This document shows positions 1 through 41,629 of a stretch of 41,629 nucleotides of DNA, piece after piece. The translations under genes were made by a program, and so were the position numbers. The notes under the pieces were generated by a model, which had not been told where the DNA came from, made no database searches, and saw only the letters and a list, made by a program, of their open reading frames with translations. This DNA is from an uncultured Ruminococcus sp. (GTDB lineage Bacteria; Bacillota; Clostridia; Oscillospirales; Acutalibacteraceae): contig CACWRT010000013.1 of the NCBI GenBank assembly GCA_902763365.1, forward strand, positions 1 to 41,629, read 5' to 3'. Position 1 is the stretch's first letter; each line of letters starts with the position of its first letter.

Positions 1-666
1 GTCCTGCGCCGTGCCACCCCCCTCAGTGAAGTTTTTTTGCTCTGAACTCTTAGCTCTGAGCTCTGAGCTTTTACTCATATATGCAATCTGAACGCATTCT
101 GCAACTGCATCACACTCTATGATCTCACGATAACCGCCCCACACATTGCCTGTAACCGTAAAATAACGCCCCGTCTGATACATTTCAAGGTCGGTATTTT
201 CACCCAGTGCATTCACCTGTTTCTTCTTCCATTCGGGGTGAACACTGCCTTTATAGATGATATGCAAGCCGGTTCCGCTGGGGGATTTTTCGGTATAGCT
301 TTTCATGTTGTTGACAATATCAAGTGCAAAACGGTTTACTTCGCCGTTTTCATCAATGACATGGTCAAGGTCAATCCCGCAGTAAGGCGGGGCAAATACA
401 AAGCCTATGCCCTCAACAATACCCTCAGTCTGACCAACCTTACAGTGCTTTCCAATGATAGATAAAGCCTGTTTAAAAGTTCCCCATGTTTCAGGGTTGG
501 TACTGCTTGCACCGTAAAGGCTATGCGGGTTTACAGGCAGTTTGTTCATTTTTCCGTTTTTGCCCGGAGTCCTCAAAAAGCCTACCCACTGCGGCAGGCT
601 TCTGAGTTCTTCGGGAATGTTTTTATAGTTGTTGTTTTCATTAAAAAGGCAGGTCTCCGTCATCAT
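1..666 (-). CDS. Phage primase-polymerase (AEP family), C-terminus outside window
   Basis: The frame is open from ATG 666 (a second ATG is at 663) through the left edge, 222 codons. It matches the N-terminal bifunctional primase-polymerase domain of phage and plasmid replication proteins: GASSTNPETW at residues 52-61 is typical, GIDLDH at 98-102 carries the paired metal-binding aspartates D99 and D101, and SGTGLHI at 130-136 supplies the conserved histidine. A D5-type helicase domain would be expected further left. It would make primers and possibly extend DNA for element replication. The start overlaps the end of the DUF669 gene by 26 nt, suggesting translational coupling. Residues about 198-211 (SKSSELRAKSSEQK) are encoded by a copy of a repeat that is otherwise intergenic in this window. 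Confidence 0.85.
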   Translation of the reverse strand, partial: MMTETCLFNENNNYKNIPEELRSLPQWVGFLRTPGKNGKMNKLPVNPHSLYGASSTNPETWGTFKQALSIIGKHCKVGQTEGIVEGIGFVFAPPYCGIDLDHVIDENGEVNRFALDIVNNMKSYTEKSPSGTGLHIIYKGSVHPEWKKKQVNALGENTDLEMYQTGRYFTVTGNVWGGYREIIECDAVAECVQIAYMSKSSELRAKSSEQKNFTEGGGTAQD

Positions 667-1189
667 AGATATCAATACTGCCATTATCAGTGGTACGGAC
701 AGTAGAATTATTCTGTACCTGAGTGTCATCAACAGGCTGCTGTATTGTGTCTGTATGCCTGCACTCGGGATATTTTGTATCATTGCACCATTTTACACGC
801 ACACTTGTTTTACCCTTCCATTCGTTATGCTCGACCGTTACAAGCGTACATCTGCCCTTTAAATCTTCGCCCAGCTCGTCAAGGCTTTCATAGCTTTTGC
901 CGCTTGGAAGTCCGCAGTGCTGACAAAGGTTCATGATCTGCTTGTAGCTGAAACCGTCAACCTTTTTATCGTCTTCGGTCTGATTTTCAGGTTTTCTCTC
1001 CCATATTGCATGGAAAATATTGCGGTTCTGATATTTCTGCGGGACATCATTCCTCACTGCAAAACGCACCGAAAAATATAGTGACCCCGCCTGTGTTGCA
1101 TTTAATCCTGCATGAAGTATTATGCACTCATAATCACCCTCCGGAATAAGTTCATCATTTGTTTTTGTATAATCTGTTGAAAATGCCAT
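641..1189 (-). CDS. DUF669 phage protein with an SSB-like acidic tail
   Basis: This 182-residue protein has the DUF669 layout seen in phage replication and recombination modules: an N-terminal beta-rich domain with the phrase IPEGDYEC near residue 16, a central conserved region with FSYKQIMNLCQHCGLP, then a low-complexity linker. The last seven residues, DDGDLPF, resemble the acidic C-terminal tip of single-stranded DNA binding protein, the part that recruits partner proteins. Together these suggest an SSB-like, possibly OB-fold, ssDNA-binding role; that function is inference. Its ribosome site AAAAGGAG overlaps the stop of the VRR-NUC gene, which ends 2 nt upstream, so the two are in one operon. 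Confidence 0.75.
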   Translation of the reverse strand: MAFSTDYTKTNDELIPEGDYECIILHAGLNATQAGSLYFSVRFAVRNDVPQKYQNRNIFHAIWERKPENQTEDDKKVDGFSYKQIMNLCQHCGLPSGKSYESLDELGEDLKGRCTLVTVEHNEWKGKTSVRVKWCNDTKYPECRHTDTIQQPVDDTQVQNNSTVRTTDNGSIDIYDDGDLPF

Positions 1190-1191
1190 TT

Positions 1192-1509
1192 TTATTCTCC
1201 TTTTATAAGTTTAATTGCATCCTCTTTACTTCTGCATACTCCGGCAATTGCACCGGCATTTTGCATAGCCTCAAGGAATTTTTTTTGTTTCGGGCTTAAT
1301 CTGCCCTTTGATGTTTTTACTTCAATAAAGAAAGCCCTGCCGTCACTTTCACGGAAACCAAATATATCGGAAAATCCAATCGGTACGCCGGTACTGAAAT
1401 ACCGACCGTCAGGAGTTTTCATTTTTCCTACATTCATACGGAATGATATGCACCCGGTTTCCGATAATGCAACCCGTATTTCGCTCATTATCCTGTGTTC
1501 TTCGGTCAA
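1192..1509 (-). CDS. VRR-NUC domain nuclease
   Basis: A 105-residue stand-alone VRR-NUC (PD-(D/E)XK superfamily) protein. The family signature is visible as GFSDIFG around D48, then FFIEVKT with E63 and K65, then a downstream Q75 in SPKQKKF. These are expected to bind metal and cut branched or single-strand-containing DNA. Such genes are usually next to helicases in phage replication modules, as here. The start is a TTG at 1509, preceded by AGAGGA eight bases upstream and overlapping the helicase stop codon; an internal ATG at 1488 is the alternative. It is probably translated by coupling to the helicase. Confidence 0.8.
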   Translation of the reverse strand: MTEEHRIMSEIRVALSETGCISFRMNVGKMKTPDGRYFSTGVPIGFSDIFGFRESDGRAFFIEVKTSKGRLSPKQKKFLEAMQNAGAIAGVCRSKEDAIKLIKGE

Positions 1510-2846
1510 CTTATCATTCCTCTTTTCTTTGCCTGATAATAAGCCCAGCCGGATTTATAGCCTTTTTTCTTTGCGTAGCTTAATAATTCCGAATAGCTGT
1601 TGCACTGATCGGGGCTGTCGTAGCTTAAAACAAAACCCTCGATTTTTTGTAAGACAGCCTGTTTTTCCTCTTTTATATCTCGTCTTGAACTTACCAAAAG
1701 ATTATCGCAGTAAGGACAAATCATAACTCTTTTACCCTTAACTACTGCCGGAAAAACACGAAAGCACTTATCACATTGAATTGTTTTTTCTTTATCATCC
1801 TGTTTTGTGTTTTTTTCCTGCTTCGGTCTGCCTTCAAGAGTCCACTGTCTGTCTGCATCGGGAAGTCCGAACCTTGCATAATTGCCTACATGGTCAATTA
1901 CAACTGCACGCTTCCCGGGCTTATAGCGCATACATCTCATTGACTGCTGTATGTACAATGTCAGAGACTTTGTAGGACGAAGCAGAATTGCACATTCACA
2001 GTCCGGTACATCAAAGCCTTCTGATATCAGATCTACATTGCACAAAATATCGATCTGTCCATTGCGGAACATTTCAATTATCCTGTCACGCTCAGGCTTT
2101 GGCGTTTCGCCGTCAATATGTCTTGCATCAATTCCGGCAGCGTTGAAAGCTTCAGCTATTGCAAGTGAATGCTTTACTGAAACACAATAACAGATCGCTT
2201 GTTTTCCGTCCGCAAGTTTTTTGTAATTTGATATAACATCACCGAAAATTGCTCTTTTCAGCATAATTTTTTCCGCTGACTTTGTATCAAATTCACCTCT
2301 GACTGTTTTTATCTCTGTCAGATCAACCATTGACGGCGCATAGTAATCATAAGGTGCAAGATAATGATTTTCTATCAGCCACTTTGCATTCACACCTATA
2401 ACAAGCTCGTCATTTACACCTTTAAGCCCGCTGCCGTCAAGCCTTACCGGTGTAGCGGTCACTCCAACACGGCGAGCATGAGGAAAAGCTTTATAGATTT
2501 TTATGTAGCTGTTTGCCTTGCTGTGATGGTTTTCATCGGTGATGATAAGTGCAGGGGGCTGTATTTTTTCAATATGTCTGCAAATCGTCTGAACCATACC
2601 TATTGTGCATAAATCCATATCAACACCCCATGTTTCAAAGGTGTTTCTGATCTGATCGCAAAGCTCTTTCCGGTGAACGATAAACAGAACTCTGTTTCCC
2701 TTTTGGGCCGTCCTTTTTGCAATTTCAGCGACAATTACAGACTTCCCGCCCCCGCAGGGAAGGACAATGCAAGGCGCTTGTCTGCCCTTCCTGTAGGCTG
2801 TTTTTACATCGTTTATGATATCGGTCTGATATTTACGAAGCGGCAT
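1506..2846 (-). CDS. DEAD/DEAH-box (SSL2-type) superfamily 2 helicase
   Basis: About 446 residues. A Walker A motif PCGGGKS sits at residues 30-36, a Walker B variant TDENHH in the first RecA-like domain, and SVTATP-like motif III as VGVTATPVRLDGSGL. The second domain carries the EGFDVPDC motif V and QQSMRCMR motif VI. A C-terminal CxxC pair spaced by about 20 residues (CDKCFRVFP, MICPYCDN) looks like a zinc ribbon. It would unwind or translocate on duplex DNA during element replication. The ATG at 2846 is chosen because GAAGAGGG stands six bases before it; the ATG at 2852 directly abuts that site. The start overlaps the end of the ATPase gene by 14 nt. Confidence 0.85.
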   Translation of the reverse strand: MPLRKYQTDIINDVKTAYRKGRQAPCIVLPCGGGKSVIVAEIAKRTAQKGNRVLFIVHRKELCDQIRNTFETWGVDMDLCTIGMVQTICRHIEKIQPPALIITDENHHSKANSYIKIYKAFPHARRVGVTATPVRLDGSGLKGVNDELVIGVNAKWLIENHYLAPYDYYAPSMVDLTEIKTVRGEFDTKSAEKIMLKRAIFGDVISNYKKLADGKQAICYCVSVKHSLAIAEAFNAAGIDARHIDGETPKPERDRIIEMFRNGQIDILCNVDLISEGFDVPDCECAILLRPTKSLTLYIQQSMRCMRYKPGKRAVVIDHVGNYARFGLPDADRQWTLEGRPKQEKNTKQDDKEKTIQCDKCFRVFPAVVKGKRVMICPYCDNLLVSSRRDIKEEKQAVLQKIEGFVLSYDSPDQCNSYSELLSYAKKKGYKSGWAYYQAKKRGMIS

Positions 2847-3702
2847 CTGCATCCCTCTTCGCTCTGAATTCCTTTGCAAAACAATGATAACAAAGTGTCT
2901 TTCCAAGCTGTTTCTGTCCTGCGTCAATGATCTGCTTTTCGCTTCTGCCGTTAAAGGCTGAAATTATCTTTTTACAGCTTTCGCATTTTACAGGTTCAGC
3001 ACCATTTTCAAGCCAGTTTTTAAGCTGTTGTCCCAGCTCAGGAGTTATTATCTGACCAAATCTGTCAAGGAACGTTGTATCTTTGCTTGCTGTTGCAATA
3101 TGATTTCTTGCAATATCAAGCACGATATCAAATTCATATTCCGTATCATCACGCTGAATGGGTGCAAGCCCTATCTTGACCGGTTCCATTTTACCCCTGT
3201 CATTCTGCTGCATGACATAATCCATTTTTGAGCGCATTGTAACAATGGTATGACAGTCTACTGCAAGTATGGTATTGATAAGATCATTCTGAAATCTGCC
3301 TGCTTCATTCCATGCGGTATAGCTGTTTTTGCCGGGACGTTCGGCAATTTTATCTTTGATATCAAGCACACCGCCCTCATTGTTCCATGCATGGGAAAGG
3401 CTGTCAATTATTACAACACCGTCTGTTCCTACCGTTTCGGCAGCTTCATATACAAGCTGTTTGTAGCGTTCCGGACTGTAGGGCGGAGAAAACGGTGCAT
3501 AATAAAAGCTTCCTGTTCCTAAGTCTTCACGGTCCGCATAAAACCTTGCTCTCTCATGTTCGGTGTCGATAAGGACAATCTTGTCCCAGTCTCCGGTCAT
3601 GCCGTAAGCTATGTACAGTGCGGAAAGCGTTTTTCCCGCACCGCTTACGCCTGTCAGGGCGAGACGGAGCTTGGCCTTTTTTCTTGTTACTTTTTCAAGC
3701 AT
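2833..3702 (-). CDS. Sak4-like AAA/RecA-core phage ATPase with C-terminal zinc ribbon
   Basis: This 289-residue protein starts with a P-loop, GVSGAGKT at residues 18-25, followed by IDTEHERARFYAD and a Walker B strand GVVIIDSLSHAWN. This is the pattern of phage nucleotide-binding proteins of the Sak4 type, single-domain relatives of RecA that act in single-strand annealing recombination with an SSB partner. The C-terminal 60 residues add CESCKK and CYHCF, a likely zinc ribbon. Its operon partners here (DUF669, helicase, VRR-NUC, Gp157) fit a recombination and replication cassette. The RBS ACGGAGGTAATACA is strong. It ends 14 nt inside the helicase start. Confidence 0.75.
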   Translation of the reverse strand: MLEKVTRKKAKLRLALTGVSGAGKTLSALYIAYGMTGDWDKIVLIDTEHERARFYADREDLGTGSFYYAPFSPPYSPERYKQLVYEAAETVGTDGVVIIDSLSHAWNNEGGVLDIKDKIAERPGKNSYTAWNEAGRFQNDLINTILAVDCHTIVTMRSKMDYVMQQNDRGKMEPVKIGLAPIQRDDTEYEFDIVLDIARNHIATASKDTTFLDRFGQIITPELGQQLKNWLENGAEPVKCESCKKIISAFNGRSEKQIIDAGQKQLGKTLCYHCFAKEFRAKRDADAAS

Positions 3703-3721
3703 TGTATTACCTCCGTTTTTT

Positions 3722-3735
3722 TGAAAGTACTTTCA
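3722..3735. repeat. Perfect 14-bp palindrome upstream of the Sak4-like gene
   Basis: TGAAAGTACTTTCA is a perfect palindrome in the only longer intergenic gap of the early operon (3703-3792). It lies about 20 bp upstream of the start of the Sak4-like gene. It could be an operator or an RNA element; no promoter hexamers of good quality are seen next to it, so function is unknown. Confidence 0.4.
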
Positions 3736-3792
3736 TCAGTTAAACCAAAAGATTTATTTTTTTGACCTCGAAAAGTTAATTTCCCGAAAAAA

Positions 3793-4233
3793 TCACTTTA
3801 TAATTAGACTCTGAGTCCTGTCAAGCTTTGCGCCGGGCAGATTATTCCCGGCTTTCAGCTCTGTTCTGACCTTGGATTTATATATCGTTGGTTCACCGTA
3901 ATTCAGCAGGTGCGGCGCATTTATCTTCGCCCATGTGATAAAGCCCTTTTCGCTGACAAACTGCGCTGATTCCGCATTGTTCCGGACTGATATCTTTGCT
4001 TTCGGCATATCAATTTTTGTCCGCTTTGTCTTCTGCATACAGTCAAGCAGATAGGTTTTCATCCGCTCCAGCTGATTTTCCTTAGCTTTGCGTCTGCGTT
4101 CAAAGGCTGCTTTTTGCTTTTTCAGCAATTCAAGATCACCCTCAAGCTGTTTGATAAAGCAGGCTATGTTCTCAGCCTTCATATCAAATTCGCCCTCGAT
4201 GCCGTCAAGGGTATCAAACCATGCTGTCTGCAT
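3793..4233 (-). CDS. Siphovirus Gp157-like coiled coil protein, 5' end apparently frameshifted
   Basis: The 146 residues match the Gp157 family of small phage proteins: IEGEFDMKAENIACFIKQL then a long charged coiled coil (EGDLELLKKQKAAFERRR) and a C-terminal beta region with KISVRNN. Members are usually found beside Sak4-type or other recombination genes, as here. The first ATG in this frame, at 4233, has no good ribosome site. The same frame stays open upstream to a TGA at about 4355 and encodes INSFDAIADYEPDT and more. An ATG with a proper GAGGAG site at 4357 starts MKLYD, the usual family beginning, but hits a stop after five codons in another frame. One base inserted or two lost near 4345 would join them, so this is a real or sequencing frameshift. 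Confidence 0.7.
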   Translation of the reverse strand: MQTAWFDTLDGIEGEFDMKAENIACFIKQLEGDLELLKKQKAAFERRRKAKENQLERMKTYLLDCMQKTKRTKIDMPKAKISVRNNAESAQFVSEKGFITWAKINAPHLLNYGEPTIYKSKVRTELKAGNNLPGAKLDRTQSLIIK

Positions 4234-4368
4234 TTCCGCTTTGTATGCGTCAATGTCGGGGATGATATTGCCGTCATCATCTATGTACTGACCGTCCTCG
4301 TTCGTATCGGGCTCATAGTCAGCTATTGCATCGAAGCTGTTAATCGTAAAGTTTCATTTTCATTCTCC

Positions 4369-5355
4369 TCACATGATGTCACAAAGGTTATTGTCAAAAG
4401 AGTCAATCATTTTATCTATTGCCTTTGTATATTCTTTATCACTGCCGATACTTTTTACAAACTCTATAAGCATAGCATAGGCATTTCTTACTATGCTGCA
4501 ATAGGCTTCAAATACTTCCCTTGTAGCAGGAACTTCAACGGTTTCAACTTCGGCCTTATATGCAGCATTTTCAAGCTGTTCACGAAGGGCATTTATTTCC
4601 TTTTGGTACTTTTGGCGGATGCGGTTCTGTTCGTTTGCATTCTCCTGAGCTATTTCGGAAAGCTGCCTGTCAAGATTTCTTACCGCTGCCTTTGCATTTT
4701 TAAGTTCATAGGAAGTATCCGTTCTTTCCATTTCGGTAATGGTTTCTCTTGCATGTTCAAGCTCGGCTCTTAGACGTTCGTTTTCCTGCTGCACCTGCAT
4801 ATCCTCAACAACGGTTATAGGCTGGTGTTCAAGCTCAGTTATCCTGTTTTTGGCAGCGTCAAGGTCGTGAGTCAGACTGCGGTTTTTGCTTTTTACCGAC
4901 AGAAGATCAGTTTCGGCAGACATGCGCCGCTGACGTTCGTTTTCTGCCCTTTGCTCGGCTGACTCATTATCCTCTTTCAGCCTTGCAATTTCCTCTTTAA
5001 GCTTTCGGACGGATATATCCTCAACATTGACATTCTGCTGTATTTCTTCCTGCTGAGACTCGGAAAGGGATGCAAGAAGGGAAAGCTTTGTAATGCCAAA
5101 ATGTTGAATCGATTCAACATTTTTGATTTCTAAAATGTCGGTATACTTGTATGCCATATGTCTTGAAATACCTACTTCATTCTCGCAGTAGTCCTCAAAA
5201 CTGGTATAGCCAAGCTCTCTGTAAAGCTTTTCATCCCTCATTTTCTTGAGCATACAGCACATTTTAAAAAGATTCTGCTGTGCCATCTGTGCGGTAAAGA
5301 TTATTTTCTGATTCAGCTCCGCTGCTGTTTTATATTGTGTGCTTAACTCGTTCAT
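4369..5355 (-). CDS. DUF3102-like phage protein with long coiled coil
   Basis: A 328-residue protein. The N-terminal 110 residues contain KLYRELGYTSFEDYCEN followed by VGISRHMAYKYTDIL, a helix-turn-helix-like pattern common in phage and ICE proteins of the DUF3102 type. Residues about 120-290 form a long heptad-rich coiled coil rich in E, R, K and Q. The last 45 residues are a helical cap. The protein is likely a structural or DNA-binding scaffold in replication or partition; its role is not known. It ends 12 nt before the ATG of the Gp157 reading frame and starts 11 nt after the preceding gene stops, so it belongs to the same operon. The RBS is GAGGAAGATA. Confidence 0.65.
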   Translation of the reverse strand: MNELSTQYKTAAELNQKIIFTAQMAQQNLFKMCCMLKKMRDEKLYRELGYTSFEDYCENEVGISRHMAYKYTDILEIKNVESIQHFGITKLSLLASLSESQQEEIQQNVNVEDISVRKLKEEIARLKEDNESAEQRAENERQRRMSAETDLLSVKSKNRSLTHDLDAAKNRITELEHQPITVVEDMQVQQENERLRAELEHARETITEMERTDTSYELKNAKAAVRNLDRQLSEIAQENANEQNRIRQKYQKEINALREQLENAAYKAEVETVEVPATREVFEAYCSIVRNAYAMLIEFVKSIGSDKEYTKAIDKMIDSFDNNLCDIM

Positions 5356-5366
5356 TATCTTCCTCC

Positions 5367-5717
5367 TCAGCTGTAGACCAGTGACCGGGCGATATCGTAG
5401 ACAACAGCAATACCACTGTCACAGCCGATATCAATATCTTTTGTGTATCCGTTTTCGTATGTAACTCTTGCAGCCACCCTCATGTATACCTGATTTCCCA
5501 CAGGCTCAGTCACAAGAAAAATGCTGACTATGTTTTTTCCCCTGTCGGTTAGCTTCAAGGTTTCGCAAAAGCTTTTAAGTATTTCCGTCATATTTTCAGA
5601 ATGACTATTGATTTTTTCCTTGTTTGCGGATATAATATTCTCAGGAAGATTATTTATATCCTTTTCCGTTGCCGGTATTGCAGTACCGACAGCGGATTTT
5701 TCTTTTGTACTGTTCAT
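5367..5717 (-). CDS. Hypothetical phage protein
   Basis: I do not recognise this 116-residue protein. The N-terminal 40 residues are polar and probably disordered; from about residue 40 it has an alpha-beta pattern (MTEILKSFCETLKLT, IVSIFLVTEP, VYMRVAARVTYENGY). No signal peptide or membrane segment. A good AGGAGG site precedes the ATG, and it sits 11-12 nt from both neighbours in the early operon. The codons for residues 8-16 (SAVGTAIPA) lie in a stretch (5671-5695) almost identical to a palindromic segment found between two genes at 10487-10512. Confidence 0.55.
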   Translation of the reverse strand: MNSTKEKSAVGTAIPATEKDINNLPENIISANKEKINSHSENMTEILKSFCETLKLTDRGKNIVSIFLVTEPVGNQVYMRVAARVTYENGYTKDIDIGCDSGIAVVYDIARSLVYS

Positions 5718-5729
5718 TTGTAAGCCTCC

Positions 5730-5996
5730 TCAATACTTGCTCTTCCATGTTTTTTCATCAGCTCTGATGAATTCACTGTATGCCATAACTTCCTCTGTAA
5801 GCTCGTCAAGAAAGTAAACATAAAACTTCCTGTCCGGCTCCTGAAACTCATCACCTGTACAGTCGAACACCATTCCGAATTTATATCCCGAATAGTGTTG
5901 TTGAAGCCATGTGTAGACCTCATCAATGTTCTTTACTCCGGAGAATACGAACATACTCCGTCCGTATCTGTCCGTTTTGTCTTCAAACACTTTCAT
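5730..5996 (-). CDS. Small hypothetical phage protein
   Basis: An 88-residue protein without recognised domain, beginning MKVFEDKTDRYGRSMFVF. It looks like a compact alpha-beta fold with many aromatic residues and an acidic character. The ribosome site ATGAGGTAATTT is well placed before the ATG. The next gene follows after 12 nt. Upstream it is separated from the 6043 gene by a tract of imperfect heptamers (6006-6040). Confidence 0.55.
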   Translation of the reverse strand: MKVFEDKTDRYGRSMFVFSGVKNIDEVYTWLQQHYSGYKFGMVFDCTGDEFQEPDRKFYVYFLDELTEEVMAYSEFIRADEKTWKSKY

Positions 5997-6005
5997 AAAT
6001 TACCT

Positions 6006-6040
6006 CATTGTACATTGAACATTGCACATTGTACATTGAA
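6006..6040. repeat. Imperfect heptamer tandem repeat
   Basis: Five degenerate copies of a TACATTG/AACATTG/CACATTG word lie head to tail between two early phage genes. They occupy the whole gap upstream of the ribosome site of the 5730-5996 gene. The style is the same as other word repeats in the chromosomal part of the window, though the word is different. Confidence 0.7.
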
Positions 6041-6042
6041 TT

Positions 6043-6237
6043 TCACGCCATCCCGTCAAGCATCAGCTTGTCATTGTAGTTGATGTAGCCCACAGACCAC
6101 AGCCAGCTTGTAGCCTTGTACACCGGCACTCCTGTTGCTTTCAGGCGGTCCGCTATATGTCTGACTGTATCGGCAGGCTCAAGGTATGCTTGTCTGATCG
6201 CCTGTTTCTGTTCTTTTGTAAGTTCCTGTATGCTCAT
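6043..6237 (-). CDS. Small helix-turn-helix-like phage protein
   Basis: A 64-residue protein. TKEQKQAIRQAYLEP followed by TVRHIADRLKATG and VYKATSWLWSVGY resembles a short winged or trihelical DNA-binding domain, so a transcription role is plausible but not shown. Its ATG overlaps the TGA of the upstream HTH gene in an ATGA arrangement, a sign of translational coupling. The RBS is GGAGAGGA. Confidence 0.5.
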   Translation of the reverse strand: MSIQELTKEQKQAIRQAYLEPADTVRHIADRLKATGVPVYKATSWLWSVGYINYNDKLMLDGMA

Positions 6238-6491
6238 TGTTCCTCTCCGATCTCGTATCCCTCTCTTCCGAGAAGGTAGTCTGCGCTGACTCCGAAGTAA
6301 TCAGCTATTTTCAACAGGTTCTCAGCTCCCGGTAATGCTTCACCCTGTCGGTAGCTATTCATCGCACTCGTGCCTATGCCTGCATCGTGAGCCATTCTGC
6401 GGTAACTCAGTCCCTGCACCTCATAAGCCGAAAACATCAGCTGTCTGAGCCTTTTACAGAAGGGATGTTCTCTGTATTTTCTTTCATACAT
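6234..6491 (-). CDS. XRE-family helix-turn-helix regulator
   Basis: This 85-residue protein contains a Cro/CI-type HTH: LSYRRMAHDAGIGTSAMNSY covers helices 2 and 3 and is followed by ADYFGVSADYLLGRE, the typical XRE ending. It lacks an extra domain, so it is a small regulator of phage genes. A GTGTGAGGGG sequence, which also ends the upstream gene, lies right before the ATG. It is 4 nt downstream of the 6496 gene and coupled to the 6043 gene. Confidence 0.75.
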   Translation of the reverse strand: MYERKYREHPFCKRLRQLMFSAYEVQGLSYRRMAHDAGIGTSAMNSYRQGEALPGAENLLKIADYFGVSADYLLGREGYEIGEEQ

Positions 6492-6495
6492 CCCC

Positions 6496-6696
6496 TCACA
6501 CCTGCCTTATTCTCGCAGCGTCAAAGCCCCTGCCGATGTTCATGACGATCTCGTCTTTGGCGCTCCTTTTCGGCTTTACCGGCATTGCGTCACGCTCCGC
6601 CTGCAAGAATTTGATGATCTTCTCGTAGTCTGACTTGCTGTTCAGCGATGCATCCATCCTTATCCCGCTGTCTGTCTTTATCTTTATGTATCCCAT
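6496..6696 (-). CDS. Small hypothetical phage protein
   Basis: A 66-residue basic protein (MGYIKIKTDSGIRMDASLN), N-terminal beta strands then a helix (SDYEKIIKFLQAERDAM) and a lysine- and arginine-rich tail. I do not recognise a family. The RBS GAGAGGAGAAG is strong. It stands at the head of a tight four-gene cluster with the XRE gene. The 59 nt upstream of its start, to the next gene at 6756, show nothing else convincing. Confidence 0.45.
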   Translation of the reverse strand: MGYIKIKTDSGIRMDASLNSKSDYEKIIKFLQAERDAMPVKPKRSAKDEIVMNIGRGFDAARIRQV

Positions 6697-6755
6697 TGTT
6701 TTTCTTCTCCTCTCGTATTAACCACACTGCAAGCAATAAATCCTGCCTTTTCCGT

Positions 6756-6950
6756 TTATGCTGTTTCATCCTCACCATGCTTTTCAGCATTTTTCTGCTT
6801 TATCAGCTGTTCATACAGGTAATTGCTGTAGATCTTGTTGCAGTTGCGCTGTATCTGATCAAACTCTTCCTTTGTCTTTACAACACAGCTGTCGTCAATA
6901 AAGGACATTCCTTTATGTTCACCATGACTCATCGACATTACTATTGCCAT
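6756..6950 (-). CDS. Small hypothetical phage protein
   Basis: A 64-residue protein beginning MAIVMSMSHGEHKGMSFIDD. The start at 6950 is preferred to 6971 because AAAGGGG is seven to eight bases before it. The C-terminal half is helical and polar (KEEFDQIQRNCNKIYSNY). No family recognised. It follows the zinc-ribbon gene after 17 nt. Confidence 0.45.
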   Translation of the reverse strand: MAIVMSMSHGEHKGMSFIDDSCVVKTKEEFDQIQRNCNKIYSNYLYEQLIKQKNAEKHGEDETA

Positions 6951-6967
6951 AAAAGCAACCCCTTTCA

Positions 6968-7132
6968 TCAATTATTATGCTTTCTCCTGCTCCTGCATAC
7001 CGGGCATATGTAGTATTCGTACTTGTCAAATTTACTGACGTTCCACTCCGTCCCGCAGTACATGCAGGTTTTGTATGCTGCGTCAGGTTTCTTCTTTGGT
7101 TTCAATTCTGTTGAGTTTCCTTTCCAATTCAT
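6968..7132 (-). CDS. Small zinc-ribbon protein
   Basis: About 54 residues from the ATG at 7132 (MNWKGNSTELKPKKK). CMYCGTEWNV and YICPVCRSRRK give two CxxC knuckles about 20 residues apart, a zinc ribbon. Small proteins like this in phage early regions often bind DNA or RNA polymerase, but no specific role can be assigned. The gene overlaps the end of the 7083-7529 gene by about 50 nt in another frame. Confidence 0.5.
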   Translation of the reverse strand: MNWKGNSTELKPKKKPDAAYKTCMYCGTEWNVSKFDKYEYYICPVCRSRRKHNN

Positions 7133-7529
7133 TATTCCGATTTTCGTAAAACTCCCGCCAGTACACTTCATAACCTAAAGCTTCATCATAAAGCCGTCTG
7201 TAGAGTTCGTCAAAATCAAGGCTGTCACCCATAAGGATACTTCTGAGCGTTCTCAGCTTGTCTTCAACCTCGCTGAAAAAGTCATTATTAAGTCCTGCTT
7301 TTTTAAGCTGTTCATCATGCAGTGATGAAGCGTTCCATATATATTCTGTGTAGTAGCTGTCCTGCAAGCAAAGCAACAGATCTATCGCTTTGTTAAGCCT
7401 GCCAAGCAGTAATACACATTCAAGCGGTTTGTTCGCTTCGGGCATATCGCAATTAAATGAATATTTGCGGCGAAAGTCCCGGTTAGCTTTATCGATCTGC
7501 TTCTGAATGTTTTCAGGTTCTCTGCTCAT
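7083..7529 (-). CDS. Hypothetical helical phage protein
   Basis: A 148-residue, mostly helical, acidic protein (NIQKQIDKANRDFRRKY at the start, DFFSEVEDKLRTLRSIL in the middle, ENRNNELERKLNRIE at the end). No known domain seen. The RBS GGGGGTGAAAGC belongs to a recurring junction sequence (stop GTGTGA then GGGGGTGA) also found before other genes of this operon. It lies 12 nt after the antirepressor. Confidence 0.5.
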   Translation of the reverse strand: MSREPENIQKQIDKANRDFRRKYSFNCDMPEANKPLECVLLLGRLNKAIDLLLCLQDSYYTEYIWNASSLHDEQLKKAGLNNDFFSEVEDKLRTLRSILMGDSLDFDELYRRLYDEALGYEVYWREFYENRNNELERKLNRIETKEET

Positions 7530-7541
7530 GCTTTCACCCCC

Positions 7542-8345
7542 TCACACTGCCACTTTTTGATTATTTTCTATAAGCGGAAGGATGCCCTGTTCTTTCAGCA
7601 GGTCATATATAAACAGTCTGCCTTTCTGCGTCCAGTAGGTATGTACCTTTGTATGTACATTACCATCATTTCCGTTGTAGGTCTGAGTTTTGGTGCTTGT
7701 ATATCCCTTGTCAGCATACTTCTGATAGAGAAGCCAGATCTTACTTCCCTGCTTAAACTGTATGCCCAGCTCATGGAGCTTTTCATTTAGCCATCTGCCC
7801 GACTTGCCGTAGTCCTTTGCAATCTCGGTTATAGACACAAGGTCCTTACAGTTAAGTACAACATCATAGTAGCTTGCCTTTGGTTTCAGCTCGGATATCT
7901 GCTGATTTTGTACTGCTACCGTTTCCGTGAGCTTCTTTGTTTTCTCCCTCTCCTCTTTCAATGCTGTCAGTGCCTTTATTGCTAAATCAGGATTTTCAAT
8001 AAGCTCATCCATTGCATACATTCCATGCCTTCTGATCGAGGGAAGTACCTCGCTTGTCACCCAGTGCTTGAACTCTTTAGCTTTCGGAAGCTTGCTTGAA
8101 AGTATCAGGCTGTACAGTCCGCTTTCGTTGATTAGTGTTGCACCTCTCTGACCAAAACTCGGCGACGATTTGTCGTTGAGTTTTTTATCTTCATCATCAC
8201 AGTGCATTGCTATGGCTTTGTTTGTATCACTGTATCCCAGCACCTCAGCCACGTCTTTACCCACAAAGTATGGTGTACTGTCAATTTCCACCGTCCGGAT
8301 ACTGCCGAACTCAGCGTTCTCGAAGATTTTCAGTTCGCTGTTCAT
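7542..8345 (-). CDS. Phage antirepressor, BRO-N plus KilAC (ANT) domains
   Basis: A 267-residue protein. Residues 1-100 are a BRO-N domain (IRTVEIDSTPYFVGKDVAEV, LGYSDTNKAIAMHCDDEDK, then NESGLYSLILSSKLPKAKEF). Residues about 150-255 are a KilAC/ANT domain with a winged-helix pattern (SITEIAKDYGKSGRWLNEKL, then TYWTQKGRLFIYDLL). Such proteins oppose the phage repressor or regulate early genes. The start at 8345 is set by GAGGAGGAAATTAAA just before the ATG. It follows the Cro-like gene and a 48-residue ORF in the first early transcript, exactly where an antirepressor is expected. Confidence 0.9.
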   Translation of the reverse strand: MNSELKIFENAEFGSIRTVEIDSTPYFVGKDVAEVLGYSDTNKAIAMHCDDEDKKLNDKSSPSFGQRGATLINESGLYSLILSSKLPKAKEFKHWVTSEVLPSIRRHGMYAMDELIENPDLAIKALTALKEEREKTKKLTETVAVQNQQISELKPKASYYDVVLNCKDLVSITEIAKDYGKSGRWLNEKLHELGIQFKQGSKIWLLYQKYADKGYTSTKTQTYNGNDGNVHTKVHTYWTQKGRLFIYDLLKEQGILPLIENNQKVAV

Positions 8346-8364
8346 TTTAATTTCCTCCTCGATC

Positions 8365-8511
8365 TCACTTTCCGTTTTTTTCGCCGAAGTCTTCAGCAAA
8401 CATTTGTTCTGCAACATCAATTATCTGTTTGCGTTTTTCCGGCGAGAGCTTTGTTCTTGGATTAGTGAATATCACATAATCATCTTCTTTTTGGGTATCT
8501 GCTTTACTCAA
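8365..8511 (-). CDS. Short 48-residue ORF between Cro-like and antirepressor genes
   Basis: Starting at TTG 8511, with GGGGGTGAGGAAG directly upstream, this frame encodes MSKADTQKEDDYVIFTNPRT and ends with DFGEKNGK at a TGA 19 nt before the antirepressor start. It is polar with a C-terminal helix (LSPEKRKQIIDVAEQMFAED). The gene spacing and the ribosome site, of the same type as that of its neighbours, support it as real. Function unknown. Confidence 0.5.
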   Translation of the reverse strand: MSKADTQKEDDYVIFTNPRTKLSPEKRKQIIDVAEQMFAEDFGEKNGK

Positions 8512-8524
8512 CTTCCTCACCCCC

Positions 8525-8755
8525 TCACACCGCTACTTCGTGGCTGATTGCTTTGCTATTTGTATCTGATGCGAACAGATATTCAATTCTGTATGGACGG
8601 AAAAACTTATCTCTGATCTTAAACGCTTCGCTTATAGTAAACTCGGTTTCTCCGTTCAACTTATTGATAACAGTTCTGTCTGAACAACCTAATAACTGCT
8701 TGATATCAAGGTTACTCACGCCGTATCTTGCCATTTCTGCTGCTAAGTTCCTCAT
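8525..8755 (-). CDS. Cro-like helix-turn-helix protein
   Basis: This 76-residue protein is the first gene of the leftward early operon, divergent from the repressor. MARYGVSNLDIKQLLGCSDR then TVINKLNGETEFTISEAFKI fits the Cro/CI HTH. Its position opposite the repressor across a shared operator region indicates the Cro role, which is inference from layout. RBS GGGGGGTGA. The transcript would start from the promoter at 8813-8841. Confidence 0.75.
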   Translation of the reverse strand: MRNLAAEMARYGVSNLDIKQLLGCSDRTVINKLNGETEFTISEAFKIRDKFFRPYRIEYLFASDTNSKAISHEVAV

Positions 8756-8784
8756 TGTTATTTCACCCCCCTATTAAAATTCAA

Positions 8785-8876
8785 ATTGCCCTTATGTGCA
8801 ATCTGTATTGTAATTATATATCCTCTACAGGCAAATGTCAATATCTTTTTTGAACTTTTTTTCCTTTACGTGCAAT
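8785..8876. promoter_or_regulatory. Three operator-like repeats in the lysogeny switch
   Basis: Three related 14-bp words lie in the same orientation: CCCTTATGTGCAAT (8789-8802), CCTCTACAGGCAAA (8822-8835) and CCTTTACGTGCAAT (8863-8876). The first is part of a dyad, ATTGC-8 nt-GCAAT, at 8785-8802. The second sits inside the early promoter and the third just upstream of the repressor promoter. They are the best candidates for binding sites of the 8936 repressor and the Cro-like protein. Confidence 0.65.
8813..8841 (-). promoter_or_regulatory. Early leftward promoter of the element
   Basis: On the minus strand TTGACA (8836-8841) is followed by exactly 17 nt and TATAAT (8813-8818), a perfect vegetative promoter. 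It reads into the Cro-like gene with a leader of roughly 50 nt. Operator-like repeat 2 (8822-8835) fills its spacer, so a bound repressor would block polymerase. Confidence 0.85.
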
Positions 8877-8882
8877 TTTTTA

Positions 8883-8911
8883 TTGACATTTATTGCATAA
8901 TGAATTATCAT
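8883..8911 (+). promoter_or_regulatory. Repressor promoter
   Basis: TTGACA (8883-8888), 17 nt, TATCAT (8906-8911), one mismatch from consensus in the -10 box. It reads into the repressor gene, whose ATG is 25 bp further on after GGGGGAGGTG. Confidence 0.75.
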
Positions 8912-8935
8912 AAAATTATGGGGGAGGTGAAATAA

Positions 8936-9307
8936 ATGTGGTTAGATAAACTCAGACAGATGAAGAAAGAAGCTGGAAAGACTTCACAAATGATATCTGA
9001 TGAAACTGGTATCTCTAAAAGTACAATTGACAAGCTTCTTACAGGCAGAACAAAAGACCCAGCTCTTTCAATGGTAAAATCTATTGTACATAGTTTAGGT
9101 TATACTCTTGACGATCTTGATGATACAAAAAAAGATATCGTCTTCACTAATAATAGTGAAGGTGATATCCATAAGCAAAAACTATTAGAAAATTATGATT
9201 TACTGAATGAAAACGCTCAGCACACCTTAGTAGAATACTCTGAATTCATGGTGTCTAAGCGTGAAAATTTAAAAGACAATTATAATTGTGATAAAATGAA
9301 TGCATAG
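8936..9307 (+). CDS. Phage repressor, XRE-family HTH
   Basis: A 123-residue protein. SQMISDETGISKSTIDKLLT (residues 17-36) is the helix-turn-helix, and the domain ends at about residue 65. The rest is a short helical segment (LLENYDLLNENAQHTLVEY), likely for dimerisation. There is no LexA/S24 peptidase and no ImmA-like metalloprotease neighbour, so induction is probably through the antirepressor and not RecA-driven self-cleavage; that is inference. It is the first rightward gene and reads away from the early operon. Strong RBS GGGGGAGGTG. Confidence 0.8.
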   Translation: MWLDKLRQMKKEAGKTSQMISDETGISKSTIDKLLTGRTKDPALSMVKSIVHSLGYTLDDLDDTKKDIVFTNNSEGDIHKQKLLENYDLLNENAQHTLVEYSEFMVSKRENLKDNYNCDKMNA

Positions 9308-9312
9308 AAAAA

Positions 9313-9345
9313 GCCGCTCCCAAAGCTGCGACCTTTGAAAGCGGC
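9313..9345 (-). terminator. Hairpin after the repressor gene, U-tract on the minus strand
   Basis: GCCGCT (9313-9318) pairs with AGCGGC (9340-9345), and CAAAG with CTTTG inside. On the minus strand the stem is followed by TTTTTC, so it would stop leftward transcription, for example read-through from cotJ. On the plus strand no U-run follows, so it is only a weak terminator for the repressor. Confidence 0.5.
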
Positions 9346-9396
9346 AAATGAAAGATTGATTTTCGGAAATCTCAAACCTTTCAATAATATTATAGC

Positions 9397-9427
9397 GTGA
9401 TATATCTGCTATGTCAAGGTATATCAC
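9397..9427. promoter_or_regulatory. 8-bp dyad upstream of the OB-fold membrane protein gene
   Basis: GTGATATA (9397-9404) and TATATCAC (9420-9427) are perfect inverted arms separated by 15 nt, about 25 bp before the ATG at 9453. The spacing suits a regulator binding site or an RNA hairpin; no match to the three switch operators. Confidence 0.45.
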
Positions 9428-9452
9428 CTAAAAAATGAAAGGATGTATCATT

Positions 9453-10466
9453 ATGAACAATCAGCAACCACAGTATTATCAGCAACCACCCCAACCACAA
9501 AATTTTCAGCAACCACCTCAGCCCCCCAAAAAAAAGCTAAAAACATGGCAGATTGTGCTTATTGTAATTGGAGTTATTCTGGTTCTGGGGGCAATTGCTA
9601 ATGCAGGCGACAGTCCGGAAAATAACCAAACAAGCGTTGCTTCTTCTAATCCTGACAAAAGCCTGTCTTCTTCTGCCGTATCAGTGTCTGAAGCAGACTA
9701 TGAAGCAGTTGATTATCTATTGGTTTATAATAATCAATCAGAATACAAAGGAAAAAATGTAAAAATTTGTGGGCAAATAAATTCCATTGATACAAATATT
9801 ACAAATGTAACTTACATTACGTTTAAGGATGGTCTCTCAGGATTAACAGGTGAAATTTATTGCAATATAGCCGAAGCAGACGGCGAAAAAGTTAAATCCG
9901 AGTACAAAAAGGGCGATTACGTAGAAATCGGCGGAAAAGTCGGTGACTTTACTTTAAAAACTCTAAGTATAGATGAATGTCATGTATTTTCAAGCGGTGA
10001 TGACGTTAAGAAAAAGATAAAAAATTATAAAAAGCAATCTGAGGAAAAAGAAGCTTCAAAAGAAAAAGAAGCTTCAGCAGAAGCTCAGAAAAGCAAAGAT
10101 GAGTTTATTAAAGAATGTCAATCATATACCTACAAAGAGATAGCTCGTAATCCTGATAATTATAAAGGTAAAAAGGTTGTGTTTGAAGGACATGTTGTTC
10201 AGACTATGGAAAGCGGCAATAAGGTTGTAATGCGTGTTGATGTTACAAAAGAAGCTAACGAATTTGCAAGCGGCGGTTATCTTTACAGCGATACTGTTTA
10301 TGTTGAACATACAAGAAAAAGTGACAGCGAAAGTCGTATTTTGGAAGACGATATTATAAAAATGTACGGTACTTTAAACGGTACAAAAACTTATGATTCT
10401 GTTTTAAAAGCAAATATTACTATTCCATATTTACTTGCAGAATATATTGACATTATTTCTGAATAA
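9453..10466 (+). CDS. Membrane-anchored protein with predicted tandem OB-fold (tRNA_anti-like) domains
   Basis: About 337 residues, starting at ATG 9453 after AAAGGATG. Residues 1-27 are Q- and P-rich, with repeated QQPPQPQ-like words. A single membrane helix follows (WQIVLIVIGVILVLGAIANA, about residues 33-52), then a serine-rich linker. Two similar soluble regions each start with YKGKNVKICGQI or YKGKKVVFEGHV and look like OB-fold domains, separated by a charged coiled segment (KEASKEKEASAEAQKSKDEF). It would be outside the cell or at the membrane surface. Lying between repressor and recombinase, it is likely expressed in the lysogen, which suits a lysogenic conversion or exclusion role; this is inference. 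Confidence 0.65.
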   Translation: MNNQQPQYYQQPPQPQNFQQPPQPPKKKLKTWQIVLIVIGVILVLGAIANAGDSPENNQTSVASSNPDKSLSSSAVSVSEADYEAVDYLLVYNNQSEYKGKNVKICGQINSIDTNITNVTYITFKDGLSGLTGEIYCNIAEADGEKVKSEYKKGDYVEIGGKVGDFTLKTLSIDECHVFSSGDDVKKKIKNYKKQSEEKEASKEKEASAEAQKSKDEFIKECQSYTYKEIARNPDNYKGKKVVFEGHVVQTMESGNKVVMRVDVTKEANEFASGGYLYSDTVYVEHTRKSDSESRILEDDIIKMYGTLNGTKTYDSVLKANITIPYLLAEYIDIISE

Positions 10467-10484
10467 TTCGTAAAAAAATCGCCC

Positions 10485-10592
10485 CCGCCGGTATTACCAG
10501 TACCGACAGCGGCAGGAGCTGTACTCTAAATATGCTTTGAAAAAACCTGTATTCATATTGTAGCACAGCTCCGAGAAAATTGCAAGGAGCTG
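10485..10592 (+). promoter_or_regulatory. Possible two-state RNA leader controlling the recombinase
   Basis: A stem-loop (CCGC/GCGG outside, CGGTA/TACCG inside) occupies 10485-10512. Next, segment A GGAGCTGT (10515-10522) is complementary over 8 bp to segment B ACAGCTCC (10565-10572). B is also complementary over 7 bp to segment C GGAGCTG (10586-10592), which holds the recombinase ribosome site AAGGAG (10584-10589). B-C pairing would hide the site, A-B pairing would expose it. The alternative pairing is visible; regulation is inferred. Confidence 0.5.
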
Positions 10593-10597
10593 ATATC

Positions 10598-12160
10598 ATG
10601 TCATATTGTATTTATCTGCGTAAATCCCGTGCTGATGCAGAAGCAGAAATGCGTGGCGAAGGAGAAACTCTCGCACGTCATGAAAAACTGCTTACGGAAT
10701 TTGCAAGACACAACCATTTTGAAGTTACAGCTATATACCGTGAGATAGTCAGCGGTGAGACAATAGCCGCCCGTCCTCAGATGCAGCGTCTGCTGTCAGA
10801 AGTCGGAAGCGGTATGTGGGATGGTGTTATTGTCATGGATATCGACCGTCTCGCAAGAGGAAACAGCATAGATCAGGGCATCATCTCTCAGACTTTTCTT
10901 TATGCAAATACAAAAATAATTACTCCTGCAAAGACATATGATCCGAATAACGAGTTTGACGAAGAATACTTTGAATTCGGACTGTTTATGTCAAGACGGG
11001 AATACAAGACCATAAACCGCCGTCTGCAAAGAGGCAGGATCGCCAGCGTAAAGGAAGGAAAATATGTCAGCAACAAAGACCCGTACGGCTTTAAGCGTAC
11101 TAAAATAGAGAATGACAAAGGTTATACGCTTACTGTAATACCCGAGCAAGCCGCTGTTATAAGATGTATTTTTGAATGGTATACGAAAGGTCTGCCGCTG
11201 TCTGACGGAACAAGAAAACCTATAGGTGTTTCGCTCATTGCAAGAGAGCTGAACGACAGAGGCGTAAAAGCTCCGAGAGGTGAAGTCTGGACTTCTGTTA
11301 CTATAAGAGATATGCTTATAAATCCTGTCTATGAAGGGAAGATACGCTGGAACTACCGCCCCACAAAAAAGAAAATGATAGACGGCAAGGTTTATGAAGA
11401 ACGTCCGAGAAGCAACGATTATCTTTTATGTGACGGCTTGCACGAAAAAATTGTTTCCGAAGAAATGTTCAAAGCCGCTGCCGACAAAATGAACAAAAAC
11501 AAAAAACGCCCCTACAGAAGCGACAAAAAGCCGAATAATCCTCTTGCAGGGCTTGTAATATGCAAAAAATGCGGACGCAGAATGCAGCGCAGACCAAATC
11601 CGAAAAATCCTGATCTTCTCATGTGCAGCGAACCTACCTGTGACAACCATGCTTCATATTTGTATCTTGTTGAAAAACATGTTATTGAAATTCTTGGTGG
11701 ATGGTCACAGGGATTTAACATAGAGGGTGCTACAGATACGGTGATTGTCCCCGATACGACAAGTCTTATAAATGAGATCGCAGCCCTGCGCAAAACTCAT
11801 ATAAAACTTAATTCACAGCTTGACAAGACATTTGAAGCTTTTGAAACAGGTGTATATGATGCAGATACCTTCAAGAACCGCAGCAGTGTTATAAAACAGC
11901 GGCTATATGAAACGGAAAGCAAGGTAAACGAGCTTGAAGACAGTCTGAAAAAGGCAGAAGAAAATGACAGGATAATAAGAGAATTTATCCCGAAAGTAAA
12001 AAGGTTTACCGAGACATACGACACTCTTACGGATGCACAAACAAAGAATTTTATGCTCAGTGAAATAGTAGATCATATTGACTATATCAAGAAAACAAGA
12101 GGTCACGGGCATGAGGAAGAATTCAATATTACCATATATCCCCGTCTCCCAAAAGTATAA
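10598..12160 (+). CDS. Large serine recombinase (integrase/excisionase of the element)
   Basis: A 520-residue site-specific recombinase. The resolvase catalytic domain begins MSYCIYLRKSRADAEAE, with the nucleophile S10 in YLRKS, and continues through DGVIVMDIDRLARG. The recombinase domain follows (KEGKYVSNKDPYGFKRTK, then ARELNDRGVKAPRGEVWTSV). A zinc ribbon is seen as CKKCGRR and MCSEPTCDNH, then a coiled coil of about 70 residues (ETESKVNELEDSLKKAEEND), the part that governs integration versus excision. Start at ATG 10598; the in-frame TTG at 10580 is unlikely. The gene lies directly beside the attachment site in cotJC. Its ribosome site is in a hairpin. Confidence 0.95.
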   Translation: MSYCIYLRKSRADAEAEMRGEGETLARHEKLLTEFARHNHFEVTAIYREIVSGETIAARPQMQRLLSEVGSGMWDGVIVMDIDRLARGNSIDQGIISQTFLYANTKIITPAKTYDPNNEFDEEYFEFGLFMSRREYKTINRRLQRGRIASVKEGKYVSNKDPYGFKRTKIENDKGYTLTVIPEQAAVIRCIFEWYTKGLPLSDGTRKPIGVSLIARELNDRGVKAPRGEVWTSVTIRDMLINPVYEGKIRWNYRPTKKKMIDGKVYEERPRSNDYLLCDGLHEKIVSEEMFKAAADKMNKNKKRPYRSDKKPNNPLAGLVICKKCGRRMQRRPNPKNPDLLMCSEPTCDNHASYLYLVEKHVIEILGGWSQGFNIEGATDTVIVPDTTSLINEIAALRKTHIKLNSQLDKTFEAFETGVYDADTFKNRSSVIKQRLYETESKVNELEDSLKKAEENDRIIREFIPKVKRFTETYDTLTDAQTKNFMLSEIVDHIDYIKKTRGHGHEEEFNITIYPRLPKV

Positions 12161-12215
12161 GTTTTACTGATATCTTGTTGGGTTGTATTCTTCCACACCC
12201 ACATCCGTCAAAACT
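12150..12215. other. Predicted attR junction of the element within cotJC
   Basis: Read on the minus strand, cotJC matches its family up to the two GAA codons at 12188-12193 (residues GVEE), after which the expected LAHLE or FAHLE is replaced by YNPTRYQ and a stop. The recombinase stop is at 12160. The crossover must therefore be close to 12185-12190, with the left part of the att site from the element and the right part from cotJC. The core dinucleotide cannot be fixed without attL or the empty site. Confidence 0.75.
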
Positions 12216-12382
12216 GCTTTTACTTCGGGGTATGGCACGCTGTATCTTTGGCTGAGATATCTGAGTGATGCTCCAAGCTCTCCATCAGGACCGCCGTACT
12301 GAGTTATAATAATTTTAGCGAGGGCGGGGTTAGGCTGTTTTATATTAACGGGGTACTGCAGTTTCTTCTCATATACAAACAT
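12164..12382 (-). pseudogene. cotJC: cotJC, 5' fragment interrupted by the element
   Basis: The first 65 residues match CotJC, the manganese-catalase-like (ferritin superfamily) spore coat protein of about 190-200 residues: MFVYEKKLQYPVNIK, IITQYGGPDGELGASLRYLS and LTDVGVEE. The last seven codons and the stop come from element DNA. The metal-binding glutamate and histidine that normally follow (AHLE) are missing, so the fragment cannot be an active enzyme. The rest of the gene should lie at the far left end of the element. A good AGGAGG site precedes the ATG, and it follows cotJB by 3 nt. Precise excision would restore the gene. Confidence 0.85.
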
Positions 12383-12385
12383 TTC

Positions 12386-12634
12386 TCAGACCTCCTCATT
12401 ATTCCACGGCCACGGATCGGCTATCCATGCCCAGCGGCTGCCTTCTTCCGATACTCTCAGCGGGCCGAATCTGCTTTCAAATTCTTTGCGAAGGTCATTG
12501 CTCTGCTCCTCATACTTTTTAAACGCCTTTCCTGCTGCTTTATCGTCGGGGTGTGTGTCAAGGTATACATGAAGCTCATGGGCGGCAAATTCTACTGCCG
12601 ACAGCTTTCTCAGAAGCTTTTCACGTTCTGTCAT
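12386..12634 (-). CDS. cotJB: Spore coat protein CotJB
   Basis: An 82-residue protein with the CotJB pattern: LLRKLSAVEFAAHELHVYLD then THPDDKAAGKAF and the C-terminal WAWIADPWPWNNE. CotJB helps assemble CotJA and CotJC into the spore coat. The ATG at 12634 is favoured over an upstream start because AAGGAGGGGAAA precedes it and it overlaps the TGA of cotJA (ATGA), so translation is coupled. The gene is intact. Confidence 0.92.
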   Translation of the reverse strand: MTEREKLLRKLSAVEFAAHELHVYLDTHPDDKAAGKAFKKYEEQSNDLRKEFESRFGPLRVSEEGSRWAWIADPWPWNNEEV

Positions 12635-12834
12635 GACTTTTCCCCTCCTTTTTTGCAATCAGGTCTGAACGGGAAATTCAACTCCGGAAACAATGTTCCC
12701 GTACACAATGCCTGTTCAGGCGCATATAGTTTTCCGGCATTCTGATATGGTATATATGCCATTGCCAAGCTTACTTTTTTCGGTATCGGTTCTATGAAAA
12801 AATCAGAATTTTCAAGCTGTCTTATAACATCCAT
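12631..12834 (-). CDS. cotJA: Spore coat associated protein CotJA
   Basis: A 67-residue protein starting MDVIRQLENSDFFIEPI and containing the CotJA core SLAMAYIPYQNAGKLYAPEQ followed by ALCTGTLFPELNFPF. CotJA is needed for CotJC incorporation in the Bacillus coat. The ATG at 12834 has AAAGGAGATCAG just upstream. It is first in cotJABC. In Bacillus this operon is driven by the mother-cell factor sigma E; I could not identify a clear sigma E promoter in the 200 bp upstream. Confidence 0.92.
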   Translation of the reverse strand: MDVIRQLENSDFFIEPIPKKVSLAMAYIPYQNAGKLYAPEQALCTGTLFPELNFPFRPDCKKGGEKS

Positions 12835-12890
12835 ATCTGATCTCCTTTCATTCTCTGCTTCTCTCACAACAAAACACCCTTATCAATGTG

Positions 12891-12946
12891 GAATCAGGAA
12901 TTGTGTAACTATAATTCCTGATTCATCACTTCTGATTCATTCACAC
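12891..12946. repeat. ATTCCTGATTC-type repeat with 12-bp inverted arms
   Basis: GAATCAGGAATT (12891-12902) and AATTCCTGATTC (12913-12924) form a perfect 12-bp dyad with a 10-nt loop, followed by related words TTCTGATTCATTC. The same words recur at 14043-14074 and 32040-32062. It lies upstream of cotJA, between divergent genes. Confidence 0.7.
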
Positions 12947-13068
12947 CTAAAAAGCGTTTTGCTGTTATTAATATACTATGAAATAAAATTATTTTTGGCA
13001 CACTATGTATAAATGCTGTATTTTTTACCGATAATATCAGTGTATTATTTTTTAAGGAGTGTTACATT

Positions 13069-13500
13069 ATGCACTATGATGACAAGCAGCTTTTAGGTGA
13101 CATCTGTCAGCTTGCAGACACAGGTATGGAGGCAGCAGGAACTGTTCTTCAAAAGGTCGATGACCCTGCTCTCAGAGAAGAAATTGAAGAACAGTACAAC
13201 GACTATTCAAACGCTAAAGCAAAGGCTGAACAGGCTCTTATCGACGCAGGCGCTTTCCCAAAAGGGAATTCCCCTATACAAAAAGCTTCCATGTGGGGCG
13301 CAATTCAGATGCAGACTATAGGTGATAATTCTTCCGACCATATTGCTGAGATCATGATAAAGGGAACTAACAGCGGTATCATTGATCTCACTAAGGATAT
13401 TTCTCAGTGCCAGAATGCCTCGGATTCTACCGTCCGTTTAGCAAAGCATTTTATCAAAGCAGAACAACGTCACATTGAAAATCTTAAAACCTTTCTTTGA
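13069..13500 (+). CDS. Small helical protein, possible ferritin-like DUF2383-type
   Basis: A 143-residue, almost wholly helical protein (LLGDICQLADTGMEAAGTVL, then PALREEIEEQYNDYSNAKAK, then the final KHFIKAEQRHIENLKTFL). The length and four-helix pattern resemble DUF2383/ferritin-like proteins, but key metal ligands cannot be assigned with certainty. RBS TAAGGAGTG. It is divergent from the cotJ operon and ends at the strong terminator at 13618. Function unknown; a stress or spore role would be a guess from context. Confidence 0.55.
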   Translation: MHYDDKQLLGDICQLADTGMEAAGTVLQKVDDPALREEIEEQYNDYSNAKAKAEQALIDAGAFPKGNSPIQKASMWGAIQMQTIGDNSSDHIAEIMIKGTNSGIIDLTKDISQCQNASDSTVRLAKHFIKAEQRHIENLKTFL

Positions 13501-13502
13501 GC

Positions 13503-13585
13503 GGGACGAAAATCAGATTATAGATTGGAAGCTCAGAGCTGTATAGGCTCGGACTTTCCTCGCTAAAAGACAATTATTTCGTCCC
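13503..13585 (-). ncRNA. Candidate compact structured RNA with RNase P-like signature
   Basis: Nine-bp perfect arms, GGGACGAAA and TTTCGTCCC, close an 83-nt segment. Read on the minus strand it contains GAGGAAAGTCCGAGC, identical to the conserved region of bacterial RNase P RNA around helix P4, and a GAGC-7 nt-GCTC inner hairpin. The rest of rnpB is absent, so it is not a working ribozyme. It may be an rnpB-derived remnant, a small RNA, or a coincidence in a folded repeat. Confidence 0.3.
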
Positions 13586-13617
13586 ATGCGGCAGTACACC
13601 CCACACATCTTAACAAA

Positions 13618-13651
13618 ATAAACCGCCCTGTGCCGATACAGAGCGGTTTAT
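13618..13651 (+). terminator. Strong bidirectional terminator
   Basis: ATAAACCGC and CTGT pair with ACAG and GCGGTTTAT around a short loop, with TTTTTACTTTT following on the plus strand. It lies between convergent genes, after the 13069 gene and just before the 3' end of the DUF1294 gene at 13679, and can serve both. Confidence 0.85.
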
Positions 13652-13678
13652 TTTTACTTTTAACTTTTACTCTATAAA

Positions 13679-13999
13679 CTAAAACAACGTCATTACTTGT
13701 GTGTGAAATGAATCATTTGTGAAAAATAACATCAATATCACGGCTATAATAACTTCAAGTATGAATATCACCGGTATGCCTATCATAAATTTCGGATGCT
13801 TCGTCTTATGATGTATTATCCTCATGGTTATATACATCGCTGCGCATCCGCTTAGCGCTGCCGTAAGAAGAAGGGTACTTTCACTTATTCTCCATTCATC
13901 TCTCTGCGCAGCTTTCTTGTCATACACTGTTATATATACCGCTATTATGTTTATTATCACTGCGTATATTATTACTCCGTATTTTATCATGTTCTCCAT
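13679..13999 (-). CDS. DUF1294 family membrane protein
   Basis: A 106-residue protein with an N-terminal membrane helix, the DUF1294 core YDKKAAQRDEWRISESTLLL and then HHKTKHPKFMIGIPVIF, and a final hydrophobic helix. The family is widespread, small and of unknown function; three to four membrane segments are predicted by eye. RBS AACGGAGGAAAA. It is transcribed in the same direction as rsgA, 83 nt downstream of it, past an ATTCCTGATTC repeat. Confidence 0.8.
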   Translation of the reverse strand: MENMIKYGVIIYAVIINIIAVYITVYDKKAAQRDEWRISESTLLLTAALSGCAAMYITMRIIHHKTKHPKFMIGIPVIFILEVIIAVILMLFFTNDSFHTQVMTLF

Positions 14000-14042
14000 T
14001 TTATTTTCCTCCGTTTTTTTCGCGCGGCCGTCCTTCGGTAAC

Positions 14043-14074
14043 TCCTGATTCCTAAATCCTGATTCCTGATTTTA
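14043..14074. repeat. ATTCCTGATTC-type tandem words
   Basis: Three imperfect copies of TCCTGATTCCTAAA-like words lie between rsgA and the DUF1294 gene. They share the word family with 12891-12946 and 32040-32062. Confidence 0.65.
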
Positions 14075-14082
14075 AAAAAGTT

Positions 14083-14958
14083 TCATACTTTTTTCCAGTC
14101 GGGGATGTCCCTGACCTCTTCATACATACGGACATAGCTTTTGTGACGTGTGGGCATTATCTTTCCTTCGGCTACGGCGGCTATGACCGCACACCCTTTT
14201 TCACAGACATGGGAACAGCCTGTAAACTGACAATCATTTCTGTACTGCTCAAAATCCGGAAAACAATCTGCAAGACCGTCTTTGCGTATTATCTCATACC
14301 TCTCAATATCTACAGTAGAAAAACCGGGAGTATCAGCGACATATCCTCCTCCGACATGATACAGCTCACTGGAGCGTGTGGTATGTCTGCCTCTTCCTAA
14401 TTTTTTGCTTATCCCGCCTGTTTCTATGGAAAGCCCGGGGATAAGACTGTTCAGCAAGGTGGACTTTCCTACTCCCGTATTGCCTGTGAATGCGGATATC
14501 TTCCCGCTTAGCAGAGAGAGTATCTCATCTTTTCCGCTGTTATCCTCTGTACTGCACGTAAATGCGCGGAAACCCGATCTTGTGTATATTTCTGCAAGCT
14601 CCTGCGCACTCTCAAGGTCTGTCTTTGTGAATACCAGCACAGGCTCAATATCCTTGCTGACGGCTACTGCGCATATTTTGTCTATCACAAATGTATTAGG
14701 CGAGGGCTGTGCTGCCGAGGATACTATGAACAGCCTGTCAAGGTTCGCCAGCGGCGGTCTTACAAGATAATTCTTTCTCGGCAGTATATTCTCTACCTGC
14801 GCTTTGTCTTCATCTGTAAGGCTTATCTCCGCTCTGTCACCCACTGCCGGACTTATCCCCCTTTTGCGGAATATCCCCCTCGCTTTACATTCGTATACTC
14901 TGCCTGCGGACTCAACATAGTAGAATCCACTTATCGCTTTTATTATTAATCCTTCCAT
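14083..14958 (-). CDS. rsgA: Ribosome small subunit biogenesis GTPase RsgA
   Basis: A 291-residue circularly permuted GTPase that tests maturation of the 30S decoding centre. An OB fold covers residues 1-70; the permuted G motifs appear as TKTD (G4), GNTGVGKS (G1) and DTPGF (G3), and a C-terminal zinc knuckle reads CQFTGCSHVCEKGC. Start at ATG 14958; an in-frame GTG is at 14967. The only plausible ribosome site (AAAAAGGG, 8 bases upstream) is in the 35-bp tandem repeat just upstream. It is at the downstream end of the prkC gene cluster, its usual neighbour in Firmicutes. Confidence 0.95.
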   Translation of the reverse strand: MEGLIIKAISGFYYVESAGRVYECKARGIFRKRGISPAVGDRAEISLTDEDKAQVENILPRKNYLVRPPLANLDRLFIVSSAAQPSPNTFVIDKICAVAVSKDIEPVLVFTKTDLESAQELAEIYTRSGFRAFTCSTEDNSGKDEILSLLSGKISAFTGNTGVGKSTLLNSLIPGLSIETGGISKKLGRGRHTTRSSELYHVGGGYVADTPGFSTVDIERYEIIRKDGLADCFPDFEQYRNDCQFTGCSHVCEKGCAVIAAVAEGKIMPTRHKSYVRMYEEVRDIPDWKKV

Positions 14959-14966
14959 TCCCTTCA

Positions 14967-15071
14967 CCCTTTTTCAGCACGATCAGCTATCCTGGGGGAA
15001 ACCCTTTTTCAGCACGATCAGCTATCCTGGGGGAAACCCTTTTTCAGCACGATCAGCTATCCTGGGGGAAA
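14967..15071. repeat. Three exact 35-bp tandem repeats
   Basis: Three identical 35-bp units, starting at 14967, 15002 and 15037, contain TTTTTCAGCACGATCAGCTA and CCTGGGGGAAA. They lie directly upstream of rsgA, and the unit nearest the gene supplies its ribosome site. A fourth partial unit leads into the hairpin at 15062. Confidence 0.95.
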
Positions 15072-15104
15072 CCCTTTGTTTGAAAACAAAGGGTTCTCCC
15101 CCAG
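15062..15104. repeat. Long near-perfect hairpin after the tandem repeat
   Basis: CTGGGGG pairs with CCCCCAG and AACCCTTTGTTT with AAACAAAGGGTT, about 19 bp of stem with a 2-nt nominal loop and one mismatch. It shares CCTGGGGGAAACCCTTT with the 35-bp unit, so the units look like one arm of this element multiplied. Confidence 0.85.
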
Positions 15105-15281
15105 ACCCCTTTCCTAAAAAAACGTATTTTTTCCTTGTGTTTATCTTCTTACTCTCTGGTTTCCGTTCTCCGTGTGTCAGCTGCCTTTTTTCGCTTAATG
15201 CCTTTTCTATGCTTGTTTTCTTTTTATGCTTTTTTATTCATACTATTTATTCATACTATATTCATTTTATAAGATTGTTAT

Positions 15282-15311
15282 AATGCCGTCCCTCGCTAAA
15301 GGGACGGCATT
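15282..15311 (-). terminator. Hairpin between prkC and rsgA
   Basis: AATGCCGTCCC pairs perfectly with GGGACGGCATT around an 8-nt loop. The minus-strand tail is ATAACAATCTTAT, not a clean U-run, so termination after prkC is likely but not certain. Apart from this, 15105-15445 holds AT-rich DNA with TTCATACTAT words and the repeat at 15400-15436, and no gene. Confidence 0.6.
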
Positions 15312-15399
15312 GTTCTTATATTTTGCTCCAACAGCTACAGATATGTCATACCGACTTACATTCAGATTGAATCAAAGCTCGGCGAATAAAATACGAGCC

Positions 15400-15436
15400 G
15401 CCATGCTTTAAGCTTTGAGCTTAAAGCTTTTAGCTG
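15400..15436. repeat. AGCTTTGAGCTTAAAGCTTT-type repeat
   Basis: Overlapping AGCTT and GAGCTTAAAGC words form nested small palindromes just after the prkC stop codon. They resemble the AGCTCAGAGCTAAGAG family found at 34-72, 22144-22196 and 28186-28213. Confidence 0.55.
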
Positions 15437-15445
15437 CGAAGCTGA

Positions 15446-17767
15446 TCAAACGGGTGTAGTCGAACGGGGTACTTCGCTGAGCTTGCCCATAGCCTCATTC
15501 TCCAAAGCCTGTGCTTCTTCAGGACTTTTTGCTGCGCTGATCTTTTCTTCATACTCTGCAACGATAGCCTGACCCTGAGCATAAGCTTCGTCTGTATAGT
15601 AGTATCTGTTCAGGTCATGCTGAATATTGCCGATGGAGATCTGGATCTGATCTTCCAGTGAATTTGTTGCAGGTGTATCAGGTCCTGAATAATCTGTTGA
15701 AGATTCGCCTGAGGTATCTCCGCTTGTATCAGATGCGTCGGAAGATGCTTGGCTTGACTCTGTGCTTGATTCGATCTTCATTTCCTTCTTTGGCTTATAT
15801 GTGTTATTAAGGAAAGTCTGTCTTACTTCTCTTGTCTTGAAGTTGAAGATGAACTCCTGATACTTCACATTATCTATCATTACAGTTACTGTCTTCTGAT
15901 AGTTCGTAGCGCCTGTGGGTACTACCTCGATCTGTCTGAGAAGGTTCTCATAAGGTACGCCCAGGAACTCGTCTATCTTTGTACCGTCTGCAAATACCGA
16001 TACTCTGACTTCTGCGCCCTCATTCTTCGGGAAGTTATTCAGTGTATACTTGATAGAGGTTACTGCCTGGCTTCCGTCACTTACCTGAATTGTTACCAGT
16101 GTGCCCTTTGAAAGGAGATTGCCTGCCAGGGGATCGGTAGCAACTACAAGACCCTCGCTCTTATCGCTTGCAACCACACTTCTCTGAGTTGTGAAGCCCT
16201 GTGCTTCCAGTGATGACTGGGCTGCGTCATAGGACATACCTACAACATCAGGTACTTCGATCTTTTCTGTACCGGGACCGTCGCTTACGATAAGTGTTAC
16301 TGTTGTACCTATCTCAAGCTGCATACCCTCCTGAGGTGAGCAGTCCATTACAACGCCCTTTTTGACTTCTGAGCTGTTTACTCTTGCAACATAGTAATTG
16401 AAGTTCTTCTGCTCAAGCTTTGCAATAGCGTCACTTTCGCTGTAGTTCTTTACCTTTGGAACCTCTGTTGTTGTGCTTGTACTGTTGATAACCAGTTTGA
16501 TAGTAGCGTTTTCCTTGACTTCCTTTGAATGGGGAGCAGGATCCTGACTGAGGACAACATTTATCGGCTTATCCTTTACATAATCGGCTGCTATCTCAAA
16601 TTTGAACTTATAGCTCTTATCTGCCTTTATCTGATCGTACATTTTTCCGACAAATTCGGGAACGTCCACATCCTTTAATTCGCTTGCTTTTATTCCCGTG
16701 TTTATCATCATGTACATAAGCAGCGCGATCGCACCTACTACAAGCACTGCAACAAGGGCTGTTATCCATTTTACTATCATCTTGGGACGGTTTACTGCTT
16801 CTTCGCCGCCGTAGATCTCATATTCCTCATTGCCGTCATATTCCTCTTCCGTAAGTACGGAAGGAGTCGAGCCTGATTTTTCATCAAACTTCTTTGTGGG
16901 GTTCTCGTCAACAAAATAGCTGTACTTGAACTTCACCGAAGGATTCCTGCGGAACATCTCAACAGCTTCAAGCATTTCGCCTGCGCTGCTGTAACGCTGC
17001 GCGGGGTCTTTTCTCATTGCCTTCAGCGTTATTTCCTCAAGACCCTCGGGGATCTTATCATTTATCTCACGAAGGGGAGTCGGGTCACTCTGCATCTGCA
17101 TTATTGCCACCGATACTGCGCTGTCAGCCTCAAAGGGAAGCTTGCCTGTCAGCATCTCATAAAGCATTACTCCCACGCTGTATATATCTGCCTTACCGTC
17201 TGTTTTATCGCCTCTTGCCTGTTCGGGGGCTATATAGTGAACCGATCCTATAGCCTTATCGGTCATTGTACGTGTTTCGTTATTTGAGAATCTTGCTATA
17301 CCGAAGTCCATGACCTTTATTGATCCGTCCTGGAGAAGCATGATATTCTGCGGCTTCATATCACGGTGTACTATTCCTTTTTCATGAGCGTGCTGCAGTG
17401 CCTGGAGTATCTGCACGGTAAAATGTACTGCTTCCTTCCACGGTATCTCATGCTGATGACCGATATACTCCTTGAGAGTGATACCGTCAATATATTCCAT
17501 TACGATATACTGTATCTTGTCACCGAAGCTGACATCATTTACCTTTACGATATTCGGATGTGACAGCACTGCTATTGCCTTTGATTCATTTTTGAATCTT
17601 CTGATAAACTCGCTGTTTCCAAGAAATTCATCCTTGAGTATCTTAATGGCAACCGTTTTATCGTCCACAGTATCGTGAGCCTTATAAACCATCGCCATTC
17701 CGCCGACGCCGATGAGTTCCTTGATCTCATATCGGCCGTCGAGTCTTTTACCCGTATATTTGTCCAT
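15446..17767 (-). CDS. prkC: PASTA-domain serine/threonine protein kinase
   Basis: A 773-residue eukaryotic-type kinase of the Stk1/PrkC family. The glycine loop GVGGMAMV is at residues 20-27, the ATP lysine at K42, HRDMKPQN at 134-141 and DFG at 154-156. A single membrane helix (WITALVAVLVVGAIALLMYM) lies near residues 335-355. Outside are three PASTA domains, each with a DVPEFVGK- or VPDVVGMS-like start, that sense muropeptides or lipid II. A further beta domain and a serine-rich, acidic C-terminal tail follow. It governs growth, spore germination and cell wall control in relatives. RBS AAAGGAGAAAT. The gene follows its phosphatase stp after about 100 nt. Confidence 0.95.
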   Translation of the reverse strand: MDKYTGKRLDGRYEIKELIGVGGMAMVYKAHDTVDDKTVAIKILKDEFLGNSEFIRRFKNESKAIAVLSHPNIVKVNDVSFGDKIQYIVMEYIDGITLKEYIGHQHEIPWKEAVHFTVQILQALQHAHEKGIVHRDMKPQNIMLLQDGSIKVMDFGIARFSNNETRTMTDKAIGSVHYIAPEQARGDKTDGKADIYSVGVMLYEMLTGKLPFEADSAVSVAIMQMQSDPTPLREINDKIPEGLEEITLKAMRKDPAQRYSSAGEMLEAVEMFRRNPSVKFKYSYFVDENPTKKFDEKSGSTPSVLTEEEYDGNEEYEIYGGEEAVNRPKMIVKWITALVAVLVVGAIALLMYMMINTGIKASELKDVDVPEFVGKMYDQIKADKSYKFKFEIAADYVKDKPINVVLSQDPAPHSKEVKENATIKLVINSTSTTTEVPKVKNYSESDAIAKLEQKNFNYYVARVNSSEVKKGVVMDCSPQEGMQLEIGTTVTLIVSDGPGTEKIEVPDVVGMSYDAAQSSLEAQGFTTQRSVVASDKSEGLVVATDPLAGNLLSKGTLVTIQVSDGSQAVTSIKYTLNNFPKNEGAEVRVSVFADGTKIDEFLGVPYENLLRQIEVVPTGATNYQKTVTVMIDNVKYQEFIFNFKTREVRQTFLNNTYKPKKEMKIESSTESSQASSDASDTSGDTSGESSTDYSGPDTPATNSLEDQIQISIGNIQHDLNRYYYTDEAYAQGQAIVAEYEEKISAAKSPEEAQALENEAMGKLSEVPRSTTPV

Positions 17768-17868
17768 TCATATTTCTCCTTTCAGCTTTTGGATCTCAGT
17801 CTGATATTATTATTCTTTTATTTTTTCCGAAAGATATTCGGGATACATCTTTTTTTACATATCCGCCG

Positions 17869-18600
17869 TCAGCTTGATGATATTATTGCGACTGTGATAT
17901 TGTCGCTGCCGCCAAGCTCTTTAGCTTTTTCTATAAGCTTCTCGGTGAGCTTTTCGCAGTCATTCGACCTTATAAAATCAAGCAGGCTTTCATCGGTTAT
18001 GTAATTGGACATTCCGTCGGTACACACTATGACCTTTGCTCCGTCCTTGAATTCTACAGTATTATAATCCGTCATAAGCTTTGGCTCGGTTCCAAGCGCT
18101 CTTGTTATCAGATTGCGGTTCGGGTGAGTCCTTGCCTCTTCCCTTGTCAGCTGTCCTGCAGTCACAAGTTCCTGGACTATCGAATGATCGGTAGTTATCT
18201 GTCTTATGCTGTCGCCCGCAAACAGATATGCCCTGCTGTCACCGGCGTGTACAACATGGAGTCTGTCATCCTTTGCGACTACGCATACTACAGTCGTCCC
18301 CATTCCTTCAAGACCTGCCACGTGCACAGACATCTCATACACTGCCTTATTTGCGCAGTCCACTGCAAGCTTCATAAGGTCGCATATCTCATGCCCCGTC
18401 ATATCTTCCCTGTAGCCTGTTGTCAGCGTTTCGGCTATGCTCTCGGTGGCCACATGGCTGGCTGTACTGCCGCCGTTTGCTCCGCCCATTCCGTCACATA
18501 CGATTGCCCACGCAGCACCGTCGGAAAAATATCCCGTCAGACAGTAATCCTGATTGGAATTACGGATCAGACCGATATCACTTTGTGAGTATAATTTCAT
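17869..18600 (-). CDS. stp: PP2C-type serine/threonine phosphatase
   Basis: A 243-residue PPM/PP2C phosphatase. Metal-binding motifs are seen as SDIGLIRNSNQDY, VCDGMGG, VHAGDSRAYL, CTDGMSNYI and GGSDNITVA. It removes phosphates placed by the adjacent PASTA kinase, with which it forms a conserved pair. Its start overlaps the end of rlmN by 23 nt, so translation is probably coupled. Also called prpC in Bacillus. Confidence 0.95.
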   Translation of the reverse strand: MKLYSQSDIGLIRNSNQDYCLTGYFSDGAAWAIVCDGMGGANGGSTASHVATESIAETLTTGYREDMTGHEICDLMKLAVDCANKAVYEMSVHVAGLEGMGTTVVCVVAKDDRLHVVHAGDSRAYLFAGDSIRQITTDHSIVQELVTAGQLTREEARTHPNRNLITRALGTEPKLMTDYNTVEFKDGAKVIVCTDGMSNYITDESLLDFIRSNDCEKLTEKLIEKAKELGGSDNITVAIISSS

Positions 18601-19657
18601 CCTGTCTTTCCCCCTTTGCTGCTTTTTCTTTTGCAGCAGAAGATCTGAGCTGACCGCAGGAGGCGTTTATATCGCTTCCCAGCGTTCTCCTTACCGTAGC
18701 AGTTATCCCTGCTTTTTCAAGTATTGCTATAAAGCTCCTGAGTCTGTCACTGCGGCTCTTTCTGTAATTGCTGCCGCTTACACTGTTGACAGGTATCAGA
18801 TTGACGTGTGCAAGCATCCCTTTTATTTTTCCTGCCAGTTCCCTTGCGCACTCATCACTGTCATTTACTCCGTCTATCATAGCATACTCAAAGGAGATCC
18901 TTCGACCCGTTTCTTTTGCATAATAGCGGCAGGCCTTCAGCAGCTCATCTATCGGATACCGTTTATTGACCGGCATCGTCCTGTTCCTGATCCCGTCGTT
19001 CGGCGCATGAAGCGACACCGACAAGGTAAGCTGAAGCTTCTTATTTGCAAGGTCATATATCTTTGGCACTATGCCGCAGGTCGATAGTGATATATGCCTC
19101 ATCCCTATATTAAGTCCCTTTTCACAGCTTACAAGCTCCAAAAAGCGGATCACGTTTTCATAATTATCCATCGGCTCTCCCATTCCCATCAGTACGACAT
19201 TGGATATCCTTATTCCGTTATCCTCCTGTGCCGTCTGTATCTGGGACAGTATTTCCGACGCCGTAAGGTCACGGCGGAAGCCGCCTTTTCCCGTTGCGCA
19301 GAAATCACAGTTCATTTTACAGCCTGCCTGGGTGGACACGCATATCGTATACCCGTGATGATATTTCATCACAACAGACTCTACCGTTTCGCCGTCTGCG
19401 AACGAAAACAAATACTTCACTGTACTATCATAAGCCGAAATCAATTTTTTTTCAATAGCTGCGTGCGAGATATAGCAGGTTTCTACAAGTTTTTCTCTTA
19501 AATTCGATGGAATGTTGGTCATTTCGCCGAAGGTTTTGACACCTTTTTGCAGCCACGAGAACACCTGACCCGCTCTGAACTTCGGCTGACCCATCTCCTC
19601 AAGAAAAGCTTTAAGCTCCTCTTCATTCATTGACTTTATATCTCTCTTCCCTTCCAA
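18578..19657 (-). CDS. rlmN: 23S rRNA/tRNA (adenine-C2)-methyltransferase RlmN
   Basis: A 359-residue radical SAM enzyme that methylates A2503 of 23S rRNA and A37 of some tRNAs. The iron-sulfur motif is CKMNCDFCATG; GMGEPMDNYENV and SLHAPND follow, and the resolving cysteine is in RTLGSDINASCGQLR. The start is taken as TTG 19657 because AAAGGTGGT lies seven bases before it; the GTG at 19663 is too close to that site. It sits between rsmB and stp, as in many Firmicutes. Confidence 0.95.
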   Translation of the reverse strand: MEGKRDIKSMNEEELKAFLEEMGQPKFRAGQVFSWLQKGVKTFGEMTNIPSNLREKLVETCYISHAAIEKKLISAYDSTVKYLFSFADGETVESVVMKYHHGYTICVSTQAGCKMNCDFCATGKGGFRRDLTASEILSQIQTAQEDNGIRISNVVLMGMGEPMDNYENVIRFLELVSCEKGLNIGMRHISLSTCGIVPKIYDLANKKLQLTLSVSLHAPNDGIRNRTMPVNKRYPIDELLKACRYYAKETGRRISFEYAMIDGVNDSDECARELAGKIKGMLAHVNLIPVNSVSGSNYRKSRSDRLRSFIAILEKAGITATVRRTLGSDINASCGQLRSSAAKEKAAKGERQDEIILTK

Positions 19658-19675
19658 TACCACACCACCTTTTTT

Positions 19676-19830
19676 TAATGAATAATTAATAATGAATAAT
19701 GAATAATTGTGGTGGACGCAGGTTCCTTCACGCAGAGATAAATTCCGAACCGCCTCTCCTTTACTCAGGATATCATGGCAGGGATATTTATCGCCGAAAC
19801 ATACATTTCCGAATTACGCATTACGAATTA
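19676..19830. repeat. TGAATAAT-type word repeat and flanking repeat sequence
   Basis: TAATGAATAATTAATAATG and further AATGAATAATT copies lie directly upstream of rlmN. The next 100 nt have no coding signs and end in ACGCATTACGAATTATTT beside the rsmB stop codon. This is one of five places where the AATGAATA/AGTGAATA word family occurs. Confidence 0.65.
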
Positions 19831-21139
19831 TTTTTGATATGAAAAAGCCGTCGCTGCCGTTTCGCGAAGGGAATAGTGTAAGCTCATTTTCGGGCTCGTC
19901 TGTTCGCCTTGCAAAACCATCCGGCACCTCTATGGGACACGGCTTGAAATTACTGTGACTGTTCAAAAATCTGCGGATAACACCGCCGTTTTCGGCAGGA
20001 TTCAATGTACAGGTGGAGTATACCAGGGTTCCGCCCTTTTTCAGAAATCGCGAGCAGTTTTCCAGAATACTGTACTGTATTCCGGGAAGGGTATCTGTTC
20101 CCGTATCCTTCTTGTACCTGAGTTCGGGTTTCCTCCGGATTATGCCCAGTCCCGAACAAGGAACATCACAAAGTATCCTGTCAGCCTCAGGCATCTCTCC
20201 CATATCGGAAGAATCTCCTGCCATCGTCTTTATCATATCTATGCCCAGCCGCTGCGCCCCGCTTCTGACAAGTTTAAGGCGGCTTTCATACAGATCGCAG
20301 CTTATCAGTTCCCCACTGTTTTCCATCATTTCCGAAACAGTAAACGCCTTTCCTCCCGGTGCGCTGCAGGCATCAATTACAGTTTCCCCCGCCTGCGCTC
20401 CCAGTATACGGCAGCATATCTGACTTGCCATATCCTGTACATGAAAAAGACCTTCCCTGAATGCGGCAAGCCCCGTTACAGCCCCGCCGCCCAATCTTAT
20501 ACAGTCCTCCACAACAGTTTTCTCTGCCTTTACATTTTCTGCTGCTAACCTTCCTATCAGCTCCCCGGCGCTTGTCCTGAGGGTATTTACCCTTACAGTC
20601 AGGGGCGGCCGGCCGTCCAGTGACTCAAGTATCTCTGCTGTAATATCATCTCCGTATGTACTGCGCCAAAGCTTTACAATATCCTCGGGGCAGGAATACT
20701 TTATGGAAAGATACTTGTTCTTACCTTTTCTTTTATCAGGCAACTGTAAAGAGTCAAGCTTTACAGCACTCCGTAAGACCGCATTAACAAAGGGCGCAGC
20801 ACTGTTAAGCTTATTTGCTTTACACAATTTTACACATTCATTTACTGCCGCGCTGTCGGGCACTCTGTCCATAAAGAAGATCTGGTAAAGCCCCATACGC
20901 AGTATTATCAAAACACGTGCATCAAGCTTGTTTACAGGTTTGTCTGACAGGCGGGAAAGGTTATAATCAAGCAGCAGCTTCTTTTCCGTGACCCCATAGA
21001 ACAGCATTGATGTAAAAACCCTGTCGGCTGCCGAAAGATCCGATTCCGAAAGCAATTTATCAAGAATTATATTTGAATACGCACCGTCACGCTCCACTCT
21101 GAGAAGGGCTTTATAGGCGGTGTATCTTGCTGTTTTCAT
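19814..21139 (-). CDS. rsmB: 16S rRNA (cytosine-967-C5)-methyltransferase RsmB (Sun)
   Basis: A 441-residue protein. Residues 1-140 form a NusB-like RNA-binding domain (YKALLRVERDGAYSN); the C-terminal part is the m5C methyltransferase with the SAM motif CSAPGGKA, the catalytic loop DVPCSGLG and the second cysteine in YSTCTLNPAEN. It modifies C967 of 16S rRNA. RBS GGAGGATAGCCT. It follows fmt by 17 nt, the usual fmt-rsmB order. Confidence 0.95.
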   Translation of the reverse strand: MKTARYTAYKALLRVERDGAYSNIILDKLLSESDLSAADRVFTSMLFYGVTEKKLLLDYNLSRLSDKPVNKLDARVLIILRMGLYQIFFMDRVPDSAAVNECVKLCKANKLNSAAPFVNAVLRSAVKLDSLQLPDKRKGKNKYLSIKYSCPEDIVKLWRSTYGDDITAEILESLDGRPPLTVRVNTLRTSAGELIGRLAAENVKAEKTVVEDCIRLGGGAVTGLAAFREGLFHVQDMASQICCRILGAQAGETVIDACSAPGGKAFTVSEMMENSGELISCDLYESRLKLVRSGAQRLGIDMIKTMAGDSSDMGEMPEADRILCDVPCSGLGIIRRKPELRYKKDTGTDTLPGIQYSILENCSRFLKKGGTLVYSTCTLNPAENGGVIRRFLNSHSNFKPCPIEVPDGFARRTDEPENELTLFPSRNGSDGFFISKIIRNA

Positions 21140-21156
21140 AGGCTATCCTCCGCGCG

Positions 21157-22080
21157 TCAGGAAAAGGATATTTCTTCGGGTGAAGTAATATGAAGACCGT
21201 TTACAAATGAAGCTGCGTCCATTCTTTTCTTTCCTTCGGGCTGAAGTTCAAGTATTTCAACTGCGCCCTCACCGCAGGCTACAATAAGCGGTTTAAGCGA
21301 AAGCACCTGACCTGCTTTTCCGCTGCCCTGCGCAATGCGTGACGAATGGATCTTCACTTTTTTACCCCTGACCTTAACTGCTGCGCCAGGCCAGGAATAG
21401 AGTCCTCTTATTTTATTATGCACCTGCTGTGCGGTTTTAGTCAGATCAATTTCCGACATTTCTTTTGTAAGCACACCCACATAGCTTGCCTTGCTGTCAT
21501 CCTGTTTTTCACGCACAAGCGTACCTGCCTTAGCAGCGTGTACTACCTTTACGATCAGTTCTGCCCCGGCGGCAGAAAGCTTATCATGAAGCTGCTCTGC
21601 ATTATCATTCTCACCGATACAGACCTCTGTTTTCATAAGCATATCGCCTGTATCAAGTCCCACGTCCATATACATGGCAGTTACTCCTGTGACTGTTTTT
21701 CCGTCAAGGATAGCCTGCTGTATCGGCGCTGCACCTCTGTATTCCGGCAGCAGCGAAGCATGGACATTGATACAGCCGTATACGGGCAGTTCAAGTATCT
21801 CCTTCGGTAATATCTTTCCGTATGCCACTACTACTATCATTTCGGGTGCGAGCTTCCTGAGTATTGAAAGTGCCTCTCCGTCCTTTAATGTGACCGGCTG
21901 AAACACCTCTATATTGTCCTCAAGCGCCCTCACCTTAACAGGCGGCGGCGTAAGCAATGCTTTTCTACCCTTTGGTTTATCCGGCTGGGTAAATACTGCT
22001 GCTATTTCATTGCCGTCCTTTATCAGCGCATCAAGACATGGTACGGAAAAATCCGGTGTCCCCATAAATACGATTCTCAT
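21157..22080 (-). CDS. fmt: Methionyl-tRNA formyltransferase
   Basis: A 307-residue enzyme that formylates the initiator Met-tRNA using 10-formyl-tetrahydrofolate. MRIVFMGTPDFSVPCLDAL opens the protein; the catalytic motif is INVHASLLPEYRGAAPIQQA and GVTAMYMDVGLDTGDML follows. The C-terminal domain shows YSWPGA. It forms a functional pair with def just upstream, which removes the formyl group. The ribosome site (GGTGAT) is weak. The def gene is 120 nt away, with a repeat in between. Confidence 0.97.
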   Translation of the reverse strand: MRIVFMGTPDFSVPCLDALIKDGNEIAAVFTQPDKPKGRKALLTPPPVKVRALEDNIEVFQPVTLKDGEALSILRKLAPEMIVVVAYGKILPKEILELPVYGCINVHASLLPEYRGAAPIQQAILDGKTVTGVTAMYMDVGLDTGDMLMKTEVCIGENDNAEQLHDKLSAAGAELIVKVVHAAKAGTLVREKQDDSKASYVGVLTKEMSEIDLTKTAQQVHNKIRGLYSWPGAAVKVRGKKVKIHSSRIAQGSGKAGQVLSLKPLIVACGEGAVEILELQPEGKKRMDAASFVNGLHITSPEEISFS

Positions 22081-22143
22081 ATTATCACCATTTTTTGGTT
22101 TATAGATTTTAGTTTAGCTCGATCGCAGTAATTATATTTTCTC

Positions 22144-22196
22144 ATGCTTTGATCTTTGAGCTAAAAGCTAATTGCCGCGAGCCGCTCTGAGCTTAT
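22144..22196. repeat. TTTGAGCTAAAAGCT-type repeat between def and fmt
   Basis: CTTTGATCTTTGAGCTAAAA then GCTAATT and later GCCGCTCTGAGC belong to the AGCT/GAGC word family. The piece separates two genes that are usually adjacent. No other function is seen. Confidence 0.55.
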
Positions 22197-22200
22197 ATTA

Positions 22201-22671
22201 TCAATTTTCATCAAATTCACGGGGGTCGATCTTACGAATAACGTGTTCTTTGAAAAGAATACCGTCCAGGTGATCGTTCTCGTGGCATATTGCTTTTGCA
22301 TAAAGTCCTTCTGCATTAACAGTAAACTGATCTCCGTATCTGTTCTGTGCGGTAACAGTCACATACATCGGACGTACAGTTATACCGAATTCTCCCGGAC
22401 ATGAGAGACAGCCTTCACTGCCCTCCTGCCGACCCTTGGTCATGACTATCTTGGGATTAACAAATTCCGTTTTTCCCTCGCCGATATCAATTACAAATAT
22501 ACGTCTGAGTATTCCTACCTGTGGTGCGGCAAGTCCGACGCCGTCTCCTGCCTGCATGGTTTCATACATATCATCAAGCAATACTGCAAGCTTTTCATCA
22601 AATTTCTCAACAGGGCGGCATATCTTATTCAGAACCGGGTCGCCCTCTTTCACTATATTTCTTATCGCCAT
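22201..22671 (-). CDS. def: Peptide deformylase
   Basis: A 156-residue iron or zinc enzyme that removes the N-formyl group from new proteins. Its three motifs are GVGLAAPQVG, EGCLSCPG (metal cysteine) and HENDHLDG (two metal histidines and the catalytic glutamate). The ATG at 22671 is chosen because AGGGGAGGTAATAAAA precedes it; longer upstream frames run into repeat DNA. It is followed by fmt. Confidence 0.96.
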   Translation of the reverse strand: MAIRNIVKEGDPVLNKICRPVEKFDEKLAVLLDDMYETMQAGDGVGLAAPQVGILRRIFVIDIGEGKTEFVNPKIVMTKGRQEGSEGCLSCPGEFGITVRPMYVTVTAQNRYGDQFTVNAEGLYAKAICHENDHLDGILFKEHVIRKIDPREFDEN

Positions 22672-22689
22672 TTTTATTACCTCCCCTTT

Positions 22690-22771
22690 TTTAAGTGTGA
22701 AGTGTGAAGAGTGAAGTTGGGAATTCGGAATTAGAATTATATTATTCACTATTCATTATTCACTATTCATT
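22690..22771. repeat. Mixed word repeats between priA and def
   Basis: GTGAAGTGTGAAGAGTGAAG is followed by GGAATTCGGAATTAGAATTA and then TTATTCACTATTCATTATTC. The last part reaches into the priA stop codon region. Three different word families abut each other here. Confidence 0.7.
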
Positions 22772-25211
22772 AAATAATGTTATCCGGATCGATGTCGGCA
22801 TAAACTGTGACATCACGGAAAACATGGTCTTTTCCCGTAAGTGCAAGCATATCGGCAAGCATTTCTCTGAACCGCTTTGAGTTCCTGAATTTCAGAATAA
22901 TGCGGAAACGGTATTTTCCGCTGATCCTTGCAACTGCTGCCGGGGCAGGACCCAGCATCCTGATAGGCAGATCGGAATATTTTTCCCGAAGCTGCGTTTT
23001 CATTTTTTCCGAAAAATAATCTGCTGCCTTTGCGACTGCATTTTTATCTTCTCCGATAAAAGCTATGACTCCCATATCCGCAAACGGCGGATACAGCATT
23101 ACCTTTCTGAGTGCGATCTCAGATCGGAAAAAAGCTTCATAATCCTGAGCCGCTGCAAGCTCTATTATAGGATTACCCGGTTCAAAGGTCTGTATAACAG
23201 CCCTTCCCTCAAGTCCTCCTCTGCCCGAACGCCCTACTACCTGAGTAAGCAGCGAAAACGTTCTTTCATAGCTTCTGAAGTCCTCGCTGTGCATCATGCC
23301 GTCCGCAGACAGCACTCCCACAAGTGTTACATTCGGAAAATCAAGCCCTTTTGCCACCATCTGAGTGCCAAGCATTATATCATACTCTCCGTCACGGAAA
23401 GCTCCTAATTTTTTTTCATATGCAAATCTCTGCATTGTTGCGTCCGTATCCAACCGCAGAACTCTTGCTGAGGGAAACAGCTGCGACAGCTCCTGTTCCG
23501 CCCGCTGAGTACCTGCACCGCTGTAGCGTATCCTTTTGGAATTGCAGGCGGGACAGGTCTGAGGGACAGGTATCGAGTATCCGCAGTAATGACACATCAG
23601 TCTGTGATTTGCACTATGGTACGTAAGCGATATAGAACAGTTGGGACATGAAATTACTTCGTTACAATCACGGCAGGCTATAAATGTATTATGCCCTCTT
23701 CTGTTAAGAAGCAGTATGGACTGCTGTCCGTTGTTAAGGTTCTCTTCTATAGATTCAAGCAGGATACTGCTGTATCCGCTATGATTTCCCTGATCCTGTT
23801 CCCTGTTCATATCAACGGTTATTACATGAGGAAGTCTTGCTGTTCCATATCTTTTATCAAGTCTGCAAAGAGAATATCTTCCGGACAGAGCGTGCCAGTA
23901 GCTTTCTACCGACGGTGTCGCTGACGACAGCAGCAGTGTACATTTATTTTCACTGCACCTGAATTTTGCAAGCTCTCTTGCATGAAACCTGGGTGTTGCG
24001 GATGATTTATAGCTGTACTCCTGTTCCTCGTCCATTACTATCAGACCGAGATTTTTCATTGGCGCAAACACTGCCGAACGTGTGCCCACGGCAATATCAG
24101 CCCGACCGTCACGCACCCTGCGCCACTGTTCCAGTCTTTCTCCGAGGGGCAGACCGCTGTGAAAAACCGCAACGCTATCGCCGTATCTTGCCTTGAATTT
24201 ACCGAGCATCTGAGGAGTTAGCGATATTTCGGGGACCATACATATTACTCCCCTTCCATCCTCATGAACTCTGTCGATCAGCTTCATGAATACAGATGTT
24301 TTTCCGCTTCCTGTAACGCCGTACAGCAATGTAACAGCTGCTTCGCCGCTTTCGTATCCCGAAATGACCGAATCATAAGCTTTCTGCTGCTGAGAAGTCA
24401 GGTTTATCTCTTCTTTCTCTACAGTTTCGGGCTCATAGTATTCCTTTTTCGGCGGTACTGCTTCAAAATATTCGCATATGCCTCTTTTTACAAGATTATC
24501 TGTAACAGCTGATGTCACACCAGTAAAATAGCATATTTCTTTCACAGACGCTTCTCCCGAATCTGTAAGCACTCTTATTACTTCCGATTGTGCAGGAGTA
24601 TAATGTCTTTCGGGGATCTCTCCCCTGAGTCTTATCATTTTTACGGTTTCATCGGCAATACGTTTTTTTATTGTTTCACTGCGTATTAAAATGCCCTTTT
24701 CAGTCATATCGCGCAGCAGCCCATTATCTGTCAGCAGCAGCTTCTTCATAAGTCTGTCTTCTCTTACGGGAGTCCTGCGGCTTTTAAGATAATCATAAAC
24801 TGCTTTTTCCTGTTCGCCTGTAAGATAATGATCCGTGTCTGCATCAGCTGCCGCTCTATAGCTGTATGTAAGCTTTACCGACAGACCTGTGGGCAGCATA
24901 GCCGTACAGGCATCGTAATATGTACAGTAGCAGTGATTCTTCATAAAAAACGCCATTCTGATAAGCTCTTCCGACATTACCGGTTCACTGTCTATCAGCA
25001 TAGAAACAGGCTTCAACCCTTTGACATCATCTCTTCTTTTCATCTGCATGACCATTCCCTGACGCAGGCAGTGACCAAAGCTTACCTTTACACGGCAACC
25101 TGTTTTTATTTTTTCCGCCATTTCCTCAGGAACGATATAATCATACAGTTTATCAAAGCTAAGATTGGTATTCTCTACCGCTACAGCAGCTGTGATACAT
25201 CCATCAGTCAT
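22770..25211 (-). CDS. priA: Primosomal protein N' (PriA helicase)
   Basis: About 813 residues. The N-terminal 3' DNA-binding domain begins TAAVAVENTNLSFDKLYDY. The helicase core shows GVTGSGKT (Walker A), DEEQEYSYKSS (Walker B) and SSATPS. Eight zinc cysteines are in CRDCNEVISCPNC and MCHYCGYS with CPACNSKRI. ATLVGVLSADG and QVVGRSGRGG complete the second RecA domain. It restarts stalled replication forks. The ATG at 25211 overlaps the last 8 nt of rpoZ, and longer frames are not credible. coaBC, often found between rpoZ and priA, is absent. Confidence 0.96.
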   Translation of the reverse strand: MTDGCITAAVAVENTNLSFDKLYDYIVPEEMAEKIKTGCRVKVSFGHCLRQGMVMQMKRRDDVKGLKPVSMLIDSEPVMSEELIRMAFFMKNHCYCTYYDACTAMLPTGLSVKLTYSYRAAADADTDHYLTGEQEKAVYDYLKSRRTPVREDRLMKKLLLTDNGLLRDMTEKGILIRSETIKKRIADETVKMIRLRGEIPERHYTPAQSEVIRVLTDSGEASVKEICYFTGVTSAVTDNLVKRGICEYFEAVPPKKEYYEPETVEKEEINLTSQQQKAYDSVISGYESGEAAVTLLYGVTGSGKTSVFMKLIDRVHEDGRGVICMVPEISLTPQMLGKFKARYGDSVAVFHSGLPLGERLEQWRRVRDGRADIAVGTRSAVFAPMKNLGLIVMDEEQEYSYKSSATPRFHARELAKFRCSENKCTLLLSSATPSVESYWHALSGRYSLCRLDKRYGTARLPHVITVDMNREQDQGNHSGYSSILLESIEENLNNGQQSILLLNRRGHNTFIACRDCNEVISCPNCSISLTYHSANHRLMCHYCGYSIPVPQTCPACNSKRIRYSGAGTQRAEQELSQLFPSARVLRLDTDATMQRFAYEKKLGAFRDGEYDIMLGTQMVAKGLDFPNVTLVGVLSADGMMHSEDFRSYERTFSLLTQVVGRSGRGGLEGRAVIQTFEPGNPIIELAAAQDYEAFFRSEIALRKVMLYPPFADMGVIAFIGEDKNAVAKAADYFSEKMKTQLREKYSDLPIRMLGPAPAAVARISGKYRFRIILKFRNSKRFREMLADMLALTGKDHVFRDVTVYADIDPDNII

Positions 25212-25419
25212 CGGTTTCGGGTTCAAGGATATTATATTTGTGATTTTTGAATTCATCCACAGCCACAATAACAGGCTTATCGCAGACCTTTCCTTTATCG
25301 CTCTGCATATCATCGGTTATCTCTCTTGCTCTCTTTGCAACTGCAATAGCAAGTGCATACTTACTCATTTTTCCTGCAAAAATATCATCTACCGACGGTC
25401 TTGTATAATGTTCATACAT
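25204..25419 (-). CDS. rpoZ: RNA polymerase omega subunit
   Basis: A 71-residue protein beginning MYEHYTRPSVDDIFAGKMSK and containing YALAIAVAKRAREI, the omega core that holds the beta' subunit. The ATG at 25419 fits the AGAGGTG site six to eight bases upstream; the GTG at 25428 overlaps that site. It is coupled to priA. Between it and gmk lies an inserted nuclease gene, whereas these two are normally neighbours. Confidence 0.93.
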   Translation of the reverse strand: MYEHYTRPSVDDIFAGKMSKYALAIAVAKRAREITDDMQSDKGKVCDKPVIVAVDEFKNHKYNILEPETDD

Positions 25420-25497
25420 ATAAAACACCTCTGAATAAAATCATTATTTATATTCGATCAGCCATATCGACTGTATCGTTCAGGTTATCTGAAGCAA

Positions 25498-26412
25498 TCA
25501 GGTAGGAATACCGGCTTTGCTGCGGAATTCGGGAACAGTCATACCTGCCTGTTCCGAAGCCTGTTGCAAGGTTATCAGTCCTTTTCTTACCAGATCAGAC
25601 AGGGTCTGTATCATACCTTCGATTTTTCCTTTTTCCATACCTTTTTCCATACCTTTTTCCATGCCTTTTTCCATGCCTTCCATGATTATCTTGTCATAGA
25701 TCTCACACATAGAGATACCTCCCTCTTTCTTCTCCTTTATGAGAGTATTGTATTCATTTCTGAAACGGTCATCTTCAGCAAATACATCTATCATATCGAG
25801 TACTTCTTCGGGATGATCAAGCCTGGTATCAGACGGATGATATTCAGTCCCCGTATTCAAAGCATAGAAAAACTCTGCTATTGCTTTGAAATCAGAGTCA
25901 AACTGCTCGATCTTCTCCTTAGTCATATCCTTCATTGAGTAAAAATTCATTTTATAATCGCTTACAAAAGGTTTTATTGCTTCCGGGATATCAAGACATG
26001 AAAGAAGATCCCTGCCGCAGTTCCAGTCATCCCTGCCGAAATAGACCACCAGCGTGATAACGGGATAACACCTTCTCTTATCCGCAGTGATTTCTTTAAG
26101 CTCATCGTATTGTCTTTTATAGACTGCTCCGTCATATCCTATTATTCTCAGGGGCATATATTTATCTGTACCGGACTGATTTTCACAGCCTATAAACGCA
26201 ATTTTGATATTTGTATCCATCCAGTATTTTGATACATCTCTTTCCTGACTTCGTATAATTCCGTCAGCTTTAAACCGGGATTCCTTATCGGCAGGCATAA
26301 GGTCTTTTTCTGAAACCACCTTTTTGCCGTTGAAAAGAAAGCCGTTAACGATATCCGCAAATACACTGTTATAGGATTCAAGAGTCTTTGTGACCTTATC
26401 TTTTTGTCCCAA
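25498..26412 (-). CDS. Rpn-family (PD-(D/E)XK) recombination-promoting nuclease/putative transposase
   Basis: A 304-residue protein of the Rpn/PDDEXK family that is often labelled transposase. The N-terminus MGQKDKVTKTLESYNSVFAD and FADIVNGFLFNGK are typical. The nuclease core has KYWMDTNIKIAFIGCENQSG, with E and Q in the metal-site strand, then YPVITLVVYFGRDDW. Near the C-terminus a four-residue unit GMEK is repeated four times, encoded by a 12-bp DNA repeat at about 25630-25685. TTG 26412 is preferred to GTG 26421 because AGGGAG stands eight bases before it. It lies inside the core gmk-rpoZ gene cluster, which marks it as an insertion. Confidence 0.85.
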   Translation of the reverse strand: MGQKDKVTKTLESYNSVFADIVNGFLFNGKKVVSEKDLMPADKESRFKADGIIRSQERDVSKYWMDTNIKIAFIGCENQSGTDKYMPLRIIGYDGAVYKRQYDELKEITADKRRCYPVITLVVYFGRDDWNCGRDLLSCLDIPEAIKPFVSDYKMNFYSMKDMTKEKIEQFDSDFKAIAEFFYALNTGTEYHPSDTRLDHPEEVLDMIDVFAEDDRFRNEYNTLIKEKKEGGISMCEIYDKIIMEGMEKGMEKGMEKGMEKGKIEGMIQTLSDLVRKGLITLQQASEQAGMTVPEFRSKAGIPT

Positions 26413-26439
26413 TGATATCACTCCCTTTAGAGAAAATCA

Positions 26440-27000
26440 TCAGCCCTGATTATTTCTGATAATATCCCTTATGCTTTTAACACAGTCCTCAAGCGCATCA
26501 TTTACCACAACATAGTCATAATCATCTGCAAGCAAAAGCTCTTCCTTTGCCCTTGCCATTCTTTTAATAATATTTTCCTCAGTCTCAGTTCCTCTTCCCC
26601 TGAGTCTTTTCTCAAGTACCTCAAGTGACGGCGGCATGATAAAAATACTTATACAATCGGGCTGAATAGCCTTGACCTTCTGACATCCCTGGACTTCTAT
26701 CTCAAGTATAACATTTTTTCCGTCTTTTCGCCACTGTTCTACAGGTTTTTTAGGCGACCCGTAATAATTCCCGAGGTACTGAGCATATTCATAGAATCCG
26801 TCCTCGTCTATCATTTTTTCAAATTCTTCTCTTGTAAGAAAATGATATTCTACCCCGTCCTTTTCCTGACCTCTGGGGGCCCTTGTAGTTGCTGATATGG
26901 AAAGACGCATATTATCGTCCTTCATAAGCTCCTTTACAACTGTTCCCTTGCCTGCGCCCGCAGGTCCTGAAATAACCATCAGCAATCCGTCAGATCTCAA
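26440..27000 (-). CDS. gmk: Guanylate kinase
   Basis: A 186-residue kinase converting GMP to GDP. The P-loop is GPAGAGKGT at residues 12-20; [15 protein letters not shown] and [15 protein letters not shown] are family regions. The start is TTG 27000, overlapping remA by 11 nt, since AGGAGG stands nine bases before it; the next ATG at 26979 would remove part of the first strand. The order yicC-remA-gmk is conserved in Firmicutes. Confidence 0.96.
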
Positions 27001-27259
27001 CGGTACCTACCTCCTCAACATTATCGCTTTGTTCTGCCCTATGAGACAGAGTTTCAGGCTGTAATGCGGAAAGAACCACATGATCGCTGTCTGTAACAAT
27101 TACAGATTTTGTTTTTCTTCCGCAAGAAGCGTCTATAAGCTTTCCGCAGTCCCTCGCAGCCTGAACCATTCTCTTTACAGGGGCAGCATCGGGACTGACT
27201 ATCGCAATTATCCTGTCGAAGGATATCATATTGCCATAACCTATATTCATAAGCTGCAT
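26990..27259 (-). CDS. remA: RemA-type DNA-binding regulator (DUF370)
   Basis: An 89-residue protein starting [20 protein letters not shown], then [18 protein letters not shown] and [18 protein letters not shown], the RemA family hallmark. In Bacillus RemA is a histone-like activator of biofilm and osmoprotection genes. It lies between yicC and gmk, its standard position. RBS AACAGGAGATA. Confidence 0.95.
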
Positions 27260-27277
27260 AACTATGTATATCTCCTG

Positions 27278-28156
27278 TTATTCAATATTCTGTATCTGTT
27301 CTCTTATTTTTTCTATTTCAGCCTTGATATCAACAACCTTATGAGCAAGGTCAGCGTCGCTTACCTTTGAGCCTATAGTATTAGCTTCTCTGTTCATTTC
27401 CTGCACAATAAAGTCTATTTTCCTGCCCACAGCAATATTCCCCGAAAGCATATCTCTCAGCTGATCTATATGACTTCTGAGTCTTACCGTTTCTTCATCC
27501 ACTGCGGTTTTATCGGCAAAGATCGCTGCTTCGGTAAGTATCCTCTGAGGATCTATTGTTGTTTCCTCCAGAACCTCTTTCAGTCTTGTATAGAGCTTTT
27601 CCCTGTACTCGTCAACTATACCGGGAGAACGCGCTTCTATTTCCTCAACAATGGACACAATAACATCGCATCTTGAAAGAACATCAGCCTTCAGCTTTTC
27701 TCCTTCACGTTCTCTCATTGCAATAAATTCCTTCAGAGCCTCTCTGCCTGCCTTTTCTGTTATAGCGCAAAGTACCTCTTCATTCTCAGGTGCTTTTCTG
27801 ACATTAAAAATATCGCCGTATTTTGCCACAGAGGACACGCTTATATCGTCCGAAAGATCAAACTCATCCCTCAGCTGTCTGAGTGCCTTCACATATCCTG
27901 CTGCAAGCGACCTGTTAAGGCTGACTTCTGCTTCAAGAGAATCATCCGCTTCGATCGTTACAAAAACATCCACCTTGCCTCTTGTTACATATTCCGAAAC
28001 TACCTTCTTTATTGTTTCCTCTATAAATCCGCACCCTCTCGGAGTACGGCACTGCAGCTCAAGAAATCTATGATTTACCGAGCGTATCTCAAATACAACA
28101 TTTCTTCCCTCTACTGTTCCTTCAAACCTTCCGTATCCCGTCATACTTTTTATCAT
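27278..28156 (-). CDS. yicC: YicC/YloC family endoribonuclease
   Basis: A 292-residue protein with the N-terminal signature MIKSMTGYGRFEGTVEGRNV and EIRSVNHRFLEL, and the C-terminal EMNREANTIGSKVSDADLAH. Relatives are stable endoribonucleases that degrade small RNAs or cut mRNA. It is the first gene of the long operon and is read from the consensus promoter at 28463-28491 after a leader of about 300 nt. RBS AAGGGAG. Confidence 0.93.
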   Translation of the reverse strand: MIKSMTGYGRFEGTVEGRNVVFEIRSVNHRFLELQCRTPRGCGFIEETIKKVVSEYVTRGKVDVFVTIEADDSLEAEVSLNRSLAAGYVKALRQLRDEFDLSDDISVSSVAKYGDIFNVRKAPENEEVLCAITEKAGREALKEFIAMREREGEKLKADVLSRCDVIVSIVEEIEARSPGIVDEYREKLYTRLKEVLEETTIDPQRILTEAAIFADKTAVDEETVRLRSHIDQLRDMLSGNIAVGRKIDFIVQEMNREANTIGSKVSDADLAHKVVDIKAEIEKIREQIQNIE

Positions 28157-28185
28157 TGGAAAAAACTCCCTTCGGTCGTTTTTAG

Positions 28186-28213
28186 CTCAGAGCTAAGAGT
28201 TCAAAGCTCAGAG
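28186..28213. repeat. AGCTCAGAGCTAAGAGTTC repeat copy in the yicC leader
   Basis: AGCTCAGAGCTAAGAGTTCA then AAGCTCAGAGC. The 19-nt word AGCTCAGAGCTAAGAGTTC is also present, on the opposite strand, at 36-60 inside the phage primase gene. It lies in the transcribed leader of yicC. Confidence 0.8.
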
Positions 28214-28314
28214 CGTATCGCCTCATATTTCATCCGCTTTATTCCGCTTTCTTCGTCGCTGTTACTTTTCGTTTTTGTTTTCGCCGCCTGCCTGCATTTC
28301 TACAGCAACAGAAG

Positions 28315-28370
28315 TAATGAATAATGAATAGTGAATAGTGAATAATTATAGCGGCTCCGGTTTTATACGC
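28315..28370. repeat. AATGAATA/AGTGAATA words plus conserved flank
   Basis: GAATAATGAATAGTGAATAG then TGAATAATTATAGCGGCTC and GGTTTTATACGCT. The same order (words, then ATTATGGCGGCTC, then GATTTTACCCGCT) is present at 31893-31953, so the words and the flank travel together. The rest of 28157-28835 is non-coding. Confidence 0.75.
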
Positions 28371-28462
28371 TCACTGCCGCTTCTTTAAGTCATTACTGCT
28401 TTTTTTACATTATAAAACTATATTACTTAAACAATGTACCGACTTACAATTCTTAACACCTT

Positions 28463-28491
28463 ATTATACCAATTTTTACTCCATATGTCAA
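28463..28491 (-). promoter_or_regulatory. Perfect vegetative promoter for the yicC-rsgA gene cluster
   Basis: TTGACA (28486-28491), 17 nt, TATAAT (28463-28468) on the minus strand. No other gene lies between it and yicC, so it is the likely main promoter of the operon. The roughly 300-nt leader contains two word repeats. Confidence 0.85.
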
Positions 28492-28572
28492 TCGGTATTA
28501 AATAATTATCATGAAATTCAACTTTCTACAAAGGAAAAATAAAAGTTATATTATACCGAGCTACCCCCCGAC

Positions 28573-28652
28573 TGTCATTCCGAGCGTAAGCGAGGGATCT
28601 TTTCCACAAATGAAACTTTATCGCAAAGATTCCTCACTTCGTTCGGAATGAC
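28573..28652. repeat. REP-like palindromic element, copy 1
   Basis: TGTCATTCCGAGCGTAAGCG then AGGGATCTTTT on the left, AAGATTCCTCACTTCGTTCG then GAATGACA on the right: imperfect inverted arms about 30 nt long around an AT-rich centre. A diverged copy is at 36471-36554. No gene is inside. Confidence 0.8.
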
Positions 28653-28785
28653 ATGAGAAGTGATGCTCCTCAAAATGGCAAATGGACTGCATTACTATTT
28701 GAAAATTGATTTACGTGAAGCCTCATCTCAGACGCAAGAAAAATCGTCGGCTCAAATATAATACTCGACCCGACGCAATTATCCA

Positions 28786-28826
28786 TCATTCACTATTCAC
28801 TATTCATTATTCACTATTCACTCTCA
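28786..28826. repeat. TTCACTATTCATTATTCAC words
   Basis: Five to six heptamers of CACTATT/CATTATT lie directly after the stop codon side of the 28836 regulator. They are the reverse complement of the AATAGTG/AATAATG words at 28315 and 31893. Confidence 0.8.
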
Positions 28827-28835
28827 TAGTAACAG

Positions 28836-29672
28836 CTAAAGAAGGGGGGTTTTTCTGAAATAGCCGCCGTAAAAGGGATACAGATCTTTTTTGGCGATTT
28901 CGTCAGCAAAACACAAAAACGGTACTGCAAAGCTTTCTCTGCGGAATGTATAGGCATCTAAGTCGCCGCCTGCTGTTGCTATGACAGTATGTGTAACAAG
29001 ATTATTTTTGCATAGTACATCCATGTATTTGTTAATATTATCTTCATCAATATCTGTATTTTTGCTTATCAGCGCAGAAACTACAGGCTTATTCGGAAGG
29101 GAGTACATATAAAATATTATCTTCAGCAGATTCCTGTCTGCAAATATTTTGAATACATTTCTGAGGCTTTCAAAGTCACTTAGATCATCTCTGTTCCCGT
29201 TTTCCGAACCCACAAGAAAGAAAAAGTAATTCAGATGTGAAGATATCCTGGTATTTGCCATTCCTTCTTCAAAAACCAGTTTTGCAAAATAATCATTGGT
29301 CTTATTATCGCCGATAAAGGAATTATCTATGAGCTTGTTCATAAAATCGTCTATTATATCCACGTCCCCCATCATTCCTATCTGTATTGCCCAGCAGATA
29401 TTGAATGCGTAGCGGCAGGCTTCTTCTCTCGGAAGCTGACTTAGTCTTCTTGCCAGATTCAGTGCAAAGCTCTGATCTTCCAGCCCGAAAAGTGTATCTA
29501 TGCTTACGCCCAGTATTTCGGAAAGCGCAGGCAATATCTCCACATCAGGTGTTCCTCCTCTTTCCCATCGTGAAACCGCCTGTGTGGTAACTCCCACAAG
29601 ATTACCCAACTGCTCCTGAGTAATGCCGCGGGCAACGCGGTATTTTTTTATCTGTTCTCCAATAGAGTTCAT
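28836..29672 (-). CDS. XRE regulator with uncharacterised C-terminal domain, paralogue B
   Basis: A 278-residue protein. IKKYRVARGITQEQLGNLVG then VTTQAVSRWERGGTPDVEIL is a Cro/CI HTH (residues 8-60). The C-terminal 200 residues are not a family I recognise; within them NKPVVSALISKNTDIDEDNI then YMDVLCKNNLV looks like a second, winged-helix DNA-binding segment. Start at ATG 29672 with GGCAGGA upstream. It is the downstream one of two tandem paralogues that align over their full length, including the same start position. Confidence 0.75.
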   Translation of the reverse strand: MNSIGEQIKKYRVARGITQEQLGNLVGVTTQAVSRWERGGTPDVEILPALSEILGVSIDTLFGLEDQSFALNLARRLSQLPREEACRYAFNICWAIQIGMMGDVDIIDDFMNKLIDNSFIGDNKTNDYFAKLVFEEGMANTRISSHLNYFFFLVGSENGNRDDLSDFESLRNVFKIFADRNLLKIIFYMYSLPNKPVVSALISKNTDIDEDNINKYMDVLCKNNLVTHTVIATAGGDLDAYTFRRESFAVPFLCFADEIAKKDLYPFYGGYFRKTPLL

Positions 29673-29764
29673 TGTTGTGTCCTGCCTTTCTTCAAGAAAT
29701 ATCAAGCAGTAATGAGAAGATACCCTCGCTGAATTTTTGTAAATCCGGGCTTCCGGCGCAGTAT

Positions 29765-30598
29765 TTACAAAAGAGGCTTTGTTCTTTGGAATATTACCCA
29801 CAAGTCTTTGAATTTATGCTTCGATATCTCATCTGCAAAGCACAAAAGGGGTATGACCGAGCTTTCCTGATTATACATATAGGTATTCATATCCCCGTCA
29901 ATAGTTGCTGCGACCGTACATGAAGCAAGATTATTCTCGCAGAGAATTTCCATACAGTGTTGGGTTTCTTCTATATCCAGACATACTTCTTTTGCTATCA
30001 GGCACAGAGAAACCGGAGTATTGAGCCGTGAATACATATAAAATATGATATTCAGCAATTTTTTATCGGAAAAAATCATGAATATCTTTCTGAGAGTTTC
30101 GGGGTCTGCAAGACTATCCCGCAGTCCTTTTTCAGGTTCTTTCATGAAAAAGCAATACTGAAAATCAGGTGACAGTCTTAGGGTAGACATACCGCTGTCC
30201 TTCATTGTCTTACTGAAATAGTCATATTTATCCGTTATAAGCCCTGTCTGATTAATAAAACGTCCCCAGAAGTCGTCAAAGCCTGTTTTATCCGGTATCA
30301 GTCCGACTTCTATTGCATAGCAGATGTCAAGCACAAATTTATATGTTTCTTCATTCTGCATACGGCTTATCTTACGCGCCAGAGAGTATATCTCATCCTT
30401 CTCCTCACGTCCGAAAAGCATATCTGTTGTGACGTCAAGAACATCTGCTATTTTAGGCAGGATATGTACATCGGGTGTACTGCCGCATTCCCATTTAGAT
30501 ACTGCCTGAGTTGTGACTCCCACCATTTTAGCAAGTTTATCCTGTGTAAGATTTTTTTCAAGCCTGTATTTTTTTATCTGCCGGGATAAAACGCACAC
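29765..30598 (-). CDS. XRE regulator with uncharacterised C-terminal domain, paralogue A
   Basis: A 277-residue protein with an HTH (IKKYRLEKNLTQDKLAKMVG, VTTQAVSKWECGSTPDVHIL) and the same unknown C-terminal region as its neighbour (LLNIIFYMYSRLNTPVSLCL, MEILCENNLASCTV, PLLCFADEISK). The start is GTG 30598, eight bases after a GGGGGG site; this also aligns its N-terminus with paralogue B. The ligand or target is unknown. The gap to paralogue B is 92 nt, so the two are probably co-transcribed. Confidence 0.75.
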   Translation of the reverse strand: MCVLSRQIKKYRLEKNLTQDKLAKMVGVTTQAVSKWECGSTPDVHILPKIADVLDVTTDMLFGREEKDEIYSLARKISRMQNEETYKFVLDICYAIEVGLIPDKTGFDDFWGRFINQTGLITDKYDYFSKTMKDSGMSTLRLSPDFQYCFFMKEPEKGLRDSLADPETLRKIFMIFSDKKLLNIIFYMYSRLNTPVSLCLIAKEVCLDIEETQHCMEILCENNLASCTVAATIDGDMNTYMYNQESSVIPLLCFADEISKHKFKDLWVIFQRTKPLL

Positions 30599-30617
30599 AG
30601 TCAACACCCCCCATTTA

Positions 30618-30815
30618 TTATTTTATATCAATGTCCAAAGGTTCGTCAAGGTGTTCGGAAACATATTTTCCGTTTTTCTTTCTTTGTCTCACGCACTCTG
30701 TAAGAAGATATTCTATCTGCCCGTTTACAGATCGGAAGTCGTCCTCTGCCCACTTACACAGCGCGTCATACAATTCTTTTTTCAACCTCAGCGGAACCTG
30801 CTTCTTCTCACTCAT
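30618..30815 (-). CDS. Arc-type ribbon-helix-helix protein
   Basis: A 65-residue protein: [20 protein letters not shown] is the DNA-contacting strand and first helix, [20 protein letters not shown] the second helix of an Arc/MetJ-like fold. Start at ATG 30815 after GGAGGGAAAAG. It lies 20 nt upstream of paralogue A and could be its partner in regulation. It may be an antitoxin-like protein, but no toxin gene is beside it. Confidence 0.7.
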
Positions 30816-30931
30816 CTTTTCCCTCCCCGGCGAGCCGCCGCCAGCGTGACTCTGCTCCCTTTTCTTTTTCCATCCTGTTTTCATCTGACCGACAACGCTC
30901 ACTCGGGGCAGTTCTGTTTTAAATGCCTCCG

Positions 30932-30979
30932 GCGGGCAGGGCTCCTCGCCCTGCACCTCGCAAGGGGCTGAGCCCCTTG
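30932..30979. repeat. Two adjacent GC-rich hairpins
   Basis: GCAGGG-CTCCTCG-CCCTGC at about 30936-30954 and CAAGGGGC-TGA-GCCCCTTG at 30961-30979. They stand upstream of the RHH gene, in DNA more GC-rich than the surroundings, and look like a palindromic repeat element. The stretch to 31080 has no gene. Confidence 0.6.
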
Positions 30980-31054
30980 ACCCGCAAAATTATCTCCTTT
31001 TTTCGTATGCCAAACTTTAATCCAAAAGCCGGATAACAAAAGCGTATAAAAATA

Positions 31055-31092
31055 TAATCTATCAAACTATAATCTATAAACTATAATCTATT
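31055..31092. repeat. AAACTATAATCTAT word repeat
   Basis: TATCAAACTATAATCTATAA then ACTATAATCTATTAAC, three to four copies of a CTATAATCTATAAA word at the 3' end of the YhfC-type gene. Confidence 0.75.
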
Positions 31093-31869
31093 AACAGCTT
31101 TTTTTGCAATTATGAAAGTAGTTACAGAAAATACGACAAATATTATTTCCAGCGCTATCAGCGGCAGACCGAACTTTGTAAAAACTATTATAAAATCAAA
31201 AACAAAATGTGTCAACACTGCGCAGAGATAAAGCCACAGTCTTTTTCTGCTGTTTGCCGCTTCAAATACAAGCATTGACAATGAAATATGAATCAGCATT
31301 GCGCTTGCTCTTTCAAGCACTCCTGTAAACACTCCCGTAATGTCAAAAGATGCATACTGCGCCAGCTGATCCTTCAAAGCTTCGATCTGTTCGGGTGCAG
31401 CTCCCTCGGTCAGCTGAGAAGTATTTCCGCTGTTTATCATTACACCTATGGCTATAAACGACAGCAAAGACAAACCGATATATATACTTTCTATACCGCC
31501 GTGTCCTATACCGTATGTGACTGCGTCTGTTTTCTGCTTATTGTTTTTCATTACAGTTTTGAAGGCTATGAATCGTCCGCTTTCCTCAAATAATCCCGCC
31601 AGCAGTCCCCCAAAAAGATAATACAGCCAGGGATTACTGTTTATTGCTTCCGAAACAGGACTTCCCGATTGATACAGCAAATAAGCAAACGGCAGTTTCA
31701 GCACTATTGCAAACAACAGAAAAGTTACCGCTCCTACAAATACAGGCTTTATTTTTGAATGTGTTTTTACCTTCCATATTACAAATACTGTAACAGGCAT
31801 AATCACCATCAGCGCCGAACATATTCCTATCGCCAACATATTCTCGTTTCCGAAATGAATATTATCCAT
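31081..31869 (-). CDS. YhfC-family membrane protein (putative intramembrane protease)
   Basis: A 262-residue protein with about seven membrane segments. The family motifs GGLLAGLFEESGRFIAFK, with paired glutamates, and YGIGHGGIESIYIG, with a histidine, are in adjacent helices, as in YhfC/PrsW-like glutamic intramembrane proteases. Substrate unknown. Start at ATG 31869, TGGGGGTG upstream. Single gene between repeats; the upstream 207 nt are filled by the element at 31893-32062. Confidence 0.75.
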   Translation of the reverse strand: MDNIHFGNENMLAIGICSALMVIMPVTVFVIWKVKTHSKIKPVFVGAVTFLLFAIVLKLPFAYLLYQSGSPVSEAINSNPWLYYLFGGLLAGLFEESGRFIAFKTVMKNNKQKTDAVTYGIGHGGIESIYIGLSLLSFIAIGVMINSGNTSQLTEGAAPEQIEALKDQLAQYASFDITGVFTGVLERASAMLIHISLSMLVFEAANSRKRLWLYLCAVLTHFVFDFIIVFTKFGLPLIALEIIFVVFSVTTFIIAKKAVNRL

Positions 31870-31892
31870 GACCACACCCCCAACCGGATTAA

Positions 31893-32062
31893 TGAATAAT
31901 GAATAGTGAATAGTGAATAATTATGGCGGCTCAGATTTTACCCGCTGAAAGAAAGCTTTTTTCGCCGCAAGTTCTGTCAAAGCCATTATCAGACAACGAC
32001 GAAAAAACTGACTTTCAGCAAAAAAACATGAGACGCCATAATTCCTAATTCCTGATTCCTAA
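31893..32062. repeat. MITE-like intergenic element bounded by word repeats
   Basis: From the left: AATGAATAATGAATAGTGAA words, then ATTATGGCG, then GCTGAAAGAAAGCTTTTTTC, a centre, the inverse GAAAAAACTGACTTTCAGC, then CGCCATAAT, then ATTCCTAATTCCTGATTCC words. Both inner and outer arms are inverted repeats. It has no ORF. A half-copy of the left part is at 28315-28370. Confidence 0.75.
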
Positions 32063-32077
32063 CTAATTGAAAGGCGG

Positions 32078-33109
32078 TTAGTAGAGAGAACCGGAATTAA
32101 CTACGGGCTGGGCGTCATGATTGCCGCAAAGAACTACGAGAAGATTTGACACCATAGCAGCTTTTCTTTCATCATCCAGATCGACTATCTTGTTTTCGCT
32201 CAGACTATCCAGCGCCATCTGTACCATACCTACCGCACCGTCAACAATAAGCTTTCTTGCGTCTACTACTGCCGAAGCCTGCTGTCTTTGAAGCATCGCT
32301 GCCGCTATCTCCGGCGCATATGCAAGATATGTTATCCTTGCTTCAACAACTTCAAGTCCTGCCTGCGCAACCCTTTTCTGTATCTCATCCTTTATACGCG
32401 CCGCAACCAGCTCGCTTGATCCTCTAAGACTTCCTTCATCTGCAACACCGTCGCCTGTAGTATCCACATTCTGAGCTACATCATACGGATATATACGCAC
32501 TATCTCACGAAGCGCTGCATCACACTGCAGTGACAAAAACTCCTTGTAATTATCTACATCAAACACAGCCTTAGCTGTATCTACAACTTTCCAGATAACT
32601 GCTATACCGATCTCAACGGGATTGCCCAGACAATCGTTTATTTTCTGTTTGTTATTGTTAAGCGTCATCATTTTCAGCGAAATTTTCTTGCTTGACCCGC
32701 TTTCGGCAGCAACCTGTTCTGTTCCCGATTTAGGCTTTATGCCGATATCATCACTCTGACGCAGCTTTGTTGAAGCGGCAGGATTATATGATGAGCAGAA
32801 CGGATTTACATAGTAAAAGCCTGCTTCTTTCAACGTACCCTTATATTTTCCGAACAAAGTCAGAACTACTGCTTCATTAGGATTTAAAAGCTTGAATCCT
32901 CCGCAAAGCACTGCACTGACAATAAACAGCAGAATACCGCCTATCAGACAAGCTATATCCGCCGCTGCAACAGCAGCGCCTGCTTCATCCGCTGCTTCGA
33001 TCTTACCTACACTGAATATGACCACAGTAACAGATGATATGAACAACACAATTACAACTGCCAGCATCAGTATACCCATCTTTTTCCCGGTATAAATTTT
33101 CTCTTTCAT
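32078..33109 (-). CDS. SPFH/Band 7 domain membrane protein
   Basis: A 343-residue stomatin-like protein. Two N-terminal membrane helices are visible (ILMLAVVIVLFISSVTVVIF and ADIACLIGGILLFIVSAVLC); the SPFH domain starts at LLNPNEAVVLTLFGKYKGTL and includes LGNPVEIGIAVIWKVVDTAK and VEARITYLAYAPEIAAAML. SPFH proteins form ring-like membrane scaffolds in microdomains or with proteases. The ATG at 33109 has ACAGGAGGAAAA before it. Regulated by the promoter and dyad at 33143-33216. Confidence 0.88.
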   Translation of the reverse strand: MKEKIYTGKKMGILMLAVVIVLFISSVTVVIFSVGKIEAADEAGAAVAAADIACLIGGILLFIVSAVLCGGFKLLNPNEAVVLTLFGKYKGTLKEAGFYYVNPFCSSYNPAASTKLRQSDDIGIKPKSGTEQVAAESGSSKKISLKMMTLNNNKQKINDCLGNPVEIGIAVIWKVVDTAKAVFDVDNYKEFLSLQCDAALREIVRIYPYDVAQNVDTTGDGVADEGSLRGSSELVAARIKDEIQKRVAQAGLEVVEARITYLAYAPEIAAAMLQRQQASAVVDARKLIVDGAVGMVQMALDSLSENKIVDLDDERKAAMVSNLLVVLCGNHDAQPVVNSGSLY

Positions 33110-33142
33110 GGTTTTTTCCTCCTGTACTTTTACTATACTCGC

Positions 33143-33179
33143 GGACAAGAAATATACAATGATCTGTCATTTCTTGTCC
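33143..33179. promoter_or_regulatory. 11-bp inverted repeat at the SPFH transcription start
   Basis: GGACAAGAAAT (33143-33153) and ATTTCTTGTCC (33169-33179) are perfect inverted arms 15 nt apart, lying just after the -10 box of the SPFH promoter. It can be an operator or a 5' mRNA hairpin. Confidence 0.7.
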
Positions 33180-33187
33180 ATATCTGT

Positions 33188-33216
33188 ATGATATCATATT
33201 GATATCATTTTGTCAA
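33188..33216 (-). promoter_or_regulatory. Promoter of the SPFH gene
   Basis: On the minus strand TTGACA (33211-33216), 17 nt, TATCAT (33188-33193). The spacer contains ATGATATCAATATGA, with the ATGATATCAT palindrome overlapping the promoter. Confidence 0.75.
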
Positions 33217-33233
33217 TGGTTTTATAAAAAATA

Positions 33234-33272
33234 ATCTGCACAGTCTGACATAAAAATCAGGCTGTGCAGATC
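33234..33272 (-). terminator. Rho-independent terminator after cysK
   Basis: On the minus strand ATCTGCACAGCCTGA pairs with TCAGACTGTGCAGAT (one mismatch), followed by TATTTTTTAT. It is 230 nt after the cysK stop codon. Between it and cysK (33273-33503) nothing coding is seen. Confidence 0.8.
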
Positions 33273-33503
33273 AATATATTATGGAGATGTCTGGTTGGAT
33301 ATTGCTTGATAGTGAATCTCGGATTTTACCGGGATGTAAAGTGGATCTTTATTTATAGCAGACAAAACCAATGTATAGTTTAAGCCGCTATGAAAGCATG
33401 ATAAAGCAGGCAATACAAGGACTTTTCTCAAAAGCTTAAAAATAAAATCAAGCTTCGGAAATGATTAAGATATCCCCCGACTGCCGCGCTCTGAGCATCA
33501 GGC

Positions 33504-34433
33504 TCAGTTAAAAAGGTCGGTGGAAAGGTATCTTTCACCTGTATCGGGCAGAATAACCACAATGTTTTTGCCTGCGTTTTCGGGACGCTTTGCAAGCTGC
33601 TCTGCCGCATAAAGAGCTGCGCCGCTTGAAATACCCACAAGAACGCCCTCACTGTGAGCATAATCCTTTGAAGCCGCAAAAGCATCTTCGTTTGCAACAG
33701 CTATTACCTCGTCATATATACCTGTATCCAGTGTATCAGGAACAAATCCTGCGCCGATACCCTGTATCTTATGCGGGCCTGCCTTGCCTTCGGAGAGAAC
33801 GGGAGAAGTCTTAGGCTCAACTGCAACAACCTTTACATCGGGATTCTTTTCCTTGAGGAATTTGCCTGTACCGGAAAGTGTACCGCCTGTGCCAACACCT
33901 GCAACAAAAATATCTACCTTTCCGTCTGTATCCTCCCAGATTTCGGGACCTGTGGTGTCATAATGCACCTGAGGATTTGCAGGATTCACGAACTGACCGA
34001 GGATAACCGCGCCCTCAATACTGTCTTTAAGCTCATCAGCTTTTGCGATAGCGCCCTTCATACCCTTTGCGCCTTCTGTCAGAACTATTTCTGCGCCGTA
34101 TGCTTTAAGAAGGTTTCTGCGCTCAATGCTCATGGTTTCGGGCATTGTAAGTATAGCGTGGTAGCCCTTTGCAGCTGCTGCGCTTGCAAGACCGATTCCT
34201 GTATTGCCGCTGGTAGGCTCGATAATTGTTGCGCCTTCCTTGAGCAGTCCCTTTGCCTCTGCGTCCTCGATCATATTCTTTGCGATCCTGTCTTTTACAG
34301 ATCCGGCGGGATTGAAATACTCAAGCTTTGTCAGGATATTTGCGCCGATATTTCTTGCGGCAGCATACTTGTTTGCCTTGAGGATAGGTGTCTTACCGAT
34401 AAGATCGGTAATGCTGTTATAGATCTTTGCCAT
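33504..34433 (-). CDS. cysK: Cysteine synthase A (O-acetylserine sulfhydrylase)
   Basis: A 309-residue PLP enzyme that makes cysteine from O-acetylserine and sulfide. The PLP lysine is in [15 protein letters not shown] (K46 by count), the substrate loop is [12 protein letters not shown], and the phosphate-binding glycines are [15 protein letters not shown]. The C-terminal GISSGAAL is also conserved. RBS AAGGAGTGC. Expressed from 34574-34602 with a candidate operator after the start site. Confidence 0.96.
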
Positions 34434-34541
34434 AATAAATGCACTCCTTACAGTTATTATTTATTTTCTCGTTTGAATTATCCTACAGTTCAATAATATG
34501 ATAAGCAAGACTGAGTTTATCAATACTTATTTTCTATAATA

Positions 34542-34559
34542 CCTATTAAACATATAGGA
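34542..34559. promoter_or_regulatory. Candidate operator in the cysK leader
   Basis: CCTATTAAACATATAGG is a dyad (CCTAT-7 nt-ATAGG) lying about 8-25 nt after the predicted transcription start. Such sites are bound by Rrf2-type cysteine regulators (CymR-like) in Firmicutes; assignment to that family is inference. Confidence 0.5.
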
Positions 34560-34573
34560 TTTACTGTATTTAT

Positions 34574-34602
34574 ACTATACCACCTTTTCCCCGGTCTGTC
34601 AA
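34574..34602 (-). promoter_or_regulatory. Promoter of cysK
   Basis: On the minus strand TTGACA (34597-34602), 17 nt, TATAGT (34574-34579). It gives a leader of about 130 nt before the cysK ATG. Confidence 0.85.
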
Positions 34603-34629
34603 GGGTGTTTTCGGTTTTTTCAGAAAAAA

Positions 34630-34656
34630 TTTTCCCCCTCGGTGTGAGGGGGAATT
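34630..34656 (-). terminator. Terminator of the sigma-factor/partner operon
   Basis: AATTCCCCCTC pairs with GAGGGGGAAAATT around ACACC, followed by TTTTTT on the minus strand. It closes the 34707-35688 gene pair and insulates cysK. Confidence 0.85.
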
Positions 34657-34706
34657 ATAATCGGCTTTTTAAGATAATCTATCCTATGCGTTGACATAAG
34701 CTAACA

Positions 34707-35336
34707 TCACCATGAATCGGGGCTAAGCAAGTCTTTCCATCTTTCGGGATATCTGTTGAAAAGCTTTTCGGAAGAAGCACGTATCATAGTTTCTGCGCAT
34801 GGATACATAAGATCATGTCTGCGCCACAGCGTTATTATTTCATTTGATACTTCTTCATCTTTTTTTGCATAATCAGGATTACCCATATTTCTTTTTGAGC
34901 TTTTTATGTTGTTCTCGTCTGCCCATCTGTCCATTTCACCGTACATATACAAATTTCGTCTGTCTCTGTCATAACCGGAAATATTGGAAGCTGCATAAAG
35001 AAATATATATATATCTGCTTTTTCGTTTAATGTCATATCTTTGTAGTTTTTATCTACCATATCATATATCTGTGCGATAAGATTATAAAGATTATCATAG
35101 TAATTTCCGTCATATGATTCCTCACCGCATATGATCTGCTCATAAGTAATATCTGTATCATATCCGTATTTTTTCATTACCGGAAGAAGGTTTCCAAAAG
35201 GCTCTTTCACTGCTATGAAATTCAGCTGCGAAGATACATAATCTCCCATTCTAATGGAATTCCCAAAGACTTTTTCAGTAGGTTCATACTTCTGTCCGGT
35301 TGACTGCTCAAGTTTATTTATGACATCACCTTTCAT
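34707..35336 (-). CDS. Hypothetical protein paired with a truncated sigma factor
   Basis: I do not recognise this 209-residue acidic protein (MKGDVINKLEQSTGQKYEPT at the start, WRRHDLMYPCAETMIRASSE near the end). It is soluble, mostly helical and rich in tyrosine and aspartate. It starts 4 nt after the sigma factor stop, so it is co-translated with it. It is not a typical membrane anti-sigma factor, since no membrane helix is seen. It could act with the sigma fragment as a split or atypical regulator; this is inference. Confidence 0.6.
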   Translation of the reverse strand: MKGDVINKLEQSTGQKYEPTEKVFGNSIRMGDYVSSQLNFIAVKEPFGNLLPVMKKYGYDTDITYEQIICGEESYDGNYYDNLYNLIAQIYDMVDKNYKDMTLNEKADIYIFLYAASNISGYDRDRRNLYMYGEMDRWADENNIKSSKRNMGNPDYAKKDEEVSNEIITLWRRHDLMYPCAETMIRASSEKLFNRYPERWKDLLSPDSW

Positions 35337-35340
35337 CGCT

Positions 35341-35688
35341 TCAAGCTTCTGACTCTATTGTATCCGAAATGGTAATTTCATCCTCTATATCAATTTCTTC
35401 AATACTGACAGCGGATTTCCTTGTGACAGTTTTAATTTTGTCCCTCGTCTTATTTTTGGCTATACAAATTATGTAACCTGCAATACGTTCCTCGGAAATC
35501 TTTTTCCTGTTGAACCACAGGGCGGCAAAGGTATCCGCTAAAACCTCTTCCCTGTCGGAGCGGCTGATCGATTCTCCCGAAAGATTATAGATCACTGCGG
35601 CGGTAACAGGCGAAAACTCCGTTATTATCTCACTGAGCGCATTTTCGTCACCCTTTTTCAGTTTATGCGCAAGCTGGCGTACATCCAT
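35341..35688 (-). CDS. Sigma-70 family factor, region 2 only
   Basis: A 115-residue protein: MDVRQLAHKLKKGDENALSE then ALWFNRKKISEERIAGYIIC and IAKNKTRDKIK form the ECF-type region 2 used for core binding and -10 melting. Normal ECF factors are about 160-200 residues, and the region 4 HTH that reads the -35 box is absent: the frame ends ITISDTIESEA*. No region 4 was seen in the following gene. It may be a naturally truncated factor that needs a partner, or a decayed gene. RBS AGAGGTGAT. Confidence 0.75.
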   Translation of the reverse strand: MDVRQLAHKLKKGDENALSEIITEFSPVTAAVIYNLSGESISRSDREEVLADTFAALWFNRKKISEERIAGYIICIAKNKTRDKIKTVTRKSAVSIEEIDIEDEITISDTIESEA

Positions 35689-35786
35689 ACCATCACCTCT
35701 CTTTTAAGCATCAATAAACTACATTATTACCATTTCAATTATACTAACGACACAGGAAAAGAAAAAGATTCAAAGAAGAGAAAATT

Positions 35787-36305
35787 TTATACGGGACTTT
35801 TGAACAGCGGCGAGTCGGGCGGAAAAAATGTAAATCCCACAAACAGTATTGTTATACACACCATTATTACAAGAGCGGGAAAGGTACGCATTTTATTTTT
35901 GTCAACGCCCTTTTTTATTCTGTCCGATCTGACCCTGAAGGAAATATATACTGCCGCAAAGAAAATTGCGGTATTCACAAAAAAACCGCTTTTCCCGAAG
36001 ATTGCCGCATACGTATAAAATGCCGACGGGATAAACAGCATACCGCACAAAACCCCGATAATACATGAAAACAAAAATCCTCCGATGTTTTTCCCGTAAA
36101 TGAAAAACTCCCACAGTACATACAGCAAAAACGGAAAAAACAACAGCTTGAGATGTTCCCATGTACTTTCGTTCACAGGAGTAACTGCTGCCGCAACAGT
36201 ATTTCTTCCGCTCAGTTCATAAACAAAATGCCCGATACAACCGAGTATGCTCACTATCAGGAAGCCTGCTGTGTCATAAAAAAATCTTTTTCTGTCTGCC
36301 ATCAT
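35787..36305 (-). CDS. DUF6512-type membrane protein
   Basis: About 172 residues with five membrane segments; VTPVNESTWEHLKLLFFPFL, between the first two, is the family mark. Function unknown. Two adjacent ATGs (36305 and 36302) follow GGTGG and cannot be told apart. It lies upstream of the sigma factor with about 100 nt between them, and may not belong to that operon. Confidence 0.7.
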   Translation of the reverse strand: MMADRKRFFYDTAGFLIVSILGCIGHFVYELSGRNTVAAAVTPVNESTWEHLKLLFFPFLLYVLWEFFIYGKNIGGFLFSCIIGVLCGMLFIPSAFYTYAAIFGKSGFFVNTAIFFAAVYISFRVRSDRIKKGVDKNKMRTFPALVIMVCITILFVGFTFFPPDSPLFKSPV

Positions 36306-36470
36306 ACTCACCACCCGACTCAGTAGATATTAAAAACAAGAATTATTTCAGATATAACAATATAAAGTGATAAGAATAAATTATCAGCTTAATTCATACA
36401 TTCAAATCTATGCACAAAGTCCGACAAAAATGTAATCAAAATCATGGTTACTAACTGATTCCTACCGCTG

Positions 36471-36554
36471 TCATCCAGAGCGTCAGCGAAGGATCTTTGT
36501 CACAAGATCAGCTATATCAGAAAGATTCTTCGTCGATTGCTCCTCAGAATGACA
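36471..36554. repeat. REP-like palindromic element, copy 2
   Basis: CTGTCATCCAGAGCGTCAGC then GAAGGATCTTTG on the left and AAGATTCTTCGTCGATTGCT then CCTCAGAATGACA on the right. It is a diverged copy of the element at 28573-28652. Apart from this and the promoter, 36306-36688 shows nothing. Confidence 0.75.
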
Positions 36555-36586
36555 TAATTGATTTCCGTGATTATTAATAGTTCGGA

Positions 36587-36615
36587 TTGACATTTTTTTT
36601 AAGTCAATATATAAT
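36587..36615 (+). promoter_or_regulatory. Perfect vegetative promoter of the lipoprotein pair
   Basis: TTGACA (36587-36592), 17 nt, TATAAT (36610-36615), with a T-rich spacer. The leader to the ATG at 36689 is about 65 nt. Confidence 0.9.
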
Positions 36616-36688
36616 ATAAAATGTAATATTTTATTATTTCTTATACAATACTGAATAATAACCAGGTTAAATACGGAGGAAGTACCAT

Positions 36689-38140
36689 ATGAAAAGAATG
36701 GCAAGTTTAATTTTTGCTGTAATTATGGCAGCATCATTCAGCGGCTGCGGAGAAAACAACAATGAATCCTCTGCTGACGAAAACAGTACATCATCACAAG
36801 CCGGAAGCACCGATGAGAGTATGCCTGTACCGTTAGGCGGCGATTCATCTGTACAAAGCAGATCTCAGCAAAGCAATCCTCAGCAGACTTCAAAAGCTTC
36901 TAACCCCGACAAAAGCACTGTATACGCTGCATACGGGAGTGTTGTTGACGGTCTGATAAACCAGCACGGACGCGCTGAGATCGTAAATGACAGATCAACC
37001 ATAAGAGGTACTATAAAAGGCGTTTCTGTTGTGCGTGTGATCGACCTTAACAGAGACGGTATAGCTGAGCTTATCTGCGCATATAACGGTCAAGGCATGG
37101 GTTCTGCCGATACACAGGAGATCTATACTTTCTCAAACGGAAGTGCTGTTTCCATATACAAGGGCGGCATCAATTACGAAGACGAAACTACAGATAAGCC
37201 CTTTGTTGAATACTATACCGCCGAAGAGGGAACATACGTTCTGACAAACGGCAGCGATATGACCTATTATGACGGAAAAGATATGGTCGTCGTATCAGAC
37301 GTCAGACCCGGACGTGATAAAGCCGTCCATCTTGGTATCTACTCAAGCGATAATTCTGACAAGGTAATAAAAGATACCCTTGAAACAATGAAAAATATAG
37401 GCATACCCTCAGCTAACAACCAGACCACAGACATCAAAAATACAGAAGAATACAAGGAAGCTTTCAATACCTATAAGGGCTTTATTGATTCAAGAAAATG
37501 GGCTTCGTATGAATACGACGGCAAAAAAATAAATGACAGAAGACTTATTGCAAAGAATTCAGTCATTTTCGATTACAACGGTGACGGTATTTTTGAACTG
37601 TATCTGGAAACCGTACATAATTACGATGATTATGACTATGAAAACGAAACAGAAAACGATTCCAATGACCAGTTCTATTCCTATGAGCCTTCCTACCTTT
37701 ATACCATTGAGGACGGTAAGGTAAAACAGCTGCTTCAGGAAGTTCTTGTATCAAATGATACGGGCGGAACAAGGGTAAGATTTGCATACTCGGAAGCTGA
37801 TGATACCGTTTATATCACTGAATGGGGAAATGTTTTCCAGTATCAGGAAAACGGTTCTGTAACAGATCAGCACCTTGATATCTACACAATGGAAGGTACT
37901 GCACTGTCCGATATATTAAAAGCCTTCTCCTCTGTTACAAAGTATGATCCCGAAAAGGAACAGGAAAACGTATCATATACCATTGACGAGGAAACTGCTA
38001 AAAAGGCAGATTATGAAAAGGCATACAATGCTTATAAATTCATAGACTCAGACAAACTCGATCAGTACTTCAACGGCAAAAGCAGCCTCTCAAATTCCGA
38101 AAGATTAAAAGAACTTGATGCCCTGCTCGGCAGTCAGTAA
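36689..38140 (+). CDS. Lipoprotein of unknown function, paralogue 1
   Basis: A 483-residue secreted lipoprotein. The signal peptide MKRMASLIFAVIMAASFSGC ends in a lipobox with Cys20. A serine-, glutamine- and proline-rich linker follows (about residues 22-80). Two soluble regions each carry a FG-GAP/EF-like calcium motif (LNRDGIAELICAY and DYNGDGIFELYLE). Conserved with its neighbour: NDRSTIRGTIKGVSVVRVID, then VKQLLQEVLVSNDTGGT. It is anchored outside the cell membrane. RBS CGGAGGAAG. Function unknown. Confidence 0.8.
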   Translation: MKRMASLIFAVIMAASFSGCGENNNESSADENSTSSQAGSTDESMPVPLGGDSSVQSRSQQSNPQQTSKASNPDKSTVYAAYGSVVDGLINQHGRAEIVNDRSTIRGTIKGVSVVRVIDLNRDGIAELICAYNGQGMGSADTQEIYTFSNGSAVSIYKGGINYEDETTDKPFVEYYTAEEGTYVLTNGSDMTYYDGKDMVVVSDVRPGRDKAVHLGIYSSDNSDKVIKDTLETMKNIGIPSANNQTTDIKNTEEYKEAFNTYKGFIDSRKWASYEYDGKKINDRRLIAKNSVIFDYNGDGIFELYLETVHNYDDYDYENETENDSNDQFYSYEPSYLYTIEDGKVKQLLQEVLVSNDTGGTRVRFAYSEADDTVYITEWGNVFQYQENGSVTDQHLDIYTMEGTALSDILKAFSSVTKYDPEKEQENVSYTIDEETAKKADYEKAYNAYKFIDSDKLDQYFNGKSSLSNSERLKELDALLGSQ

Positions 38141-38168
38141 TCCGGTCATTTTAAGAAAGGATATCAGC

Positions 38169-39590
38169 ATGAAGAAAACCGCAGTATTATTATGCGCTGC
38201 CATTCTGACAGCTTCGCTTGCCGGATGCGGCATAACAGAGAATGAACAGACCCCGGTTTCCGTGAGCAGCACAGTTTCCTCACAAGCCGAAAGCAGCTAC
38301 GAAGAAAGCAGTGACGAAAGCTCCGGAACTGTATCATCCGCAGCTGAAATTTCCGAAGAAAGCAAATCGGAAGAAAGTACGGAAGAAAAATCTGTTCCCG
38401 CTGTTGACAAAACCAAGCTTATCGAGTCATACAGGAATGTTGTAGAGGGGCTTGTAAAGGAGCACGGTCAGGCGGCAATTATTGATGACAGATCAACTGC
38501 CAGAGGAAATATCAGCGGCGTATCTGTTGTTCGCCTTATAGATTTCAATAACGACGGTATAGACGAGCTTCTGTGCGCATACAGCAGCACAGGTACTCCC
38601 CTTTCCGATACACTGCAAGTCTACAGTTTTATTGAAGGCAGAGCCGTATCTGTTTTGTTATCCTCTCTGATTAAAAACGGCGCGGATCACTATGTTGAAT
38701 ATTTCAGTACGCCTGATAAAACATATCTTACAACCGATGGAAACATACCTGCGGAATTTGACGGCAGGGAATTCAAAACTGCAAATATAAAAAACAATGG
38801 CAGCAGCGCCACACATCTGAGTATCAAAAACACCTCAGACGGTGAGAAAATCGTCAATGATACACTTGAAACAATGAAAACCCTCGGCTGTACTGTTTCA
38901 GGACCTGCTCAGCGTGTCAACATAAAGGAAACAGAGGGCTATAAAACTGCCGCCGCAATATACGATAATTACATTAAAACCGGACAGTGGGCTTCATATG
39001 AGTTTGAAGGACAGACTTTTACGGATGATGCGCTTACTGTATCAAGCAGCCCTGTTTTCGATTATAACGATGACGGTGTTTTTGAAATGCTGCTTACTAC
39101 GGATTTTGGGGCTGGTGTTTCAGTTTATAATCACCGGCTGTCTTATCTGTTCACAATAGAAAACGGTCAGGTCAAACCTCTTTTACAATGTCTGACAATT
39201 GCGGATGATACAGGCGGATCAAGCGCAGAAATTTTATACTCTGAAAACGACGACCGGGTTTATATTTCCAATACCGAGTCATTGTACAGTATCAATTCAG
39301 ATGACAGAACTCAATCAATACACAGAAGCGTCACATTTTATGAACTGACAGATAATCTGGAGCTGGAGCAGGTCAGGAATATCTTGTCTGAATCTGTTAA
39401 CTCCTTTGCAGATGGTTCCACAGTCAACACATATCTGATCGACAATAATTTTGTTAAACAGTCTGAATATGATAAAATAAATAAACACATCCACCCGATC
39501 AAAGCGGAAGTGATAGACCGCTTCTACAACGAATACAGCGATAAATCAAACATTGACAGACTAAAAGAAATGGATGGATTTTTGTATTAA
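38169..39590 (+). CDS. Lipoprotein of unknown function, paralogue 2
   Basis: A 473-residue lipoprotein similar to the preceding one along its length. The signal peptide is MKKTAVLLCAAILTASLAGC with a lipobox at Cys20, then a serine/glutamate linker (SSYEESSDESSGTVSS). It repeats IDDRSTARGNISGVSVVRLI, the DFNNDGIDELLCAY and DYNDDGVFEMLL motifs, and VKPLLQCLTIADDTGGS. Start at ATG 38169 after AAAGGATATC. It lies 28 nt after paralogue 1 and shares its promoter and the terminator at 39596. The pair looks like a tandem duplication. Confidence 0.8.
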   Translation: MKKTAVLLCAAILTASLAGCGITENEQTPVSVSSTVSSQAESSYEESSDESSGTVSSAAEISEESKSEESTEEKSVPAVDKTKLIESYRNVVEGLVKEHGQAAIIDDRSTARGNISGVSVVRLIDFNNDGIDELLCAYSSTGTPLSDTLQVYSFIEGRAVSVLLSSLIKNGADHYVEYFSTPDKTYLTTDGNIPAEFDGREFKTANIKNNGSSATHLSIKNTSDGEKIVNDTLETMKTLGCTVSGPAQRVNIKETEGYKTAAAIYDNYIKTGQWASYEFEGQTFTDDALTVSSSPVFDYNDDGVFEMLLTTDFGAGVSVYNHRLSYLFTIENGQVKPLLQCLTIADDTGGSSAEILYSENDDRVYISNTESLYSINSDDRTQSIHRSVTFYELTDNLELEQVRNILSESVNSFADGSTVNTYLIDNNFVKQSEYDKINKHIHPIKAEVIDRFYNEYSDKSNIDRLKEMDGFLY

Positions 39591-39595
39591 TTTTG

Positions 39596-39623
39596 CCGTA
39601 TCTCTCTTTTCAGGGAGATACGG
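39596..39623 (+). terminator. Terminator of the lipoprotein pair
   Basis: CCGTATCTC pairs with GAGATACGG, 10-nt loop, followed by ATTTTTTTATTTTT. Strong and immediately after the gene. Confidence 0.92.
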
Positions 39624-39649
39624 ATTTTTTTATTTTTCCGGACAAACCA

Positions 39650-40000
39650 ATTCTTCTCAGGAATTGATTTGTGGAATTATTTTCAGTGTGGAGTCAGGGA
39701 GCGGGAGTTAAGAGGAGAAATTATTTTTTGCGGGTGAGGTTATTTTTTTTCGTTTTTTTTGAACCTTTTGCTTTTTTGACGAGTCTTGTAATACAGAAAG
39801 GTTCAATAATTATTCGATCAAAAACTACAAGATCTTTTTATGATGCAAAAGGTAGTTTCAGAATAATAGCTTACAAGTCACAAACACACACATCCTTTCC
39901 CATAACAGCAGACGCACACACGACCCCCTCGTGTGTGCGTCATGCATTAATGGTGCGAAACATTGACGCTTCGCACCATAATTTTTTATATGTTATTTGA
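39650..40000. other. Non-coding stretch with two strong hairpins
   Basis: No convincing gene: a 109-codon plus-strand frame runs straight through the hairpins and has an odd composition. GACGCACACACGA (39911-39923) pairs over 13 bp with TCGTGTGTGCGTC (39929-39941). ATGGTGCGAA (39950-39959) pairs with TTCGCACCAT (39970-39979), followed by AATTTTTTAT, which is a plus-strand terminator with no clear gene to serve. Confidence 0.6.
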
Positions 40001-41407
40001 TCATACTATATAATCAGGATCATGATAGCAAATAAAAGTTCCGTCACCTGTGATGATCATACCACTTTGACTAAGATTTTTAGAGCTTTTTTCTATCATA
40101 GCCGAAATCCTTTTTCTATCATTTTCGGTTGTATTCTCGTATGGGATCAAAACTTCTCCAATGATATGATCTTTTGTTTCAAAAGCATGGTCTTCTATAT
40201 TAACAATATTAGCCGGAACTACAACAGAGTGTATTTTACGGCTTTTTTCGGCAGACGGATCCGAAGAATCAAATTCGTTAGCTCTGATGGTGTGCATCGA
40301 TTCAGGTAAATATAAATTATATACATTCTTCAAATTACAAAGCATATCGCCTAACTTATCACCTGTAAATACTGCATTCTTATCTTCAAGTTCAAAATAA
40401 AGATAATCAAACGTCTTATTTTCATCTGCAGTCAAGGTACCTAATCTGGGAAGCTTATTTATATTGCTGTCAGGAAGAACTATATGCACTTTTTTCGGTA
40501 TCGTCCAACCCATAAAATCCCAGTCATCATCATATCGGCAGGTCACTGTAACATCAGCATTAAAATAACCATAAAATGCGGAATCAGAAATATATACACA
40601 TCCCTGAGGAATAATGACCCTTTTTAATCCATTCAAATTACCTAAACCGTCTATCTCAAGCAGATTTGGAAAAAGAGCCTGTAAGTCAAGTACCTCCACG
40701 CTGTTTGTATTGAAGGTATCATCTTCCAAACGGTATATATTCTTATACTCTCCCCTGATCTCCTTCAGGTTAATAAATTTATTTACAGGTATATTCCGCA
40801 GTTCGCTTATTTTTTCGGGCAAAATAAGCGTAGTTACCCTGCCAAAATCACCGCTTGTCGTACCGAATTTTTTAGAATATGTATCATCACCAAACAGAAA
40901 AGCATTCTTCTCCACCTTTGTCACAGGTATGTTTATATTGTCAATAGTAAAACCTGAAGGCATTGTATAAACAGGTGCATCAATGTGTTTTACTCTCATT
41001 ATAGACGCTTCTCCACTTTGCGGATACACTCTGAACTGATACTGTCCGTTGTCATATACAGAATAATCTGTATAATCCGCTATCTTTTCATTAGATGAGA
41101 TTGGTACATAAACTGTCTGTGTTCTGTCAACATATTCTATCACGGTACTTGTATCATGAATAACGCTGGTATCATGTATTACGCTTGTATCGTGTACAAC
41201 CGTATTTGTTCCGGAAGTTGTTACATTTGATGTCTCAACCCCATAACCGGAGGATGTTTCCGCAGTTACCTCATTAATTATTGTACTTGTCACTACTCTG
41301 TCTTTATAAATTACACTCGGATCAACACTCCCTGCCGCTGTCACCGAGCTTTCCTGAACTGTCTGAGACGTCTGATCCTGCATACTGTCTGCGGAGAACA
41401 TAGGCAA
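40001..41407 (-). CDS. BspA-like leucine-rich repeat surface protein, signal peptide lost
   Basis: The 468 codons from TTG 41407 encode a serine/threonine-rich N-terminal stretch with tandem IHDTSV units, then LRR_5/BspA-type repeats (VTTLILPEKISELRNIP, LKRVIIPQGCVYISDSAFYG, IHSVVVPANIVNIEDHAF). Such proteins are normally secreted and bind surfaces or partners. The visible start LPMFSADSMQ looks like the end of a signal peptide (usually a hydrophobic run then LPMFSA). The in-frame TAG 21 bp upstream, in a different kind of DNA, cuts off the rest. No good ribosome site is seen. The gene is probably 5'-truncated by an insertion. Confidence 0.65.
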   Translation of the reverse strand: MPMFSADSMQDQTSQTVQESSVTAAGSVDPSVIYKDRVVTSTIINEVTAETSSGYGVETSNVTTSGTNTVVHDTSVIHDTSVIHDTSTVIEYVDRTQTVYVPISSNEKIADYTDYSVYDNGQYQFRVYPQSGEASIMRVKHIDAPVYTMPSGFTIDNINIPVTKVEKNAFLFGDDTYSKKFGTTSGDFGRVTTLILPEKISELRNIPVNKFINLKEIRGEYKNIYRLEDDTFNTNSVEVLDLQALFPNLLEIDGLGNLNGLKRVIIPQGCVYISDSAFYGYFNADVTVTCRYDDDWDFMGWTIPKKVHIVLPDSNINKLPRLGTLTADENKTFDYLYFELEDKNAVFTGDKLGDMLCNLKNVYNLYLPESMHTIRANEFDSSDPSAEKSRKIHSVVVPANIVNIEDHAFETKDHIIGEVLIPYENTTENDRKRISAMIEKSSKNLSQSGMIITGDGTFICYHDPDYIV

Positions 41408-41408
41408 T

Positions 41409-41433
41409 TGAAGTGTACCCTATTCTTTGGACA
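41409..41433. mobile_element. Possible insertion-sequence terminal repeat
   Basis: TGAAGTGTACCC followed by TATTCTTTGGACA begins with TG and ends with CA and resembles the ends of IS3-family (IS150-like) elements. It meets the leucine-rich repeat gene exactly where the signal peptide is missing. No transposase gene is visible in the last 200 bp. Confidence 0.4.
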
Positions 41434-41463
41434 ACATTGAAAAGTAGTGACTACCATAGGCTT

Positions 41464-41556
41464 CCCCTTGAGGGGTGCGGGTGTCCGGTGGACACCTCTG
41501 CCGAAGGCAGAAGCACCGACCGACGCGGCGGCGGAGAAGCTGTCGCCGCAGGCGAC
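41464..41556. repeat. Cluster of four small GC-rich hairpins
   Basis: In order: CCCC-TTGA-GGGG (41464-41475), GGTGTCC-GGT-GGACACC (41480-41496), TCTGCC-GAA-GGCAGA (41497-41511) and GTCGCC-GCA-GGCGAC (41542-41556), each with a 3- or 4-nt loop. The DNA is far more GC-rich than the surroundings. The remaining bases to 41629 show no gene. Confidence 0.8.
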
Positions 41557-41629
41557 TGATTAAGTGACACTCCAAGAGCCCATCGGGCGATTGGATAGTG
41601 GAACTTATACAGAGTAGAGGTGTGCACGG

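Follow-up and report, generated by a model that had tools for sequence, protein, structure and literature searches.

The cotJ locus and the missing half of cotJC

The window, that is, the whole stretch of 41,629 nucleotides that was analysed (contig C13 of an uncultured Ruminococcus sp.), carries the cotJ genes on its minus strand. The cotJA (12631..12867) and cotJB (12386..12658) genes are intact, as the first-pass annotation had stated, matching their families over positions 2-35 of 35 and 1-76 of 76, respectively. They are followed by the 5′ part of cotJC (12190..12382, minus strand), which the Pfam Mn_catalase match together with the junction analysis delimits to codons 1-64, with the crossover in codon 65. 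The match itself (12164-12382, minus strand) covers profile positions 1-67 of 284 with an E value of 4e-19 and then breaks; the break is seen at ..GVEE|, just ahead of (A/G)HLE, which agrees with the earlier placement of the break before the AHLE motif. From there, the cotJC reading frame enters the 3′ end of a convergent gene for a large serine integrase (10598-12160), the recombinase that had been noticed near the junction and whose reading frame ends at 12160.

The genome (3.31 Mb in 211 contigs, 99.4% complete) was searched for Mn_catalase, and two matches were found, namely the 5′ part in the window and a piece on another contig, C88:11079-11450 (minus strand), covering profile positions 62-198. 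This second piece is the cotJC 3′ fragment that had been expected at the far end of the element, and the window therefore holds one end of the element only. The full-length cotJC elsewhere, which had been named as the finding that would speak against an insertion, was not found in any of the 211 contigs. Moreover, the empty site sought in related genomes is present in the congeners G214 and G280, in which cotJA, cotJB and cotJC are intact and placed side by side. The proposal that a serine-recombinase element interrupts cotJC was thus borne out, with a recombinase, an attL, an attR and the lost 3′ half all present and mutually consistent.

The integrase and its prophage

From position 12189 down to position 1, all recognised genes are phage genes according to PHROGs, and this part (1..12189) represents the integrase end of a prophage placed inside cotJC. 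The early phage genes lie on the minus strand (641..4233) and encode an SSB, a nuclease of the Holliday-junction-resolvase type, a helicase, an AAA protein (AAA_24) and a Gam-like protein, assigned otherwise by PHROGs. An anti-repressor with Bro-N and KilAC domains (7542..8420, minus strand) and a repressor-like HTH protein (8936..9307, plus strand) were both recognised by profile matches, including PHROGs. The integrase (10598..12160, plus strand), which we assign to class B1, carries the Pfam domains Resolvase, Recombinase and Zn_ribbon_recom, and its PHROG integrase match reaches an E value of 3e-101. The nearest solved structure is that of SPbeta SprA/YokA (9dxh, E 5e-38), and the catalytic serine lies in YLRKSR, invariant among 15 relatives; with its resolvase, recombinase and zinc-ribbon domains and this serine, the protein has the make-up of the SprA-like large serine integrases. 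No Rfam family matched in the window at the gathering threshold, and the GC-rich hairpin ahead of the integrase was not among the terminators given by the terminator scan.

A sister phage contig of 36,289 bp (L185, from G357) encodes an integrase 89% identical to that of the window and shares with window positions 247-12192 blocks at 79-96% nucleotide identity, the long blocks at 83-88%. In this contig, an uninterrupted attP stands directly after the integrase and is followed by a homologue of the endolysin end found on C88 (60% identity over 89 residues), and the structural and lysis genes include those for terminase, portal, capsid, tape measure and endolysin. The window itself holds lysogeny and replication genes. 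Four further host contigs (C119, C175, C123 and C157) have stretches 70-78% identical to the structural half of L185, which are unlinked to the window in the assembly. Because of the resemblance to L185 and of these L185-like structural stretches, the element is probably a complete tailed phage, whose middle would lie on the unlinked contigs.

Recombination junctions and att sites

In the sense of cotJC, the left junction reads gtgggtgtggAAGAAtacaacCCAACAAGATATCAGTAAAA and the right junction TTTTACTGATATCTTGTTGGaactaAAGAActagggcatctgg. They have AAGAA in common, a core of 5 bp that lies in the window at 12188..12192 (TTCTT on the forward strand), and their phage arms form exact inverted repeats of 20 bp: the arm at 12162..12181, which begins 2 bp beyond the end of the integrase gene, has an exact inverted copy at 11446-11465 of C88. 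The symmetry of the arms places the central dinucleotide of the core at 12189-12190. When the two junctions were joined in silico, the resulting attB, DVGVEELGHLEMIGAIVYQL, gave an uninterrupted CotJC in an open frame, and the reciprocal join gave an attP that is symmetric at 21 of 28 pairs about the central dinucleotide GA. As a control, 5′ and 3′ junctions of the same site were swapped between different genomes, and none of the 312 swapped pairs reached 21 symmetric pairs; when the junction halves of the window were combined with partners from other genomes (26 pairings), the highest symmetry was 17. The uninterrupted attP of the sister phage is identical to the reconstructed one at 46 of 56 bases, and the viral contigs contained no exact match to the window's own attP arms.

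Since the draft assembly comprises 211 contigs, with the two halves on C13 and C88, the split might be mimicked by contigs of different organisms binned together or by a chimeric junction. Such an artefact is extremely improbable: the core and the exact inverted arms are shared across C13 and C88, both ends are joined in the sister phage, and the same type of split occurs on single contigs, as in G007 and G247 (one-contig genomes), G054, G279 and the chromosome of Clostridium carboxidivorans P7.

Recurrence at the same site in relatives of the integrase

Relatives of the integrase were gathered with a 15-sequence alignment, taking the best 80 of 540 confirmed matches in genome contigs and the best 80 of 247 in viral contigs. 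Among these 160 loci, the CotJC profile found a cotJC piece at 73, of which 71 have their boundary at the break point of the window and six hold both halves. Where at least 250 bp were available past the integrase, a cotJC piece lay within 700 bp in 52 of 76 genome loci and 13 of 46 viral loci; where less was available, in one of four and five of 33, respectively. Among the named hosts, such a piece occurs in Caproiciproducens galactitolivorans BS-1 and YR-4, Clostridium sp. D33t1, C. carboxidivorans P7 and Alkaliphilus transvaalensis, as well as in several uncultured Ruminococcus genomes. Judged by the closest integrases, the host of the window is probably a gut bacterium resembling Ruminococcus. 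At the 58 loci without a cotJC piece, 28 have an attP-like palindrome of at least 15 of 24 pairs (a level found in 4.1% of shuffled sequence) and 30 have neither. About half of the relatives lacking a cotJC piece are thus without an attP, and therefore some of these integrases may use other sites.

Five split sites in cotJC across the family

Of 300 genomes surveyed in the family, 229 had a CotJC match. A closer look was taken at 56 of the 300, chosen mostly for a partial best match or an integrase match, plus some with an intact gene; intervals of the pieces were obtained from 54 of them (two being without match), and three short paralogue-like matches were ignored. At least 46 of the 300 genomes carry two or more partial cotJC pieces, with three pieces in seven genomes and four in two, which is a lower bound and not a rate, other survey genomes with partial matches lying outside the 56. 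The gene is broken at five recurrent sites: A (codon 31, core GG, YGG|P), B2 (codon 62, core GG or GT, not settled in all, DIG|T), B1, which is the site of the window (codon 65, core GA, EE|L), C (codon 136, core GA, AAE|QK) and D (about codon 175, after HYQRFGE). Site D was seen in G125, G149, G255 and G067, with 3′ tails placed elsewhere in these genomes as well as in G314, G319, G336 and G354. The split sites coincide with the most conserved motifs of CotJC, a protein that aligns with Mn catalases, and these motifs include metal ligands of those enzymes.

Sites A, B2, B1 and C have one integrase lineage each, with about 19-30% identity between the lineages of different sites and 37-64% within a lineage, and these site-specific integrases stand within the element, usually at its junction. 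Thirty junction pairs were joined in silico, and CotJC was read through in frame in 28; the exceptions were site B of G106, where two elements are present, and site C of G149, where two codons are missing at the chosen centre. A symmetry of at least 16 of 28 pairs in the attP was reached by 17 of the 30 junctions, compared with 45 of the 312 swapped pairs, and the exact core is unsettled in the 13 junctions whose symmetry was not above the control. In the window's genus, 17 of the 61 genomes have two or more complementary cotJC pieces and 11 have a copy reaching profile position 197 or beyond, while three more stop at 190 (the D site), two of them with the tail elsewhere; in the remaining genomes there is either a lone piece, often at the end of a contig, or no match (10). 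These genus counts were read by eye, with G302 and G326 left out as ambiguous and G319 counted in both groups.

Several elements in one gene and their cargo

The most extensive case is G106, in which four elements spread a gene of about 610 bp across 47.8 kb. Its cotJC pieces follow in order on one contig (C23 at 86646, 90757, 111517 and 134320), and class A, B2, B1 and C integrases lie between them. A micro-exon of 11 nt, GGTACAGAAGA at L065:9774, which codes for GTEE, stands between the B2 and B1 elements, and its flanks match the B2 and B1 arms by eye. A single element at site B in G106 and G080 was considered and rejected, as the joined frame of G106 stops and the symmetry is 10-11 of 28; in both genomes the left end is of the B2 type and the right end of the B1 type. 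In G080, no micro-exon was found between these ends on the fetched contigs, which do not connect. The congener G206 has only splits of the A and B1 types, and its A element and B1 integrase are orthologous to those of G106; the B2 and C elements have either been gained in G106 or been lost in G206.

The cargo of the elements, assigned from ORF sequences mostly without a profile test, varies widely. For example, an ICE-like element occupies site C of G149, G007 carries islands with glycan-type genes, G247 transporter genes, L167 SbcCD-like genes and G271 a Cas9-Cas1-Cas2-like set with repeats. At the other extreme, short elements of 2.3-3.9 kb were found in G119, G279, G127, G215 and C. carboxidivorans, all of which retain the integrase.

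Selection on the split genes

The genomes G119 and G279 have in common a 2.3-kb element at site A, whose flanks and integrase align at 77-80% DNA identity. The integrases are 71% identical (dS 1.12, dN/dS 0.18) and the second ORF is not conserved, and the two cotJC pieces show dN/dS of 0.058 and 0.052 at dS of 0.93 and 1.12. Similarly, the cotJC pieces of G106 and G206 have dN/dS of 0.009-0.036 at dS of 1.1-2.2. From these values of 0.009-0.058 in two pairs that share their elements, it follows that selection maintains the pieces as a functional gene; in both pairs the gene has been split for a long time and constrained throughout, which is hard to explain without restoration. The pieces of G067 and G255 also have low ratios (0, 0 and 0.027 at dS of 0.24-0.55), but their B1 integrases differ by a dS of only 0.03, which means that the B1 insertion is younger or has moved. 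The long piece of G125 and G217 has a dN/dS of 0.085, and in G191/G264 and several further pairs dS is saturated. The same saturation holds between the window's species and its intact congeners (dN 0.08-0.13, versus 0.05-0.07 among the congeners), so that the comparison is uninformative on selection after the insertion there.

These comparisons bear on the possibility that cotJC is an ordinary prophage site in a conserved but dispensable gene, with lysogens lacking CotJC and no programmed restoration. In its favour, a B. subtilis strain without CotJC reportedly has no apparent spore defect, as cited in PMC12122855, and the presence of five different sites within a single conserved gene would be expected if elements generally prefer conserved DNA. 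We nevertheless consider it quite unlikely, given that the inherited split pieces are in frame and constrained (dN/dS 0.05 at a dS of about 1 in G119/G279, and likewise in G106/G206), that the 11-nt micro-exon has been kept and that the reduced elements retain their integrase.

A candidate directionality factor and promoter-like motifs

A family of small ORFs lies antisense to the class B1 integrases, with a member at 107 of the 121 loci that have at least 3.5 kb upstream, 78 of these 107 within 3 kb. One of the four ORFs of the C. carboxidivorans element belongs to it, and in G106 a member is located next to the right-hand end of the B1 element. In the window, the ORF at 6756..6971 (minus strand), for a protein of the 60-70 aa type, joins the family by a weak match (E 3e-8 after iteration) and is the candidate recombination directionality factor (RDF) of the element. 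It had no Pfam match, no significant PHROG match and no convincing PDB match; a PDB search with an alignment of 14 rows gave 24 weak matches, the best being 5ap8 (E 0.0012 over 23 positions), none of them meaningful. In class B2, the place immediately upstream of the integrase is taken by a small gene of a different kind.

The motif ATAGGACAA was found in 19 of 119 regions upstream of the class B1 candidates, with 0.2 expected and none on the antisense strand, and in 18 of the 119 it is followed about 12 bases on by an ATA box (expected 0.17). Pairs resembling sigma-E and sigma-K promoters occur upstream of 10 and 11 of 111 candidates, the shuffle maxima being 5 and 5. The motif also precedes a divergent small ORF in the site-A element of G103 and lies upstream of the class A integrase of G127, and variants of it are present in G119 and G279. 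It may resemble SpoIIID boxes, a likeness that the C. difficile consensus (KRTAACARK) supports only loosely. In C. difficile, sigma-E and SpoIIID control the RDF and not the recombinase, according to PMC5025042. A promoter of this type on the candidates is no more than suggestive of sporulation control, and the candidate of the window has neither the motif nor a sporulation-type promoter motif upstream. A simple sigma-E pattern was also tried and discarded: upstream of the integrases it was found in 6 of 82 class B1 cases (mean 1.9 and maximum 5 after shuffling) and in none of six class A cases, and upstream of cotJA in one of 39, with 0.9 in shuffled sequence.

The promoter data matter for a further possibility, in which excision occurs by phage induction or at random and cotJC is maintained by the fraction of cells from which the element has been lost or excised. 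A sister phage with a free attP exists, the candidate of the window is without a sporulation-type promoter motif, and for yin of C. botulinum excised forms at all time points are reported in PMC10747680, all of which agree with it. We regard it as unlikely, in that random excision alone leaves the long shared descent of immobile 2.3-kb remnants unexplained, a gene holding three or four elements would require every cell to undergo several unlinked events, and the promoter-like ATAGGACAA precedes 19 of 119 candidates.

Proposed restoration of cotJC in the mother cell

The explanation that we favour, and hold to be well supported, is that a temperate phage occupies an attB in cotJC, a recurrent target in Clostridia, and that its integrase and a directionality factor restore the gene in the mother cell. 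A temperate, probably tailed phage has inserted by means of its SprA-like serine integrase into an attB at codons E64-E65, just before the H-x-x-E motif, as the sequence shows. The integrase and a small directionality factor would then recombine attL with attR, the phage leaving as an attP circle and cotJC being rejoined exactly and in frame, a reaction suggested by the att sites and the joined frame. By analogy with the precedents, excision would take place in the mother cell, which would make the coat protein, and the forespore would retain the prophage. Since the mother cell, for which cotJC works, is terminal, excision there would cost the lineage nothing, and the same logic may have made this gene a repeated landing site in Clostridia. 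The purifying selection on the split genes of relatives, the recurrent in-frame splits and the precedents favour restoration in the mother cell, where CotJC would presumably be needed. As regards the sporulation genes of the host, the genome encodes Spo0A (Spo0A_C, E 5e-46) and SigE (344 bits, cut-off 339), and a sigma factor matches the SigK subfamily (277, cut-off 252), yet below the SigK equivalog cut-off.

The splitting of the same gene by unrelated elements at five points suggests DNA-level splicing at sporulation. A broader proposal, to which we give an even chance, is that in a large clade of gut Clostridia cotJC is in effect a DNA-spliced split gene with five sites, for four of which a separate integrase lineage has been identified, and with cargo ranging from phages to islands to 2.3-kb remnants. 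In some species, up to four precise excisions, including those around the 11-nt micro-exon, would be carried out in the mother cell, and a shared type of RDF promoter would synchronise the unrelated elements. A single small gene can thus be hit repeatedly, with five sites, several integrase lineages and up to four elements at once. Whether the elements merely tolerate sporulation or the hosts come to depend on ordered excision in a dying cell becomes a testable question in cultured, harmless hosts. For practical purposes, cotJC fragments in gut spore-formers call for a search for the other half before being called pseudogenes, and the att sites and directionality-factor candidates are supplied for new serine integrases with natural targets.

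Comparison with known systems

Judged from its sequence, the element would be best filed with the sporulation gene-intervening elements, such as skin, SPbeta and yin: it lies inside a sporulation gene whose two parts are in frame, and its attL and attR have a short core and inverted arms. A coat gene thereby joins the short list of phage-split sporulation genes. The closest likeness is with SPbeta in spsM of B. subtilis, a phage that splits a mother-cell gene by means of an integrase, SprA/YokA, of the same kind as that of the window; its precise excision restores spsM with the aid of the RDF SprB (PMC4191935), whereas the target here is cotJC and excision is predicted. The skin element in sigK of B. 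subtilis and C. difficile (RDF CD1234) is likewise a serine recombinase element in a sporulation gene, with the same logic of recombinase and RDF (PMC5025042), and is described as prophage-like and producing no particles (PMC13141910). Its target, a sigma factor, allows it to time sporulation, in contrast to the coat gene cotJC. The yin element in yabG of C. botulinum and the gin element in gerE of Bacillus cereus resemble the cotJC elements in their short core with inverted repeats or short overlap, and gin is a non-phage island, as are several cotJC elements; as far as their published descriptions go, both are single elements in genes other than cotJC.

The first-pass annotation had supposed that cotJC is not a textbook integration site, and no report of an insertion inside it was found in searches of a library of open-access papers. 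The nearest case there is phi027 of Clostridioides difficile, which is described as lying beside cotG, a CotJC-like gene, not inside it (PMC11222575, PMC12122855). We regard as new both cotJC as a target and the multi-site, multi-element interruption of a spore gene. The nif elements of heterocyst formers are also recombinase-bearing DNA elements related to a terminal cell type, with several per gene (PMC4874684), although they belong to another phylum and cell type and the cotJC sites differ from one another in integrase lineage. For the presence of several elements in a single gene, the closest precedent is nifD of Rivularia PCC 7116, which holds four (PMC4874684) and is the only gene known there with so many.

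Integrase orientation and neighboring sequences

Among the elements carrying a large serine integrase of class B1, the lineage inserted at codon 65 of cotJC, the integrase lies next to the 5′ half of the split gene in some genomes and next to the 3′ half in others, and this contrast in orientation sets the window and contigs L041 and L044 against L037–L040, L042 and L049. Because the integrase abuts different halves in different genomes, distinct members of the lineage seem to occupy this one cotJC site in opposite orientations.

Immediately 5′ of the window integrase start, a GC-rich hairpin (10480–10530) may serve as a terminator of cotJ transcripts running antisense through the integrase. 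The integrase genes of L106, L108 and L172 have comparable hairpins upstream, and the window hairpin was absent from the terminator-scan listing. By eye, a T run was read after it on the minus strand. A phage-encoded protein (9435–10466), whose gene is placed between the repressor and the integrase, presented matches to the OB-fold-like tRNA_anti-like and DUF1980_C families; an N-terminal membrane segment was also predicted by eye.

Elsewhere in the window, a repeat of about 80 bp (28573–28652, minus strand) had copies on approximately 20 contigs of the host genome, 77–85% alike where long, and a single copy in the related sister phage (L293, 16889–16969).

Cargo and additional genes at cotJC loci

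In Clostridium carboxidivorans P7, a full-length CotJC-like gene (L159, 14136–14711) is found near the split cotJC and in addition to it. In the relative G271, the element inserted at cotJC codon 62, site B2 (L083, 2678–12597), was read as containing Cas9, Cas1 and Cas2 together with a repeat array, adjoining the integrase; with the genes as read from this contig, the spore-coat gene reads as the carrier of a CRISPR-Cas system.
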